This document shows positions 1-64,000 of a stretch of DNA of 64,000 nt, one piece after another. Within the stretch, counting starts at the first letter, position 1. Each line of letters opens with the position of its first letter. Both the position numbers and the translations under genes were made by a program. Below the pieces are notes generated by a model. That model was not told the origin of the DNA. It did not search any database and saw only the letters and a list, made by a program, of their open reading frames with translations. The DNA is taken from assembly GCA_009192285.1 (NCBI GenBank), contig WBVU01000019.1, forward strand, positions 951,379 through 1,015,378, given 5' to 3'. This DNA is from Morchella semilibera. Lineage: Eukaryota > Ascomycota > Pezizomycetes > Pezizales > Morchellaceae.

Positions 1-1474
1 GGGGAATATAAAGCAGGTGTTGCAGCTTATATGTATTACATGATCGCTGTGTGGCGTTGATTCACATGCAAGTACTTAATTATGTAACCTGGTTGAGGCT
101 GTACCCATGGCCGGTGCATGTAATAGTGCAACAGGAAAAACACCATGCATGGCATATACATGTAACAATGGTATCAATAATACATTGAATAACTGCGGCG
201 TTGTTATTTTGGGTATTCTTCAGCTGGTAGATCGGGACATGATGGTGATGTGAATATGATCGCACTGTTGGTGGGATACGTAACAGATCGATCAATACAC
301 AAATAGATGTAATACATGCTCTCTCTCTCTCTGTTGGTATACCCTACACACAGTTATCAGTACTGCAACAAGCACTTTACAATGCCATGCGCTAATCTGC
401 ACCCCACAGATGGTAACTCTCTAGTTACTCTTTCTTCCTATTTCAGTCCCACTCTCACCGGCTCGGACTGAAACGGCATGCAGGTAGGTAGAGAGAGAGT
501 ACTCTACTCTAGAGAACCATCTACCCAGTCTGTATCACACGCTGCTACCTTACAACAAGAATTAATTACATAGTACCTCCATCTACTCCATGTACTACTA
601 CTCTACTACTCTACAGGAATCAAAGCTGACTGTGTTGCGACAGGTATTGTACCCTGTAGATCCAGACAGATATAACATCTGATCAAGAAAGAGATCTAAG
701 GGACCGATGGAAGGATTCGCCACTGTCTCCTGGAGTGCTTTTTACCAACGATCGCCGTCGATGACCGAGCAATGGTGTCAACCTTTTTCTTCGAAGGGCC
801 TCCTTGTGTCAGCCTAGCTAGACTTTACTAATAGCTCCACGCCGAAAACTTGTCTCTTCCGTGAGGATTGGACACGATCGGCGGTTGAGGCTGATGCAGA
901 TCATTGCCAGGTTCGATTCGGACAGATGTCGGTGAGAAGATCCAGTCGTCACGTCATGCACCATCGACTCAACTCTCTCCTGAACATTGCTTTCCAGATA
1001 AAGATATGATTTCTTTTGTTTTCTTTATCTGATGATTGTACGGATCCATTTCCTTTATTTCATCCATCTACAAAAATAGGGGCTTTACCCATAGACCGAA
1101 TAATCAACTCACTACTCTTTTCAGTAATCCTATGGACTATTAGGGAAGTCCAAATCCCAATATCAATCAGTATGTTTGTACTTCTACCCCCCCCCCCCAG
1201 CCAATCGATACCCCTTCTCCTCTCAACACTAGCATCGATTGCTGCTCAAACCACTATGCGGTACGGGGGCGGGGAGAAAACACAGCCACAATGTATACTT
1301 ATCCCAGAATGAGGCTTATCTGTTTGGCTGCGGGGGTGCTGGCTGCGGGAGATGTAAAAGGAGGGCAGGTGCCAGTAAGTATCTTCACTTGATCATTATA
1401 GGACTTACCATACATTAGCCCACCCTCCCCCTCTCCCCCCAAAATACCCAAACACACAAACCCACGACGAGACG
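1..1474. other. Intergenic, no gene seen
   Basis: I see no convincing coding region on either strand. A short CT run lies near 318-331 and a C12 homopolymer at 1187-1198. The last few hundred bases presumably hold the promoter and 5' UTR of the TPR-CHAT gene that starts at 1475, but I recognise no specific promoter element. Confidence 0.5.
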
Positions 1475-4400
1475 ATGGCACCATCATCAGACAAGCAACC
1501 CACCGAGGAGCGACCCATCGACACTCCCTACGCCGCGAACGACGACGACGAAGACGACGAAGATGAGGAAATGGGCACCGACACCATCCGCGGCACCCTC
1601 TCGTCCCAGTTCCTGCCCCCGCACACCGAGGACCCAGGGCGCCATATCCCGCCCTCGGATCCTGAAGAGCCCGAGAGCAACTCAAAGCTCGATATACACT
1701 TGCGTAACTTATCCGACGGTGACCGTTGGCGTAGCGAGGTCCTCATGTCCCTAATAATGGAGTCGGACAATATCAGGAAATCAAAGAATCTGGATATTCC
1801 GGAGCTGAAGAATGCGACGATCTCGTATAGGATGCCGGCGCTGTTGAGCTCGAAGGCGAAGGCGGGCCTAGGCCTAGAAGGGAAGGGGAAGTAGCACGAA
1901 TAGGAGGAGGAGAAGAAGGAGAAGAAGGAGGAAAGAGGACCACCTCTGAATTGAAAGTGGTATGTTGGAAAGCGGTCAGCCCCCTTCCTGAAATAGATGC
2001 TAACCGACACTCCCATCACAGAAAGAGAGCCCAATGAGTCTCGAGGAGGCGCAGGCTACCGCCGATAAGGCTATCGCTATACTTAGTGGTCTCGATTTCA
2101 CTGTGGAGATGCTAAAGGTGGAAGCTAAAGAGTTGGAAGGAGATACCGGTGGTAAGGGCAAAGGTAAAGAAGTGGCAGTGGATAATTCGGCGGATTTAAA
2201 TATGGCTTTAGATGCAGATACAGATGCAGATGTTGAGGATCCTGAGACAGATATGCACAAGGGCATAGAGGACTCACGGAGGATATTAATGGAAGAGAAG
2301 AACGGCGAGTCTTCAAGCAGCACTACAGGTGGTACACCTGCTGAAGACGGTACACAAGGCGAGTCTTCAGGCAGTATCATGCGTGGTAGAACCGCTGCAG
2401 ACGGTACACACACCGCAGAACCAGAAGTCATAATGCAGGAGCAGAAACTGGAAGATATGCCCATCCCTGATCTTTGGCCCACTCCCCTCTCCGAAGAAGA
2501 GGCCGCCGCCCTGGATAGCGAGGACGCCATGGGCCCCATATCTGATATTTCCTTCCTCACTCTCACACCCCCTCAAGCACTCGCACGGTTCAATGCCACA
2601 CCCCAAACATCCCCGCACTACCCTATTGCTCACCATATCCTCTCAAATGCCTACCAACAGAATTTCCGCAAAACTGAACACACACCCACTCTCATATCAG
2701 CGCTCCACCACGCCCACGCTGCTGTCTCATTGATTGCTCCACCTCGTACGATCAGGAGTATCGCACTCATAAATCTCACAGAGATTTACAACCTCGCTTG
2801 GCTCCATACTAATTCTGTACAATACCTGACCTACGCCATCGATCTGCTATCACGTTTTCTAGAGGACACGCCCAAAGGTGATAGGTCCCGACACGCTTCT
2901 ATCATATTCCTCGCCCGCTTGTATGGCCGCCGTTATGATGCTCTCCGCAAGACCGCCGACCTCGAGAAGAGTATCACGTATTTCGAAGGATGGACAGCCG
3001 CTGAACTAACTCCTCGAGAGGAGCAAGCGGCCAGGATGAGTAACATAACAATGGGCGATATAAACCTTCAGCTAGGCAATCGCCTCCGTGAGTATGGTGC
3101 TCTTGACAAGGCAATCCAGCGCTTCGAGAGGGCTGCGGCGCTCAGCGGTGACGACATCGAGGTGCGTGCGAAAGCCCTCGCAGCCCGCGTCGACGCTATA
3201 CATGAGCGAAATCCAGGAGATACAACAGCTATCATAGAGGCGATTAAAGTGGGGACTAAGGCACTCCCACCTTCGCATCCCATGGTAGCCAGCTTCCAAA
3301 AAGGACATAGCTCGTCTTCAAAGACTCGGACCAGGAGATGAAATTGCGGCTCTGAAAGCCGAGATTGCCGCTGGTGATGGGGACCAAGTTGAGAAGCTAT
3401 CGGCACTCGCGGAAGGGCTGTATATGCGGTATAGGCGCAGCAATGATATCCGCGATCTAAACAGCTCAGTCGAGCCAGCGGAGATTGCACTGGCAGCGAC
3501 GGAGCCCGAGGACGAGCAGTACATGAGGCGTATCTCGGCACTCGCGGAGATACTGCAGACACGGTACAGAGCGCTTGGGGACCTAAATGACCTGAACCAG
3601 ACTATCGAGAAATTGCATACGCTGGTGGATATTACACAGGGGGAGCAGAATCTCGGAGCCATGAGCAATTTGAGCCAGGCATATTATCTAAGGCACAAAC
3701 ATGAGTCAAGCGCAGCAGACGTAGATAAGGCGCTGGAGCTTGCAAAGGCAGCATCCGATGGAACAGCAAAGGGAGAGGTGGAATATGCAGGAAGGCTCCT
3801 GAACCTCGCCAATTGCTACACCGGGAGATTTAGGGTGTATGGAACGAGGGCGGACATAGATATGGGGGTTGCTACCATGCGGCGGGCACTGGAGGCGGCC
3901 GGAGTGGAAGGCAGCAGTGCTGATAGGCCAGGTGTGATGGGAAACTTGGGAGCGCAGCTACTACTACGTTACCAGGCCTTCCGAGTCAGATCGGATATAA
4001 CTGAGGCGGTAAAATGGGCGGAAAATTCGGCGAATGAAACCCCATATTATAGGCCACACTACCTGGAGCGACTACTGAACCTAGCATCAGTTTTGGAAGT
4101 ACGGGATGACGCTGGTGATCTCGAGCGGTCGATCCACATAACGCGGGGTGCATTGGAGGCAATTCCAAAGGGCCACAGAATCTTACCGGGGACTATGGCG
4201 CAGCTGGCGAAGCGTATTGAGCGGCAGCATGGGAAGGGTGAGGAGGGATTCGATGCAGCGATCCTGGCAGGGGAAGAGGCAGCGGAAGCAGCAAAGGTCG
4301 GGCATCCGGATCGTGCGCATATATTAGCAACATTAGCAACAAGGTATCGTATACGATACCAACGCAAAGGAAATATGAAGGACATAGAGAGGGCTGTACA

Positions 4401-6719
4401 GAGAGGCTATGCGGCGGTGAGAAGCGCCGAGGAGTCAACCGCGTTGAAGGGAGACTTTTTGAGCGAGTTGAGTGAATGTCTGAGAATAAGGCATAGATGC
4501 CTCGGGTCTGCAGAGGATCTGGAGATGTCGGTGAAAACAGCTAGAGAGGCACTCGACTGCACACCAGTTGAGCATCGACTTCGGTCCCAACGGCTTATCG
4601 AACTCTGCGAGCGACTTATCGATAGCTTCGAGGGCTCCGGCGACCCTGAAGCTCTCCTTAGTGCTATCACATTGGGGGGCCTCTGTCTCGAAAAGACCGC
4701 CGAGGACGACCCCAACCACCCCCGCCGCCTTTACATCGTGGCCAAGGCTCTCCACCTGCGCCATACAGAGTTCAAAACCTTCTGGAACGATCTTGACCGT
4801 GCACTGATCATGGCACAGAATGCACTGCATCTGTTCCCCCGCTCTGATAATGAGGTTACTCGACCACAGATAATACATCTCATGGGAAGGATGCTACGTA
4901 GTGGCTACCGCCGCAAACGCGAGATCACCACAATCGATGCAGCAATCTCAACGCTCGAGCGCGCGGCGATCGAGATTGAGGAACACATGCCTTTGGCGTG
5001 CTGAAATCTTAGACGACCTAGCCCGCTGCTTTCTTATTCGCTATCAGGCGCTTGGGAATAAGGGTCCCGACGGTGAGCGTTCTTTTGTCACTTTCCGCGA
5101 TGCATGGCAGTGTATGACGGCAAGACCCCTCGTTCGTATCCGTGCTGCTATGCGTGTCTGCGATGTTTTAACAAGAACAAGGAAGTGGAGTGAAGCTGCG
5201 GATATATATGAGGAGTGTGTGAAGCTCATGCCACGGGTCACCCCGCCATCACTGGCGCGAACAGATCAGCAGGCACTCCTCAAGATGCTCTTTGGGATCC
5301 CTTTGCTTGCTGCGAACGCGGCGCTTGAGGCTGGCCGCGGTGCGGAGAGGGCCCTGAGACTGTTGAGATGGGCCGTGGTATCATTGCTGGGTTTACTATG
5401 GACTGCCGCAGCGATATGTCGGATCTTCAGCTTGCACATCCAGAGCTCTACGATGAGTTTAATGCCTTGCGACGCGAGCTTGATAGCACGATGGGGTTTT
5501 CGGCGAGGCGTGGGACCCTGGTTGATGAGCTTGCCGAGCTCGGGGAGGAGAGTGTGCTGGCAAGGAGGAAGCGCGCAGTGGAGCAGATGGATGAATCACT
5601 GATGAAGATTCGGAGCCTGAAGAGTTATGAAAACTTCTTGCTGCCGCCCACGGGGGAGGAGATGCGGAAGATGGCGACGGAGGGGCCAATTGTGGTATAT
5701 AGTAGCTGGATTAACAGGTGCGATGCTATCATTGTCACAACGGATAGTATCCGGAGTATCCGCCTACCAAAATGGGACGCTCAGCAGGCAGCCCAGTATA
5801 TGTCGGATATGATCCGGAAGGTTGTACGTGGGAGTGTGCAGACGTACGCCGAAAGGAATAAGAAAATGAAGACGACGATGCAGTGGCTATGGGAGGTGTT
5901 GTGGAGCCAGTGTTGACGGCGCTGGATATTAGTGCTAGCAGCAACGTCGAGATGCAGCAGATTTGGTGGTGGGGAGCGGGCCCCTCTGTTTTGCGCCGTC
6001 ACGCTGCGGTATTCACACCCCGGTCAACAAAGAATACCATCAGCACGGTCATTTCTTCCTATATCCCCAGTATCAAAGCGCTCACCTACGCCCGCCAAAA
6101 GAGGCCTACAGCACGTCCCCACACATCGTCGAATATTCTCCTCATCACTATGCCCACAACACCCGGAGAGAGCGATCTGTATGGCGTCAAGCAGGAGGCT
6201 TCCCATATAACCGATATCGTCGGCGGGGACTCTATCAAGACGCTGAATCATCCAAGTGCCTCGGAGGTCCTTGATGAGCTACCATCCTGCTCCGCTGTCC
6301 ACTTTGCGTGTCACGGCATCAGCGACAAGTTTAACCCCTCCAACAGCGCCCTACTCCTCCAGAGAAGGATGGCACGCAGGACCGGCTGACTGTGCAGATG
6401 GTCTCAGAGGCCAACACCGAGACCGCACAGGTAGCGTATCTTAGCGCGTGCAGCACGGCTGAGAACGCGGATTTCGGGCTGGCGGACGAGACCATCCACT
6501 TGCGGGAGCGTTCATGCTCGCGGGCTTCAGGAACGTGGTGGCGACGCTGTGGGCGAGCGGTGATGAGGCGTGTGTAGAGGTGGCGGGCGCCTATTATCAT
6601 GGGCTATTTGTGGACGGGTTGGGTCGGCGGTGGCGATGCATAGAGCTGTTGCGGAGCTGAGGAAGCGCAGGCCGGCGAAGCTGTTGATGTGGGCGCCGTT
6701 TGTTCATACGGGGGCGTAG
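1475..6719 (+). pseudogene. TPR-CHAT (caspase-like peptidase) gene, multiply frameshifted
   Basis: The reading begins at ATG 1475 with an acidic, low-complexity N-terminus. A likely 62-nt intron follows at 1960-2021 (GTATGT donor, TGCTAAC branch, CACAG acceptor). Then comes a long array of degenerate TPR-like helical repeats with recurring R-Y/F-x-A-L-G-D-x-x-D-L motifs, in different frames from about 2600 to 5350. A C-terminal CHAT domain follows. Its His lies in HFACHG (codon 6312-6314) and its Cys in YLSACST (codon 6449-6451); the family ending PFVHTGA stops at TAG 6717-6719. Homology jumps frame near 1830-1890, 3298-3302 (A run), 4995-5003, 5340-5365, 5898, 6358, 6503 and 6630. No introns explain these jumps, so this is most likely a decayed paralogue of the intact gene at 16684-20214. 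CHAT proteins are separase/caspase-clan cysteine peptidases with a His-Cys dyad; the dyad survives here. Base-level assembly error is an alternative, weakened by the intact 3.5-kb reading frame nearby. Confidence 0.82.
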
Positions 6720-8911
6720 GTCTACAAGATTCTCAGGAAGACAGGAACATTTAAACCTTTCCATAAAACCCCGTTTAGACCTGCTGTAAAAGTCCCGTAC
6801 TCTACCGTATTATTATACATCAAAATTAGCCGAAATATAAAACAAGAGTATCTGCATAAGTAGTTGGAAACGAAACCACTTTTAAGCCCAGGGCTAGCGC
6901 ACCCCGATCACACCAGCGCCGGCGGAAATTATATAACGTGTGTGCAAGAACAACGTTTGTAATGTAATATGAAGTATCTATGTGAACCTTTAGGGGGTTG
7001 GATATTTGACATGTACAGTAGGTCCTGATATCTGCAGCTAGCTCCGAATGTAAATTAAAATGGAAGTCGTTTTTTGTGGTCAGAATACCTGAATTATCGT
7101 TTTATGGAGGTATCTGTTGAAAGTTTCCGGTAGTGTCTATTTCTATTCATCACCGATACGTTTAGGGACCGCCCACCCAATGCCTATGATGAGAACACCC
7201 ACCTAGCCCGCCCTTAAAGGCAACTACAGGTAATAACCACCACCCTATACCGTTCAGAACGTGATCTCCAGTATTAGAATTTTGCGCATGTCTCTCCCGG
7301 CAATCTCAAATAAACCGGCCTCGGCGGGGTAGCAGCCGCGCCCCAAGAAGAACCAAGACGGGCGTGAGTACTGCCGCCGTACCTGACGATCTGGCCCCTC
7401 ACTCTAAAACGCTGCAGGTCCCAGCGGGGTGGAAGACCGTTGATGGGGCGTGTGGTTGGTTGCTGGTTTCATCCCTGTTGATCATTGGTGGGGGTTACGT
7501 CAGCACCGTGGAAGGGGGGGAGGATATCATTGACCCTGGGGTTAGCCGTGGGGAGATTGTGGGTTGAGGCGGTGTTGGAGAGAGGCGTGTATATAAGGAA
7601 ATGCAATGTTTTGTATTATATATGTTTCCCGAGTTTGAGGGAGAAGAATAATTAAGCACAGATGCCGCCCTAGTCTCGAGTCTGGATCCCATATGTTCAT
7701 TTTTACTACATACTGTACTCCCCGTGTATCTGTCGTGTTCGTATTCGATTAATTCACACCACCCACACACAGAGTTAATAGTAGCAGACAGGGATCGCAT
7801 TCTCGGTTAGATCAATGTCCAAGCAACTAATCAGTTGAACTATGCCATTGTTATTCTACATTCCATTGTGTCTGTTACCACTCAATTGGACTGATCTACT
7901 GATCATGACTGTGTCCGCGCATCACCACCACATGCAGTCAGTCCGTGGATCGGCCATGATGATCAATTATAACGTTTACTGTAGACTGTAGACTACTGGC
8001 TGGCATCAATGGGTTAGGGTTTCTCTCTGATTATCTAAATGTAGTATCGTATTTCATAATTATGATACTTTCCCTCAAATCCCCTCCCTCTCCCTCTCCC
8101 TCTCCCCGTCCTCCCCACCCCCATCCAACAGGCACTGCCACGTCGTTTCACCCCTTCGTCAATCGCTGCTCTCTTCACCTCACTTCGCATCACATCCGGA
8201 TAATGAATGCGTGCCCATCATCCCTGCCTCGTATGCACTAGACAGGCCAAGCTTTTACTCCTACCCATGCCCGCCCAGCTACCTACGACAACGTCAACAC
8301 AGCCTCCCGGAACGGTTGCGGGCTATCCGAACACGACGGCGGCCAATGGGTGTGACTGGGGACTGGGGACTGGGGTTGGTGGTGGAGAGAGAAATCGGGC
8401 ATGGATTGACATGGGTGGTGTGGATGTAGAACCATCTGGAGGAGGGTGGGGAAAAAAAAAGGCCTGGCCAGCCCTGAGGGTTGACAGATATATTTTTATA
8501 TATATGCAAGGCTTGCTTACCAGTGTTTTTTTTTTATGTGTGTGGTGTGCGTGTGTGTGTGGACCAACGGCGACGACGACAATCAAACGGTGCTCTGCTA
8601 CTCTGCTGCTGCTATATACTGACTGACAAGCTCGGAGGGTCCGGAATAATTTAGTAGTTGCTCAAACACCCGAGTCATCACATATTCGGACCGGAATAAC
8701 AATACTTACTCGAGTACTCTATCCCGAGAGTCCTAAATTCGAGAACCCACACTCACACTCACTCACTCACTCACTCACTCACTCACTCGCACTCGATACT
8801 CGAATCAACTCACCAAAACGTTAACCCACCCACTCCTTCCCAGGAGAGAATAAAAAAAAAACTATTACACACCCATCTATATAGCAAACCCCATCAGAAC
8901 CAAACAGAGCC
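6720..8911. other. Intergenic, no gene seen
   Basis: No supported gene. The DNA holds pyrimidine-rich runs near 8070-8110 (CCCTCT repeats), a short telomere-like GGGTTAGGG motif near 8011-8020, and a tetranucleotide microsatellite just before the next gene. Confidence 0.5.
8750..8788. repeat. (ACTC)n microsatellite
   Basis: About nine near-perfect tandem copies of ACTC. They lie in the presumed upstream region of the small membrane protein at 8912. Confidence 0.85.
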
Positions 8912-9570
8912 ATGGCGATCCCCACCACCGCCCTCATCCCCCTCATCCTCATGTGCTGCCTCATCGCCGGCGGCCTAATCGCCTTCGCCAAGATCGCCAC
9001 GGCCCCCGAGCCCTCGATGCCCTCGGCCTACTACATGTACAGCCGCAACTACGAGACGGGCACGGACCGAAACACGAGCATTGTGACGACCCCCGAGCGG
9101 GCACATGTCCCGCCGGTGACGTGGAGAGGGGGATGGGATCCAGCCGCGGGCCGTCAGTCAGGGAGATCAGGGAGATGGCGTATGCGGGGGAGGAGAGGAG
9201 AATGAGCGTGAGAGAGGGGAGTTACGGGAATGGCGGTTATCCGGATAGAGCGTATGATCAGAGGGGATACGATCAGAGGGGATACGACCAGAGGGGATAC
9301 GACCAGAGGATATACGACCAGAGGGGATACGACCAGAGGGGATACGACCAAGGGGGATACGACCAGAGGGGCTACAACGGCGACAGACCATACTCCGGAG
9401 GGCGGGGAATGAGCCCGCCTCAGAGGCCGGCGATGTACCCCGCCGAGCGAGCGATGGGTCCTGTAGCTGCTGGAAACACCAAGGAGATGGTGTACGACGG
9501 CGGCGAGCGGGGAGTGGTGCAAGACGGCGGCGAGCGGGGAATGGTGCAGACGTCGACGCCATCCTCGTAG
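8912..9570 (+). CDS. Small single-pass membrane protein with GYDQR repeats, apparent frameshift
   Basis: ATG 8912 opens a frame whose first 30 residues include a strong hydrophobic segment (roughly residues 5-27: Leu/Ile/Ala/Gly rich with CC) followed by a soluble part. This frame runs to a stop at 9205. A second frame, overlapping from about 9125, carries the likely C-terminal half: REIREMAYAGEERRM, eight tandem YDQR pentapeptides, and a Pro/Gly-rich tail ending at 9570. The switch falls near a GGGGG run at 9127-9131, so either one base is wrong or lost, or a very short intron is present. Together they would give a protein of about 220 residues with one membrane anchor and a disordered tail. 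I recognise no family; such small fungal membrane proteins with low-complexity tails are common. The two frames have complementary content, which is the main reason to treat them as one gene. Confidence 0.45.
9250..9369 (+). repeat. 15-bp coding minisatellite, 8 units
   Basis: Eight tandem 15-bp units of the type GGATACGACCAGAGG encode GYDQR (first unit AYDQR, fifth IYDQR, seventh GYDQG). The unit length is a multiple of three, so copy-number change would keep frame. Confidence 0.85.
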
Positions 9571-12500
9571 CCGGCCAGTAATGCGGGAATTGGGGGAGCT
9601 GGAGTGATGTATTATTTTGTTTATTTTCATCTATTTACTTTGTCGTTGTAATGGTTTTACTGGGTGAAACGTGTATATGTATATTCCTTTTTCTATGATA
9701 GCTAGCTTGTAGCTGCGGAGAGGCACCTACCTCCCTCTTGCTGGGGAGGTATACGAAGAAATGTTAATTCTAATCCTCTTGAACTATACTCATTGCCCAC
9801 ATGCTACCATCCCTACACGCAGGTACATTATGTTCCAATCCTTACGGAGAACGAAAAAGTTTTTCCCAACCCCTCATCCAGAGCAGAACAGAAACCACGC
9901 CATGTGCACGTGACCGACGTCCGGCACTTGGTTGGTGCAGTTTTTATAATGTGTTTCTTTTGTTTTGTTTGCTGTCAGCACTTTACCCAGGAATAGAAGC
10001 AGAAAGAATTACACTCCACGAGTCTCTGCATGGGGGCGCCGGGAGGTTCCGGGGCATGGGGTATCACTCGGAGTGCGGATGCATGTTTTGGCGGCCGGCG
10101 GTTTCGGGGGGCGCGTTGTCTCAGGTACATGTATGTTTAGAGGCAGTGTTGGGTAAAGGACATGCATGCACAAGGGGCGGCCGCGGGCATTGGGGGGTCG
10201 AAGCTGGTTTCGTTGGTGTATAACACTAATGGGAATATTCCAAGGAGATTGTGTAGCCAAACAGAAAAATACTTCAGCCCTTCGACCCACGCCGGTGGTC
10301 ACCAAGGCCAATCACCCGGTGCGCGAGTGATGTCTCATGTCCAGCTCGTTATAAACACATATGGCCCGTGCGATACGCGATAAGAATGAGGCTGCGGCGC
10401 TACCGGGGGCCGGGAGCCGACCGGTCGATAAGCCCCGGGTTGGTGTCTCAGCGCAATGCAGCCGATATTCGCAATTGATGGGGGTTATAGTAAAATTACG
10501 TACGGGGTTCGAGAATCATACTTGTTCTAGGGGGGGCGTAGCGGGCGTGCATTAAGCCAATGTCATTTCTTTTTGTTTCTTTCTTTCTTTCTTGGGGATT
10601 TAAGACAGTTATTGTAATGTTCAAAATAATCGATTATCACCTGTAGTGCGGTTGATTAATTGCTAACAGCGTGGGCGGGAATGTTCTGAACTAAAGCCAG
10701 CAACGCGTATAACGCGCCTATCCCCCAACACCAGAGACGCGTGCCCTTCGAGAATTCTATATCTAGTGCACGACCCACAAGCAACCAGCCCTCCTCCAAG
10801 CCCTCGTCTCTTTGCGGAGTCCGCCCGCAGCCCGGCAGCCGCTTCCCCTCACCCCCCCAATTAATACACCCCCAAAACCACACGTGGAGGTAACATTTAC
10901 TTTTTGGCACCTGAAGTCCCGAGGATATATCTATCGCCCTAGCTGGCTCTGCCCCTCGTACTGCAAGGATCATGATAACAGCTCGTATCGCAGTATATAT
11001 ACACGCATCGATCGCACGGACACGGCGCCGAACCCCAACCCCACCTTACAAGCAGGGGGCACAGAGTGGTGATGATGCCTTAATTATCAGTTTTCTTCAA
11101 TGTGGAATATAAGGGGTTGAGGTCGAGTGGCAGTGCTCATGAGGATCCGGATCGATCCGGGCTTAAGCTTGAGCTTGGCGTCGACGCAGGTACGGCGGCG
11201 CAGGTAAGGTGCGGCGGCACAGTAGTGTACCCCCCTAGAGTAGAGTAGTGTAATGTCAGCTGCAAGGTACGCGCGCAGGGATGTATATATACGGGAGGGC
11301 GAGGGGAGAAAGTAGGGCTGCGGACGGGATGGACGGTAGCTTGGTGGGTGGGTGGATGGATGAATCGGGGGTTCGGAGGCGGGCTAGGCGGTTACGAGCG
11401 GTCATGGTGTTGCACTCGGGGCGGGGAGCGGGGGGTATTTCTCCTTGGTCCTTGGGATGGCGAGGGGTGGGAAGGGGGAGGGTGGGTCGTTGTGGCCTAC
11501 TGGCCAGAGATAGTATATGGTAGATATTGATGGGGGGGGGGTTTGTACTATATACGGCCATAGGGAATATATAGTCAGCCAGATGTTGTAGCTAGATAAG
11601 AGGGCCTTCTTTGCCTAAGAGCCTTTGGGGGAGGTAAGATGCACTCTTTATCGATATATCCTAGGGACCGGTGTGGTAGTCGCAGGAAGGTGCCCTGACC
11701 CGCCGCCGTGGCAGTTATCGATCATTTCATGGGGCACTAGCTGGAGCCTTGACCCGATGCCGCTCCGTCAGGTGTTGTCGCTGAAAGGCCTGAACGAGGT
11801 GTTTCTAAAGACCAGCGTGTGCTGGTCGGTGGGTTCCTACGATTGGTCAAAGTATTCAAGCAGGATTACTCTACAACGCGCCCAGGGTTAGGGTTTTGTG
11901 TCTCTTTTATAACCTCTTGAGATATCCATAAATTTAATCAGCACGCCTTTTAGCGTAGTGCAGGACGACAGAAATCTCGAAGGTTCTGGCGGTGATGAGA
12001 GACGTGGGTTGATACATGTTATTGGTGGTATATGACGGCGTAGATGTTGGCATGGGGGTAGAGTACATATGTGGCATTAAATTACGGATTACATATATAA
12101 CAAAATCTGGTCAAAATGTATCGTGAGTGGTTAGCTGCAGTGGAATGGGCATATGTGGGGCGCAAGGGAGAGAGCGTGTAGTAGTGAGGGGTCAAAAAGA
12201 TGATAATATTCATCGGGAGACGTGATCGACGAGCTGATCACCCACTTATATACAGGAGTCGAGTCAGCTCATGGCATTTCCACTACTGCGCTTGGAAATA
12301 TCAGGCAGTTTCGATCGAGGTTATATAGTGTCATCAACTCTTCTTACAATTGGTGAGATGCGATCTTGGGCTACACCGGACTCTATGGGCACGGATTCGG
12401 TGATATCCAGAAGTTGGTTGATTACAAGTGGGGTTGTAACAAGTCTGTTCGGCTACTATAGTCTTGAGCTACTTCCTTGTCATTGCTAAACTGGGAGATT

Positions 12501-14673
12501 GAAGGGGGCCGGGTATTTGGCGTACTGGGTGGGCCAAAAGGCTCTATTAATCCTATGTTGTATATTTTGGTTACCCTCCTCCCACATACTTGAGGCAGAG
12601 CTAGAACATGCTTGGTGGTGTTAGAGATACATCTCTAGAATAGACACCTCTATATGGGGGGGGGGTCCCACGGCTGTTTAGATTAGGGTACTGATATTCT
12701 GATCATGGGCCATCACTCGTACTACTAATATATTGAGGGTCTCTTTTTTTTTGTTTAATTCATTAAATATATTGAAGGTCTCGGAAGTGATTGACTGATA
12801 CTTCAACATGATTGCAAGGTCTCGGAGATGGATTTCTTTGATATTATTTATATATTTATTCGTCATGAATGTATGTAACCCGTAGGTTATGGCGCTTCTC
12901 CGAGATATCATTGATGTGGAACATCCTGTCTCGAATCTAAGAACGCATCCTTTAATTTGGCTCCGTATTATGCAGAACATACTATAGCTCAAGGATACTT
13001 AATTAAGGAGTCGATTTAGTTGATACCTCTCTTACTCTTCTTTTGTGTTCTCATCCTGTTCGCTGGACCGTGCGGCTATCGCACTGTCTTCCCGCGGATA
13101 TCCAGTAGATCTCAAGGCTGAGTTTAGTTTATGGGGATGAGAATCCTGGTGTCCGGGCCGGCTTACTCCGAATGGGTTTAGTACTCAATTGATCAACTTG
13201 ATATATATATATCTCAACGCCTTCATTACTGCAGACACCCACCTGCTTGTCGATCTGTTCAGGGTTGTTTCTTTGTTCAGTGCTTGATTCGACGCATTGT
13301 TTTAATGCCAGATTCCCTGGATATGCATAGCTGCCTTCGCCTAAGATTAGTGAGGGTATGTAGAAATACAAACATGTAGGTGAGGTGTGGGGAAGAAGCC
13401 TTAGTTAGAGGTTATTCGGCTCTAACTAGGGTACCGGTAGAGACGCGGTTGGGCCATATATTAGCAACATGAGAACATCACTTTGAAAGCGGACGAGATG
13501 CTTGCAGCAAGAATAGGTTTCCGCTAGGCTTAATTTGCAAGGGCCTCAATGGGCTGTGAATTGAGATGGCCGCTCGGGCTATTTTTGGGCGGGCCAGGCC
13601 GGGAATTTAGTTTTGTTGCAATTTGACACTTTTCTATACCTTTATCTTGTGGGTCGTTGTTGTGGATCATATGTTAGTCCCTGGTCTTTGCACCTATATA
13701 ATTATTGGACATCAAATATTGCTAGTCTAGTCAAATGCAAAGGACAACCACCATAATAGACTCATTGAATCTTTCCCGTGCCGGAGGTAAAAAGCCAGGA
13801 CATACTTCTCTCACCGCAAGCTGCTAAAGATTAAAGGTTGAGAGAAAGAAATCAACCGCGGTACCCTTACCCGTACGCGCGTTATCATTTTTATATTGTT
13901 TACGTGCCATATAGCTTTGAGCGTTATAGCATTTTAGGGGTCTAACCGCATCCTTGGAATATACTGGCTCTTTGTAAGGCTTCCGTTGTCTATACAAACC
14001 TATCTTAGCTGGAGGCGTGGAAGTATAAATATCAGGTTTGTGTCGTAGGGCAGAATACGTACTAGCTAGGTAGAATAGTAATTATCGGGTAGATAGTTCC
14101 TCTATTGAATAGTACTCTATGAAATAGTATGAAATAAAAAACCTAATAAATTAGTAAGTGTAGCGATTGCAAGATCAAAAACAACGAGTCCTATTGAGGA
14201 TGAGAACTTGATTTTCTCGCCTTGTGGGTTGACCTGTTGTATTGATAGTACTCGGTGGTACGTAGGTGAGTCCGGAGTAGCTATACATACGTTAGACAGC
14301 TAGAGCTTCGGGGCAACAGTTCTTATATGCTAGCAACACTGAGATAATTGTATACCAAAGGTGCCGGTACTGCCTTACAAGTTATAGGTTGCTTGGTCGC
14401 TCATGGTTGTATGTACTCGCGCGGTTCGGCGTAATGATTTCAATTCCAGTACTCATGTCTGCAGCCACTGTCTGCAGCCACTGTCTGGTTTCCGTCTTAC
14501 TGGCTATCATATATAGCTATATGCGGGTTGATTTTATCTCAGTGTTGTGCCAAGCAAGATGATATTTGTCTGTTGTCAATGAGTCGGGCCGTTTTTGAAT
14601 CGATCGACACAATCGATCATATATCACCGGAACCTAATCTTCACCTTCATCTTCTTCCCAGTAGCATACTCAG
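9571..14673. other. Long intergenic region, no gene seen
   Basis: About 5.1 kb without a supported gene on either strand. Short open frames here lack family motifs and look random. G-rich stretches lie at 11290-11540, and a GGGTTAGGGTTTT telomere-like motif near 11883-11895. Confidence 0.45.
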
Positions 14674-15837
14674 ATGGCCTCAAATCCCCTAACAGTGTTC
14701 GGCTCCTCGCCGGATCACTCCAGTCTCCTCGACCTCCCCAACGAACTGCTCATTGAGATTGCCCAATCAATGAAACCAAGTGGTCTCTGCCGCCTTATGC
14801 AAGCTTGCCGTCGTCTAAACAATGTCCTAGCCCCGTGTCTCCGCTCTTGTTTCATCCAGAATAAGGATAAGATTCTACATGATGCTTGTACCAAAAACAA
14901 TATTACCATCATACGACAAGCCATTGCAGTCGGCGCAAAACCAGCGGCCAAGTTTCTCTTGCATGCTTGTGCCAGAAACAATATTGAGCTTGTTACCATA
15001 CTCCTTGATGATGGTAAACTCGATGTCAACCGCTCCGGCTATCAGGATGCTTTTCGAGTGTACCACTCCAACCTAATATCTCCGCTCCAGGTGGCCATCC
15101 ACTTCTGTCATCCCGCCATCGTGGGAGCTTTATTTTCCCGCGGCGCCAAGGTCAATAATCATCCTAACAATTACGATTATCTAATGCGTGCAGTCAACAG
15201 CGGCGATATAACGATTCTACGATCAGTACTGGAACACGTTGAGACCATACCGGTACACACAGGACGGGGATGGTCAGGACACGCAGATCCTGTCCGGCAC
15301 GCAATGCTTAACCGGCGAGAAATGTTGCTACCCTTTGTCGAGCGTGGATGTCATCTAGAGCATGACCGCTTCTCGCCGCGGACGGCGCTCTCGTTTGCTG
15401 TGTATTTCAACTGTGTCGACACAGTAAAATTGCTACTGGAGAATGGGTGTAATCCCAATTATAAGTTCCCATGGAGTTCTAGCCCGCTTGTCGAGTGTTG
15501 TTCCCGGCGCGGTAATGTCGAGATCATGAGGGCTTTACTCGAGGCAGGAGCGGATCCTGATGGAGATGTGAATTTTTGCCGTCAAGGTCCTCTTCAGGTA
15601 GCGATGTCTAGAGGACATGTGGAGGCGGTCCGCCTACTAGTTAAGTGGACCAAGAGTACCATACATCCGATTCACTGGTTCCCAGAACGGGTTAGACATC
15701 CGTCATGGTTAAATGGAAGGCAAGAGTGCAAGAGGATCCTGGATGAAGCCTGCTTTGATACGGACTCAAACACAACCCGGGAGCGCATAGGAAGGGGGGT
15801 GCAGGAGGTTGAGGTACGTAGTGGAGGGTTGGGGTAG
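14674..15837 (+). CDS. F-box-like / ankyrin-repeat protein
   Basis: An uninterrupted 387-residue frame from ATG 14674 to TAG 15837, no intron needed. Residues about 18-60 (LLDLPNELLIEIAQSM, then CRLMQACRRLNNVL) match the fungal F-box-like N-terminus. The rest is ankyrin-type repeats, visible as recurring A-x-x-x-G-x-x-x-x-V-x-x-L-L-x-x-G units, for example VKLLLENGCNPNYK and MRALLEAGADPDGD. F-box proteins normally recruit substrates to SCF ubiquitin ligases and ankyrin repeats bind proteins; both roles here are inferred from architecture. It stands alone, with more than 800 bp of non-coding DNA on each side. Ankyrin genes of this shape are highly expanded and variable in filamentous fungi. 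Confidence 0.88.
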   Translation: MASNPLTVFGSSPDHSSLLDLPNELLIEIAQSMKPSGLCRLMQACRRLNNVLAPCLRSCFIQNKDKILHDACTKNNITIIRQAIAVGAKPAAKFLLHACARNNIELVTILLDDGKLDVNRSGYQDAFRVYHSNLISPLQVAIHFCHPAIVGALFSRGAKVNNHPNNYDYLMRAVNSGDITILRSVLEHVETIPVHTGRGWSGHADPVRHAMLNRREMLLPFVERGCHLEHDRFSPRTALSFAVYFNCVDTVKLLLENGCNPNYKFPWSSSPLVECCSRRGNVEIMRALLEAGADPDGDVNFCRQGPLQVAMSRGHVEAVRLLVKWTKSTIHPIHWFPERVRHPSWLNGRQECKRILDEACFDTDSNTTRERIGRGVQEVEVRSGGLG

Positions 15838-16683
15838 ATGGATGGATGGTGCATCATTTTATTGATAGGGGATAGCAGTCATCGATGTGATAGTTGGAAT
15901 TTATATCATATTTACACTCACTAAAATTAGAGTGCTTATTGAGGCGGCGGACCCCCGACCTATGTACTACATACTTTGACAAAGATCAAATACCCATGAG
16001 TACCTCTTGTGAATAATTCCATATAAGCCACCCACGCGGAGGCCCACACGCTATATAAATACGTTCTTCATATCATCACGTCCTAACCAAATTGCAAAGC
16101 TTGATCGTCTTTACCATTCTTGCTACTTACAAGCCCAAAAAAACCGCGCCTTATCTCCTATGAAATTCTCTGTATTGATAGATGTTTTGTTGCCCATTAT
16201 TTCGTAATGGTAGGTACGTACCCCATTCGTTTCGGTAGAAGGCTGGCAACATAAGACAAACCAAATATGAGAATTTCGACGTGACCGCCGGCCGAAAACC
16301 CAAATTCCTGCGGTATATTGAGCTCACGGAGCAGTACAAGCCCTAGGTTTTCAGGTGAGGGCCGCTGAGATCTGTCAAGATATAGCACCCAGTAACCCAG
16401 ATCCAGTCACTCTTAATTTCGTTCTTTTGAAGCTTGGGAAGGGCACAGTGACTTTTGTTAATATCTGGGAATACAGTAGTGATGGTTGTTACGTACTGTA
16501 TAAGAGTTGAGCTAAAAGTGCCTAGAACTTTGTTCGGGTTTGAATGATTAAGTATAATTTTGTGCAGCCTATATAGCTTTTATAAGAAATTCTCATAAGT
16601 TGCAAATAACTACTCCTCGAACAAGGCCAAAGTAAAGAGATTTAAAAACTAATATAAAAGCTGGCCTATATTCCGGCCCGAAT
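15838..16683. other. Intergenic between convergent genes
   Basis: The space between the 3' ends of the ankyrin gene (plus) and the TPR-CHAT gene (minus). It presumably holds both 3' UTRs. No gene or clear repeat is seen. Confidence 0.5.
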
Positions 16684-19600
16684 TCATGCACCAGTATGAA
16701 TAAATGGTGTCCACAGCAGAGGTTCCCTCCATGAGCTGTCCCTTAACTTCTTGACCGCGTAGTGGAACGCAGCGCCGACCCTTCGATGCCCACAATCGCT
16801 CTCTGAAAGGTCACTCTCGAACAGGTTACGATAAAACTCGGTAGTAACGTTTAGACAAGCATCATCGTCCGAAGGCCACATATTTGCAAGTACATGACTA
16901 AATCCGGCAAGCTGAAAGGCACTAGCTATGTGAACTGACTCGTCTGCAAGCTCCCTCGACGCGATTCTGGCCGTAGAACAGGCTGACAAATATGCAATCT
17001 GTGCCTGTTCCATGTTGATATCTGATATCGCCCCCGCTGTTAATTTATCAATACCATAGGTGTCCCCACGAGCTGGTAGCGAAAGGCTGTTGAAAGGGTT
17101 ATTCTGATCAGAATATATTGGACACGCGTAAGGTATAGCACCTAATGAGACAAGTCTTTCATGCGTTTCATCCGCGCTTAGACCCTGAAGGTTCTCGGAC
17201 TTAAACCCTGGCGGTAACATATATGCGGTCTCCGGTTTGTCCAATACAAAATCTGATATCGCCTCAGCGCTTAATCTATCAACACCGGAGGTGCAATTCT
17301 CAAGGTCCCGGAGCAACAAATGACTGTTGAAAGGATCATTGGTATTGGAGAATCCATGACACGCAAAGTGAATTGCATTGAATGAGGGGAGTTTTTCGAG
17401 TACCTCATTGGTACTGGGGCTGTTGAGTACCTCCGTCTTAACCCATTCTGGTGACAGATTCACGATTGATTTGACCTCACCATCAACACTGTTCAGTCGC
17501 GATTGACCGCGGACCTTAGGCGTAGAAACAATGAGCAGACTCGAGTCACCTTGTGGGAATGTCAAAGGTCTTTCCCGAGCATAGGAGAGAGCTTTAAGTG
17601 TTGGGATGTAGGAGCTAATTGCGTGGGCTAAAGTATTTCTGGTTGATCCAGGGGAGTGGTCCCCAGCGGCGTGAAACGGAGCTAATCCCATGATATCCGC
17701 ACCAATCCACCATATCCGAGGAAGTTTTGAATGGCCTGAAGAAACGATACCTTGTATCTTCAACTCTTCAATCACAGGCTCGACTGCTGCATCCCATAGC
17801 CAAAGCAGGAACTTTTCCAGCTTCGCGGATCTTGATCGGTACGAAGTTCTTCCTCCGGGAATTATCTTGGTGTTGAGCTCCTTAATTCGACGGCACGCAA
17901 CGGCGTGAGTGAGATCAGGGAGTGGTATAGACTTGATACATGATCTTGTGATGATTATCGCATCACTTCGAGTGACCGTACATACCTCCATTACCACTGG
18001 ACCGTCTTTGGCAACTTCAACAAGCTCTTCATACGAAGGCGGCAGCTGGAATCGTTCGAATCCCGGATAAGCTCTAATTTCTTGCACTGTCTTTGCAAGC
18101 TCATCGACGTTGCTCATCCTCTGTCGCTTGAGATTTTCTTGCATAACTCTCGGCTTTAAAGTACTGGTATCAATCGGAAACCTAGATAATAGCTCTTCGC
18201 GAGGTTCAATCGGGGAGTCGACATGGCTACGTAGGGTATTAAATCTGTCAAAAAGCTCAGGATTTATTGTTCGCAGCTCCTGGAGATTCTCTGTCGTACT
18301 TCTACAGTCAATTGTGAATCCTAGGATAATTCCTCGACTCTGTTCAAGGACAGCCGCACACTGGTATGCTGTTTTTCCTGCGTTGATGCCTGCAGAAACC
18401 GCCATCGATCCGAGGGTTTGGCCATCGATCTGTTCGCGGTGCCGGTGATTGCGTTGACAATATTGAGGTACTTTTGTGGGGAGAACTGCAATTCCTTCCG
18501 CACATACTTTGAATACTTTGTCCCACCTCTTTTGTCTTCCAAAATGCTCAGGGCAAGTAAAAAGAACACTGGCCGCAAGAAACGAACACATTATCCGACT
18601 TGCCGGCCTCGCGAGCTTGGACCTCAAAACCATTTTGCAAAGTTTGTAGGTCTCCTTTGCATTTAGAACATCCAGTGGTTGACTCCGGTGCCAGACAATA
18701 TGATATGTGCACCAGTCAGTGGCGATTTCCGCAGAGCTCTCCAAACGCTCAAAATCATCCTCCGGTGGGATCAGTACAAATCTCTCTTCTTGTATATGAA
18801 TCCTCTCTAGTAAGGTATCCGCCGTTTGCTCACAAAAATAGCCATGATCCCCAAGCAAACTATTGTAACTAGATAGCAAATCAAACCTCTCCGGCGCTCC
18901 GTACGGAACCTTTCTCAGCAACTCGCGAGTAATTTTAAGTGCAGAGTCTATATTTTCTCGTTTATTTTCTGCCTGACGGAGACTACGTGTGGGTTTGGTG
19001 ATTCGATAGAGCATACTGGATTTAATAGCCAAGGTGTATTCGAGTTGGTTGTAACTTTCCAAATCGTGATCATCAGGCATAGCACGTAACGCTCTCCTCG
19101 ATAAATCGATGGATCTCTCCAGGTCAGGTACTTCACCCAGCCGCAGATATCGCATGTAAACTACGCCCGACAACTCGGCCAACATCGCTGATCGCGCCTT
19201 GCCATCTGATATCCCCAACTTCACTGCCTCTTCAAATTGCAGTATACACTTCTCGAGGTCTGCGGCATCACCCAAGACCCTAAACCTTTTAAGGAAGGCT
19301 AGACCTAGACCCGATAGTCTAACTGACTGGTCTCCCCTTCCCTCTTTAACCACCTCATAAAACAAATCGACTGCGGTATTTATGTCCGAAAGAACTTTAG
19401 AAAGCTCGAATCGCCTTATCAAGGCGAACCCCATTTCGGAAAGGTATTTCCCCCTCTTGTAATCATCTGGCGGCAGATACTTAATAACCTCCTGAAGCAG
19501 ACCAATACCTTGGTCGATGTCTTCCACCCTCGGATCACTCGTTTTGCACGTCCCGTCTAACATCGAGGTTGCCCCCAAAGCCAACGCTGACAGTCCGGTT

Positions 19601-20214
19601 GTTGGTGATAGTGATTTCAGTTCATTGCATAGCTTCCTCATTTGAGTGACATCTTGCCAACCCAGCTGACCAAGTGTATCCTGTCTACCAGAGATACTGC
19701 GCATCATGAGTGCGACGAGAATCCCACGAAATGGGTGGCTCGATGGCACCAAATCGAGCGCAACCTTTAGAGCGTCAATTGACCGTTCAACATCGGTTTC
19801 GTCATGACTCCATTTGAATCTCTCAATCAGATATGCCCCAAGCCTAACTAGGTTGGACGTTAGCAGTGGAACTTGTTGATCCTCTTGCTCAATAATTTCT
19901 ATGGCCTTTTGAAGGTCTTCCGGCTGCGTCTTGTCCATGTGCCTACGGTAAAGCACATCGGCTGTCCACTGCGCTCTCCAGATCCACCGAATATCCTTTC
20001 TTCTTCCGGATCCATGTAGGACTTGCTCTTTGAATTGCTCAAAGCTAGGCGGCGGGGGGAAAGGGTGAGTGTATTGTTTCGCGTGGTCCTGCATCGCCTT
20101 GTGCGTGAGATAGAATCGTGCTTCGTTGCGTTCTATAAGAGACGAATATAGGGTATCGATCAAGTTGTCGATACCTTTCATATACACGAAGACCGTAGGA
20201 TATTCGCTCTCCAT
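16684..20214 (-). CDS. TPR-CHAT caspase-like peptidase with internally duplicated CHAT segment
   Basis: One intact frame of 1176 residues, the best preserved large gene in the window. Residues about 90-460 and beyond form TPR-like helical pairs, seen as repeated R-F/Y-x-x-L-G-x-x-x-D-L-E-x-x-I-x-x-x-x-x-A units. The C-terminal part, from about residue 730, is a CHAT domain of the separase/caspase clan. Its catalytic His is H953 in HFACHGF and its Cys is C1079 in YLSACST; it ends with PFIHTGA, the same ending as the pseudogene at 1475-6719. Oddly, the His-Cys spacing is about 126 residues, against about 50 in that paralogue. Roughly 79 residues between them look like a duplicated strip (FACHG-x5-DPFNS against YACPI-x5-NPFNS) in which the second copy has lost the His-Gly. 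Homologous TPR-CHAT proteins act as proteases in bacterial defence; the substrate here is unknown. The start at 20214 is the first in-frame ATG. Confidence 0.9.
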   Translation of the reverse strand: MESEYPTVFVYMKGIDNLIDTLYSSLIERNEARFYLTHKAMQDHAKQYTHPFPPPPSFEQFKEQVLHGSGRRKDIRWIWRAQWTADVLYRRHMDKTQPEDLQKAIEIIEQEDQQVPLLTSNLVRLGAYLIERFKWSHDETDVERSIDALKVALDLVPSSHPFRGILVALMMRSISGRQDTLGQLGWQDVTQMRKLCNELKSLSPTTGLSALALGATSMLDGTCKTSDPRVEDIDQGIGLLQEVIKYLPPDDYKRGKYLSEMGFALIRRFELSKVLSDINTAVDLFYEVVKEGRGDQSVRLSGLGLAFLKRFRVLGDAADLEKCILQFEEAVKLGISDGKARSAMLAELSGVVYMRYLRLGEVPDLERSIDLSRRALRAMPDDHDLESYNQLEYTLAIKSSMLYRITKPTRSLRQAENKRENIDSALKITRELLRKVPYGAPERFDLLSSYNSLLGDHGYFCEQTADTLLERIHIQEERFVLIPPEDDFERLESSAEIATDWCTYHIVWHRSQPLDVLNAKETYKLCKMVLRSKLARPASRIMCSFLAASVLFTCPEHFGRQKRWDKVFKVCAEGIAVLPTKVPQYCQRNHRHREQIDGQTLGSMAVSAGINAGKTAYQCAAVLEQSRGIILGFTIDCRSTTENLQELRTINPELFDRFNTLRSHVDSPIEPREELLSRFPIDTSTLKPRVMQENLKRQRMSNVDELAKTVQEIRAYPGFERFQLPPSYEELVEVAKDGPVVMEVCTVTRSDAIIITRSCIKSIPLPDLTHAVACRRIKELNTKIIPGGRTSYRSRSAKLEKFLLWLWDAAVEPVIEELKIQGIVSSGHSKLPRIWWIGADIMGLAPFHAAGDHSPGSTRNTLAHAISSYIPTLKALSYARERPLTFPQGDSSLLIVSTPKVRGQSRLNSVDGEVKSIVNLSPEWVKTEVLNSPSTNEVLEKLPSFNAIHFACHGFSNTNDPFNSHLLLRDLENCTSGVDRLSAEAISDFVLDKPETAYMLPPGFKSENLQGLSADETHERLVSLGAIPYACPIYSDQNNPFNSLSLPARGDTYGIDKLTAGAISDINMEQAQIAYLSACSTARIASRELADESVHIASAFQLAGFSHVLANMWPSDDDACLNVTTEFYRNLFESDLSESDCGHRRVGAAFHYAVKKLRDSSWREPLLWTPFIHTGA

Positions 20215-22616
20215 CTTCCTGAAGCATATTAGTCCCAGTTAAAGAAATATACTCTAGGGGAATACCTTCGAATCTGTTCCGTTTAGGTATGTGGTTAATT
20301 TTAAAGCGAACGCCTTTTTGCGTCCAGACTCCGCGGTACGTTGATGTGATGATTTGTGTAAACAGTCGTTGCCGGCTCAAGGGAATGCAGTGTCTTCTAT
20401 TAGTGGGTATATTTGTATACTCAACTCGGGCAGCAACCACCTTATAAAGATGTGGTAGGAAGGCCGGCGCTGCGGGTTCAGGGTCAGGGTTATTGACACT
20501 AAGAGTGGCACTCCGGAAAAGAAGTCCCTCAACGCACCCTGGGCAGTCCTACCAACGGTCTCTATTCCCTATTTCCCACAAGTATAGGGTATAAGGACTC
20601 TATGTTGTATCTAGAATCAACCAGCAAGTTGTACGCGAACACCACAAAGATCCCCTTTTCCTGTTCCAAAGTGCGCGTACTTGGTGCATGGGAAGACCTT
20701 GAGCGGCCGAGAAATACATGACACTTGCCAACCTATAGGTGAGTAACCTTATCCCCCTCATGTCACTAGTATCCCTCAATCCAGGAAGTATCGATCACAG
20801 CAGTCTCCTAGCTTTTTGCAAACTATTTTGTTCCGACAACCAGTTTCAAACCTTTGCGAATAATACAAACTCTTATGAAGAAAGTAAGGGGGCAAAGAGA
20901 GTGAAGGGGGAGGGCTGTTTCCATGGTATCTAGAAGGCCAAGGACTTGGTTACCAATTCTCATGGGCTTGGCCAAAACTGGTGCAAAACCTCACGGTATT
21001 GGCGAACAAGTGGTGAACTATCATTTGTTCCTATGAAGCATATGGGTAAGATTTGAGCAATTGAAGCGGCCCCTCCACCTATCAGAACCCAACGGAACGG
21101 CTCTACGCAATGCTTTAACACGATATCTTATCCCACACACCTTAAAACCCATAGGTAGCTTTAACGGGCTATGTGATAAGGCGGGCCAATCACAAGTCAT
21201 CTTTTGTAGGTAGGTGATGTGTTACCCATTAACAGTAGATCATCAGGCCTCCACACATTAAAAAACGTGCACAATATCACTCTCAGAATTATCAAATGCG
21301 CGTTGAGCCTCTAGCTGCTGTGCACTGGCCTCAGCCTTGTAAGAGTAAACCCATGTGTGTGAGAGCGAGGATTGCAATTAGACAGTTTCGGCTTTACAAC
21401 CTTTGCCCAACTTTTGGAAACTTAACGGAAAATGAAAATTCTGGACAGCAACTGCCAAATGAGCTGAAATAAGAACCTAACCACCCTCATCACCAGACAG
21501 GCGAGGGGAGGCGACAGAATTCCGCTTCTCGTGCAGCCAGCGGCGAAAGCTAGTCTTCAGTACTCCAAATCCTCTCGCCACACACTCTTTAGACTTCTCC
21601 CCAGTTGATAATGGGATATTTGATTTGACCCGATCTCCAGGAAGAACTTTGGTCCAAATAAAGGACTAAACTGCCAGTTATTTTGGCAACCTAACTCCTC
21701 AGTGGTACAAAACGCAGGAAATGCTTTATAATGCACTTTTTAATGCATACAATGCCGGACTATACTTTATCGCAGAGTGCAAAGCGAAGTACGACACATT
21801 TCTTCATAATAGTACAAGGCCTTGAATCTTATATGTAGTACTACATACCTATCGGACCCTTTCTTTAGTATCAAGAGTTCACTTTTCCTATCACGCATCT
21901 TTTGTTAGTACTAGGCATTCACTCTTCCCGTTACTCCCATCACAACTAGGCGGGCATTCCCGCCAAATCCTGCATAAGGCTCCAAATTTGTGTATGTACT
22001 AGTACTTTCCTGACGTTTGGAAAATGGACCACTATTGCATACCATACTAAATTTTGGACTTGGCGCGTATTTGTATGGCATGCAATAGCGGTCATTTTTC
22101 CAAACGTACGAGTAGACCCAGCTGTTAAAAACGCTATGAAATTACCACGCGCTGGGAAAACGTTCGCCTTTTGCAGTATCGGACTTTCTTTCCTTATGTG
22201 CGTGGTACCGCAAGAACTGGGCAATAACGAACGGGGCCGGGCACTCTCACCGGTGAGAACTATTCTTAAAATTTCAGAGGTCATGGTTGAGGCTCAACGC
22301 CCATATTTTGACAAGTCAGAAAGCGAGAAGCAACCTGCTGTCTCAGCCCACTCGCTAAAAAAAAGAAAAAAGCCCGCTGGCCTCTTGGGCGGTAGGGCCC
22401 GTCCTGTCACTTGTGATAAAATAAGACATTACCGATGCAGTCTGGACCGGAATGATCTATCAATGAATGCCTATGATCACCCCTCACTGCACCCTTCAAG
22501 TAAAGTATTCTTCTTCAAATCTTGACAGGCCTTGCGACTGCCATTATTTCTTCACTAGTTTTCTCTGTCATCGCACTTGTTGTAGCATCCTGCCCTCCTC
22601 CTCCTCCTACTACCCA
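20215..22616. other. Divergent intergenic region
   Basis: Lies between the divergently oriented TPR-CHAT gene and the acidic-tailed protein. It likely contains both promoters, but I identify no TATA or operator with confidence. A foldback element lies at 22013-22107. Confidence 0.45.
22013..22107. mobile_element. Foldback/MITE-like element, family A copy 1
   Basis: About 35-bp imperfect inverted arms. The left arm begins ACGTTTGGAAAATGG and includes TATTGCATACCATAC; the right arm is its reverse complement with a few mismatches and ends CCAAACGT. Total about 95 bp, no coding capacity. A related hairpin lies at 39177-39275. Confidence 0.65.
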
Positions 22617-23507
22617 ATGTCAGCACCCCCACCGCCTCTCTCTAAAATTGCTGCACCCGATACCATTCCGATCGGTGCGCTTTTTGTTAACCCTCAGAAC
22701 CTCTACGAGGATCTCCACGACTCCTTCCCCACCCGTACGGACCTTCCAACACCCATCGAAATCAAGCCTTTTGGCATCTACAAGGCCAGCTCCACGACGA
22801 ATAACACCTCGAAGCTACGTTCTACTCTAGTTGACTTACTAGCTCTCACCCGTCACTCTACCGACACCTCTGCCAGCAAGCTCTTTGCCCCAGAGGGCGA
22901 GCGTCACACTATATTGAGCCATTCTACATGGTTCGAGGCCCAGTGCAGGAGCGAAGAAACAAGAAAATGGATTCTCAAAAAGTGGCAACAGAGATACGAC
23001 ATCTACCTGATTGTTGGCCTCTTACTCTTGAACAATGCCAAATTGGTGGTTGAGAGTGGCGTAAGCATGGATAGAGTGCGGCAGGCGAAAATGTCGTTAC
23101 CGGCTGGGTTTGCGATGGCCTGGGCAGGAGCTGGCCCAATTGGTGGTGCATCATTAGTAAAACGTACTAGCACAAGGATCGATTCTGAGTTTGAGGCGCC
23201 AGGGAAATCAGTTTTTGGAGTATGGTATCGAAAGATTCGGGTTAGATGGCTACGGAGTAAAGACCTTGCAATTGATAGTAGCCGGCTGGCAGCCAGTACC
23301 ACGTGGAAACCATTATGGGAATGGAGGGGCAAAGAGATGCAGAATGAATATGACGGAGAGGATGATGATTATGGTGATGATGATGACGAGGAGGAGGATG
23401 ATGATGCTGATACTGATGATGATGGTGACGAACCTGACGGGTTTGGTGAAGATAAAGACCTCGTCCATGTGGAGCTTGAGCAAGACAGTGGATGGGAGGA
23501 TGAATAA
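22617..23507 (+). CDS. Hypothetical protein with acidic C-terminal tail
   Basis: A 296-residue frame from ATG 22617 (MSAPPPPLSK) to the stop at 23507. I chose this ATG over upstream in-frame near-cognate codons because it is the first true ATG and follows a pyrimidine-rich leader. The body has a hydrophobic strip (YDIYLIVGLLLLNNAKLVV, about residues 121-139) after a Lys/Trp/Arg-rich helix (TRKWILKKWQQR), then a Gly/Ala-rich loop, then a long Asp/Glu tail at about residues 240-275. I do not recognise a family with confidence. The helix plus V-G-L-x-x-L-x-x-A-K pattern recalls a class of ascomycete proteins of unknown function. The tail could be a nuclear or histone-binding acidic patch, which is inference. 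No intron is needed and no lesion is seen. Confidence 0.7.
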   Translation: MSAPPPPLSKIAAPDTIPIGALFVNPQNLYEDLHDSFPTRTDLPTPIEIKPFGIYKASSTTNNTSKLRSTLVDLLALTRHSTDTSASKLFAPEGERHTILSHSTWFEAQCRSEETRKWILKKWQQRYDIYLIVGLLLLNNAKLVVESGVSMDRVRQAKMSLPAGFAMAWAGAGPIGGASLVKRTSTRIDSEFEAPGKSVFGVWYRKIRVRWLRSKDLAIDSSRLAASTTWKPLWEWRGKEMQNEYDGEDDDYGDDDDEEEDDDADTDDDGDEPDGFGEDKDLVHVELEQDSGWEDE

Positions 23508-25410
23508 CTGGAAAGAGTTTTAATTTTACATCATTGTTAGGGTGTTTTGGGTGTATCAAAAATCATTCTATTATATAAACCCGTGTCTAAGTAATTTTCA
23601 GAGCCCCCTATTTTCGGAGCTCCCTTGATCATGATCATGGCAATAATAAACCCAAGAGCTATCGGGATCGAAGGCCTCAGTGATGTTACGGTATCAGCAG
23701 AGGGTTGAATCTTTTTTTTCCGTGGGCTGCTGTCGGGGGCACGCGGTATAGTGCACTACGGCGTATTCAACAACGAACCAATGGCCCGGCCAGGAGGATT
23801 TACATTTATGACAAGCACGAGATGAACTGGCCTTTGATAGTTAACAGCTACGTTCTAGCCCAACCCAGTCACAGAGTCTCACTCAAGCACCAGCAGGTTA
23901 CTTACTCGAATCCAAGTAACCAGGCCTACCTCATGCATATATAGCTTAGTTTTGTCTTCTACCGGTTCTTTGAGCCAGCCCCCATCCCCCACTAGCCACA
24001 GGATACTTAGTTTGATAGCAAGTGGGATTTAGTATCCAAGTGGGGTATGTTTGAGACCTACTACTGATTTTGTGTAGGTGCTGTAGTATATCAGATGTCA
24101 ATCATCACCGAAGGTAAATTTTATGTCTGGAGTCCGCGAAAAATCCTAGAAACGGGGCTGGGGGCAATCATTTTCTTTGTAGTAAGGCAGAAAGAGTGTC
24201 TGATATTGCTGAGAGTAATTAGCTAGAAATACATGTAACCATACCTTTTATTTCTAACCCTAACCCTGCGATAACCTAACCTCAGCCCCGCCAGCCATAT
24301 CTTTATTTAGGTTCTTGCACAGCGACTTCGCGGCCTGGTGAAAAGGTATAGCCAATGGAAACGCGTACGAAGAGTGCTAGCTGAAAGTACGCACCTTAAG
24401 AACACAATTCAGCAAATACATCATGAGTTAATTGACTCATTTCCCCGGACCGTATTTAGTAATTATATATAACTCACCGCACTATTCATCACCGATACAG
24501 TAGAAAATCCAGCCCCAATATACCGCCTATTTAATTTGTAGAAATGCGTCAACAGAACCCGGAAACAAATATTTTTACTGTTTCTTCCTCCGTGTTCCAA
24601 AGGAACGAACCAACAGATCCGCCTCCCAAAAATACTTATATGAGGGATGAACCACTTGCATGATCCGTTTTCATAGTGGGTAGAATCTTAATCTTAGGGT
24701 GCACAAGGCTTATCTACCCAGAAAAAGAAGACATCGATCGGGCCCATATGCTTTGGTTGATCGCTCTGCCCCAGTATACTTTGCTAAATATAAAGGTTAT
24801 GCTCGTTCGATGAATTATCAACCACCACGCCTAGGGTTACTTGCATCGTGAAGTTATACACAGGTTAATATTAGTATTGAAATTCTCTTTGACAAGGAAT
24901 TAAAAAAGAGTCTATCATCAATTCTTTTCTGCCCTTTACTTACTGATACTTGTAACCAAATATTTCTAGATATTAGTAGAGAGAATATATATACGAGAAA
25001 CTCCCACCCAGCAAGTACTTTGTTGAGGTAAATGGGTGTATTCAAATTTAGCCATTTTCTGCAAGTCAAAATGTGCATTCATCACATTATGTGATGGTAG
25101 GCGGGAAATTACGTACCCCCCTAAGATATGGAGGAATAAGCCTACGTAGGTTCAGGTTCTCGATCTCAGAGGCCTAGGGTTCAGCGCAGATCTTTAGGCA
25201 TTTTATCTATATGCCTGATATGTCGATAATTCATGATCATATATGCCCCCGTTTCGCACTTTCATCAGATTTTCATATAACGATCAAAAGCCGTTAGGAT
25301 AAGAGTATCTAGGCCCTGGGATGCACTGGAAGAAATATTTTCTCTAGGAGCTGACCAGAGCAAGAGTTACTCATGAACAGTGTAGTTAGCGAGGGGCTGG
25401 AATATTAGGG

Positions 25411-25506
25411 TTAGACCAGCTTGCCCATCAGAGAGCGCGGCCAAAATTTGGTGGGTGAATAGCAGCCGCTGATGGGCCGTGCTCGTTGATGGGCAAGCTG
25501 GTCTAA
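25411..25506. mobile_element. Foldback/MITE-like element, about 32-bp arms
   Basis: The left arm TTAGACCAGCTTGCCCATCA is mirrored by the right arm TGATGGGCAAGCTGGTCTAA, perfect over 20 bp. Imperfect pairing continues inward. About 96 bp in total, no coding capacity; a TA sits at each end. Confidence 0.72.
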
Positions 25507-25923
25507 ATCTAATTGGTCGATATGGAGGGCCGGTATAACGACATAGGCAATAGCTATATAGGTTACTAATATTTTCCTGACTAGCCCGACAAGGCTGTAA
25601 CTCTGCGGACCTGAGAGAAGGCGATTAAATTAAGTGAGATAATAAAACTATATAACAGAAATTATATTGGACTGCGTCACGTCATTTTCAAGTTACTCTG
25701 GTTGCGCGCTGTTGACTGTGGATTGCTGTGGATCGCTTCCTGACAGCAGACCGCTTCTGTCTATGTGTTAGCAGTTTCCCTCTGACATGTCATATAGAGA
25801 CCCACAAGGCAGCGAGTACTTCTGTCTGGGAAGTGGGCTGTGGGATGGGGGGGTGGGATATGGGTTGCTAAGTGGACAGCGTAACATTCCCCGTCCGCCC
25901 TAAACTTCCTGATTCTAATAGAC

Positions 25924-26012
25924 ACTTTGCGCAAATCGGTAACCTGATTGATGCCGAGCCCATAGTCTGCCAATCAGATAGAAATATAGCGCTGGCTCCA
26001 TTTGCGCAAAGT
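25924..26012. mobile_element. Foldback/MITE-like element, family C copy 1
   Basis: Terminal inverted repeat ACTTTGCGCAAAT at 25924-25936 and its complement ATTTGCGCAAAGT at 26000-26012. A second, partly eroded copy with the same right half lies at about 38140-38224, which supports a mobile family rather than a chance palindrome. Confidence 0.68.
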
Positions 26013-26375
26013 CTCTAATCTTTTTTTATGCATCATTCGACAGACCAAAGGTGCAATGGATTGATAGGCTATGCGAATCTCTGCATTTCCGGGCATACAA
26101 CCTCTTGCCTCGGTGCGGTCGTTAGTCCCTGTTCTCCGCGGTGGTTCTGCCGGTGTCTGTGGGGGCTTTCGGTCATAAATTCGTTGTAGCAAGGGCACTA
26201 CAATTCAGATTTATCGTATATATATATAGCTGACCTCCCCTTAGGATGGTATGCATGGTCCTAAACTCACTCAATAACTACTTCCACTTCTCAAAATATT
26301 AAGGCACAGGGTTAAAGCAAGACATCATCCAGCTACTAATTCTCGAATTCTATTTCATCCAGCCCCACCGTGCAG

Positions 26376-29300
26376 ATGAGTTCCCAAGATGAGCAACCGT
26401 ATGGAATCAAAGTATTAGTTCAAGGAACTGACCCGACTGTTGAGTATGCTACAATGCTGTTGTGGAGAGATAAGTGGGCATGAACTAGTGTTGCGCGTTA
26501 GCCTTGTCGCAGTACATGGACTTGACGGCGGGCCAGAGTCTACCTGGACAGCGGATAACAAAAAGCTTTGGCTCCGCGACTTTCTTCCCAGTGATATCCC
26601 TCATGCGCGTATCCTTTCTTACGGGTATGATGGGAGAACTCATGCTTCTTCACCGCTTAGCTGCCAAAGACTTCATGACCATGCTATAGGTCTTATTACT
26701 GAGTTAACATTATTCCGTGAATCAACCAATGTAGGTGGCTATGACTACTCTAGCAAAGCATTTTCCGAACGAAAAATTGACCAGTGTTACAAAATAGACA
26801 ACAAGACGGCCTATAATTTTTATTACGCATAGCGTGGGAGGTTTAATACTCAAGGATGTAAGATGGACAATCTGTTATGCATGTCAGCGTAGAGGGCGAG
26901 AATAGGTTCTAACAACGTTATCAGGCCTTATCCATTCGAATTCAGCAAATAAGAATCACCTGGAGCATCATAGTGCGATTAAGACATCGACCTACGGAAT
27001 TTTATACTTCGGAACTCCTCACCAAGGGTCGGATATCATCAAGTTTACCAGGAAGCTGATGTTCGATGCTGCAAGATTCAAAAAGACGAATCCGGAGTTA
27101 ATAGACGGAGTATCCGAGGGATCAGAGATACTTCAAAAGCAAATGGCTCAGTACAATCATATAAGCAGTGATTTTGTCACGTCACCAGATGCTTTTATGG
27201 CACATATAAATCATCGAGTGAGAAAAAGGCAAGTATAGCACGTCGGTATTTTGTTAGATTTTTATGTTAACTATTTATGTAATAGCCCACCCGTCCCGGT
27301 ACCTCAACTATACCAGGAGCTCAAAACGTTGAAGTTCTCTCAATTAATAACAACCCAGAAGATATGGTCAGATATAATTCTATTGAAGATGATGGATACA
27401 GGAAGGTATCGCGCTGTATCCAGCTAATGGTAGTGGATGCCCCTGTGGCTATCTCTACCACATGGGAACGATTTAACAGGCGAAGAGGTATGTAGATTAT
27501 CGCTGAGTTCGTTGTTTGGTAAACTGATGGGGCGAAGACGCGGAAAGCGATGGAGTTCAAGTGACATTCGACATAACCCCAGAACCCGAATACTTGCGAA
27601 ATAAATGCTTCACCGGTCGAACATCTATCTTGGAAAACATGCATTCAGCTATTTTGGAGGCACACGCTTCCAGCGATATGGCATTTGTGATCCTTATAGG
27701 ACTAGGAGGTGCAGGGAAAACACAGATTGCGTCCGAATATACCTACCTTCATAAGCAGGACTACCAGTCTATATTTTGGGTCAACGCTGCCACAAAGCAA
27801 TCTGCAGAAGCTGGATTTACAACAATTGCACAGCGCCTGATACAAGAACACGCTAAAATTGCCTATGGAGCACCCAACTACCTATCAATAGCGAAGTATT
27901 TGGATATGGTCGATGTGTTTGATGAGAACGGCCACCTGTCCCAGAATAGAATCAATGACAAGATTGTCAAAGGGGTCAAGTCATGGTTTTCAAAGGAGGG
28001 AAACAATAAGTGGCTGCTTATTCTCGACAATGTTGACGACCTCAATAATTCCGATATTAATACGTTTATCCCGGCAACGAGCCATGGGACCGTGATAATG
28101 ACAAGCAGAAGGACTGAGAGTGCAGCACTTGGTGTTGGATTGAATGTCGAGGTCATGGGGCAAGAGGAGGGAAAAGCTCTGTTCTCGAAAAGTGCATCAT
28201 TAGAGGGCAAGTATTCCAAAAGGGTTTTCGTTTGGCAATTGAAGCGACTTTCGGGCATCACTGACGATTAAGGATTTCTATAGATCATCCACTTGCGGCA
28301 GATATCGTGCGTAAGCGGGGCGGGCTTCCACTAGCAATTGTACAATGTGGTGCATATATTTCTGTTCGAAAGATAGCTCCTAAAAGGTATCTCGAAATAT
28401 TTGAGGAGCGCTTTGACGATGTAATGAGAGCTAGACCACCAAAGGCAGCCTGGCCATATGAACACACCGTTCGAACTACCTGGGAAATATCTTACCAGGC
28501 AATCCACGAAACAAATCCTAGTGCTGCCGAACTGTTAACTATATGTTCCTTTTTTTCTAATATGGCAATCAGGGACGTCATGTTACGTCGTGGGATGAAA
28601 ATAGAGAAAAACGGTATGCTGTTTAATGCACTCTGGATAAACTCATTATTCTAATTCCTTTTAAACACAGATACAGCGCTAGATAATATGCTGTCCTTAC
28701 TTTTTTCCTATTCTCTCGCGAATCGAAGAGCACTGGAAGATGATCCCAGCTTTGATATTCACCCTTTGGTTCACCTATGGGGACGGAAACGGCTTAATCC
28801 CTCCGATTGCACATCTATCACATTTGCCGCTTTTGAGCTTATGGTAAACGCCGCTATAGCCCATTCAAGAAAATTCGATACATGGAGATATGAGGTCCTT
28901 ATTATGGAACACATCATCATGGTGCTCAATAATGTCAGCATCTATCTGAATACCAATACATTCCCTGTCGAGCGCATATGTGACCTAGTGAAAGTGGCAG
29001 GGGTCATAAACCAGCATAGGCGATATGGTGAATACGAGGCCTTTAATCTTCGGATGCTACAATGGACGGAACCTCACCTTGTGACTGAGTCCCCAGATAA
29101 TGGCCTGACTCTGAATATGCAGGCTCCAGAACCATATTTCAAATCTGATTTGAGCCCCCCGACAATGACTCTGGATCCTTGGGCGATGTGCCAGGGGTCG
29201 GGGAGAGCAATTCACAGAGCGGGTACAATAAAAACTCTCAAGATTTTTTACAAAGTCCACAACAGGAGCGAAGAATATGGGTTTATGGTGAAATTGTTAC

Positions 29301-31247
29301 CAGAAGCCATTCAAAGCATTCAAGACATGCCATCGGTTCCTGGAAGCGGGAATTGTCTCCGTGATATGTGTGAGCGGACCTTCCTAGGCTTAGATGATTC
29401 TACCACGGTGGTGACAGCCAAGTTGCTCAAGGATAGATATAGGCCAGTAGGCTTTAATGACTTAAGCTCCCTTGGAGGCGAGTTCTACAGGGCGCATAAG
29501 TATTCCCTGGAAGGTCGTTGGAGAGGCTGAAGAGTTAGGAGAGAAGGTTCTCGAGGCCAGAAAGCGTCTTCTTGGTAATGGCGATCCAGATACCCTCAAT
29601 TCACTTGATGCTCTGGCAGGGTACTACTTCTCCCATGCACAACATGAATTTTTCGAAGGGAACCGCGAAGAGTCCATGAGACTGAACGAAAGGACGAATA
29701 GCTTGTTGTTGGAGTTACTGGATATAGCCCGGTCAAGATATGGGGAGGAAGACAGGACAACGCTCACGGCCACTGCTTATTTATCATACACGCTTGCACG
29801 TATGCGAAGATGGGACGAGATACTCCCCCTTCTAACTCCAGTTATTGATGCAGTGAGACGTGTTCTTGGTGATAATCACACCATTACCCAGGGGGTGTCA
29901 AAGCTTATAAAACTAGCAGCGCATCAGCAGGGCCTGGTGAAATATCACTCCCCCGAAGGCTCGCAAGACGAAGCGGAGTTTCACCAGAAGATAAAATACT
30001 CAATGGAAACCCTTGGGAAAGCTCATCCTGAGACGCTCGAACTGAGAACCCGTCTGTCGGCCTATTACGTATCAAGGTTAGAATATGAAAAGGCATTTGA
30101 GCCATTGCTGATCGTTATTAAACATGGCGAGGAATTTCTCAAAGAGGGAACCGGTAGCGATATGCTCAAAGAAGATGTTGCATTGCATGTTGATAGAGGG
30201 AAGTGTGTTATGGGGCAATTAATATCACAAGGTGTTACACCACCTGAGTGTCATCTGCGTGAGGAGGGTACAGCCCAGAAAGGAAGACGGATGAGTCTTA
30301 TGACTGGGGGCAAGACACTTGATGGAGGGAAAGAAACAATCCAATGCTCTGTTGCTGGATTAGACCTTCGTCATCTAAAGGAGATCACAGCTGGCGAAGT
30401 GAGGGCTTGGGGAATGCGACACTTGACAACAGCAGAGAGTCTCGGGCGGCAGATTGTTCAGGCCACCAAACGTATATTCGGTCATTCTCACCCGGAGACT
30501 CTCCGAGCCATGGCGCGATTGGCGCAAACATACACAATGCAAAGCAGATGGGGGGAGGCTCAGACTTTACAGGAGGATATCCTAAATTTCGGGAGGAGAG
30601 ATCTGGGACTGGAGCACCTAGATACACTATCTGCGATGGCGGCGTTGGCAACGACCTACTGGTACAAATCGGACTTTCCGAATGCAGGTATACTAGAGAG
30701 AAAGATACTCGATGCACGGCTACGGATTCTAGGCTCCGACCACCAACACACCCTCTCGTCTATGAGAAACCTAGCTGCAACTTATGCATCCCGGAATCAG
30801 TATGAACGGGCAATAAAACTACAGAAACAGGTGGTCGACGTATGCTTCAAGACTGTCCGGTTTTCATTAAAAAACGGCAAGAAATGTCGCATAGAAACTC
30901 AAACCGATGAGGAGTTACTACGTATCTACCAGGAAGGATTGGAACGAATCCAACCACGAAAGCTTTTGGGCATGCAATGTAGGACCTGGAACTTAGTCGA
31001 AGTCTGCAGTTTTATTAAAAATATTTTTCCCCGCTTTGCAATAGTCTCTATTTCTTTTCTTATGTCATTCACTGTTTCCTTTTTTCTTTTATTTCTTTGC
31101 TTCGTCAACCTGTTCTTTATCACGTTTCCTTTACGCATCTTCCGGCGCGATATTTTTCCACGGGTGCTACAGGCTTTTATGTACCAGGTTCAAGACAACT
31201 CTCTGCGGAGTAGGGGCCCCAGGGTCAGGAAAACTCTTCGCGCTTAG
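26376..31247 (+). CDS. NLR: alpha/beta-hydrolase - NB-ARC - TPR protein, one frameshift
   Basis: Exons read as 26376-26443, 26502-26730, 26798-26857, 26906-27232, 27286-27487, 27556-28210, 28273-28613 and 28671-31247; all introns are GT-AG and 48-68 nt. The head is a PGAP1/lipase-like alpha/beta hydrolase (VAVHGLDGGPESTW, nucleophile serine in ITHSVGG). NB-ARC follows: Walker A GLGGAGKTQ near 27697-27727, Walker B LLILDNVD, sensor GTVIMTSRR and GLPLAI. The C-terminal part is kinesin-light-chain-type TPRs (for example ILGSDHQHTLSSMRNLAATY). The end has a Phe/Leu-rich 30-residue stretch (about 31020-31130) that could be a membrane segment or a misread T-rich non-coding tail. One base is lost or gained near 29522 (GRWRG-stop against GRWREAEELGEK), with no intron to explain it; the gene is therefore either a null allele or carries a sequence error. 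STAND proteins of this shape are candidate fungal non-self receptors: ligand binding by TPRs, NB-ARC oligomerisation, hydrolase as effector. The join at 26857/26906 is the least certain. Confidence 0.85.
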
Positions 31248-32721
31248 CATGGAATGAATGGGGGCTTTATGTTCTAGAGGGAGGATTGATATTTGAGAGA
31301 TTATGGGGAGCTGTTTTTACATTCTTTTGTTCATTTCCTTTGTTTTATGAAGACACAATGACAAATCTTACTACAACCCTGATTTCCATGGGCAACCTCT
31401 TTGTTGATGCACACCACGGACAAGCGACCCAAGCTGCCGTCGACTGGTTTTTGAACCTCCTGACCTTCACAGGACAAAGAATGGACAGTACTAACCGGAG
31501 GGGGGGGGGAACACTCAATTGACGCATAGGATATTATGGATACCTATTATAAACATTCAGGGACCCATTGCCGGCCGGCATCAAGAAAGAAAAAAAGGTA
31601 CCCAAACTCGAAAATACCAGTCCCTGGCCCTTGGTCTTGCATCCCCGCTTCTGGGAGGGCTCTGTCTGTTACTTTTCGCCGGACATCACTGCAACTCATG
31701 GGGGCGAATCACTTCGGAGATCGTAATCCTCGTGGTTTTGGTCCCAGGTGGGATAGGATAGGGTGCCATGGGGGGGCATCAAGCACGAGGTTGTGCAGTG
31801 CAAGAAAGAGATTGGACGTCTGATTAGTAAACTCTTAGAACCGATTGTGTTCTCGGCGATATAGGTTCTGTGCGTTGATAGTGAAAAGAAATCTCTGAAG
31901 AGGTTAAGAGTCGTACTCCGGGATACATAGTATTGCCGGTGGAGGAGGAAGAGGAGGAACAGGGACAATGGACCTTATACTTCCACACATGGGATAAACA
32001 GACGAAAACTAGACAGTTGAACACATACCTCTAAGGCCGAGTTTCAGTTCAAGCTTGCGGGGTGAGCGGATTCCATTGGGCGCAGACTCCAATGGGCGAG
32101 GGGGAGGACCACCGGAGAAAGCCTAACCGGAGCTTGCTTTCGGTGTGAGATCTTTTCTTAATTTCCTTTACATGCTTACCCCCCTAAGCAGTCCTTTTAG
32201 ACCTCCCCCGTATCGATAGCTTCGCCATGCTCATTCACACCCACGGACTCTTTGGTAAGTTCCGCCAGCACACTCCGTACCTTAATTAGTATTCCCCTTT
32301 CTGTAACCTATCACTATCCTCCGCGTCTAGATTCAGGCTCTACTCTCTCAACTGGTATCACCCGAGGCTGGTCCCGGTCTAGCTCGTTCCACCGCGATCA
32401 GTCCATCTCAGGAATTTCTTCTTGATAACATGTTCAACCAGCGCCACGACTGCAAGTGCTCACCATGTCACACCTGCCCCGAGCTCCACCGCGAGCATGT
32501 TAGCAGCTAACCCCAATCGGCTCTCCGCGACCATGGCCACCCTGTGCCCCGCTGACATCGCCATCCCTCGCAAATCAAGGTTGGAGGTGTATCGACCGTG
32601 TGTGTCTGGAGATGTTAGTTCTTAGCCGCGCAGAGAGTTGGTGTTGTTGTCGGGCGCGGGGTAGCAGCGAACAAGGGGCACTGTTGCACGTTGTGGCACA
32701 GGATAGGCCTTAAATCATACC
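31248..32721. other. Intergenic, no gene seen
   Basis: No supported gene. Pyrimidine-rich stretches are present. Several short frames lack family features. Confidence 0.45.
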
Positions 32722-33217
32722 CTCTACTACGCCAGGTAATGCATCGAAAATGGGTCTCAAAATGCATCATGAATTGCATCCTTCGTATTAATGTAGATAC
32801 CTATAAATCGGCGAATGCATCGGCATATGCATCCTAGTCTCATTTGACGACTTTCCAATGAGTAAAGGGATCTGTAAAAGGATCAGTAAATGTATATGAT
32901 CCAGAGAAAAATACTATTCTGTACGGGAATTGAACGTGAGTGGTTCAACTAACAAACTGCACGCATACGTCTTACCAGCTAGGCCATCAATTGATATAAT
33001 AATGATACGATATAGCTCCTATCAAGCGAGTCTATGGCTATTGGATGACTTTCCTAATGCCTAATACATTTCCTGATGACTTCCCCTTTCCTAACGAAAT
33101 GCATCATGCACATCTCTCAAGAGAGCCCTCGACAGACAATGCATCAAGGGATGCATTATCATGTCCGATTTGTACGGGCAATGTGCATCAAATGATGCAT
33201 TTCCTGGCGTGGTAGAG
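32722..33217. mobile_element. Non-autonomous element with terminal inverted repeats and ATGCAT motifs
   Basis: The outer ends are inverted copies: CTCTAC-T-ACGCCAGG-T-AATGCATC on the left against the complement of the right end GATGCATTTCCTGGCGT-G-GTAGAG. Inside, ATGCATC/GATGCAT motifs recur on both strands near each end, as sub-terminal repeats do in some DNA transposons. About 496 bp with no transposase. A tRNA-like stretch lies in the middle on the minus strand. Confidence 0.6.
32923..32992 (-). other. tRNA-like sequence (pol III A and B box), degenerate
   Basis: The minus strand reads TGGCCTAGCTGG (A-box-like, plus coordinates about 32975-32986) and, about 45 nt on, GTTCAATTCCC (B-box-like, about 32925-32935). 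The spacing fits a tRNA or a tRNA-derived SINE head. The T-arm and anticodon stems do not pair well, so I do not call a functional tRNA gene. It sits inside the terminal-inverted-repeat element. Confidence 0.45.
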
Positions 33218-33617
33218 ACTGTGGCTAGAACTAGACTGTATACCTTAGATCACCTTTGTCTTTTCCTTTTCTTCTACATACACACAATAGAGAGCAAAGC
33301 CTATTTTGATCGAGCAAGAGCCGTGCGTAATCAATTGGGGGGTCAATATCTGTAAAGTACTAAACTAAGACATTACAATAATTTATTAGTATTAGGGTCG
33401 GATGAGTTTTTATCAGGCAATGTATCAACTAAAGAAGGAGAAAACTAATGGAATTAATAATAATATAAATAATACAATCATATATCATAAATTAAGGCTT
33501 CTAGGAAACGAATCGTGTTTGGTAGGAAATAAATCAGTTGATTCATTAACAGGGCTGGTAGTGATGGATATCTATAAAGTATCAATCGGTCAATCAACTA
33601 ACACAGATACCTGTTTC

Positions 33618-33670
33618 ACATAGCCAAAGGGCTGGATATAATTAATGATGTAAACAAAAAAAGGAAAAAA
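33618..33670 (+). repeat. LINE/SINE 3' tail, copy at 33.6 kb
   Basis: Reads ATAGCC...GGCTGGATA...GATGTAAAC followed by an A-rich tail. The same arrangement closes the LINE at 57740 and the small retroposon at 35580, so this marks the 3' end of another insertion of the same retrotransposition machinery. I could not define its 5' end or target duplication. Confidence 0.6.
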
Positions 33671-33703
33671 ACACGGATGCGTCCCCCTGCGTTAGCGTTT
33701 ACC

Positions 33704-33793
33704 GAGTGATCTCCCATGACCTGAATAACAGGTGAGTGATTTACCGTGACCTGACTAATACCTGAGTGATTTCCCGTGATTTGACTAATGAGG
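33704..33793 (+). repeat. 30-bp tandem repeat, 3 units
   Basis: Three units beginning GAGTGAT at 33704, 33734 and 33764, each reading approximately GAGTGATTTCCCGTGACCTG plus ACTAATACCT, with a few differences between units. Confidence 0.75.
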
Positions 33794-35132
33794 CGTCAGG
33801 TCAGGGCCTGATTTCATGATTTCTGCCTCTAGAGTAGTTTTTCAAGCCACTATTGACCTCTCAGATATCGGTTTCGTGCCCTACCTATCTATTATCCTTA
33901 CCTGTCCGAGGAGAGGTCTACTATGAACTAGTCTACTATGTACTAGACTATTACAGTTGCGCACTCCTTGTCAGGTATCATATTAATCAATGTAGATAAA
34001 TTACAAACTGGGTGGTATTTAAAGGGTTCACACAAAAATGAGAAGATTCCAGATGCACATGTACAGTCTACAGTTAGCGAATGACTAAGAATTACGCAAA
34101 AACTGCCCTTCGAGGCGCTGCGCGCGGGCGACATCTCCCTCTGTACACAGTGATCTTGGGCGATTTCTCTTGAACGCGTCCTTGGTCGCGGGGTGGTGGT
34201 TTTGATGTCTTGTATGTACTTACCTACATGTTGTTATTCTTTCATGCAACGTGCTGCAGGTTGCGACACCCTGCGCCATCCACTTCATTGCATCGCATCC
34301 ACCATGATCGGCACCCACGCAACCACCCACACGACCGGGAAAGCGATCGGCACCAGGAAAGCTACCAAGGGTGACAACGGGGCAATCTAAAGTTCAGAAG
34401 TGTTACTTAGATGTCCCCCAGCTATTCTTGACATGATTTACCTCTATCCAGTGAGAATATTGCTGTGGAGAAGGCGTTGAGTAGGTTTGGGAGTGTAAGC
34501 TTTATAATTTACCGACCTCATAAATTTTGATATTTACAACTCTAGGACTTAGAAGACACATTGAACTCTCTTATATGTGCCTGGCTTCATATATTGTGTT
34601 AAAATCCTTTTGTGGGGTTCGGTTGCTTTCCCGGTGAGGCACGTTATATCTTAGGTCGCTTTGATGACCACCCCGGCCCGCCGCCACAACCACTCCTAAC
34701 CACGAAGATCAAGGTACACTATTGGCAATCGATCCCTTCCCGAATGAATATATAATAGCACATGAGGGTGCGGGTTTGTCTTTGCATTTGCCCATATCGC
34801 AAACAACTCGGCATGGTATATCTTCTTCATCGATAGCTGAACGAGCTAGGTAAACCCTCGCCCCAGCAAAAGAGGGTGGAATCGCAGGTTTTGAGATAGT
34901 CAGTCTTATCTGTCTCGTTGGTGAATTCAAGCATGCAGTGAGTCTCTGGAGAAGCATTCTCGTATTGATTGACGATACTAAACAATATGTGCGATCAAGA
35001 GTCATTTTAAGCAGGGTAAGAGCAAGGTCCCTAAATCGTGACTGGTACAAAAGCAGGTATAAACAATCTCCCCGATCCGTCCCCAACACCAATACAGGGA
35101 AAAAGCAAGATCCCGATTCGTCACCAGTATCG
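33794..35132. other. Intergenic, no gene seen
   Basis: No coding region with family features on either strand. No clear repeat beyond the flanking annotated ones. Confidence 0.4.
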
Positions 35133-35260
35133 GTACCGGGTGTTCACCTTTAGTCTGAAGAACTCTGCTTCATTGGTTAAAAACGCAGGGATTTTAAATG
35201 TGAGCAACCAATCATATGCCAAAAAAATGTTCTTCAGACTAACCCATAACCCCCCGGTAC
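35133..35260. mobile_element. Foldback/MITE-like element
   Basis: Inverted ends GTACCGGG at 35133-35140 and CCCGGTAC ending 35260. Inner arms pair TAGTCTGAAGAAC with GTTCTTCAGACTA and CATTGGTT with AACCAATC. About 128 bp, no coding capacity. Confidence 0.7.
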
Positions 35261-35453
35261 ATATCAATAAATGAAAAAAGAAAGTCACAACTAATGCTAA
35301 AGAGTATCAACAGGAGGCAAAAATCTGCTCCTATATAGTGACGGGCACGAGACAAGGTGAGACGAGACTTAAGAAGGTCTTATCTTGTCTTATATTTTTT
35401 CGTTCTGGTCCTAAAAGTCTTGAGACTTTGTGGTCATATTACTTCGATACCAG

Positions 35454-35595
35454 AAAAGGTCAGAAAAGACTCGAGGTTAGCGCTTCATATGAGTGAGACC
35501 CTGCACTGGGTACTTGGAGAGGATTTGGTACGCCGCCATAGCCTATAGGTTGGATGCGAGTATGAAGTAAACAAAAAAAAAAAAGGTCAGAAAAG
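35454..35595 (+). mobile_element. Short retroposon (SINE or truncated LINE) with 15-bp target duplication
   Basis: AAAAGGTCAGAAAAG occurs at 35454-35468 and again at 35581-35595. Between them lies a 112-bp insert ending in ATAGCC-TATA-GGTTGGATGC...AAGTAAAC and a run of A. That 3' end matches the end of the LINE at 57689-57740. The long direct repeat plus A-tail is the signature of target-primed reverse transcription. Part of the A run is shared between tail and duplication, so the true duplication may be a few bases shorter. Confidence 0.85.
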
Positions 35596-36629
35596 GCCAG
35601 AAATTGCAAGTCGGAAGTCTGTTGCTAAACCCTAACCCTGGTATCGGAACTTTTCATATCAAGTTGTATCGTGAAAAAGGTCTTGAGACATCTATGACTA
35701 GTCTCGTCTTGCCTCGTCTTGTTACCATCTAGGTCTTGTCTTCTTTGCCGCAATTCTCGAGACAAAGTCTCGGGATAACTTGTCTCCTATATTTTGGGGG
35801 GGACAGATCGAGGAGGTGTTAAAGGTAAGGAGGTGGCTGTTGTCGACATCTCCGGCGGAGAAAGAATGTCTTGACACCGTCCACGCCCCTGGGGCTGGCC
35901 CGGGGACCTCCACGCACTCAATTGGCCGGAGGGGGGGCGGGTTTAGATCTTGCAAGCCTGTCCTGAATATAGGGTCCACGCCCGTCCGCTCACTTTATCC
36001 CAGAGCTAGAGCGCGCCTTGTACGTACGTACATAGTAGAAGATGCTCCCCCCCGGCCCCACACACACGTCCCACAGAGCAGAGCACCTGCAAACCTCAAC
36101 CACAACCATACCCCCGCCTCCCCCGGAGAGCCTTAATACCATCCGCCCACAAACAAAGCCTCAGCCTCGATTAGCCTACAACCCGCAGAGTAAAGCCGTT
36201 TTGGGGGACAACGATGTTTGGCAGTCAAAGTAGGTACATCGGGGAATCTTTGGTTATAATCCGGAGTCCCAAATGCTAGATTTCTCCCCGCCGTTGGTGG
36301 TGGCAGGCGGGCTCAATTCATCAATTACCGTGTAATTTAAATTGCTGTTTCTGAGTTCTTATCTCTCCTCTGGCGGTGGCACCCCACCTGCTCCTGCACG
36401 ATGTATTCCGTCACCCTAACACTGAAAGCAGCTAGGACGGGATCTCAAGTGGAGAGATGTGTTTTCATCTTATGCCTATATATGATTCTCGCGGGGGTCC
36501 TGCATCGTTTGTGATTCAATTGATCAAACAATGATTTTGACGAATAACTATCTATGTTTCTAAGATACAAGGAAAACTCTCGGTCATGTTAACGATCCCC
36601 GCTGAAGTGCCGCCCTCCAAGGCCCCGGA
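35596..36629. other. Intergenic, no gene seen
   Basis: No supported gene. AACCCTAACCCTGG, a telomere-like motif, is at about 35628-35641. Confidence 0.4.
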
Positions 36630-37457
36630 CTACACGTTCTCCGGGAGTACAACTAGTGTATCCAGAGCCAGTGTATCCAAGCTGAGGTCTTTGATTTCTT
36701 CCCCGATTGTGGTATCCGTGCGAATGGTAATTGCCTGTTTCTTTGTGCTCATTTTTCTCCAGTAAGCGGGGTTGAATGAGGCGGATAGCCTTGCTTCGGC
36801 CGAGATACGGGCGATAAAGTGGCCGTAGTTCCTGACAATCAGAGCGACAGTGATGCTCTGAGGAATGCCCTGCTTGTTGTTCTCGTTCTCATTCAGTCTC
36901 CAGCTTATAGAGTGATAACGGCCCGTCCGCGGATCGCCACGCGCATGAGCTCTCCACTCGAACCTGGTGACTCCCTGTCTCTCAACCGTGCGGGTCACTC
37001 CCAAAGTCGTAGATGCCAGACTTTCCTTTCCGACCGAGAGTGAGGAGGCGTTGGAGCTAGAGTAGGTGGTTGATGAGTCGTCGCCGATGACATTATCCGG
37101 GCACCACTGCTTTATCTCGGGGGGTTTCCGTACAGCGATGGACTCGAACGCAATGTCGATAGTGGCGTGCTTGAATCGATGCTTTTTCTCTGGAGCGTAG
37201 AAGGTGAAATCGAAGATGAGGAGGGTAGCAGGTTCGCCCCCAAGTATGCCCTGCTGGGCTTTACTAAGCCTCGTCGAGATGGTGGCCTGCCCCTTAGTGC
37301 CAGAGCCAATAAATTTACCTTCGTCAGTGCCGACGGGGGCCTTGACGACCCTGCAGAACAGCTCCCCATTCTCGTCCTCTTCCTCCTCGCCCATGTAGAA
37401 ATCGTTGTCTGTGGACACAAACTCGAGGACAAAGTCGTTCGCTATAGGTCCTGACAT
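36630..37457 (-). CDS. Hypothetical protein, 275 residues
   Basis: An intact single frame from ATG 37457 to TAG 36630. There is no signal peptide or membrane segment. Composition is mixed alpha/beta with many Thr/Ser/Arg. A central serine-rich linker (STTYSSSNASSLSVGKESL, about residues 126-147) separates two beta-rich halves. The first contains an acidic loop (GEEEEDENGE) and a hydrophobic LLIFDFTFYAP strand; the second contains FEWRAHARGDPRTGRYHSISW and a strand SITVALIVRNYGHFIARIS. Alternating hydrophobic strands suggest a beta-sandwich fold in each half. I do not recognise the family. Frame length, absence of stops and ordinary codon use support a real gene. Confidence 0.75.
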   Translation of the reverse strand: MSGPIANDFVLEFVSTDNDFYMGEEEEDENGELFCRVVKAPVGTDEGKFIGSGTKGQATISTRLSKAQQGILGGEPATLLIFDFTFYAPEKKHRFKHATIDIAFESIAVRKPPEIKQWCPDNVIGDDSSTTYSSSNASSLSVGKESLASTTLGVTRTVERQGVTRFEWRAHARGDPRTGRYHSISWRLNENENNKQGIPQSITVALIVRNYGHFIARISAEARLSASFNPAYWRKMSTKKQAITIRTDTTIGEEIKDLSLDTLALDTLVVLPENV

Positions 37458-37576
37458 GATTCTTGCGGGATGGAGGTATAGGAGTTATTGTATCTTGGGT
37501 AATATAATATTTATAGTTGTTGAATTCCGTCCCGTGGTGCGAGTAGTGATTGTTTGATTGCTATGGAAGGTACATG

Positions 37577-37630
37577 TAATATTTATGGATTCGTAATATT
37601 ATGGATTCGTAATATTTATGGATTCGTAAA
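37577..37630 (+). repeat. Short tandem repeat, about 16-17-bp unit, 3 copies
   Basis: Three near copies of ATGGATTCGTAATATT lie in the presumed upstream region of the minus-strand gene that starts at 37457. Confidence 0.7.
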
Positions 37631-38139
37631 CGATCAAAGGTCAGTAGTTCTAGGCGCGGCACCGGCAGCTGATGCGAGTGTTTGTGATATGCGGGGGAAT
37701 TAACCCACGAATTCGAAAATGTAGATAGCACTACCCAAGGCACAGGTCGAAGTATTACTCATGCATTTTGTGTTTACCTACGCAACTCCTACGGGTACTT
37801 TGACCTGTGTCAAAAATCCGTTCTAGGGTCCCCTGCCTAGGCCAATTGACAATTGGCTTGACATTAGTTATTTCCCCACCCCACACGGAAGAGACGCCGC
37901 AGAAGGGCAGGTTTTAGATGCTTAGGTGCTCGAATAGGTGAATAGAGCTCTACTAGTTGGGAGGAAGGGATTCAGCCAATAAGCACTGTACGACTTTCTA
38001 TTCAAAAGGCACAACCAAAAACCCTCTAATACGACCTCCGTCGTGGTGATACCTAGTCGTTCTGAGATAGAGCATGTACCCCCGCCACTGCGCACATTGC
38101 CCACACATAGCCTGCATAGGTGGAGTAGGTATTGGATTT

Positions 38140-38224
38140 GGTTGTGCACTGCCTGATTGGTGCCTATCACATTACGAGCCAATCAGGTAATCAGAATATA
38201 GAGCTGAACCAATTTGCGCAAAGT
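38140..38224. mobile_element. Foldback/MITE-like element, family C copy 2 (left end eroded)
   Basis: The right half CCAATCAG...AGAATATAG...ATTTGCGCAAAGT matches the right half of the element at 25924-26012. An internal GCCTGATTGG/CCAATCAGG inverted pair is present. The left terminal repeat is no longer recognisable, so the left boundary is approximate. Confidence 0.5.
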
Positions 38225-38337
38225 GGGGTATGTAGTCTTTTTCACCGACTAGCATCGATATCGTGTTTACTGATCAAATTCCAGGGGTGTGTAATTGTGC
38301 GACTGACAGAATAGTGTGCCTACCCAGATACCTACCG

Positions 38338-38466
38338 CAAAATCTCGAGTTATTCGGGGGGTTGCCAAGGCAAAAGGCTGACAATCTTCAAGAAAACAGC
38401 TCTCTTTTACTAAATGTAGTTTAGCAGGTGGGCTTGGTAACCCCCCCCGAATAACCCGAGATTTTG
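38338..38466. mobile_element. Foldback/MITE-like element
   Basis: Left arm CAAAATCTCGAGTTATTCGG is matched by right arm CCGAATAACCCGAGATTTTG with a single mismatch, followed inward by a G-run/C-run pair and GCCAAGGC/GGCTTGG. About 129 bp, no coding capacity. Confidence 0.78.
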
Positions 38467-39176
38467 AACGAAATGTGGGAAGTGGGTAACACCGCATGTG
38501 GGTTACAGGTGCCCACGAGTACGGTACCACCAAAACTCGATAGGCTACCTACGGCCAGGGATTACATGTAACTGTTCAACAATTAGTCGAAGGGTAAGCA
38601 TACGGCAAACTTTGCACACAGGACCCATCACCCGTTTTGGGGCCTCGGGATACATATAGCCGATGTACAGCCTCTGGTGGAATTGTTGTAGAAATGTGGC
38701 AAGAGTCCTATTGGCTGGGCCAGCCACCTAAATCTTCTTTTTAGACCCCTGTTTCTGCAGTAATTCTACCAAAGGCTGTAGGTACACCCGCAGGAAAAAG
38801 TGAGGAAACAGCGAGAAGCATGAGTATTCCATAGCCATGCCTTTTGTCTGAAAAAGTGGATATAGTCTAAATGAAAACATAAAGGTTATTGAAACCCAAG
38901 ATAGGGAAGAGTAGGAAAGGCCAAATCGGGGGAAATGTATATATAAAATCATTGACAGCATGCCAAAGAGCATTACAGCAGTAGTAAAGGACTAGGGAGA
39001 TCATAAGAAGTGGTGAATATAGTTTAGAGGCCATAGTATCTATTCTGTATTTTGTTGTTTATTTTTAATTTTGTATTGGGGTTTTGACGGGTTGCACGCT
39101 GTTTCTTTGTGGGTGTAGGTACATGTGCAATCTCACGACCGCGAGCTAGTCCTCGATCGCAATAACCGTCTATTCA

Positions 39177-39275
39177 TAGTGTTTCCGAGCACGACTGCTA
39201 CTGCATACCGTACAAAAAAGTGCCAAATCCAGCTTTTTGTATGTCATGCAACATTGGTAGTGTTCGGAAACGTTA
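39177..39275. mobile_element. Foldback/MITE-like element, family A copy 2
   Basis: Imperfect inverted arms TAGTGTTTCCGAGCAC and GTGTTCGGAAACGTTA. The internal CTACTGCATACCGTAC parallels CTATTGCATACCATAC of the element at 22013-22107. Lengths are also similar (95 and 99 bp). Confidence 0.55.
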
Positions 39276-39490
39276 GTAGTGGAGCAGCTAAGCTACATAG
39301 CGAATCTAACCTCCGCCTTTTGGTGGGGGCCAAACCTATCCATATTGGAAGGCGTCGAGGATCGGCGCCGTACCCCTAATTGGAAGCGCCTGACGTGACA
39401 TGACCATGGTATGTAGGATATAAGAACCCGACAGATCCCTCCCAAGGGGCACCACTATTCGCTAATCTTAAGTTTTGCGGGGGCATAGGT

Positions 39491-42400
39491 ATGGCGTCTG
39501 CCATGTACGCAACATACATGATGGGCAGCCTTCCGAGAGAAAGCCGTATGGAGCGTCGTGAGAGGGAGCTTCGGGAGCAGCGGGAGAGGTTCGCGACATT
39601 ACAAAATATGACGGGACCCAATCGTGATGAATACAACCATCAACCCATCGACAAACCACCCCCGCAGAAATCAGCAGTGCCCAGGAAAGAAAGCCGTATG
39701 GACCGTCGTGACAGGGAACTTCGGGAGCAGCGGGAGAAGTACTTGACATTACAAGTGATGGAGTCCGATAGCGATGAAGACGGCCATCAACCCATCGACA
39801 AACCACCCCCGCAGAAATCGGCAGTGCCTAGGAAAGAAAGCCGTATGGAACGTCGCGACAGGGAACTTCGGGAGCAGCGGGAGAGGTACTCGGTATTACA
39901 AACGATGGATTCCGATAGCGATGAAGACGACCATCAACCCATCATTAGCGAAACTGATGACAATCACAGAATATCCCCTGAGTTGGATGAGAAATGGTCC
40001 TCTGGGAAACTTGCACGCAGCAGCAAATCGCCCCCGCAGAAATCGGCAGTGCCCAGGAAAGAAAGCCGTATGGACCGTCGTGACAGGGAACTTTGGGAGC
40101 AGCGGGAGCAGTACTCGATATTACGAATGATGGAGTCCGATAGCGATGAAGACGACCATCAACCCATCATTAGCGAAACTGATGACAATCCCAAAATATC
40201 CACTGTGTTGGATGGGGGGTGGTCCTCTGGGAAACTTGCACGCAGCAGCAAATCCCCCCAGGAATCGGCAGCGCCCAGGAAAGAAAGTCGTATGGAACGT
40301 CGTGACAGGGAACTTCGGGAGCAGCGGGAGAAGTACTTGACATTACAAACGATGGAGCCCAATCGCGAAGAAAATGACCATCAAACCATCGACAAACCGC
40401 CCCCCCAGAAATCGGCAGTGCCCAGGAGAGAAAGTCGTATGGAACGTCGTGACAGGGAACTTCGGGAGCAGCGGGAAAATTACTTGACATTACAAATGAT
40501 GGAGTCCAATCGTGAAGAAAACGATCATCAATCCATCGACAAACCGCCCCCCCCGGAAATCGGCAGCGCCCAGGAGAGAAAGTCGTATGGAACGTCGTGA
40601 CAGGGAACTTCGGGAGCAGCGGGAGAAGCACTTGAAATCACAAATGATGGAGTCCAATCGTGAAGAAAACAACCATCAATCCATCGACAAACCGCCCCCC
40701 CGGAAATTGGCAGTGCCCAGGAGGGGAGGTCGTATGGGACGTCGTGACAGGGAACTTCGGGAGCAGCGGGAGAAGCACTTGACATCACAAATGAGGGAGC
40801 CCAATCGTGAAGAAAAGGACCTCATCCTGGATAAGGAAGGTATCTCAACGCCCTAACACCACCAAGAGTGCCCCCCCCTAAATGGTCGACATTTTTGCTA
40901 ATCTCTGGCAGGGCCCATAGCAGCTGAGCAAGAGGTGCCAACACTGGAAAGGACAGGCAATGTGCCTAGTGGACACACGTCCGAAAAGATCAGGACGCCT
41001 TCAAAAGCACAGCCTGAATCTGCCATTAGCGCAGATATTGAGCAAACACTTGATGGTATGTCGGGCATTTGAATCCACGTTTGAGGCCGATATTTCTCCT
41101 CCTTCAAGACAGTCGCCTCTCTAACCATTACCATCTTGGTGTATACATGTAGAAGGAGTGCTCGATTTCTTTGACCTCGGCGTGCTCGACGTTTGCGGGA
41201 AGGCCGGAAGGCCTAAACTGGCCAGCGGTGGTCTTGAGACAATCTTAACGGGTCTTATTTCCCACGAAATCCAGGGGATCTACTTCAATCCTACCCTCCG
41301 CTTTGTTTCCTTACCCAGGCTCATGTCGGGCATGAGTGGAAAAATCTTTGAAGAGTTTTTCGATTGGCTCTCAATGAAAGGGGTGACCGCTATAAACGGA
41401 GATCAAGATTCAGGATACCGGTGATAATGCACATGAGCATATCCAGAGTGCACTGAGGGGAGGGTATCGTACGTTACGGTTTGCTGGGATCAAAAGATTT
41501 TGCTGGTTGAATAAGGACATCGATCCCGTGATAATCGAGGGGATGCTGCCGGAGGTGGAGGAACTATGGATAGAATGGAACGAGCATGTGCCAAAGCGCT
41601 GGGAGAACAAACTTCAGAGTTTTGAAAAGGTACCCCCATAGCCACCGGTTCTTTACTCTGATATCCGACATACTAATAAACTAAATCCCAAGCTTACGAA
41701 GGTCCATATCGTACTGAGACCAGGTCCGGCTTTTCCATCAGCAGCCTTAGCGAAAAAGGATAGTGAAGATGCGGCGTTGTACTGTAAGCAGATAAGCTGC
41801 GGAGGCGTCGCCGCCGATTGTGTAGAATACAGGCTCGTTTTTCCAGCTAAAGATGACAATATACAAGAATCTGTCGACACAACATTCAAAGGAGAACCTA
41901 TAGACGGGTTAGTGGTCTACCTCTTACTTACCTTGTATTCCGTCATTGACATCGCACGGAAATAGAAACATAGATCCGTGGATAAGATCCATGCAAGAGG
42001 TCACCCGAACGGATCCCATAATGGAATATCGTCAAAGGTCCGGTTGGTTGAAGGGTGTGAGGGTGGCCATTCTTGATAGCGGGATTGATATGTTTAACCC
42101 CATCTTTCAAAAAAGTGTAGTTGGACGAAAGTCATTTGTGGGGGACGCTCATGACTTCCTTGATCTGGATGGTCACGGAACACACATAGCTGGGCTGATT
42201 TTGAAAGTAGCCCCCCACGCTGAGCTTCTCATCGCGCGCGTTACAGGTGACCAGGGAAAGTTTCCGTCAGCCGTCATAAAAGAGGTATGTTACGACACTA
42301 CTAGCCGCCGCAGTGGTGATAAAACTAGTAGACACTAAAGAATTCGCGAGAGGTAAACAGGCATTGGCGTGGGCTAAAGATCAAGGAGCTGATGTTATAA

Positions 42401-42945
42401 ATTGCTCGTGGGGATTCAACAGGCCACCAGCGAACATTGAGGATCCCATGAAGCGTATCGACCCCGAAAGCGTTGTCGTCTTTGCGGCTGTCGAGAACTC
42501 TGGGATGCAAGGTTCGAACTACCCATGGCCAGCCAGGTCCCACAACGCGATTGCTATTGGTGCTGCGGATGGGAGTGGTACGCAGTGGAAATATTCGCAA
42601 AAGATAAGCCGGCTTGATAGGACAGTACCGGTTTTTCTACTCCCTGGTTGTGATCTCACATCCAATTTCCCAATTTACCTGGATACGGCATCACGTGGGA
42701 GTAAAACAATGAGCGGAACGTCGATGGCGACTGCGGTTGCGTCCGGGCTAGCCGCAAGACTTCTAGATTATACTCAGCTGTGTGAGGGGATAAAGGATGA
42801 AGAGAGAAAGTCACGGATTGAAAAGGCCTTCGAGGATATGTGCGCCCCTCACTCTAATTATGTCAACCCCTGGAACAAGCTTAGGAAGAAAAAAGTCGTG
42901 GATGCTATAAAGTATTGGCTGATAGACATCTTTGATCTTGAATGA
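39491..42945 (+). CDS. Subtilisin-like (S8) serine peptidase with N-terminal tandem-repeat region, two apparent frameshifts
   Basis: ATG 39491 starts a Lys/Arg/Glu-rich region with eight copies of an ESRMERRDRELREQRE motif joined by Pro-rich linkers. A middle part of unknown family follows, then a C-terminal S8 domain with the full triad: Asp in VAILDSGID (codon 42074-42076), His in DGHGTHIAG (42174-42176) and Ser in SGTSMATA (42721-42723), with FAAVENSG near the oxyanion Asn. Readable introns are 40840-40911, 41056-41152, 41630-41692 and 41908-41965; one near 42285-42340 has a good donor and acceptor, but the phases do not quite join. Frame breaks occur in a poly-C run near 40545-40554 and near 41405. 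No signal peptide, so an intracellular enzyme is likely. Intracellular S8 domains are known as effector or associated domains in fungal NLR-type systems; a role in programmed cell death is inference. The stop is at 42943-42945. Confidence 0.78.
39541..40835 (+). repeat. Coding minisatellite, 8 units (about 147 bp, two of about 224 bp)
   Basis: The anchor CGTATGGAACGTCGTGACAG recurs near 39545, 39695, 39841, 40066, 40289, 40437, 40583 and 40730. Two units are lengthened by an extra ISETDDN...SSGKLARSSKSP block. A C-run inside the linker varies from about five interrupted to eight bases between units, and the longest run breaks the frame. Confidence 0.88.
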
Positions 42946-43499
42946 TATCTGCTTTCATGTACTGTCTTTATAAGTAGATCTACGTTTGATACTCTATTCA
43001 GCCAGGTGGGCGAGTAAATTTCCAAACATATTTAGTCTTGTAATAAAGCTCGGAAACCTAAAGGTAGTAGTGACAGGTGCTAGATCTGTGACTATTACAT
43101 TCTAATATTACTCCTTTTGGTACAAGCAGTCTTCACCGTAGTACAGACATATCATACCAGGCGACTCGCCGCCTGACACTGTGTCTCATAGTTATGTAGT
43201 ACGTGATAATTACTTTACCGGTGGAACACGTCGCAACTTTTGTACTCACCAGAGAACCATCGGCTCGACCCCCCCCCCCCGCACTGGTAGTAGGAGCCTT
43301 CCACGGGGATATCCATCATAGAAAGTCCACAGAGAGAAAACTCAAAATTCTCGCTCTCACAGCTCGGGAGCTAGCCAGTCAAGCATTTGTATTTTGTATG
43401 TTAACCCCCCCCCCCCCCCCAGCCCCTTCCCTAACAAGAGAACCCAGACTGGCATACATCCCATCCCACCGCGCTTTTCAAAGTGAAGGTGTAGCAAAT
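42946..43499. other. Intergenic, no gene seen
   Basis: 3' flank of the subtilase gene. Two C homopolymers (near 43269-43279 and 43405-43420) and no gene. Confidence 0.45.
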
Positions 43500-43715
43500 T
43501 GGCGCCACAGACACACCCATAATGATACCTAGGACATGCCATGGACATGTTTATAATGGCGCCTAGGGCACGCGTTGGGCACACATACGTATCCTGGCAC
43601 TAGAGATACAGCCATAATGACGCCCATAGTCACACTTAGGACACGCCCAAATTGGCGCCATGGACACGCCCAAAATGACAGCAAGGACACACTAGGGGCC
43701 CACGCCTAGGAAACA
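43500..43715. repeat. Degenerate tandem repeat (ACACGCCCATAATGGCGCC-like)
   Basis: Recurring words ATAATGGCGCC, GGACACGCC, ATGGACA and GCCATGGACACGCCC at roughly 20-40-bp spacing indicate an old, diverged satellite array. It ends just before the long-inverted-repeat element. Confidence 0.55.
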
Positions 43716-44342
43716 GCTGGAAACAGTGCCTTTCCGACCTCCTGAAATAGACGTCATGTCCGATATATTTATTATTGTAGCGGAAGTAATTCTTGTGATG
43801 TCTTCTATATATATAGTAATACAGGAGGGAATTTAATAGCCCTCTTATAACAATAATAGCCTTGGCAAACAACAGTAATGACATAATATAAGAGTGGTCT
43901 AGACCTTGCCACAATTATTATAGGGAGGATATATTTTCCCCGGTTCGCAATAGTAATCCCAGCACGTTGTGGGGCGTTGATTAGGCAACCAGTGAAGTTG
44001 TAAGCGATGCGGCTAGATCCGATTAGATTAGATTTGCGCGCTTGATCTGGGTGTAGTTACGTCACGTGGCGAGGGAAGCATAGGCGGGCCCATTTTTCCT
44101 TTTCTTTCCTTCACACACATCATCATCAATATAATCATCGTTCATGGCATCCATTGGTTCAAGTTCTTAGGACCAACATATGCACCGTGAATACGTTTGT
44201 TCATCTATCTAAAACTCTACACATTAAGCAGCCTACAACGTCAGCAGGCGTCAAGAGCGAGTGATACCTCATGACCTAGGAAAGCAGGCAGTGATAGTTA
44301 GTGATCTGACATTCATTAGTCATCAATTATATTAACAACTGG

Positions 44343-44537
44343 TATCCCTTGGACGGTTGAAAGTTGTCAAATTCGCGACCTGGACCGTGCACCAATTAGT
44401 AGGGGAGTTATATTGTTTGTTATGGTAAATAGCAGCAAACGAACCAAACAAGAATTTCCAACAGTTACCACACGAGGTTAATATTAGCTGGAAGTGGTAG
44501 GTCGCGAATTTGACAAGTTTTATCCGTCCAAGGGATA
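44343..44537. mobile_element. TA-flanked foldback element nested in the 1.16-kb element
   Basis: Left arm TATCCCTTGGACGG...TTGTCAAATTCGCGACCT and right arm AGGTCGCGAATTTGACAA...CCGTCCAAGGGATA form a 39-bp imperfect inverted repeat flanked by TA, as expected for a Tc1/mariner-type MITE. Confidence 0.82.
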
Positions 44538-44643
44538 AATACTCGCGTGGCCGAGTTTCGACTTAAAGCGACCTATGAGCAGCGCAAAAAACCTGTGAAC
44601 CAGCATCACGTGAAGAAGTCGAAGCTCGGCCGCGCGAGTATTT
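44538..44643. mobile_element. Second nested foldback, directly adjoining the first
   Basis: AATACTCGCGTGGCCGAG and CTCGGCCGCGCGAGTATT, with TTCGACTT/AAGTCGAA inside, form about 27-bp arms around a 50-bp loop. It abuts the preceding foldback with only one or two bases between. Confidence 0.8.
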
Positions 44644-44913
44644 GATGCCAGGAATATCTTGATCTCGGTTTCCGCATTGCTCACATATCTGCCTGGGGAG
44701 CAGAAGGCAGAAAGGGCAGCGTTGGGATTACTATTGCGAGAATATATCCTCCCTGTAATAATTGTGGCAATATCTAGATCACCATTAAATTATGTCATTA
44801 TTGCGTTTGTGCCAAGGCATTTACTGTTATAAAAGAGCAGCTAAATTCCCTCTTGTATTAGAACTAGATACCACATGAATTACTTCCGCTACAAGAGTCA
44901 ATATTTCGGACAG

Positions 44914-47549
44914 GGTATGATCCAGCTAGCTAGCTCTAATTCCAAAAATATATTCTATCTATTTTTGTCTTTGCTACTATATCGAACGAGGGGCCTTTGG
45001 ACGTACCGATTATGTAACGATCGGACGGGAGCGGTAATATATATGGCTAATATTTGCAGCAGCTTGCAATGGTGTCCTCCCATCCCGTCCGGGGTAAGTT
45101 TGTAGCGTGCAGCGCAGCGCTATACCTTCCCTAGTTGAGTATAGAACTCTACCTGGGTTGGGGGACTCGGAATGTAGAAAGCTCTTGTCAACGGGAACGC
45201 GTGAGGAGTTTTCTAGCTCAAGATTGTATATCGTCAGGTGAGCATTACTGCGCAAATACCCACAAAGACAGGAGTGAATAACTTGGGTAATATCTATGAT
45301 AGCGCTTGTCAGAATATTCTACGCGTTCCTGGCGTTCCTGTTATACCAGTTGGTTCCTTGACTGGCTGAGTCATATTACCGTCATGGTATATCACTTGGG
45401 TATCGAGTCATGAAGTAGCACTCGCTATCCCGAGTGACAATCCATGATGCATTGTTGTCGTGAACCTATACTATTGTGGTTGTCAATGGATTGATATACT
45501 ATCCTGAAGTCGGTCACGTCATATTACTCATGCCTAGGTAGAGGCGTTCTTTGACTAGGAAATACCAGTCCATCATTACGTACTCCGTAGCTTGGTCAAC
45601 GCGGAATAATCGGACGAGTTTATGAGCTAGGAGACCTGGATGATAAAACACCATGACCGATACTAGCTAGGTATATTATCTATCATTAGCTTGCAACACT
45701 TAATTCAACACACACAAGGGAAGCCTCCCGTCTGTTCGTGTCTTGGCAGCGAGTGATGTCGTATGATGCACATTCCCGTTGATTTGGTCTGCAAGTGGTC
45801 GAGAATGCCTCATTAACGTACAAACAGGAATCGAGCACGCTAGACACCTTCCGTTTTATCATATACCCATCTTGTGAACCCAAGAACCTACCACACGCAA
45901 CGACAATAGCTCTCATAAATATGCTTCGGAGGCGGATTACCGGCTTTCTTCTCGGGGTTTCTTGCCGGTGGCCTTGGCTCCATGAGGCTCATGCCTATGG
46001 ATCTAGGGCTAGTGGGGCCTAAGGTAGGGCTAAACGCTGCGTGGTACCTGGCGGGTGTATTTGGGGAGGGGGTGGTCTGTATTATATATTCAGGTTTATA
46101 TCCTCACCAACTCATCTACGTGTATGTACTTAGATTATAGTAGATATAATAATGAAAACTACTATGTAGTGATAGGGAAAGGACGAAAGATCTCAAGGAT
46201 CTGTCTCGGGACACGGGAAAAGGCAATAGATACCTAGAAACAAATAAGACAATAGAAAAGATTCTAGCCCCAAGATTTCGTTAAAATACGAGTGATCAGC
46301 TGTGATTAAGATCTGAAACCTCGTCCCTATCCAGTGCCCGACCCCGGTTATAAGATCACTGTCCCAAGCCCGCATTATAGAGATTTCCGAATAGTGATGG
46401 GCATGAGACTAGACACGGGTAGATTGATGGTGGCCTGGTTCTGAGGTAGTCAAGAGACGCAGATTATAAGTGCTTATATTGGTCGTGGGAAGGGAGATGG
46501 AGCTTACTCTTCCAGCTGATATAATATCTAGGTCGTATTAAGACAGCTTTCATGACAGCCATTCTCCTTGCTTTTCGGTTCGGGCAACTGGAAAATAAAT
46601 TGAAATAACCCTAACCCTGGTGATGATTTATATCTACTAATTTCGGAACGTTTTTGCGCGTATTAGCACAGCTTGGGGGAAAGGCGGGGCCGCATGCCGG
46701 ACTAGATACCTGTCTCATCGTTCGGCTATTATATGATCTGTGTTTAACCTTGCGGTACCGCACAGACTATATGTGCCCACCGGGTACATGAGAGCTACCT
46801 ATCTGGCCATGAACGATCTCGCTCGAGAGGTGAGCTCTAGCGATAAACTGGGGAAAAGTTGTTACACTTGTGATATTATTGAGGGGTAAGGGGCTAGCCG
46901 ACGCCTCTGCATCCATCCCGGTCCTGGTTCTCAATCCATGAGCGCTGGACAGATTGGCATTTTTAACGGTTAGGTCATGTCTGACAACAAGGTATATATC
47001 GAGATTACTATAGCACTGTTGTGTTTCAAAGTTTTTACATGCATCTTTGAACCATTGTGTGGAGTTCTTGAGCATATAGGCCAGACAACTGAGACATGTC
47101 TCTAATAGCAACTAACAGCATGACACAGAACTAGAGTGGGAAACTCGGTCCACTCCAACACCACGGGCCGGTCCCAAATCTCCGCCCATGGCCGCCCGCG
47201 TCCACGTACCGGAGGGTATGTACTTGGGCGCATCACCGATGCTCACCCCCGTGGTGCCCATGTGCCTCTTCAGGTAGCTGTAAAGATGCTACCCCTTAGT
47301 CTCGTACCCATCTCTACGGGCAACACGCTGCTCACCGTCGGGTCTGGAACATTACCTTACCGACAAGTGTCGGAAAAACATATTGCTGGGATGACTGGTT
47401 CCCTTCTCTCTTCATGTTTGACGAATTTCCACCTGTCCTTGGCGTCTTCCAGTATTTTTCCCTCTGGTCAACTTTCGATCTTCTAACCCTTGCTGTCTAG
47501 GTCCTGTTGCCTTATCTGAGGGCTTCCTTATTTTTGTTTGAGGAATGAT
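44914..47549. other. Intergenic, no gene seen
   Basis: About 2.6 kb with no convincing gene. The telomere-like AACCCTAACCCTGG lies at about 46607-46620. Confidence 0.4.
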
Positions 47550-47860
47550 TCCTGGTTTTGTTTGCCGTTGGGAGAGGTTGGATTAGGCTGCTTTGAGTTC
47601 TGGGGTCCAAGATTGCTTTGATTTGTGGGAGAGTTTGATCATTGGGACAAATTGTTTAATGAGGTTGCCAACAGCTTCAAGTACGAAGTCAACCGATTGT
47701 GAAATATGGTCTTGGATTTCCCGGTGGGGGTGCTATATTGGCAAAGCTTGGGCTAATGGCGTCCCAGTTGGTTGTTGCAGGCGGGTCTGGGAACAAGAGC
47801 GGATAACACTACTAACAAAGAAGAGGGAACAAAATCGAGCTCGGATAATGCAAGGCGAGC
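47550..47860 (-). mobile_element. Old Tad-like LINE relic, minus strand (left part of split target)
   Basis: The minus strand reads, across frames, ISPSFANI, ISQSVDFVLEAVGNLIKQ and PMIKLSHKSKQSWTPELKAA, the end of a LINE endonuclease and the linker leading to reverse transcriptase. Stops and frame changes show long decay. It is cut at 47860 by the younger plus-strand LINE. Joining across the insertion (57753 onward) keeps one minus-strand frame open (NTVFRPARLALSELDFV), which fits a continuous target before insertion. Confidence 0.65.
47849..47860 (+). repeat. LINE target-site duplication, left copy
   Basis: TGCAAGGCGAGC, identical to 57741-57752 just after the LINE A-tail. Confidence 0.8.
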
Positions 47861-50598
47861 AGTGATAATGGAAGTGATTGACCAGGGGAATCTTACACTT
47901 ATGAACGAACCAGATAGAATTACCTGGCAAAGGGGTAGACAAAGTTCAGTACTGGACCTCTCCTTTGCAACACAAGCGATAGCGTCGAAGATCCGATGGA
48001 AACTACGGGCGGACTGCGATACGGGATCAGATCATGCAGTATGCGAAACAACAATCTTAGATGCCCGGGTCAACACATATGAAGCTACGTCGTGCCGATG
48101 GGACTACAGAAATGCGGATTGGGAAAAAGTTAAAAAAGGTATTGAGGAGGAAAAGAAGAGAACCGAAGAGGAATGGAAATATGCAAAGGAAAATGAAGAT
48201 TGTGAAATGCTCGCCGAGCTATTGGAAAAGGTTATGAGAAAGGGCATAGAGCAAGGGGTGAAGGAAGTTAGAAGATGCCCACAGAGTAAGAAATGGTTCG
48301 ACGAGGAGGTAAAGATGAAGAGAGGGGTGATGGCAAGGAAAAGAAGATGGGGAAAGAAAGGCATTCCGGGATCAGAGATGAGCATGAGTAGAATAGGAGA
48401 ATGGAAGAAAGAAAGGACGGAGTATTTTCAATTGATCCGGAGAAAGAAAAAGGAGTGCTGGGATAAGTTTGTGCAGAGCTCGGAGGAGGGTAATTTGTGG
48501 GATGTATGGAGGGTAGCGTCGCAGAAAAAATATGCCAAAACACCGGCATTAGTTATGGATTCAGGCGAGGTTAACGTAACCTTCGAAGAAAAAGAAAAGG
48601 TTTTTCTTAAGGAGCTCTTTCCACCAACTCCCCCAGATCCTCCAACAGTCGAAGGCGAAAATGTTAACAAGTCGAGGATTCAAATATCAAACGAACAAGT
48701 ATATAACGCCATTTCTCGACAGGGTTCGTATAAAGCTCCAGGACCTGACGAGATAGCATTTAAGGCTATAAAGGAAACATGGGAGTCTATGGGCGAGAGA
48801 GTAACAGAAACATATCAAGCGTGTTTGGATGCGGGCTACCACCCTCGAAGATGGAGAACGGCAATTGGGGCGATTATACTGAAAGCGAATAAACCGGATT
48901 ATACAAAACCAAAAGCATATCGACCAATAGCGCTTTTAGGTACGTTGGGGGAGGGACTTGAAAGGTTGGTTACCGATTATTTGGCGGATTTCAGAGAAAA
49001 AGGAGGATTGGATAGAAATCAATGGGGTGGAAGAAAATCGAGATCGGCGGAAGACTGCGTGGGTTACACGTTAGATTGGATGGAAAAAAGAAGGGAGAAA
49101 GGCGAGAAGGTAATGTTGGGTAGCGTTGGATGTATCGCAGGCTTTTCTCAATACCTCAAAAGTCAGATTGACAAATACGCTCAAAAAGGGAGGTGCGAAC
49201 GGAAGAATTGTAGAGTGGGTATCAAATTTTTTAAGCGAAAGAAAGATTACGCTGAGGTTTGATAATGAGAAAGGGACGGAAAGGGAAGTGGAAACAGGGA
49301 TACCGCAAGGAAGTCCGGCGTCGCCTATATTGTTTAATTTGTTTATCGCCCCTATGATAAAGGAAATAAATCAACTCATCGAGAAGGAATTCGAGGGGAA
49401 AGCAATTACGCCAACATATATAGGCGATTTTACGATTGCAGTGGCTGGCAGAGATTGGGAGCAGGCGATAGTCAGAGCGGAAAAAATTATTGGGAAAGTG
49501 TATGAATGGGCGTCTGAAAATTGTGTGCAATTCGACGAAAAAAAAATGGAATGGATAAGGCTTTATGTGGACGAGGAAGAGGAGATTGAAAGTTTGGAAT
49601 TGCCGAATGGAATTTTGAAGTAGGAGCTGGAAGTGGTAAAATGGCTGGGGGTTTGGATTTATCGGAAGTGCTCTTTTAAGAGGCACGTAAAAGAAAAGAC
49701 GGCAAGAGCGGCGAGAGCGGCACAGAGCGTCATAAGACTATCCAGAGGAAGTCAAGGAATAGGAGTGGGAAATGGCAGACAAATGTATATTGCGTGCAGT
49801 AGGCAGATTGCAGAGTATGGAGGAAAGGTCTGGTGGAAAGGACAAAAGGGTTGGCAGCGGAGATTGACAAGGTGAATATAAATGCAATGAGGAAAATCGG
49901 AGGGCATTTTAGGACAGCCCCAAGGGCGGCGGTAGAGGTCGAGAACGATATGATACCCACGGCACAAAGATTCGACCATAAACAAAGAATGATAGCAATC
50001 AAAGCCCTGCAGAAACACCCGAATCATCCGATATACACGGCGGCCAAAAGCGAGATAGAAAATATTGTTCAGAAAGAAGAAGAATGGTCAGCAGAAAGAG
50101 GAGGTAGGGTTAGAAAGACAGGAAGGAAGAGAGGGATGTCAGGCGCGATAGAAGGGGTTAGGAAACTACTAGGGGACAAAGGAAAATGGAGTAAGATTGA
50201 AAATTGGAAAAAATTGTATAAAAAGGAAGAAAGATGAGAAGAGAAAATTAGAAAGGAAACACAAATTGAAATTAGGGCGGCCGATGAGATGGAAATGAGG
50301 AGACAAATGGCAAGAAAAGAGGAGGCGAATGAAATTGTTATGTATAGTGACGGGAGCAAAAGTCTAGAGGGAGAAGCGGCGGCAGGAGTGTGTAGGTTGG
50401 GGAAAAATGGAGAGGTGCTGAAGAAAGTGGGGTATAGGCTGGGAAGGCAAATGGAGATTATGGATGCCGAGATGGTGGCAATAAAGAAAGCGATTGAAAT
50501 AGGAATGAAGGAGGCCCAAAGAGAACGAAAACGAGTTATTACGATCAGGGTCGACAGTCAGGAGGCGATGAAAAGGATCGAACAGCGGAGAGCAAGGC

Positions 50599-51080
50599 TA
50601 TCACGGCGTGGAACATGATTGTAACGTTGCGGGAAGAAGGATTAGTCAGGGTTTTCTATAAGGTTCTATGGGTTTCTGCTGCAGGGCGTTATGAGGTAAC
50701 GGTGCGCATGTATTGGTAATCGAAGGATTTCCTTTAGGTTCTATGGGGTTCTATGAGATGAGTCAGCGAAGGATGGCTAGGGCTATATATAGGGAGCTCT
50801 TTCCCTCGCTTGTAGAGTTTTCCTTTCTTCTCTTTCTTCTTTACGCAACCTTCCTGTCCCTTTAGTCAGTACTGTACTTTCGGATCTCTGGTCTCGACAA
50901 TAACCCCTCCGGGGATTTCGCTCTACCTCCATAGTTCCCGTGATCTTTATTACCTCGTGTCCTCGTTCTTGGTTATTCCCGTACCCCCTACCTCGCTCGC
51001 CCCGTCTCGCTTCGCTCTGCTTCCCGCCTCGGTTGTGTACCTTGGCATCCCTGATTACGCCTTCGAACTACCCCGTGATA
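50599..51080 (+). repeat. 5' LTR of Gypsy chromovirus
   Basis: 482 bp, TATCACGG...CCGTGATA. Contains a likely TATA box (GGGCTATATATAGGGAG, about 50781-50797) and a pyrimidine-rich stretch downstream, consistent with the U3/R boundary. Confidence 0.95.
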
Positions 51081-51086
51081 CTAAGG

Positions 51087-51103
51087 TGGCGTCTCCAACG
51101 CCA
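51087..51103 (+). promoter_or_regulatory. Candidate primer-binding hairpin
   Basis: Six bases after the LTR lies TGGCGTCTCCAACGCCA. It begins TGG, as tRNA-primed sites do, but also folds on itself (TGGCG/CGCCA, 7-nt loop). It could bind a tRNA 3' end or be part of a self-priming structure, as known for Tf1/sushi elements. I cannot choose between these. Confidence 0.45.
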
Positions 51104-51153
51104 ACCTACACAACAAACCTCGCCTAGGACCCTACCATAGAAACTCTGTCACC

Positions 51154-52595
51154 ATGTCGCAAGAAGCTCAGATGACGGACCCGGAAGGGATTAACTATCA
51201 GCAACTAGTAGCAGACATGGATAGTTTTGTTACCAGTTACCCCAATGTCCCCCCAGGAGCCACCGACGAAGCCAAAAAAATGCATAAGTTAATGCACGAT
51301 GCCACCCACGCCGTTCACACTCTCCTGTCTGAACTTGATGACGTTACCGAAGAAGCCAAGGAAGCAACTAAGGAATGGCAAACGAGAGTGTCAGAACAAG
51401 GAAGGGAGAATCAAGACCTGGAGAAACAGGTAACTAACCTGGAAGGGGAAGTTACTCGCCTCCAGGCCGAAGTTACCCAAGCAAACCATGCAACTCAAGA
51501 AGCAGAAGCCGCCCTGGCAGCCCAAATTGCTTTGCCCCCTCCTCCAGTCGAACCTATTGTACCACCACCACCACCTCCAAGGCGACCTAATCGTTTCTTG
51601 CAAGGCTTCGCCCCCGTCCCCGAACCCCGTAGGGAAAAGTCAGAGAAACTTCCCGACCCGGAGAAATACCGTGGAAGCAGAAAGGGACTCCCACAGTTCC
51701 AGAACATGTTGAAACTCAAGCTCTTGGGCAATGCCGACCGGTACCCCACCCTTCAGAATCAACTAACCTATGCTATTTCTCGCTTGGAAGGCCCTGCCGC
51801 CGACCAATTTATGCCATATATTACCACTACTGGGATCAATCTTTCCTCCCTGGAAAGGTTTTTGAAATTTTAAATACAGCATTCGGGGACCCGGATCAGG
51901 TAGGTACTGCCCGCCGTGCCCTTAGGAGAATTAGGCAACTCAATCGCCCCTTCTCGGAATACTTCGCCGAGTTCCAACGTTACGCTGCAGAGGCAGGTAT
52001 GGGAGAAACTGCCAATGTGGAAGCCCTTATGGAAGGACTGAGTGAGGAACTCACCAAACTCATGGTCAACAAGGAGACTCCCGCTACCGTCATCGAACTC
52101 GCTACCATTCTCCAACGCTTGGACAACAAGCAGCAGATGATTACTGCTCGCTACCGCCCTTGCTACCAGCCCCCCACACCTCACGTTCGCCCCACACCTC
52201 GCTACGTTGCTACCGTTCCCCCCGCACCTCGTTACTAGGCCCCAGTGGCTCCTGCACCTCGGTACTCAGCTCCGCCCCCGCTTACACCTCGCTACCAAGC
52301 CCCCGTTCGCCCTAACCCTCCTGCTGCTCACCCGTCTCATACGCCAGGAGGAGTGGCCCCTATGGATTTGTCGTTTGGTCATGGCCGCCCAGACCCTCAG
52401 GAAAGAGAGGCCCGTCGTGTGGAAAATAGATGTTTTTATTGTGGTCAGGGAGGACATTTGGTAAAGGAATGCCCGCAGGCGCCGGCTCCTAGGAACCCAG
52501 CCCCCAGGATGAGGGGAGCTAGGGTGGAAGTTAGAGAAGAAGAAGAAGAGAAGGCCTCCGGCGATGAGGCGTTAAAAGATTTTACCCTGGACTGA
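51154..52595 (+). pseudogene. Gypsy gag (broken)
   Basis: ATG 51154 (MSQEAQMTDPEG). A coiled-coil stretch (about residues 75-120) and a Pro-rich linker precede the capsid-like region YRGSRKGLPQFQNML...RYPTLQNQLTYAISRL. The frame ends at TAA 51871-51873, and homology goes on one frame over (LNTAFGDPDQVGTARRALRR), so an indel lies near 51850-51870. A TAG at 52236-52238 interrupts a Pro/Tyr/Arg repeat (PAPRY) where CAG is expected. A CCHC zinc knuckle (CFYCGQGGHLVKEC) follows. The gag stop is at 52593-52595. Confidence 0.85.
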
Positions 52596-52599
52596 GTGG

Positions 52600-55500
52600 C
52601 TCACTCCAGGAGCGATTTAAGGATTGGTTTAAGCTTTCGCTTTCTGGGTTTTCAGTTTCGGAAAAGGATATGGATGGGAATCAATTAGTAGTAAAGTGTT
52701 TAATTTCTCAAAATAAAGATCTCTCGATTCCATCATATGCCCTTATTGATACTGGCCCCTCAGGATACGCTTTCATAGACCAAGACTTCGTATGCCACCA
52801 CAACCTCACTACCATTCCCCTCCAAGTTCCTCGCCATATAGATGTCATAGATGGCAGACCTATTGAATCAGGAAAGGTCACACACAAAGTTATTCTCAGT
52901 CTCGACATTAATGGCCATCGAGAGGAAGCCCCCTTTTTTGTCACACAACTCGGACACTATCCTATTGTTATGGGACTTCCATGGATGCGCAGACATGCAA
53001 TAAGGATTCTTCCTGCTGTCAATAAGATACATTTTGATTCTCCCACCTGTACTATGTATTGCTCGGTTGATCAGACAAAGGTCGTTGCTAAAGGAATCTC
53101 TACGGAGCCCCTAGCTAAACCTATTACCAATATTTCGGCTATTGAATCCTATGCCTTTCATCGTTTGATTAATAAGAAGAGGAAAGGAATGAGACTATAT
53201 TCCACTACTCTTAAGGCTCTGGATGATCTCTTAGCACAACCCCCGAAGGACCCTCACGCCCTAGTACCTAGGGAACATTATCAATACCTTCATCTTCTTA
53301 ATGAACCCGAAGCCTCCAAACTACCTCCTCATCGATTGGAATACGATTTAGCTATTGATATCCAAGATGGAAAAACGGCACCATTTGGACCTATGTATGG
53401 GATGACCCGATTGGAATTACAAGCGCTTCGAGATTATCTGGCGGAATATTTGGCTAGTGGGAAGATTCGACACAGTACATCGCCAGCAGGCTCTCCTGTA
53501 TTGTTTGTCAAGAAGGCCGATGGCTCCCTCCGACTCTGTGTCGACTACAGGAAGTTGAACGCGGTAACGGTCAAGAATCGACACCCTCTTCCACTAACAC
53601 CAGAGACTTTTATGGGTATCTCCTCTGCCAAGTACTTTACCAAATTGGATCTTCGCAACGGGTATCATCAATTAAGAATCAGGGAAGGATACGAGTGGAA
53701 GACGGCCTTTCGCACTCGCTACGGCCATTTTGAATACACCGTCATGCCGTTCGGACTTACTAATGCCCCCGCCGCATTTCAACATTGGGTCAATGATATG
53801 CTACGTCCTCATCTCGACCACTTTGCCACCGCTTACCTCGATGACATCCTTATATACTCGGCTACCCTCGAAGAACATAAGAAACATGTCGATAAGGTCC
53901 TTCGGATACTCGATGAGAATCAGGTGCATCTCAAGCCCGAGAAATGTGAATGGCACGTCAAGGAAACAATGTATCTAGGCTTTGTCCTTACCCCGGAAGG
54001 AATTAAGATGGACGATGCAAAGGTAGCAACTATTAGAAACTGGGAGACTCCAACCTGTCTGAAAGACGTACAGGAGTTTTTGGGATTTACGAACTTCTAC
54101 CGGCGATTTATCTATGCGTACTCAAGGGTAGTATCTCCTCTGACCGCTCTGACAAAGACAGGAGTGGTATTCAAATGGACAGACAAAACGGAGAAGGCAT
54201 TTCAGGATCTCAAGCTCGCATTTACCACGGCACCCATACTTAGGCATTTCGATCCACATCAGCAAGCTCAACTTGTGACTGGAGTCTCCCAACAGTCTCC
54301 TGGGTCTCCTGAGACTCTCCTGAGATTCCTGGACATTTTTTGAGTCTCCTGAGGCTCAGGAGACATCAGGAGACAAATGAGGTCTTGCTGATGCAGATCG
54401 GGAGATTATAGTAGAAACGGACGCCTCCGACTAAGTCTCAGCTGCTATTATGTCACAACGGGACGACGAAGGAATTTTGCACCCAGTCGCCTTTTTCTCC
54501 AAGAAGCACACGCCAGCAGAGTGTAACTATGAAATATACGATAAAGAGCTTTTGGCAATTATTCGGGGATTTGAAGAATGGCGTTATTTTCTGGAAACAG
54601 CCTCATATCCTATCAAGGTTCTCACAGACCACAGGAACCTGGAATACTTCATGTCTACTAAGCTGTTAAATCGTCGACAAACTCGTTGGTCATAATTTCT
54701 ATCTCGCTTTGATTTTGTTATTCAATTTCGTCCAAGCAAACAGGGAGGTAAACTGGATGCACTTACTAGGCGATCAGGGGATCTCCCTAAGGAGGGGGAT
54801 GAACGCCTTGTGTATCAGTATCAGACCGTGTTGAAGAGAAAAAATTTAGATAATAAGCTAAGTTTGTTGGCGGGTTCTTTGGCAAATGAACCCGCTGAAG
54901 GAATGCCCACTGTTCAGGAGTTATTTACAAAAGCTTACCAAGAAGATAGTTTCCCAAACAAGGTGCTCACGATGCTGAAAGACGGCACGAAGCAATCGAA
55001 ACAAATTTCCCTCGCCGAATGCGCCGAGAACAAAGACGGACTTCTTCTATATCGCCGCAAACTTTTCGTACCAGAACATGAGGAGTTACAACTCAGACTT
55101 CTTCAGGAATATCACGATAAACCATCAGCGGGACATCCGGGTAGAGCAAAGACCCTAGAGTTACTCAGTCGCGAATACTACTGGCCGAACATGCGGAAAT
55201 ACACTGACCGCTATGTTATGAACTGCCACACCCGCCGCAGGAGCAAAGCAAATCGCAATGCCCCTCAAGGAGTTCTTCGCCCTCTCTCAGTTCCTAAAGC
55301 ACCATGGACAGATGTCTCGATGGACTTTGTTACCGGTCTACCTCTTAGTGATAATTACAATGCCATTCTCGTTGTTGTCGACCGCCTCACAGAAATGAGA
55401 CACTTTATTCCATGCACTGAAGAATCAGGAGCTAGAGATGTTGCTCGAATGTATCTGGAAAATGTATGGAAACTACATGGTCTTCCGGAAAAGATAGTGT

Positions 55501-56374
55501 CGGATCGCGGTACTCAATTTACCTCGGATTTTTGGAAATCGCTATGCGAGCGCCTCGAAATCTCTCCCCGTTATTCTACCGCGTTTCACCCCCAGACAGA
55601 CGGTCAGACCGAAAGGATTAATGCCATCATGGAACAGTATCTTCGAAGCTATGTGGATTATCAACAGGATAATTGGGCCACCTATTTACCTATGGCAGAG
55701 TTCGCCACCAATAATCATGTTTCCGAATCAACCAAGTTCTCTCCCTTCGAAGCTAACTACGGCCGTCATCCTCGCATGAACTTCGGTCCTTTACGACATG
55801 GCACTACCACGAATGAAGACCAGGCTAACACGATGGCAAGAGATATGTCAGAAGTGTTTGACTTTCTTCGAGCGGAAATGTTCAGAGCCCAACAGATCCA
55901 GGAGGAGTCTGCTAATGCCAATCGTATTCCGGCACCACGCTACAGCATCGGGGATAAGGTATGGTTGTCTACCCGAAATCTATTGACCAAGCGACCATCA
56001 AAAAAGTTGGACTGGAAACAGGTCGGACCTTATCCAATCTCTCGTGTCGTTAGCCCTTATGCTTATGAACTCGCGCTACCTGCCTTAATGAAAATACACC
56101 CAGTGTTCCATGTTTCGCTATTATCATCTGCCGCCAATGATCCCGTCCCAGGTCAAATACAAATACCTCCACCGCCCGTTGAAATCGAAGGTGAACAAGA
56201 GTGGGAAGTGGATGCTATTCTGGACTCTCGGAAACGACGCGGAAGACTTGAGTATCTTGTTCAATATACTGGTTATGATGAGCCATCATGGCAACCCTAC
56301 GGCGACTTAGACAACTCCCCCGAGTTAGTCAGAGATTTTCACGAACGATATCCACGTAAGCCTAAGAGGACTTA
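52600..56374 (+). pseudogene. Gypsy pol: protease, RT, RNase H, integrase, chromodomain (broken)
   Basis: Pol lies in the -1 frame relative to gag and is open across the gag stop, which fits a frameshift-expressed polyprotein. Protease ALIDTGPSGYAF has Pro where Ala is usual. RT has LRLCVDYRKLN, YFTKLDLRNGYHQL and AYLDDILIYS. RNase H is cut by a 137-bp foldback at 54257-54393. Two TAA stops follow (after VETDASD at 54432-54434 and after TRWS at 54693-54695). Integrase has the DDE residues (DFVTGLP, SDRGTQF, TERINAIMEQ), but its HHCC finger reads NCHTRRR, losing one Cys. A GPY/F-type QVGPYPI and a C-terminal chromodomain (LEYLVQYTGYDEPSWQPYGDL) end the protein near 56374. Confidence 0.92.
54257..54393. 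mobile_element. 137-bp foldback/MITE-like element inside pol, family M copy 1
   Basis: Terminal inverted repeat CATCAGCAAG...CTTGCTGATG, flanked by a 2-bp CA duplication (54255-54256, 54394-54395). Removing the element and one CA restores FDPDREIIVETDASD, the normal Gypsy RNase H entry, so the boundaries are exact. The interior is palindrome-rich (CTCCTGAGGCTCAGGAG). Copies lie at 61902-62038 and 62308-62444. Confidence 0.92.
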
Positions 56375-56380
56375 GGCCTC

Positions 56381-56389
56381 AAAGGGGGA
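56381..56389 (+). promoter_or_regulatory. Polypurine tract of Gypsy
   Basis: AAAGGGGGA nine bases before the 3' LTR, the expected plus-strand primer position. Confidence 0.8.
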
Positions 56390-56398
56390 CCTAATATC

Positions 56399-56881
56399 TA
56401 TCACGGCGTGGAACATGATTGTAACGTTGCGGGAAGAAGGATTAGTCAGGGTTTTCTATAAGGTTCTATGGGTTTCTGCTGCAGGGCGTTATGAGGTAAT
56501 GGTGCGCATGTATTGGTAATCGAAGGATTTTCTTTAGGTTCTATGGGGTTCTATGGGATGAGTCAGCGAAGGATGGCTAGGGCTATATATAGGGAGCTCT
56601 TTCCCTCGCTTGTAGAGTTTTCCTTTCTTCTCTTTCTTCTTTACGCAACCTTCCTGTCCCTTTAGTCAGTACTGTACTTTCGGATCTCTGGTCTCGACAA
56701 TAACCCCTCTGGGGATTTCGCTCTACCTCCATAGTTCCCGTGATCTTTATTACCTCGTGTCCTCGTTCTTGGTTATTCCCGTACCCCCTACCTCGCTCGC
56801 CCCGTTTCGCTTCGCTCTGCTTCCACGCCTCGGTTGTGTACCTTGGCATGCCTGATTACGCCTTCGAACTACCCCGTGATA
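56399..56881 (+). repeat. 3' LTR of Gypsy chromovirus
   Basis: 483 bp, same ends as the 5' LTR. It is followed by AAGGC, the target duplication, and then by the resumed LINE RNase H. Confidence 0.95.
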
Positions 56882-57688
56882 AAGGCCAGGGAAAGAGATG
56901 GCACATAAAATTAGGTGGCTGTGTGACGCGGCGAGAACACAGAAAATGAGAGTGAGGTTAGAATGGGTAAAAGCGCACGAAGGGGTGTTAGGAAATACGG
57001 AAGCAGACAAAGCAGCGAAAGCGGCGGCTGGAAAAGGGACTGTCGACAAGGATTCATTTATATCGTTTTGCGCACCTACAACGGGAATCGAGAGAAATTA
57101 CCATTCGGGAATGGGAGGTAGATTGGGAAAAAAGAAGAAACAAAAAGTAGGCCTTGCTGGGACCTCAACAACGACATGAGATTCGATTCAAAGCCACTGA
57201 TAGAGCAAACCGAGTACTGATGTCCAGGTTACGCACTGGACATATAAAATGCAATGCATATATGTACCGAATCGGTAAAAGACAGTCGGCTGCATGTGAA
57301 TGCGGTGCCGAAAAAACAGGATGTCGAACATATTCTTATAAAATGTCCCTATACCGAGTCGAGTCGTCGTCAAAAAAAGGAGTTGAGAACAATGAGGGAA
57401 TTGTTATGGACAAAGCAAGGAATAGAGAAGGTTAGTAGTATATGGAAGCAGTGGAGAGGATACCGAGCGGAAAGAGGGGAACGAGGCGAGGAGGAGGAAG
57501 CGGAAGAGAATGAGCTGAGACAAGGCTGGGAAGATCCAGAGAGAGAGTGAACGGAGGATTAAATGGGAACGGTTGTTTTGTGTTTGTGTTTGTGTTTGTT
57601 TTGTTTTGTTTTGATTTGTTTGTGTTTTCTTTTGTTGAGTCTGGCGGCGGAAGGAGGGAAGTTCTGGGGATAAAATTGTACGATATCG

Positions 57689-57740
57689 TTATAGCCTCAT
57701 AGGCTGGATACGATTACTGATGTAAACAAAAAAAAAAAAA
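57689..57740 (+). repeat. LINE 3' terminal hairpin and A-tail
   Basis: TTATAGCCTCATAGGCTGGA, then a spacer, GATGTAAAC and 13 A. The same elements in the same order end the retroposons at 33618-33670 and 35537-35584. Confidence 0.85.
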
Positions 57741-57752
57741 TGCAAGGCGAGC
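57741..57752 (+). repeat. LINE target-site duplication, right copy
   Basis: TGCAAGGCGAGC, identical to 47849-47860. Confidence 0.8.
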
Positions 57753-58582
57753 GGGTCGGAATACGGTGTTACCAAGGGGCACAAACGATAACGTGATCAG
57801 AATATCCAAAGATAAAAGGGACAAAACCAAGTATATTCTCTATATGACAAGATGTTGCGTAAGGAGATAAGACAGGAGAAACAATCCCATATATATAATA
57901 CCCAAAATACTGATTACTAGTCCGTATAACAGAAACATATAGAAGAAAATACTCAGAATAACATAACAAAACCTGATAACCAAATAAAAACCAATGCCCG
58001 AATAACAAATAAGCAAAACCTTGATTAATAATCGCACTCTTTCGAAACTAACCTTACTCATGGTATGCCGTGACAATGTCCGATGCATGGAAAGGAGGGG
58101 GCGATGATGCAGTTTTATCGTCTATTACACCCTCCGGACATAAAGTATATGGTTATCGATTACCTACTCATAACCAAAGAACATGAGAGGGCATTCACTA
58201 TTCTCACCGAGTGGGACAAATCTCTTGCCGACTCTTTAATAGGAGCACTGAAGGAAGCGGAGGACGAACGGCTCTCTGATAATGGAGATTATCATTACGC
58301 ATGACAGATCAATCACCCAACCATATCGCTCGCGTCGCTTCCGTAAGGGTTGGTGGTGCAACAGGTCACATGATCGCTCTCGAGCTTAAGATTGATCCTG
58401 ATCCTGTTTTAGCTCTAATTAAACATATCTTTATATCTGTCTCCCGGGACCAATAATGCTGACTTACACCTAACATGCACTTTCTGCGCACATTACAGCT
58501 AATGGAATTCAGGTCCGCGCACGAATATACATACTAATCCACAGTCATGTGTATGGTCCGGCTCTGTGATTTTCCATTCCCC
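57753..58582. other. Mostly non-coding; right part of the old LINE target near its start
   Basis: The first tens of bases continue the minus-strand LINE relic. No other gene is secure. An open frame at 58083-58304 (plus, from ATG 58086, about 72 residues, with helical stretches HPPDIKYMVIDYLL and ERAFTILTEWDKSL) has no family I recognise. Confidence 0.4.
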
Positions 58583-58930
58583 TCACGCCCAAAACTGGAA
58601 CAACAGCTCCTCCATCTCTGCATACCTCCTCCGCCGAGCAACATCCATCAGCGAAGGCCTATCATCGCGCACAGGGGAGTCTTCCGCAGCCAGGAGCACT
58701 CTTGCACCGTCCACATTGCCGTACCTCACGGCCCTCTCCAGCGCACTAAACCCGTAGCGATCAGGCTCGTCCAGCGAGGCCCCGTAATTTAATGCAACCT
58801 GCAGCGTTCTGCCTGACGCCTTTTGCGCCAGCTCCGCGAGCGCGAGGAATCAACTCGGGATGTAGGGGTCGATGTCGAGACAGCGGCGCATGGTCGCAGG
58901 GCAGTCTGATAGGGCGGCCTGCTTGAATAT
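58583..58930 (-). pseudogene. Ankyrin-repeat gene fragment
   Basis: The minus strand reads ankyrin-type units: LQVALNYGASLDEPDRYGFS, then ALERAVRYGNVDGARVLLAA and SLMDVARRRRYAEMEELLFQ, ending at a TGA at 58583-58585. An in-frame TGA about 270 bp upstream (after DIDPYIPS) breaks it. Upstream it runs straight into helicase-like sequence without a start codon, so it is a fragment joined to another gene's remains. Confidence 0.75.
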
Positions 58931-59222
58931 AAATATGTCAGCATCATCAAGGAGCATTGAATTCTTGAGATGATCAACAATGTAGAAAGGTAATGTTACT
59001 GTTAGAAAAACAATTTGTATATCCAGTTTGGTAAACCATGATAGTTGCTGGTATGCTTTACGGAAGCCTGATCCTGTAATTATTATATGGCACTCGTCGA
59101 AATAAATTCTAGAAAGTTTCCCTCTACATATTAGAGTTCTCATATAATGATGAAATGTCTTCTGTGTTGCAGCCTCGATAGTGATAAATAATAACGGGGT
59201 GTCGCTTTCAAGATATCCTATT
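58931..59222 (-). pseudogene. RecQ-like DEAD/DEAH helicase fragment fused to ankyrin fragment
   Basis: The minus strand carries consecutive helicase motifs: PLLFITIEAATQKTF (motif Ia/Ib region), RIYFDECHIII (motif II, DECH) and VFLTVTLP (motif III, usually TATLP). This pattern is typical of the RecQ-like helicases spread in fungal genomes, including telomere-linked and transposon-borne forms. No ATP-binding motif I is seen upstream within reach, and the C-terminal helicase half is replaced by ankyrin sequence at about 58930. Confidence 0.75.
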
Positions 59223-59299
59223 CAAACCTGCGAAGAAATTGCAGCAGCGGTAGCGCGCGCTGCTAAATCCTGCCTTAATGCGATGAAAGGTTGTCACGG

Positions 59300-59700
59300 C
59301 ATATTCTAGGTGCTAGGGAATGGGAGGAGTGATTGATAATTGTACTAGGAGTCTTCGGGTTGGAGTGATCGGGAGTTAGTATGGAGGATCGGTTGCGGGA
59401 AGTGATAATATTTCTTTGGGTTTCTATGGGGTTCCGTGGTACAGATTAGTAATCGATAGTAGGAAACGATATACATATGGGCTGGGATTTCCTTTGTCTT
59501 TCCTTTTCTTCTTTCCTTACGCAACCTCCTGTTAAATAATCCTTCTCTTTGGGTTTTCCTGTCCTGGTTCCTTCTTGGTTTCTTTTGCGGTTCGATTATT
59601 AAAAGATATTTGGTTATACTCTTTGCTCCTGCTTCCTGCCCTCGGTTGTGCTCTTTGGTATCTCCGTGTCGAATCTGCTCACCTCAGTTGATAACTGGGT
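59300..59700 (+). repeat. Degraded LTR related to the Gypsy LTR
   Basis: Shares in order TTTCTATGGGGTTC, a pyrimidine-rich TTTCCTTTTCTTCTTTCC, TTACGCAACCTCCTGT and CTCGGTTGTG with the Gypsy LTR at 50599-51080, but is far more diverged. The boundaries are approximate. Confidence 0.55.
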
Positions 59701-59989
59701 CCCCGTTACCCCTGCACCTCGCGCCCGACTCTCTATAGATTCTCTGTCTGTTCTATCCTCTGGTCCCCCGACCCCTTCCCGTAACAAAGGTACAACAACA
59801 ACACTGACACCTCGAGAACTTTCACAAGCTGGTGCTTTAAATAAAAGAGATTTTCCTCCACCATTAGGTAGGATAACTGATCGAGGTGTCGTTCTCTAGC
59901 GGGGTGGGGTCAGACCAAGGGGGCAAGCGGGTAAAACCAGGGAAGAGAACGGAGACAGGGTCGGCTCAGGAGATACCCGAGGCGAGACA

Positions 59990-60310
59990 GGTTCGGGTTC
60001 AAGTTCGGGTTCAGGTTCAGGTTCAGGTTCAGGTTCAGGTTCAGGTTCAGGTTCAGGTTCAGGGACGAGGCGAGGACAGGCGGGCCGAAGCCAAAGTAAT
60101 ATATTGCTAACAGAAAGAAGACGTTGCCTAGAGAGGCAGAAACATAGGAAAGAACAGACTCTATATATACAACTTTCCCGTCACACCGCTGACTCATAAT
60201 CATAGAATCCCATAGAACCTCCCCCACTTCCGTACCACCCATACTATTCCCAATACCCATACCTCTAACCCGATACTACCCCATCCCTCCTAGCGCTTAC
60301 ATTCTATTAC
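59990..60310 (-). repeat. Degraded LTR, minus strand
   Basis: The reverse complement contains GGTTCTATGGGATTCTATGA, ATGAGTCAGCG and a TATATATAGAGTC promoter-like word, in the same order as in the Gypsy LTR (GGTTCTATGGGGTTCTATGA, ATGAGTCAGCG, TATATATAGGGAG). Confidence 0.5.
59991..60062. repeat. (GGTTCA)n microsatellite
   Basis: About twelve hexamers, the first few varied (GGTTCGGGTTCAAGTTCG), the rest nearly perfect GGTTCA. Confidence 0.88.
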
Positions 60311-61901
60311 CCAAGCTCCTTCCTAATCCATCATTCCTCTTCCGACATCGACCGATACTATCCAACAACCCTGTTCCGAAGACGCCTGGGCGGCAGGCGA
60401 GGTGCAGAAGGCGGAGCCGTGATACGTTCCCTGAAGAACATGGTGCAAATTTTGCTTTTGTTTGAATGTTTTGTATTGGGCAGTTAGACTGTGAAGCATA
60501 TGTATCATAAGACTGACTCTATCATCAATAGTTAGGGGATCCTTGTTTACTTCAACTACATTTCTAGACTGAGAGGGTCTGCAGGAATGCTTGTAACTGG
60601 CGCGGTAGCCGGTGGTGATAGAGGTTCATTTTTGATATCGACCGAGGACTCTCTAATCCTTATCTTTTAGCATAGGATTGCTCAAGATCGGGGGGTGAAT
60701 GCTGTATAAATGAGCTTGATTGTTTTAACCAATATTCCGATTACTGGAAAGACTGAAGAAAATGATGCCAAAGAAAAAAATATATGACTGAAAATGCAGA
60801 TGAAGTGTTCGCTTAGGTTTCTGAGAACATCGGAGCGGGCACCGTAGATTCTGTCAGTAGTGGTAGAACAATAGGATACCTGAAGATCATTCTCGTCTTC
60901 ATCACCCCACCCTCAGATGGCTGCCGCAATAATCCCTACTAATCAAGATAGCAATACGGCAATAGTCAATTGTACCGGTACTAGTATAATAGAAAAACAG
61001 AGAACTCTCTTGGGAAAGTACCAACGTAAGCTTTATTGTATCTCATTGTTTCTCAAAATCATCAGTGAAAATGTAGTATTTAGGGGTCGTATCTAAGTCA
61101 GAATCACCTACTGTCTATGTCTAGTAGAAACTGATCTTGTGTAAGTATGTTGTGAGAAAAATAACAACACAACGCATAACAGCAACATCCTTTGCCCTCT
61201 ATGGTTCTTTGTCTTTTACTATCATACTTCATCCTTCATCCTTCATCACCATCTTTTGCCATTTACCTTCACCACAGATGCTATCACTAATCAGCTGTTA
61301 CAAATTTTATTTAGTAAATATTACCAGCAGTATATTTATTTTTAATATTTGACTCTAGTACCAATGGACAATGCAATCTTGTTCATAGCAACAATCAAAA
61401 CAAATGGTGATATTTTGAAGTCACCTTCTTACCTTAACACTGGAGTAAAGAGGTCCAACTGCCTGAAACCACCACACAGCTCCAACGCTATTAAGGATTA
61501 AGTTCAGCCTTACAAAAGCTGGCTGCTAGATTGTACTAAAATATTATTTACCTTGACTTCTGATTGCCTCTCAGAAAAAAATGTCAAGAAGTGGATGTTT
61601 CCATTTGCATCCATAAAGGAAGTCCGCGAACAGGTAAGACAGGGGGGTGAAGAGACTTTTAAGCCAATAATTGGCGATAAAGGTAAGGCTTTTATAAAAC
61701 TCTTAATTAATTTCCTACTAATACATATCAGTGAGTGTCATTGAACTGGTTTTTGACCTCGACTTATTTCTTCCATCAAACAAGCAAGGTACCATTATTC
61801 AAAAATTGCTACCACTAAAAACCACTACTTGAGTGTCCCGGTGACTTAGCATCGAGTCCGGCAGTTTACTAGGCGAACCGCTGTTGTAATCTTTGGGATT
61901 A
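60311..61901. other. Intergenic, no gene seen
   Basis: No supported gene. Short A/T-rich frames only. Confidence 0.4.
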
Positions 61902-62038
61902 CATCAGCAAACTAAACTTGTGACTGGAGTCTCCCAACAGTCTCCCGGGTCTCCTGAGAGTCTCCTGAGACCCCTGCATATTTTTTCAGTCTCCTGTGGC
62001 TCAGGAGACATCAGGAGACAAATGAAGTCTTGCTGATG
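61902..62038. mobile_element. Foldback/MITE-like element, family M copy 2
   Basis: CATCAGCAAA...CTTGCTGATG, 137 bp, colinear with the copy in the Gypsy pol. Flanks are TA and CA, so the 2-bp duplication is not perfect here. Confidence 0.88.
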
Positions 62039-62307
62039 CATCTGTGCATATGAAATTTTCATAATTGGTGTTATTCCATATGCTATTCACCGACTTCAAA
62101 GGTTTTGTTTTTGTGTTGGCTGAAAGGAATAGCGTAATATATACTACTGGTCTATATCAAATACGTGAAGTAATATACATTCATTGATAGCAATTAATAA
62201 TAGTTTGTCAGTAATCTGAGTTAAAAATATGACGGAGTAACCCAACACAAAGTAGAAGATGACAATGATGATGCAGAAGGACTCGAGAAGCACAGACAGC
62301 ACAACAA

Positions 62308-62444
62308 CATCAGCAAATTCAACTTCTGACTGGAGTCTCCCAACAGTCTCCCAAGTCTCCTGAGAGTCTCCTGAGACTCCTGGATATTTTTTGATTCTTC
62401 TGAGGTTCAGGAGACATTAGGAGACAAATGAAGTCTTGCTGATG
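62308..62444. mobile_element. Foldback/MITE-like element, family M copy 3
   Basis: CATCAGCAAA...CTTGCTGATG, 137 bp, flanked by AA on both sides (62306-62307, 62445-62446), which fits a 2-bp target duplication. Confidence 0.9.
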
Positions 62445-62449
62445 AAGGA

Positions 62450-62888
62450 CGCCAACGAAGGCAGAAGCCACATTGGTTAAGGACAAGTACAAATACCAAC
62501 AAAGGCAAAGGCAAAGGCAAAGGCAAAAAAGCGCAGGGTAGGAAAAGTGAGGACCGGATGAACCTCAACGAGAAGGATCAGAGGTACTATGGATTTCCTC
62601 TACAGAGGATCGAATCTTGGGTGCGAGGAACTATGGCTTAAAGATAGGACTATATTCCTATTTACCGAGATGAGATGAAGACGAGAAAGAGAGGAAAGAA
62701 AGAAAGAACTAAGGAAAACATCTATCCCCGCTATTTAATATTTCTCCTTCACCAGTCCAATATGACTCACACATTAGCTTATAGAAACCTATAGAAATCT
62801 ATTGCAACCACACCTCATATTCTTCCCCACCATTTCTTCTATTTACATTACCAATCCATTACGCCATCGAACATCCTAGAAACCAATG
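62450..62888 (-). repeat. Degraded LTR-like repeat, minus-strand copy of an inverted pair
   Basis: Its reverse complement runs colinear with 63370-63810: shared words include GATGGATTGG/AATGGATTGG, GATTTCTAT-GGTTTCTAT, AATAGCG, TTTTCCTT, TTCTTTCTTTC, TCTCGTTGAGGT and TTGCCTTTGCCTT. Confidence 0.7.
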
Positions 62889-63369
62889 ACAACACTCTCT
62901 CCTCAGCACACCCCTTCCTCGCTTAGCTTTACCTTAACATTCACAACAGCGCCCCGACTACTGAGCTCAGAACCGATGCCAAAATGCTGGGACAGTTTGC
63001 TGATGTCCTTGTTACCATATTGGAAGGTTTTGTAGATTGAAATTGTATAATTCTTTCTGCTATAGCGAGACATGTATCGGAAATGCATCGGAAATGCAGC
63101 AGTATATACATTATATAAACAGGAAACGTGAGCTTTGCATAATGAATCTATAAATGCATCTCATAATATATCAATAATGCATAACAGTCTCATTTTGCCA
63201 TAACCTGTAGATAATCTAACAACGCAAAAATATGTTGAAGATCTGAACTTGTGCAATATTTTTTGTCCCAGCGTCTTGGCATCGATCCCGATAATTCGGT
63301 AGTCGTAGCGCTATTGGGACGGATGGAGTTAGGTTAAGCGAGGATAGGGTGAGAGGAGGTGGGGTTGTC

Positions 63370-63810
63370 CTCATTAGGTTCTATGAAGTTCGATAGCGTG
63401 ATGGATTGGTAATAGAATTTGACGAAGTAGTGGGGAGGAATACGAGGTGTAGTTGCGACGGATTTCTATGGGTTTCTATGAACTGATGTATGAGTTATAG
63501 CAGACTAGTGGAGGAGAGGTGTTAAATAGCGCAGGAAGACTTTTCCTTTAATTCTTTCTTTCTTTTTTCTCTGTCTCGTCTTCCTGTTATCTCGGTACAT
63601 GGGAGTATACTCCTATTCTCATGCCATAGTCCCTCGTTCTCGAGATCCTGCCCTCTTTAAGAGGAAAACTCATAGCACCTTTCCTCGTTCTCGTTGAGGT
63701 CCATCTGGTCCTTAATCTCTCTGTCCTGTGCCCTTGTACCGTTGCCCTTGCCTTTGCCTTCACCAGTGCCCGCGCTTGTGCTTGCCCGGCGTTGTCCCTG
63801 TCTTCGTCGG
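63370..63810 (+). repeat. Degraded LTR-like repeat, plus-strand copy of an inverted pair
   Basis: Partner of 62450-62888. General layout (TTCTATG-rich start, pyrimidine-rich middle, CTCG-rich end) resembles the Gypsy LTR, suggesting a related Gypsy family. It may extend beyond 63810. Confidence 0.7.
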
Positions 63811-64000
63811 TCTCCTCATCACGTTAGCTGTGCTCTTTGGGTCCTTCTGCATCACCATTGTCATCTTCTACTTTGCGTCGGGTTACTTCATCACATTTAT
63901 CCCTGCAAGTGTCCCCCTATCTAAGTTATGCCAGTGTGGATAACTTATACTTTATCTGCTTAATATCCGGCTTAAGGAGATAAATCATCAGGAAAATCAT
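63811..64000. other. Window end, no gene seen
   Basis: A short open frame with a hydrophobic stretch crosses this end (63728-63943), but it overlaps the LTR-like repeat and has no family features. Confidence 0.35.

Follow-up and report, generated by a model that had tools for sequence, protein, structure and literature searches.

Three inserted layers can be read to the exact base in the 64-kb window (the whole stretch of DNA analysed here): a 5'-truncated LINE holds a chromodomain Gypsy element, which in turn holds a 137-bp inverted-repeat element. We propose, with a probability of about 0.93 and on the basis of sequence comparison, that three insertions account for the stack, with the LINE probably entering first, the Gypsy element second and the 137-bp MITE last. 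This order is backed by the target-site duplications, by the split protein domains and by empty sites in relatives. The stack offers a clean relative order and exact duplication lengths of three element types at one place. The features, from left to right, are as follows.

47849–47860, plus strand: left 12-bp target-site duplication of the LINE, TGCAAGGCGAGC; one of its two places in the window
47861–50598, plus strand: 5' part of the 5'-truncated LINE, with a remnant endonuclease, reverse transcriptase and the beginning of RNase H; from Pfam domains and relatives L018–L023
50594–50598, plus strand: left AAGGC duplication of the Gypsy element; not doubled in the LINE relatives readable here
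50599–51080, plus strand: 5' LTR, 482 bp, from sequence
51154–51873, plus strand: open piece of Gypsy gag; DUF4939 at E=1.4e-5 and 25.4 bits, below the Pfam cut-off of 29
52670–54254, plus strand: Gypsy protease, reverse transcriptase and start of RNase H; RVP_2 (below cut-off), RVT_1 (4e-35), RT_RNaseH_2 profile positions 1–26 (below cut-off)
54255–54256, plus strand: left CA duplication of the MITE, from sequence
54257–54393, plus strand: putative Plavaka-type MITE, 137 bp, CATCAGCAAG..CTTGCTGATG, with perfect 10-bp inverted ends
54394–54395, plus strand: right CA duplication of the MITE, from sequence
54396–56375, plus strand: remaining Gypsy RNase H (two stops), integrase and chromodomain; RT_RNaseH, Integrase_H2C2, rve, SH3_Tf2-1, Chromo
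56399–56881, plus strand: 3' LTR, 483 bp, from sequence
56882–56886, plus strand: right AAGGC duplication of the Gypsy element, from sequence
56887–57740, plus strand: 3' part of the LINE with an A-run; RNase_H profile 108–140, last 141 bp repeated
57741–57752, plus strand: right 12-bp duplication of the LINE, TGCAAGGCGAGC; the other of its two places in the window

The outermost element carries the endonuclease, reverse transcriptase, A tail and target duplication of a LINE. The 12-bp sequence TGCAAGGCGAGC occurs only at its two borders when both strands of the 64 kb are scanned, and is the 12-bp duplication that the initial annotation had given for a plus-strand LINE. The endonuclease begins at position 48 of 117 in the Pfam profile Exo_endo_phos_2, with a match that runs on by several residues into flanking sequence, and the reverse transcriptase is RVT_1. 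RNase H is split in two by the Gypsy insertion: its left part matches RNase_H profile positions 2–77 below the Pfam cut-off and RVT_3 just above that family's own, and its right part (piece 56883–57152) matches RNase_H above the cut-off. Fungal LINEs with endonuclease, reverse transcriptase and RNase H share this domain order, the A tail, the target duplication and the 5' truncation; the clade is presumably Tad1/I-like. The final 141 bp, whole or in part, match 39 other scored places. The LINE's own empty site was not seen because the outer flanks, when searched in the assembly, have no second copy beyond short stretches; the same search gave no second allele of the locus, both flanks matching just themselves apart from those short stretches.

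Within the LINE RNase H, the Gypsy element displays the organization of a chromodomain Ty3/Gypsy element: reverse transcriptase and RNase H precede integrase, the chromodomain lies at the integrase end, and paired LTRs, six substitutions and one 1-base gap apart, are flanked by a 5-bp duplication. LTRs, flanks, split domain and chromodomain are all as had been claimed for a Gypsy chromovirus at this point. Chromoviruses have the same reverse transcriptase, RNase H and integrase with a C-terminal chromodomain, a 5-bp duplication and a tendency to nest frequently. Whereas the usual LTR ends are TG..CA, those in the window, like nearly all copies of the family examined, end in TATCACGG..CCGTGATA. 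Six of eight non-self LINE matches (L018–L023) can be read across the insertion point and run on continuously without a Gypsy insert; L024 and L025 were left out because their match is only partial. Where LINE relatives could be read at this point, they have no second AAGGC. Across the Gypsy family, 23 of 25 insertions have an exact 5-bp duplication, the others being L103/L108, whose pairing may be wrong, and L095 (CCCAT/CCCCT).

The Gypsy RNase H is itself split, leaving a weak left part, by the 137-bp element, and here too the foldback with its CA duplication lies where it had been described. Folding of 54259–54395 beats 200 of 200 shuffles (z −3.9). Two copies elsewhere have exactly the sequence of this element. 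Of the 39 non-self Gypsy rows, 15 relatives were fetched, and none of them has the element at this site. Among 43 MITE copies (40 fetched and three in the window, with L058 and L059 included as counterparts on the near-identical contigs C10 and C9), the duplication is exactly 2 bp in 41 and 3 bp in none, and the duplicated sequence is not fixed. A Tc1/mariner origin was rejected: those elements have a fixed TA duplication, whereas TA, though the commonest, makes up 10 of the 41 here.

We propose a Plavaka-type (PlavakaB-like) identity for the foldback MITE, a likely assignment that draws on its 10-bp end, its 2-bp duplication and a sister family in the same genome. PlavakaB, of the CMCT clade, is described, in the part of the source considered here, as having termini CATCA..TGATG and a duplication of 2 or 3 bp (PMC12730594). 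The window element shares these termini, kept in 38 of 40 fetched copies (exceptions L069 and L090), and the 2-bp duplication, but it differs from that description in being 137 bp long and non-coding, with 2 bp in 41/43 copies and never 3 bp. Transposases of the Plavaka Pfam family are plentiful in the genome (128 matches), and the right end of one Plavaka family closes with the same 10 bp as the MITE. An end piece of 86 bp that closes with CTTGCTGATG gave 40 scored matches, 38 of them reaching the last base. Seventeen of the 40 (16 of 39 without the source of the piece) have a same-strand upstream PF18759 transposase match within 3 kb, in a pairing that used 71 of the 128 transposase rows, and the distance is exactly 2036 bp in six cases; the opposite strand gave 1, and random placement gave a mean of 0.08 and a highest count of 2, with sizes assumed for three contigs. 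This family, a sister family of the MITE, was seen at its right end, and most of its transposase matches contain a stop or may be cut by an intron. No coding Plavaka that carries the subterminal sequence of the MITE itself was found, and no ends of open-frame Plavaka copies were seen in L145–L147 or in 1.1 kb of extra sequence beside L146. One candidate found by eye, a MITE-type end beside a transposase match (C2:1542971), was rejected because it is a further short MITE, flanked on each side by CA, within a Plavaka relic. Mobilization of the MITE by a Plavaka transposase is predicted. The comparison reveals an abundant Plavaka-type MITE in this genome, and we make no claim that such MITEs are unreported.

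These features suggest the following course of events. A LINE would have copied itself into the locus, presumably by target-primed reverse transcription, with its 5' end cut within the endonuclease, its A tail kept and 12 bp of target duplicated. The chromodomain Gypsy element would then have integrated in the LINE RNase H through a 5-bp staggered cut, and the Plavaka-type MITE would have come last, landing in the Gypsy RNase H and duplicating 2 bp, a movement expected to require transposase supplied from elsewhere. Events like the second and third occur repeatedly in the genome, where the Gypsy family frequently enters other repeats and the MITE frequently lies within Gypsy and LTR sequence. 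It had been stated that each removal restores a reading frame in the host element; this holds around the junctions but not beyond them, the LINE, when compared with L020 from 48840 on, having three additional stops in frame as well as four 1-base indels, and the Gypsy element two stops within ~300 bp downstream of the 137-bp element.

It is possible, though rather unlikely, that the stack has four layers, the LINE having entered an older minus-strand LINE. Two short minus-strand pieces bear some resemblance to the endonuclease–reverse transcriptase linker of fungal LINEs. The three minus-strand frames of this stretch, however, gave no Pfam match at E≤1, though such a linker may lie outside Pfam. 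As a 62-residue protein the stretch matches only itself in the genome at E≤0.1, and as DNA the left flank (47150–47848) has no match elsewhere in the genome except within 47297–47366. The right flank, moreover, does not look like the second half of a LINE; its resemblance is to an LTR-like repeat and to another protein-like stretch of the genome. DNA, protein and Pfam searches therefore leave the minus-strand LINE relic reported at ~47550–47848 unsupported, and the order initially called unambiguous for four layers stands for the LINE, the Gypsy element and the foldback and is unsupported for the oldest layer.

The three-insertion account also fits how these families behave elsewhere. The empty sites of 12 of 25 Gypsy insertions span a reference repeat, compared with 4 of 200 control windows (Fisher P 3e-10), a count in which the repeat match of the window's own insertion is built in; without it the figure is 11 of 24 (P 2e-9). 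The controls come from just 20 hand-picked places, all four control matches fall in one of them, and the reference set is small; counted by place, the comparison is 11/24 with 1/20 (P 0.003). A match counted for an insertion at one or the other of two points separated by 5 bases, and for a control at one point; with the wider rule applied to the controls, their count is still 4/200. The sample comprises 40 of 332 LTR candidates scored (40 distinct copies behind 43 rows), of which 32 copies gave the 25 insertions; L005 (incomplete), L105 and L118 (no clean end), L094, L115 and L116 (counterparts on near-identical contigs) and L119 and L123 (partner LTR unlisted) were dropped. Reading of chromatin by the chromodomain may drive this preference for repeats. 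Unlike the present case, host elements in a plant survey, in the part considered here, were not commonly hit in their coding regions or LTRs (PMC6911290).

Gypsy or LTR2 sequence flanks both sides of 16 of 40 MITE copies, and two Gypsy insertions lie within the same MITE family (2/25 versus 0/200 control windows; Fisher P 0.012, a comparison chosen post hoc). That the two families target each other, the integrase preferring MITE hairpins or chromatin nucleated there beyond repeat-rich DNA generally and the MITE landing safely in Gypsy, seems improbable to us.

Still less probable is a special locus whose own sequence or chromatin draws repeated insertions. Three nested entries, the GCAAGGC common to the LINE and Gypsy targets, and the entry of a solo LTR into a related Gypsy copy (L029), ~10 bp away from where the MITE sits, would favor it. 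However, the duplications of the 25 Gypsy insertions have no common sequence by eye, and GCAAGGC occurs 10 times in the window, both strands counted. LINE relatives read GCAAGAC (L018, L019), GCGAGGC (L021) or GCCAGAC (L022) at the site, and the shared 7-mer is therefore no family feature. Because the Gypsy family nests elsewhere in the genome, as the MITE does, the locus, once called a repeated insertion target, is better taken as an ordinary product of a genome-wide habit of its element families. A misjoined assembly is most implausible of all: the LINE, the Gypsy element and the 137-bp element are all repetitive and their junctions are known from the assembly alone, but false joins would hardly be expected to give, at every inner junction, the exact duplication typical of that element's own family, with host sequence continuing at the next base in relatives.

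The three-insertion order thus stands, but absolute dates do not follow from the stack, which had been proposed to calibrate the age of the locus. The LTRs differ by six substitutions, the 137-bp element has two identical copies elsewhere, and neutral decay of the LINE is estimated at 2.2%, with a 95% range (−0.05 to 4.0%) that spans zero and comparison copies that are themselves partly decayed. RIP was rejected as a source of LINE divergence, the changes private to the window copy being balanced (A>G 82, G>A 81, C>T 45, T>C 45).

The initial annotation described four nested layers at this locus. Three of them (a LINE, a chromodomain Gypsy element within it and a 137-bp Plavaka-type MITE within the Gypsy) are exact to the base, whereas the fourth and oldest was not confirmed. 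The features of the window are as follows.

14674-15837, plus strand: host-like gene, F-box protein with ankyrin repeats
16684-20214, minus strand: host-like gene, CHAT-domain protein of 1176 aa
29472-31247, plus strand: host-like gene, TPR protein
39535-40826: direct-repeat block (copies about 80-93% alike) that overlaps an open frame
47849-47860 and 57741-57752: 12-bp duplication TGCAAGGCGAGC flanking the LINE
47861-57740, plus strand: LINE with one interruption, outermost of the three inserted layers
50599-51080: Gypsy LTR, 482 bp
54257-54393: 137-bp element with perfect 10-bp inverted ends CATCAGCAAG..CTTGCTGATG and CA on either side
56399-56881: Gypsy LTR, 483 bp
61902-62038: MITE copy, 92% identical to the first, flanked by TA and CA
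62308-62444: MITE copy, 90% identical to the first, AA on both sides

The plus-strand LINE is bounded to the base, as had been claimed, by the TGCAAGGCGAGC pair, a 12-mer found only at these two places within the window. The first domain that can be recognised in it is an endonuclease lacking its first half (the Pfam match starts at profile position 48 of 117 and spills a few residues into the flank), which indicates a 5'-truncated copy. The genome searched has 56.8 Mb in 23 contigs and is probably fungal, judging by its types of genes and elements. The 3' end of the LINE is a run of A, and in this genome the last 141 bp have at least 39 other matches, whole or partial, best-scored among 124 candidates that include the copy itself. 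Two LINE relatives, L019 and L021, carry short telomere-like motifs right behind the A tail (AAACCCTAACCC and AGGGTTAGGGTT) away from contig ends, and L021 bears its own MITE with AC on either side.

Within this LINE, the RNase H is cut into profile positions 2-77 on the left and 108-140 on the right; the left part falls under the Pfam cut-off, with RVT_3 just over its own, and the right part exceeds the cut-off. Between the halves lies an LTR-bounded element with AAGGC on either side, and because its interior holds gag, reverse transcriptase, RNase H, integrase and a chromodomain (Chromo, 4e-9), it is a chromodomain Gypsy, as first read. Six substitutions and a one-base gap separate its two LTRs. 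Among eight non-self LINE matches, two were left out as partial, and all six that could be followed across (L018-L023) run continuously without an insert; these are empty sites, and none is an intact LINE naturally holding the duplication twice. Among these LTRs and the copies L093-L124, a pattern search where the termini were expected gave TATCACGG as the start and CCGTGATA as the end of almost every copy examined; usual LTR ends are TG..CA.

The Gypsy RNase H is in turn split by the 137-bp element, and the reported foldback with a CA duplication is supported by its ends, flanks and empty sites: it is absent at this site in all 15 Gypsy relatives fetched (of 39 non-self matches), 13 of them continuous on both sides. 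One relative (L029, C3:1629121-1632423; locus 853-1490) has a solo LTR of another family, LTR2, about 10 bp upstream of the site, with CATTT on either side by eye; another (L037) has a different MITE about 70 bp upstream. As single-stranded DNA, 54259-54395, a segment also 137 bp long but offset by two bases from the element, folds better than 200 of 200 shuffles (z -3.9).

The element belongs to a large family. Its paired 8-bp ends have 46 forward matches, including a few other elements, against 14 for the reversed pattern, and a first look gave 968 candidates, of which the best 40 were scored. The same dinucleotide flanks 41 of 43 copies, and a three-base duplication flanks none. A fixed TA target is excluded by the mixture of dinucleotides (TA 10, GA 7, CA 6, AA 5, others), although TA is commonest. 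Near the two further copies in the window lie LTR2 fragments (62230-63895).

The ends of this MITE are Plavaka ends, because an end piece closing with CTTGCTGATG recurs downstream of Plavaka transposase matches. The transposase model has 128 matches in this genome, several of which have reading frames open for about 1000 aa, and none in 14 control genomes. An 86-bp end piece from a Plavaka relic (L149, C2:1541500-1543060), searched back against the genome, gave 40 scored matches, 38 reaching the last base; when 71 of the 128 transposase matches were used for pairing, 17 of the 40 (one being the source relic) were preceded within 3 kb on the same strand by a transposase match, compared with 1 on the opposite strand and a mean of 0.08 (maximum 2) under random placement. 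In six the distance is exactly 2036 bp, and in each of these six the transposase match contains a single TAG that may be a stop codon or intronic. The genome yielded no coding Plavaka that shares the inner sequence of the MITE, and the ends of the copies open for about 1000 aa were not found. PlavakaB families, as described in a fungal DNA transposon survey (PMC12730594), have 2- or 3-bp duplications and ends CATCA..TGATG; the family here differs in having 2 bp in 41 of 43 copies and 3 bp in none. Inside the relic L149 itself sits a short MITE from a sister subfamily, flanked by CA on either side.

Removing each layer was said to restore a reading frame, which holds only close to the junctions. 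Elsewhere there are further lesions: the LINE, read from 48840 on, contains three more in-frame stops and, compared with L020, four indels of one base, and the Gypsy has two stops within about 300 bp beyond the MITE. Changes private to the LINE occur at 197 of 2556 sites, split 46/41/110 by codon position, and suggest a neutral decay of about 2.2% (bootstrap range -0.05 to 4.0%, not distinguishable from zero), against an LTR divergence of 6/482. The direction of these two figures, and the identity of the MITE to two other copies over 137 bp, agrees with the layering. The stack thus gives the relative order that had been expected to calibrate the locus, but no absolute age.

Such nesting is a habit of these families. 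Of 25 insertions of the Gypsy LTR family that could be told apart, 23 are flanked by an exact 5-bp duplication. At 12 of the 25, the empty site spans a repeat from a reference set of a few repeats, compared with 4 of 200 control windows (Fisher P 3e-10); the window's own insertion is among the 12 by construction, and leaving it out gives 11 of 24 (P 2e-9). Since the control windows come from 20 places of our choosing, with all four hits in one, counting by places gives 11 of 24 insertions versus 1 of 20 places (P 0.003). Two of the 25 insertions lie inside the same MITE family as the window's (L007/L006, C20:2378526-2384647, CACAA duplication; L008, C15:357422-357889, CGGGA duplication), so that nesting runs both ways, and Gypsy or LTR2 sequence lies on both sides of 16 of 40 fetched MITE copies. 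The three-deep stack is the product expected from such habits: the nested insertions behind the proposed repeated target are real, but the same habits recur elsewhere in the genome, and a stack of this kind is ordinary. Of possible specialist interest are the mutual nesting of the MITE and the chromodomain Gypsy and a Plavaka-type MITE whose duplication is strictly 2 bp but varies in sequence. In plants, one survey (PMC6911290) describes nesting that rises with retrotransposon density and a weak palindrome preference; there, unlike here, coding regions and LTRs of host elements are not commonly hit. That survey cites a 2008 paper in which chromodomains reportedly direct integration to heterochromatin.

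The oldest layer, a supposed minus-strand LINE relic, was not confirmed; the right flank instead contains a stretch resembling an LTR and, at 58093-58300, a part similar at the protein level to a place on contig C23. At 57756-57793, 38 bp match a sequence present twice, 5 kb apart, on contig C2 beside Gypsy/LTR pieces. The two flanks searched gave no partner contig for C16, the contig of the window. In the contig pairs C9/C10, C12/C13 and C21/C22, by contrast, search hits sit at almost identical coordinates, as if they were two assembled haplotypes of some chromosomes.
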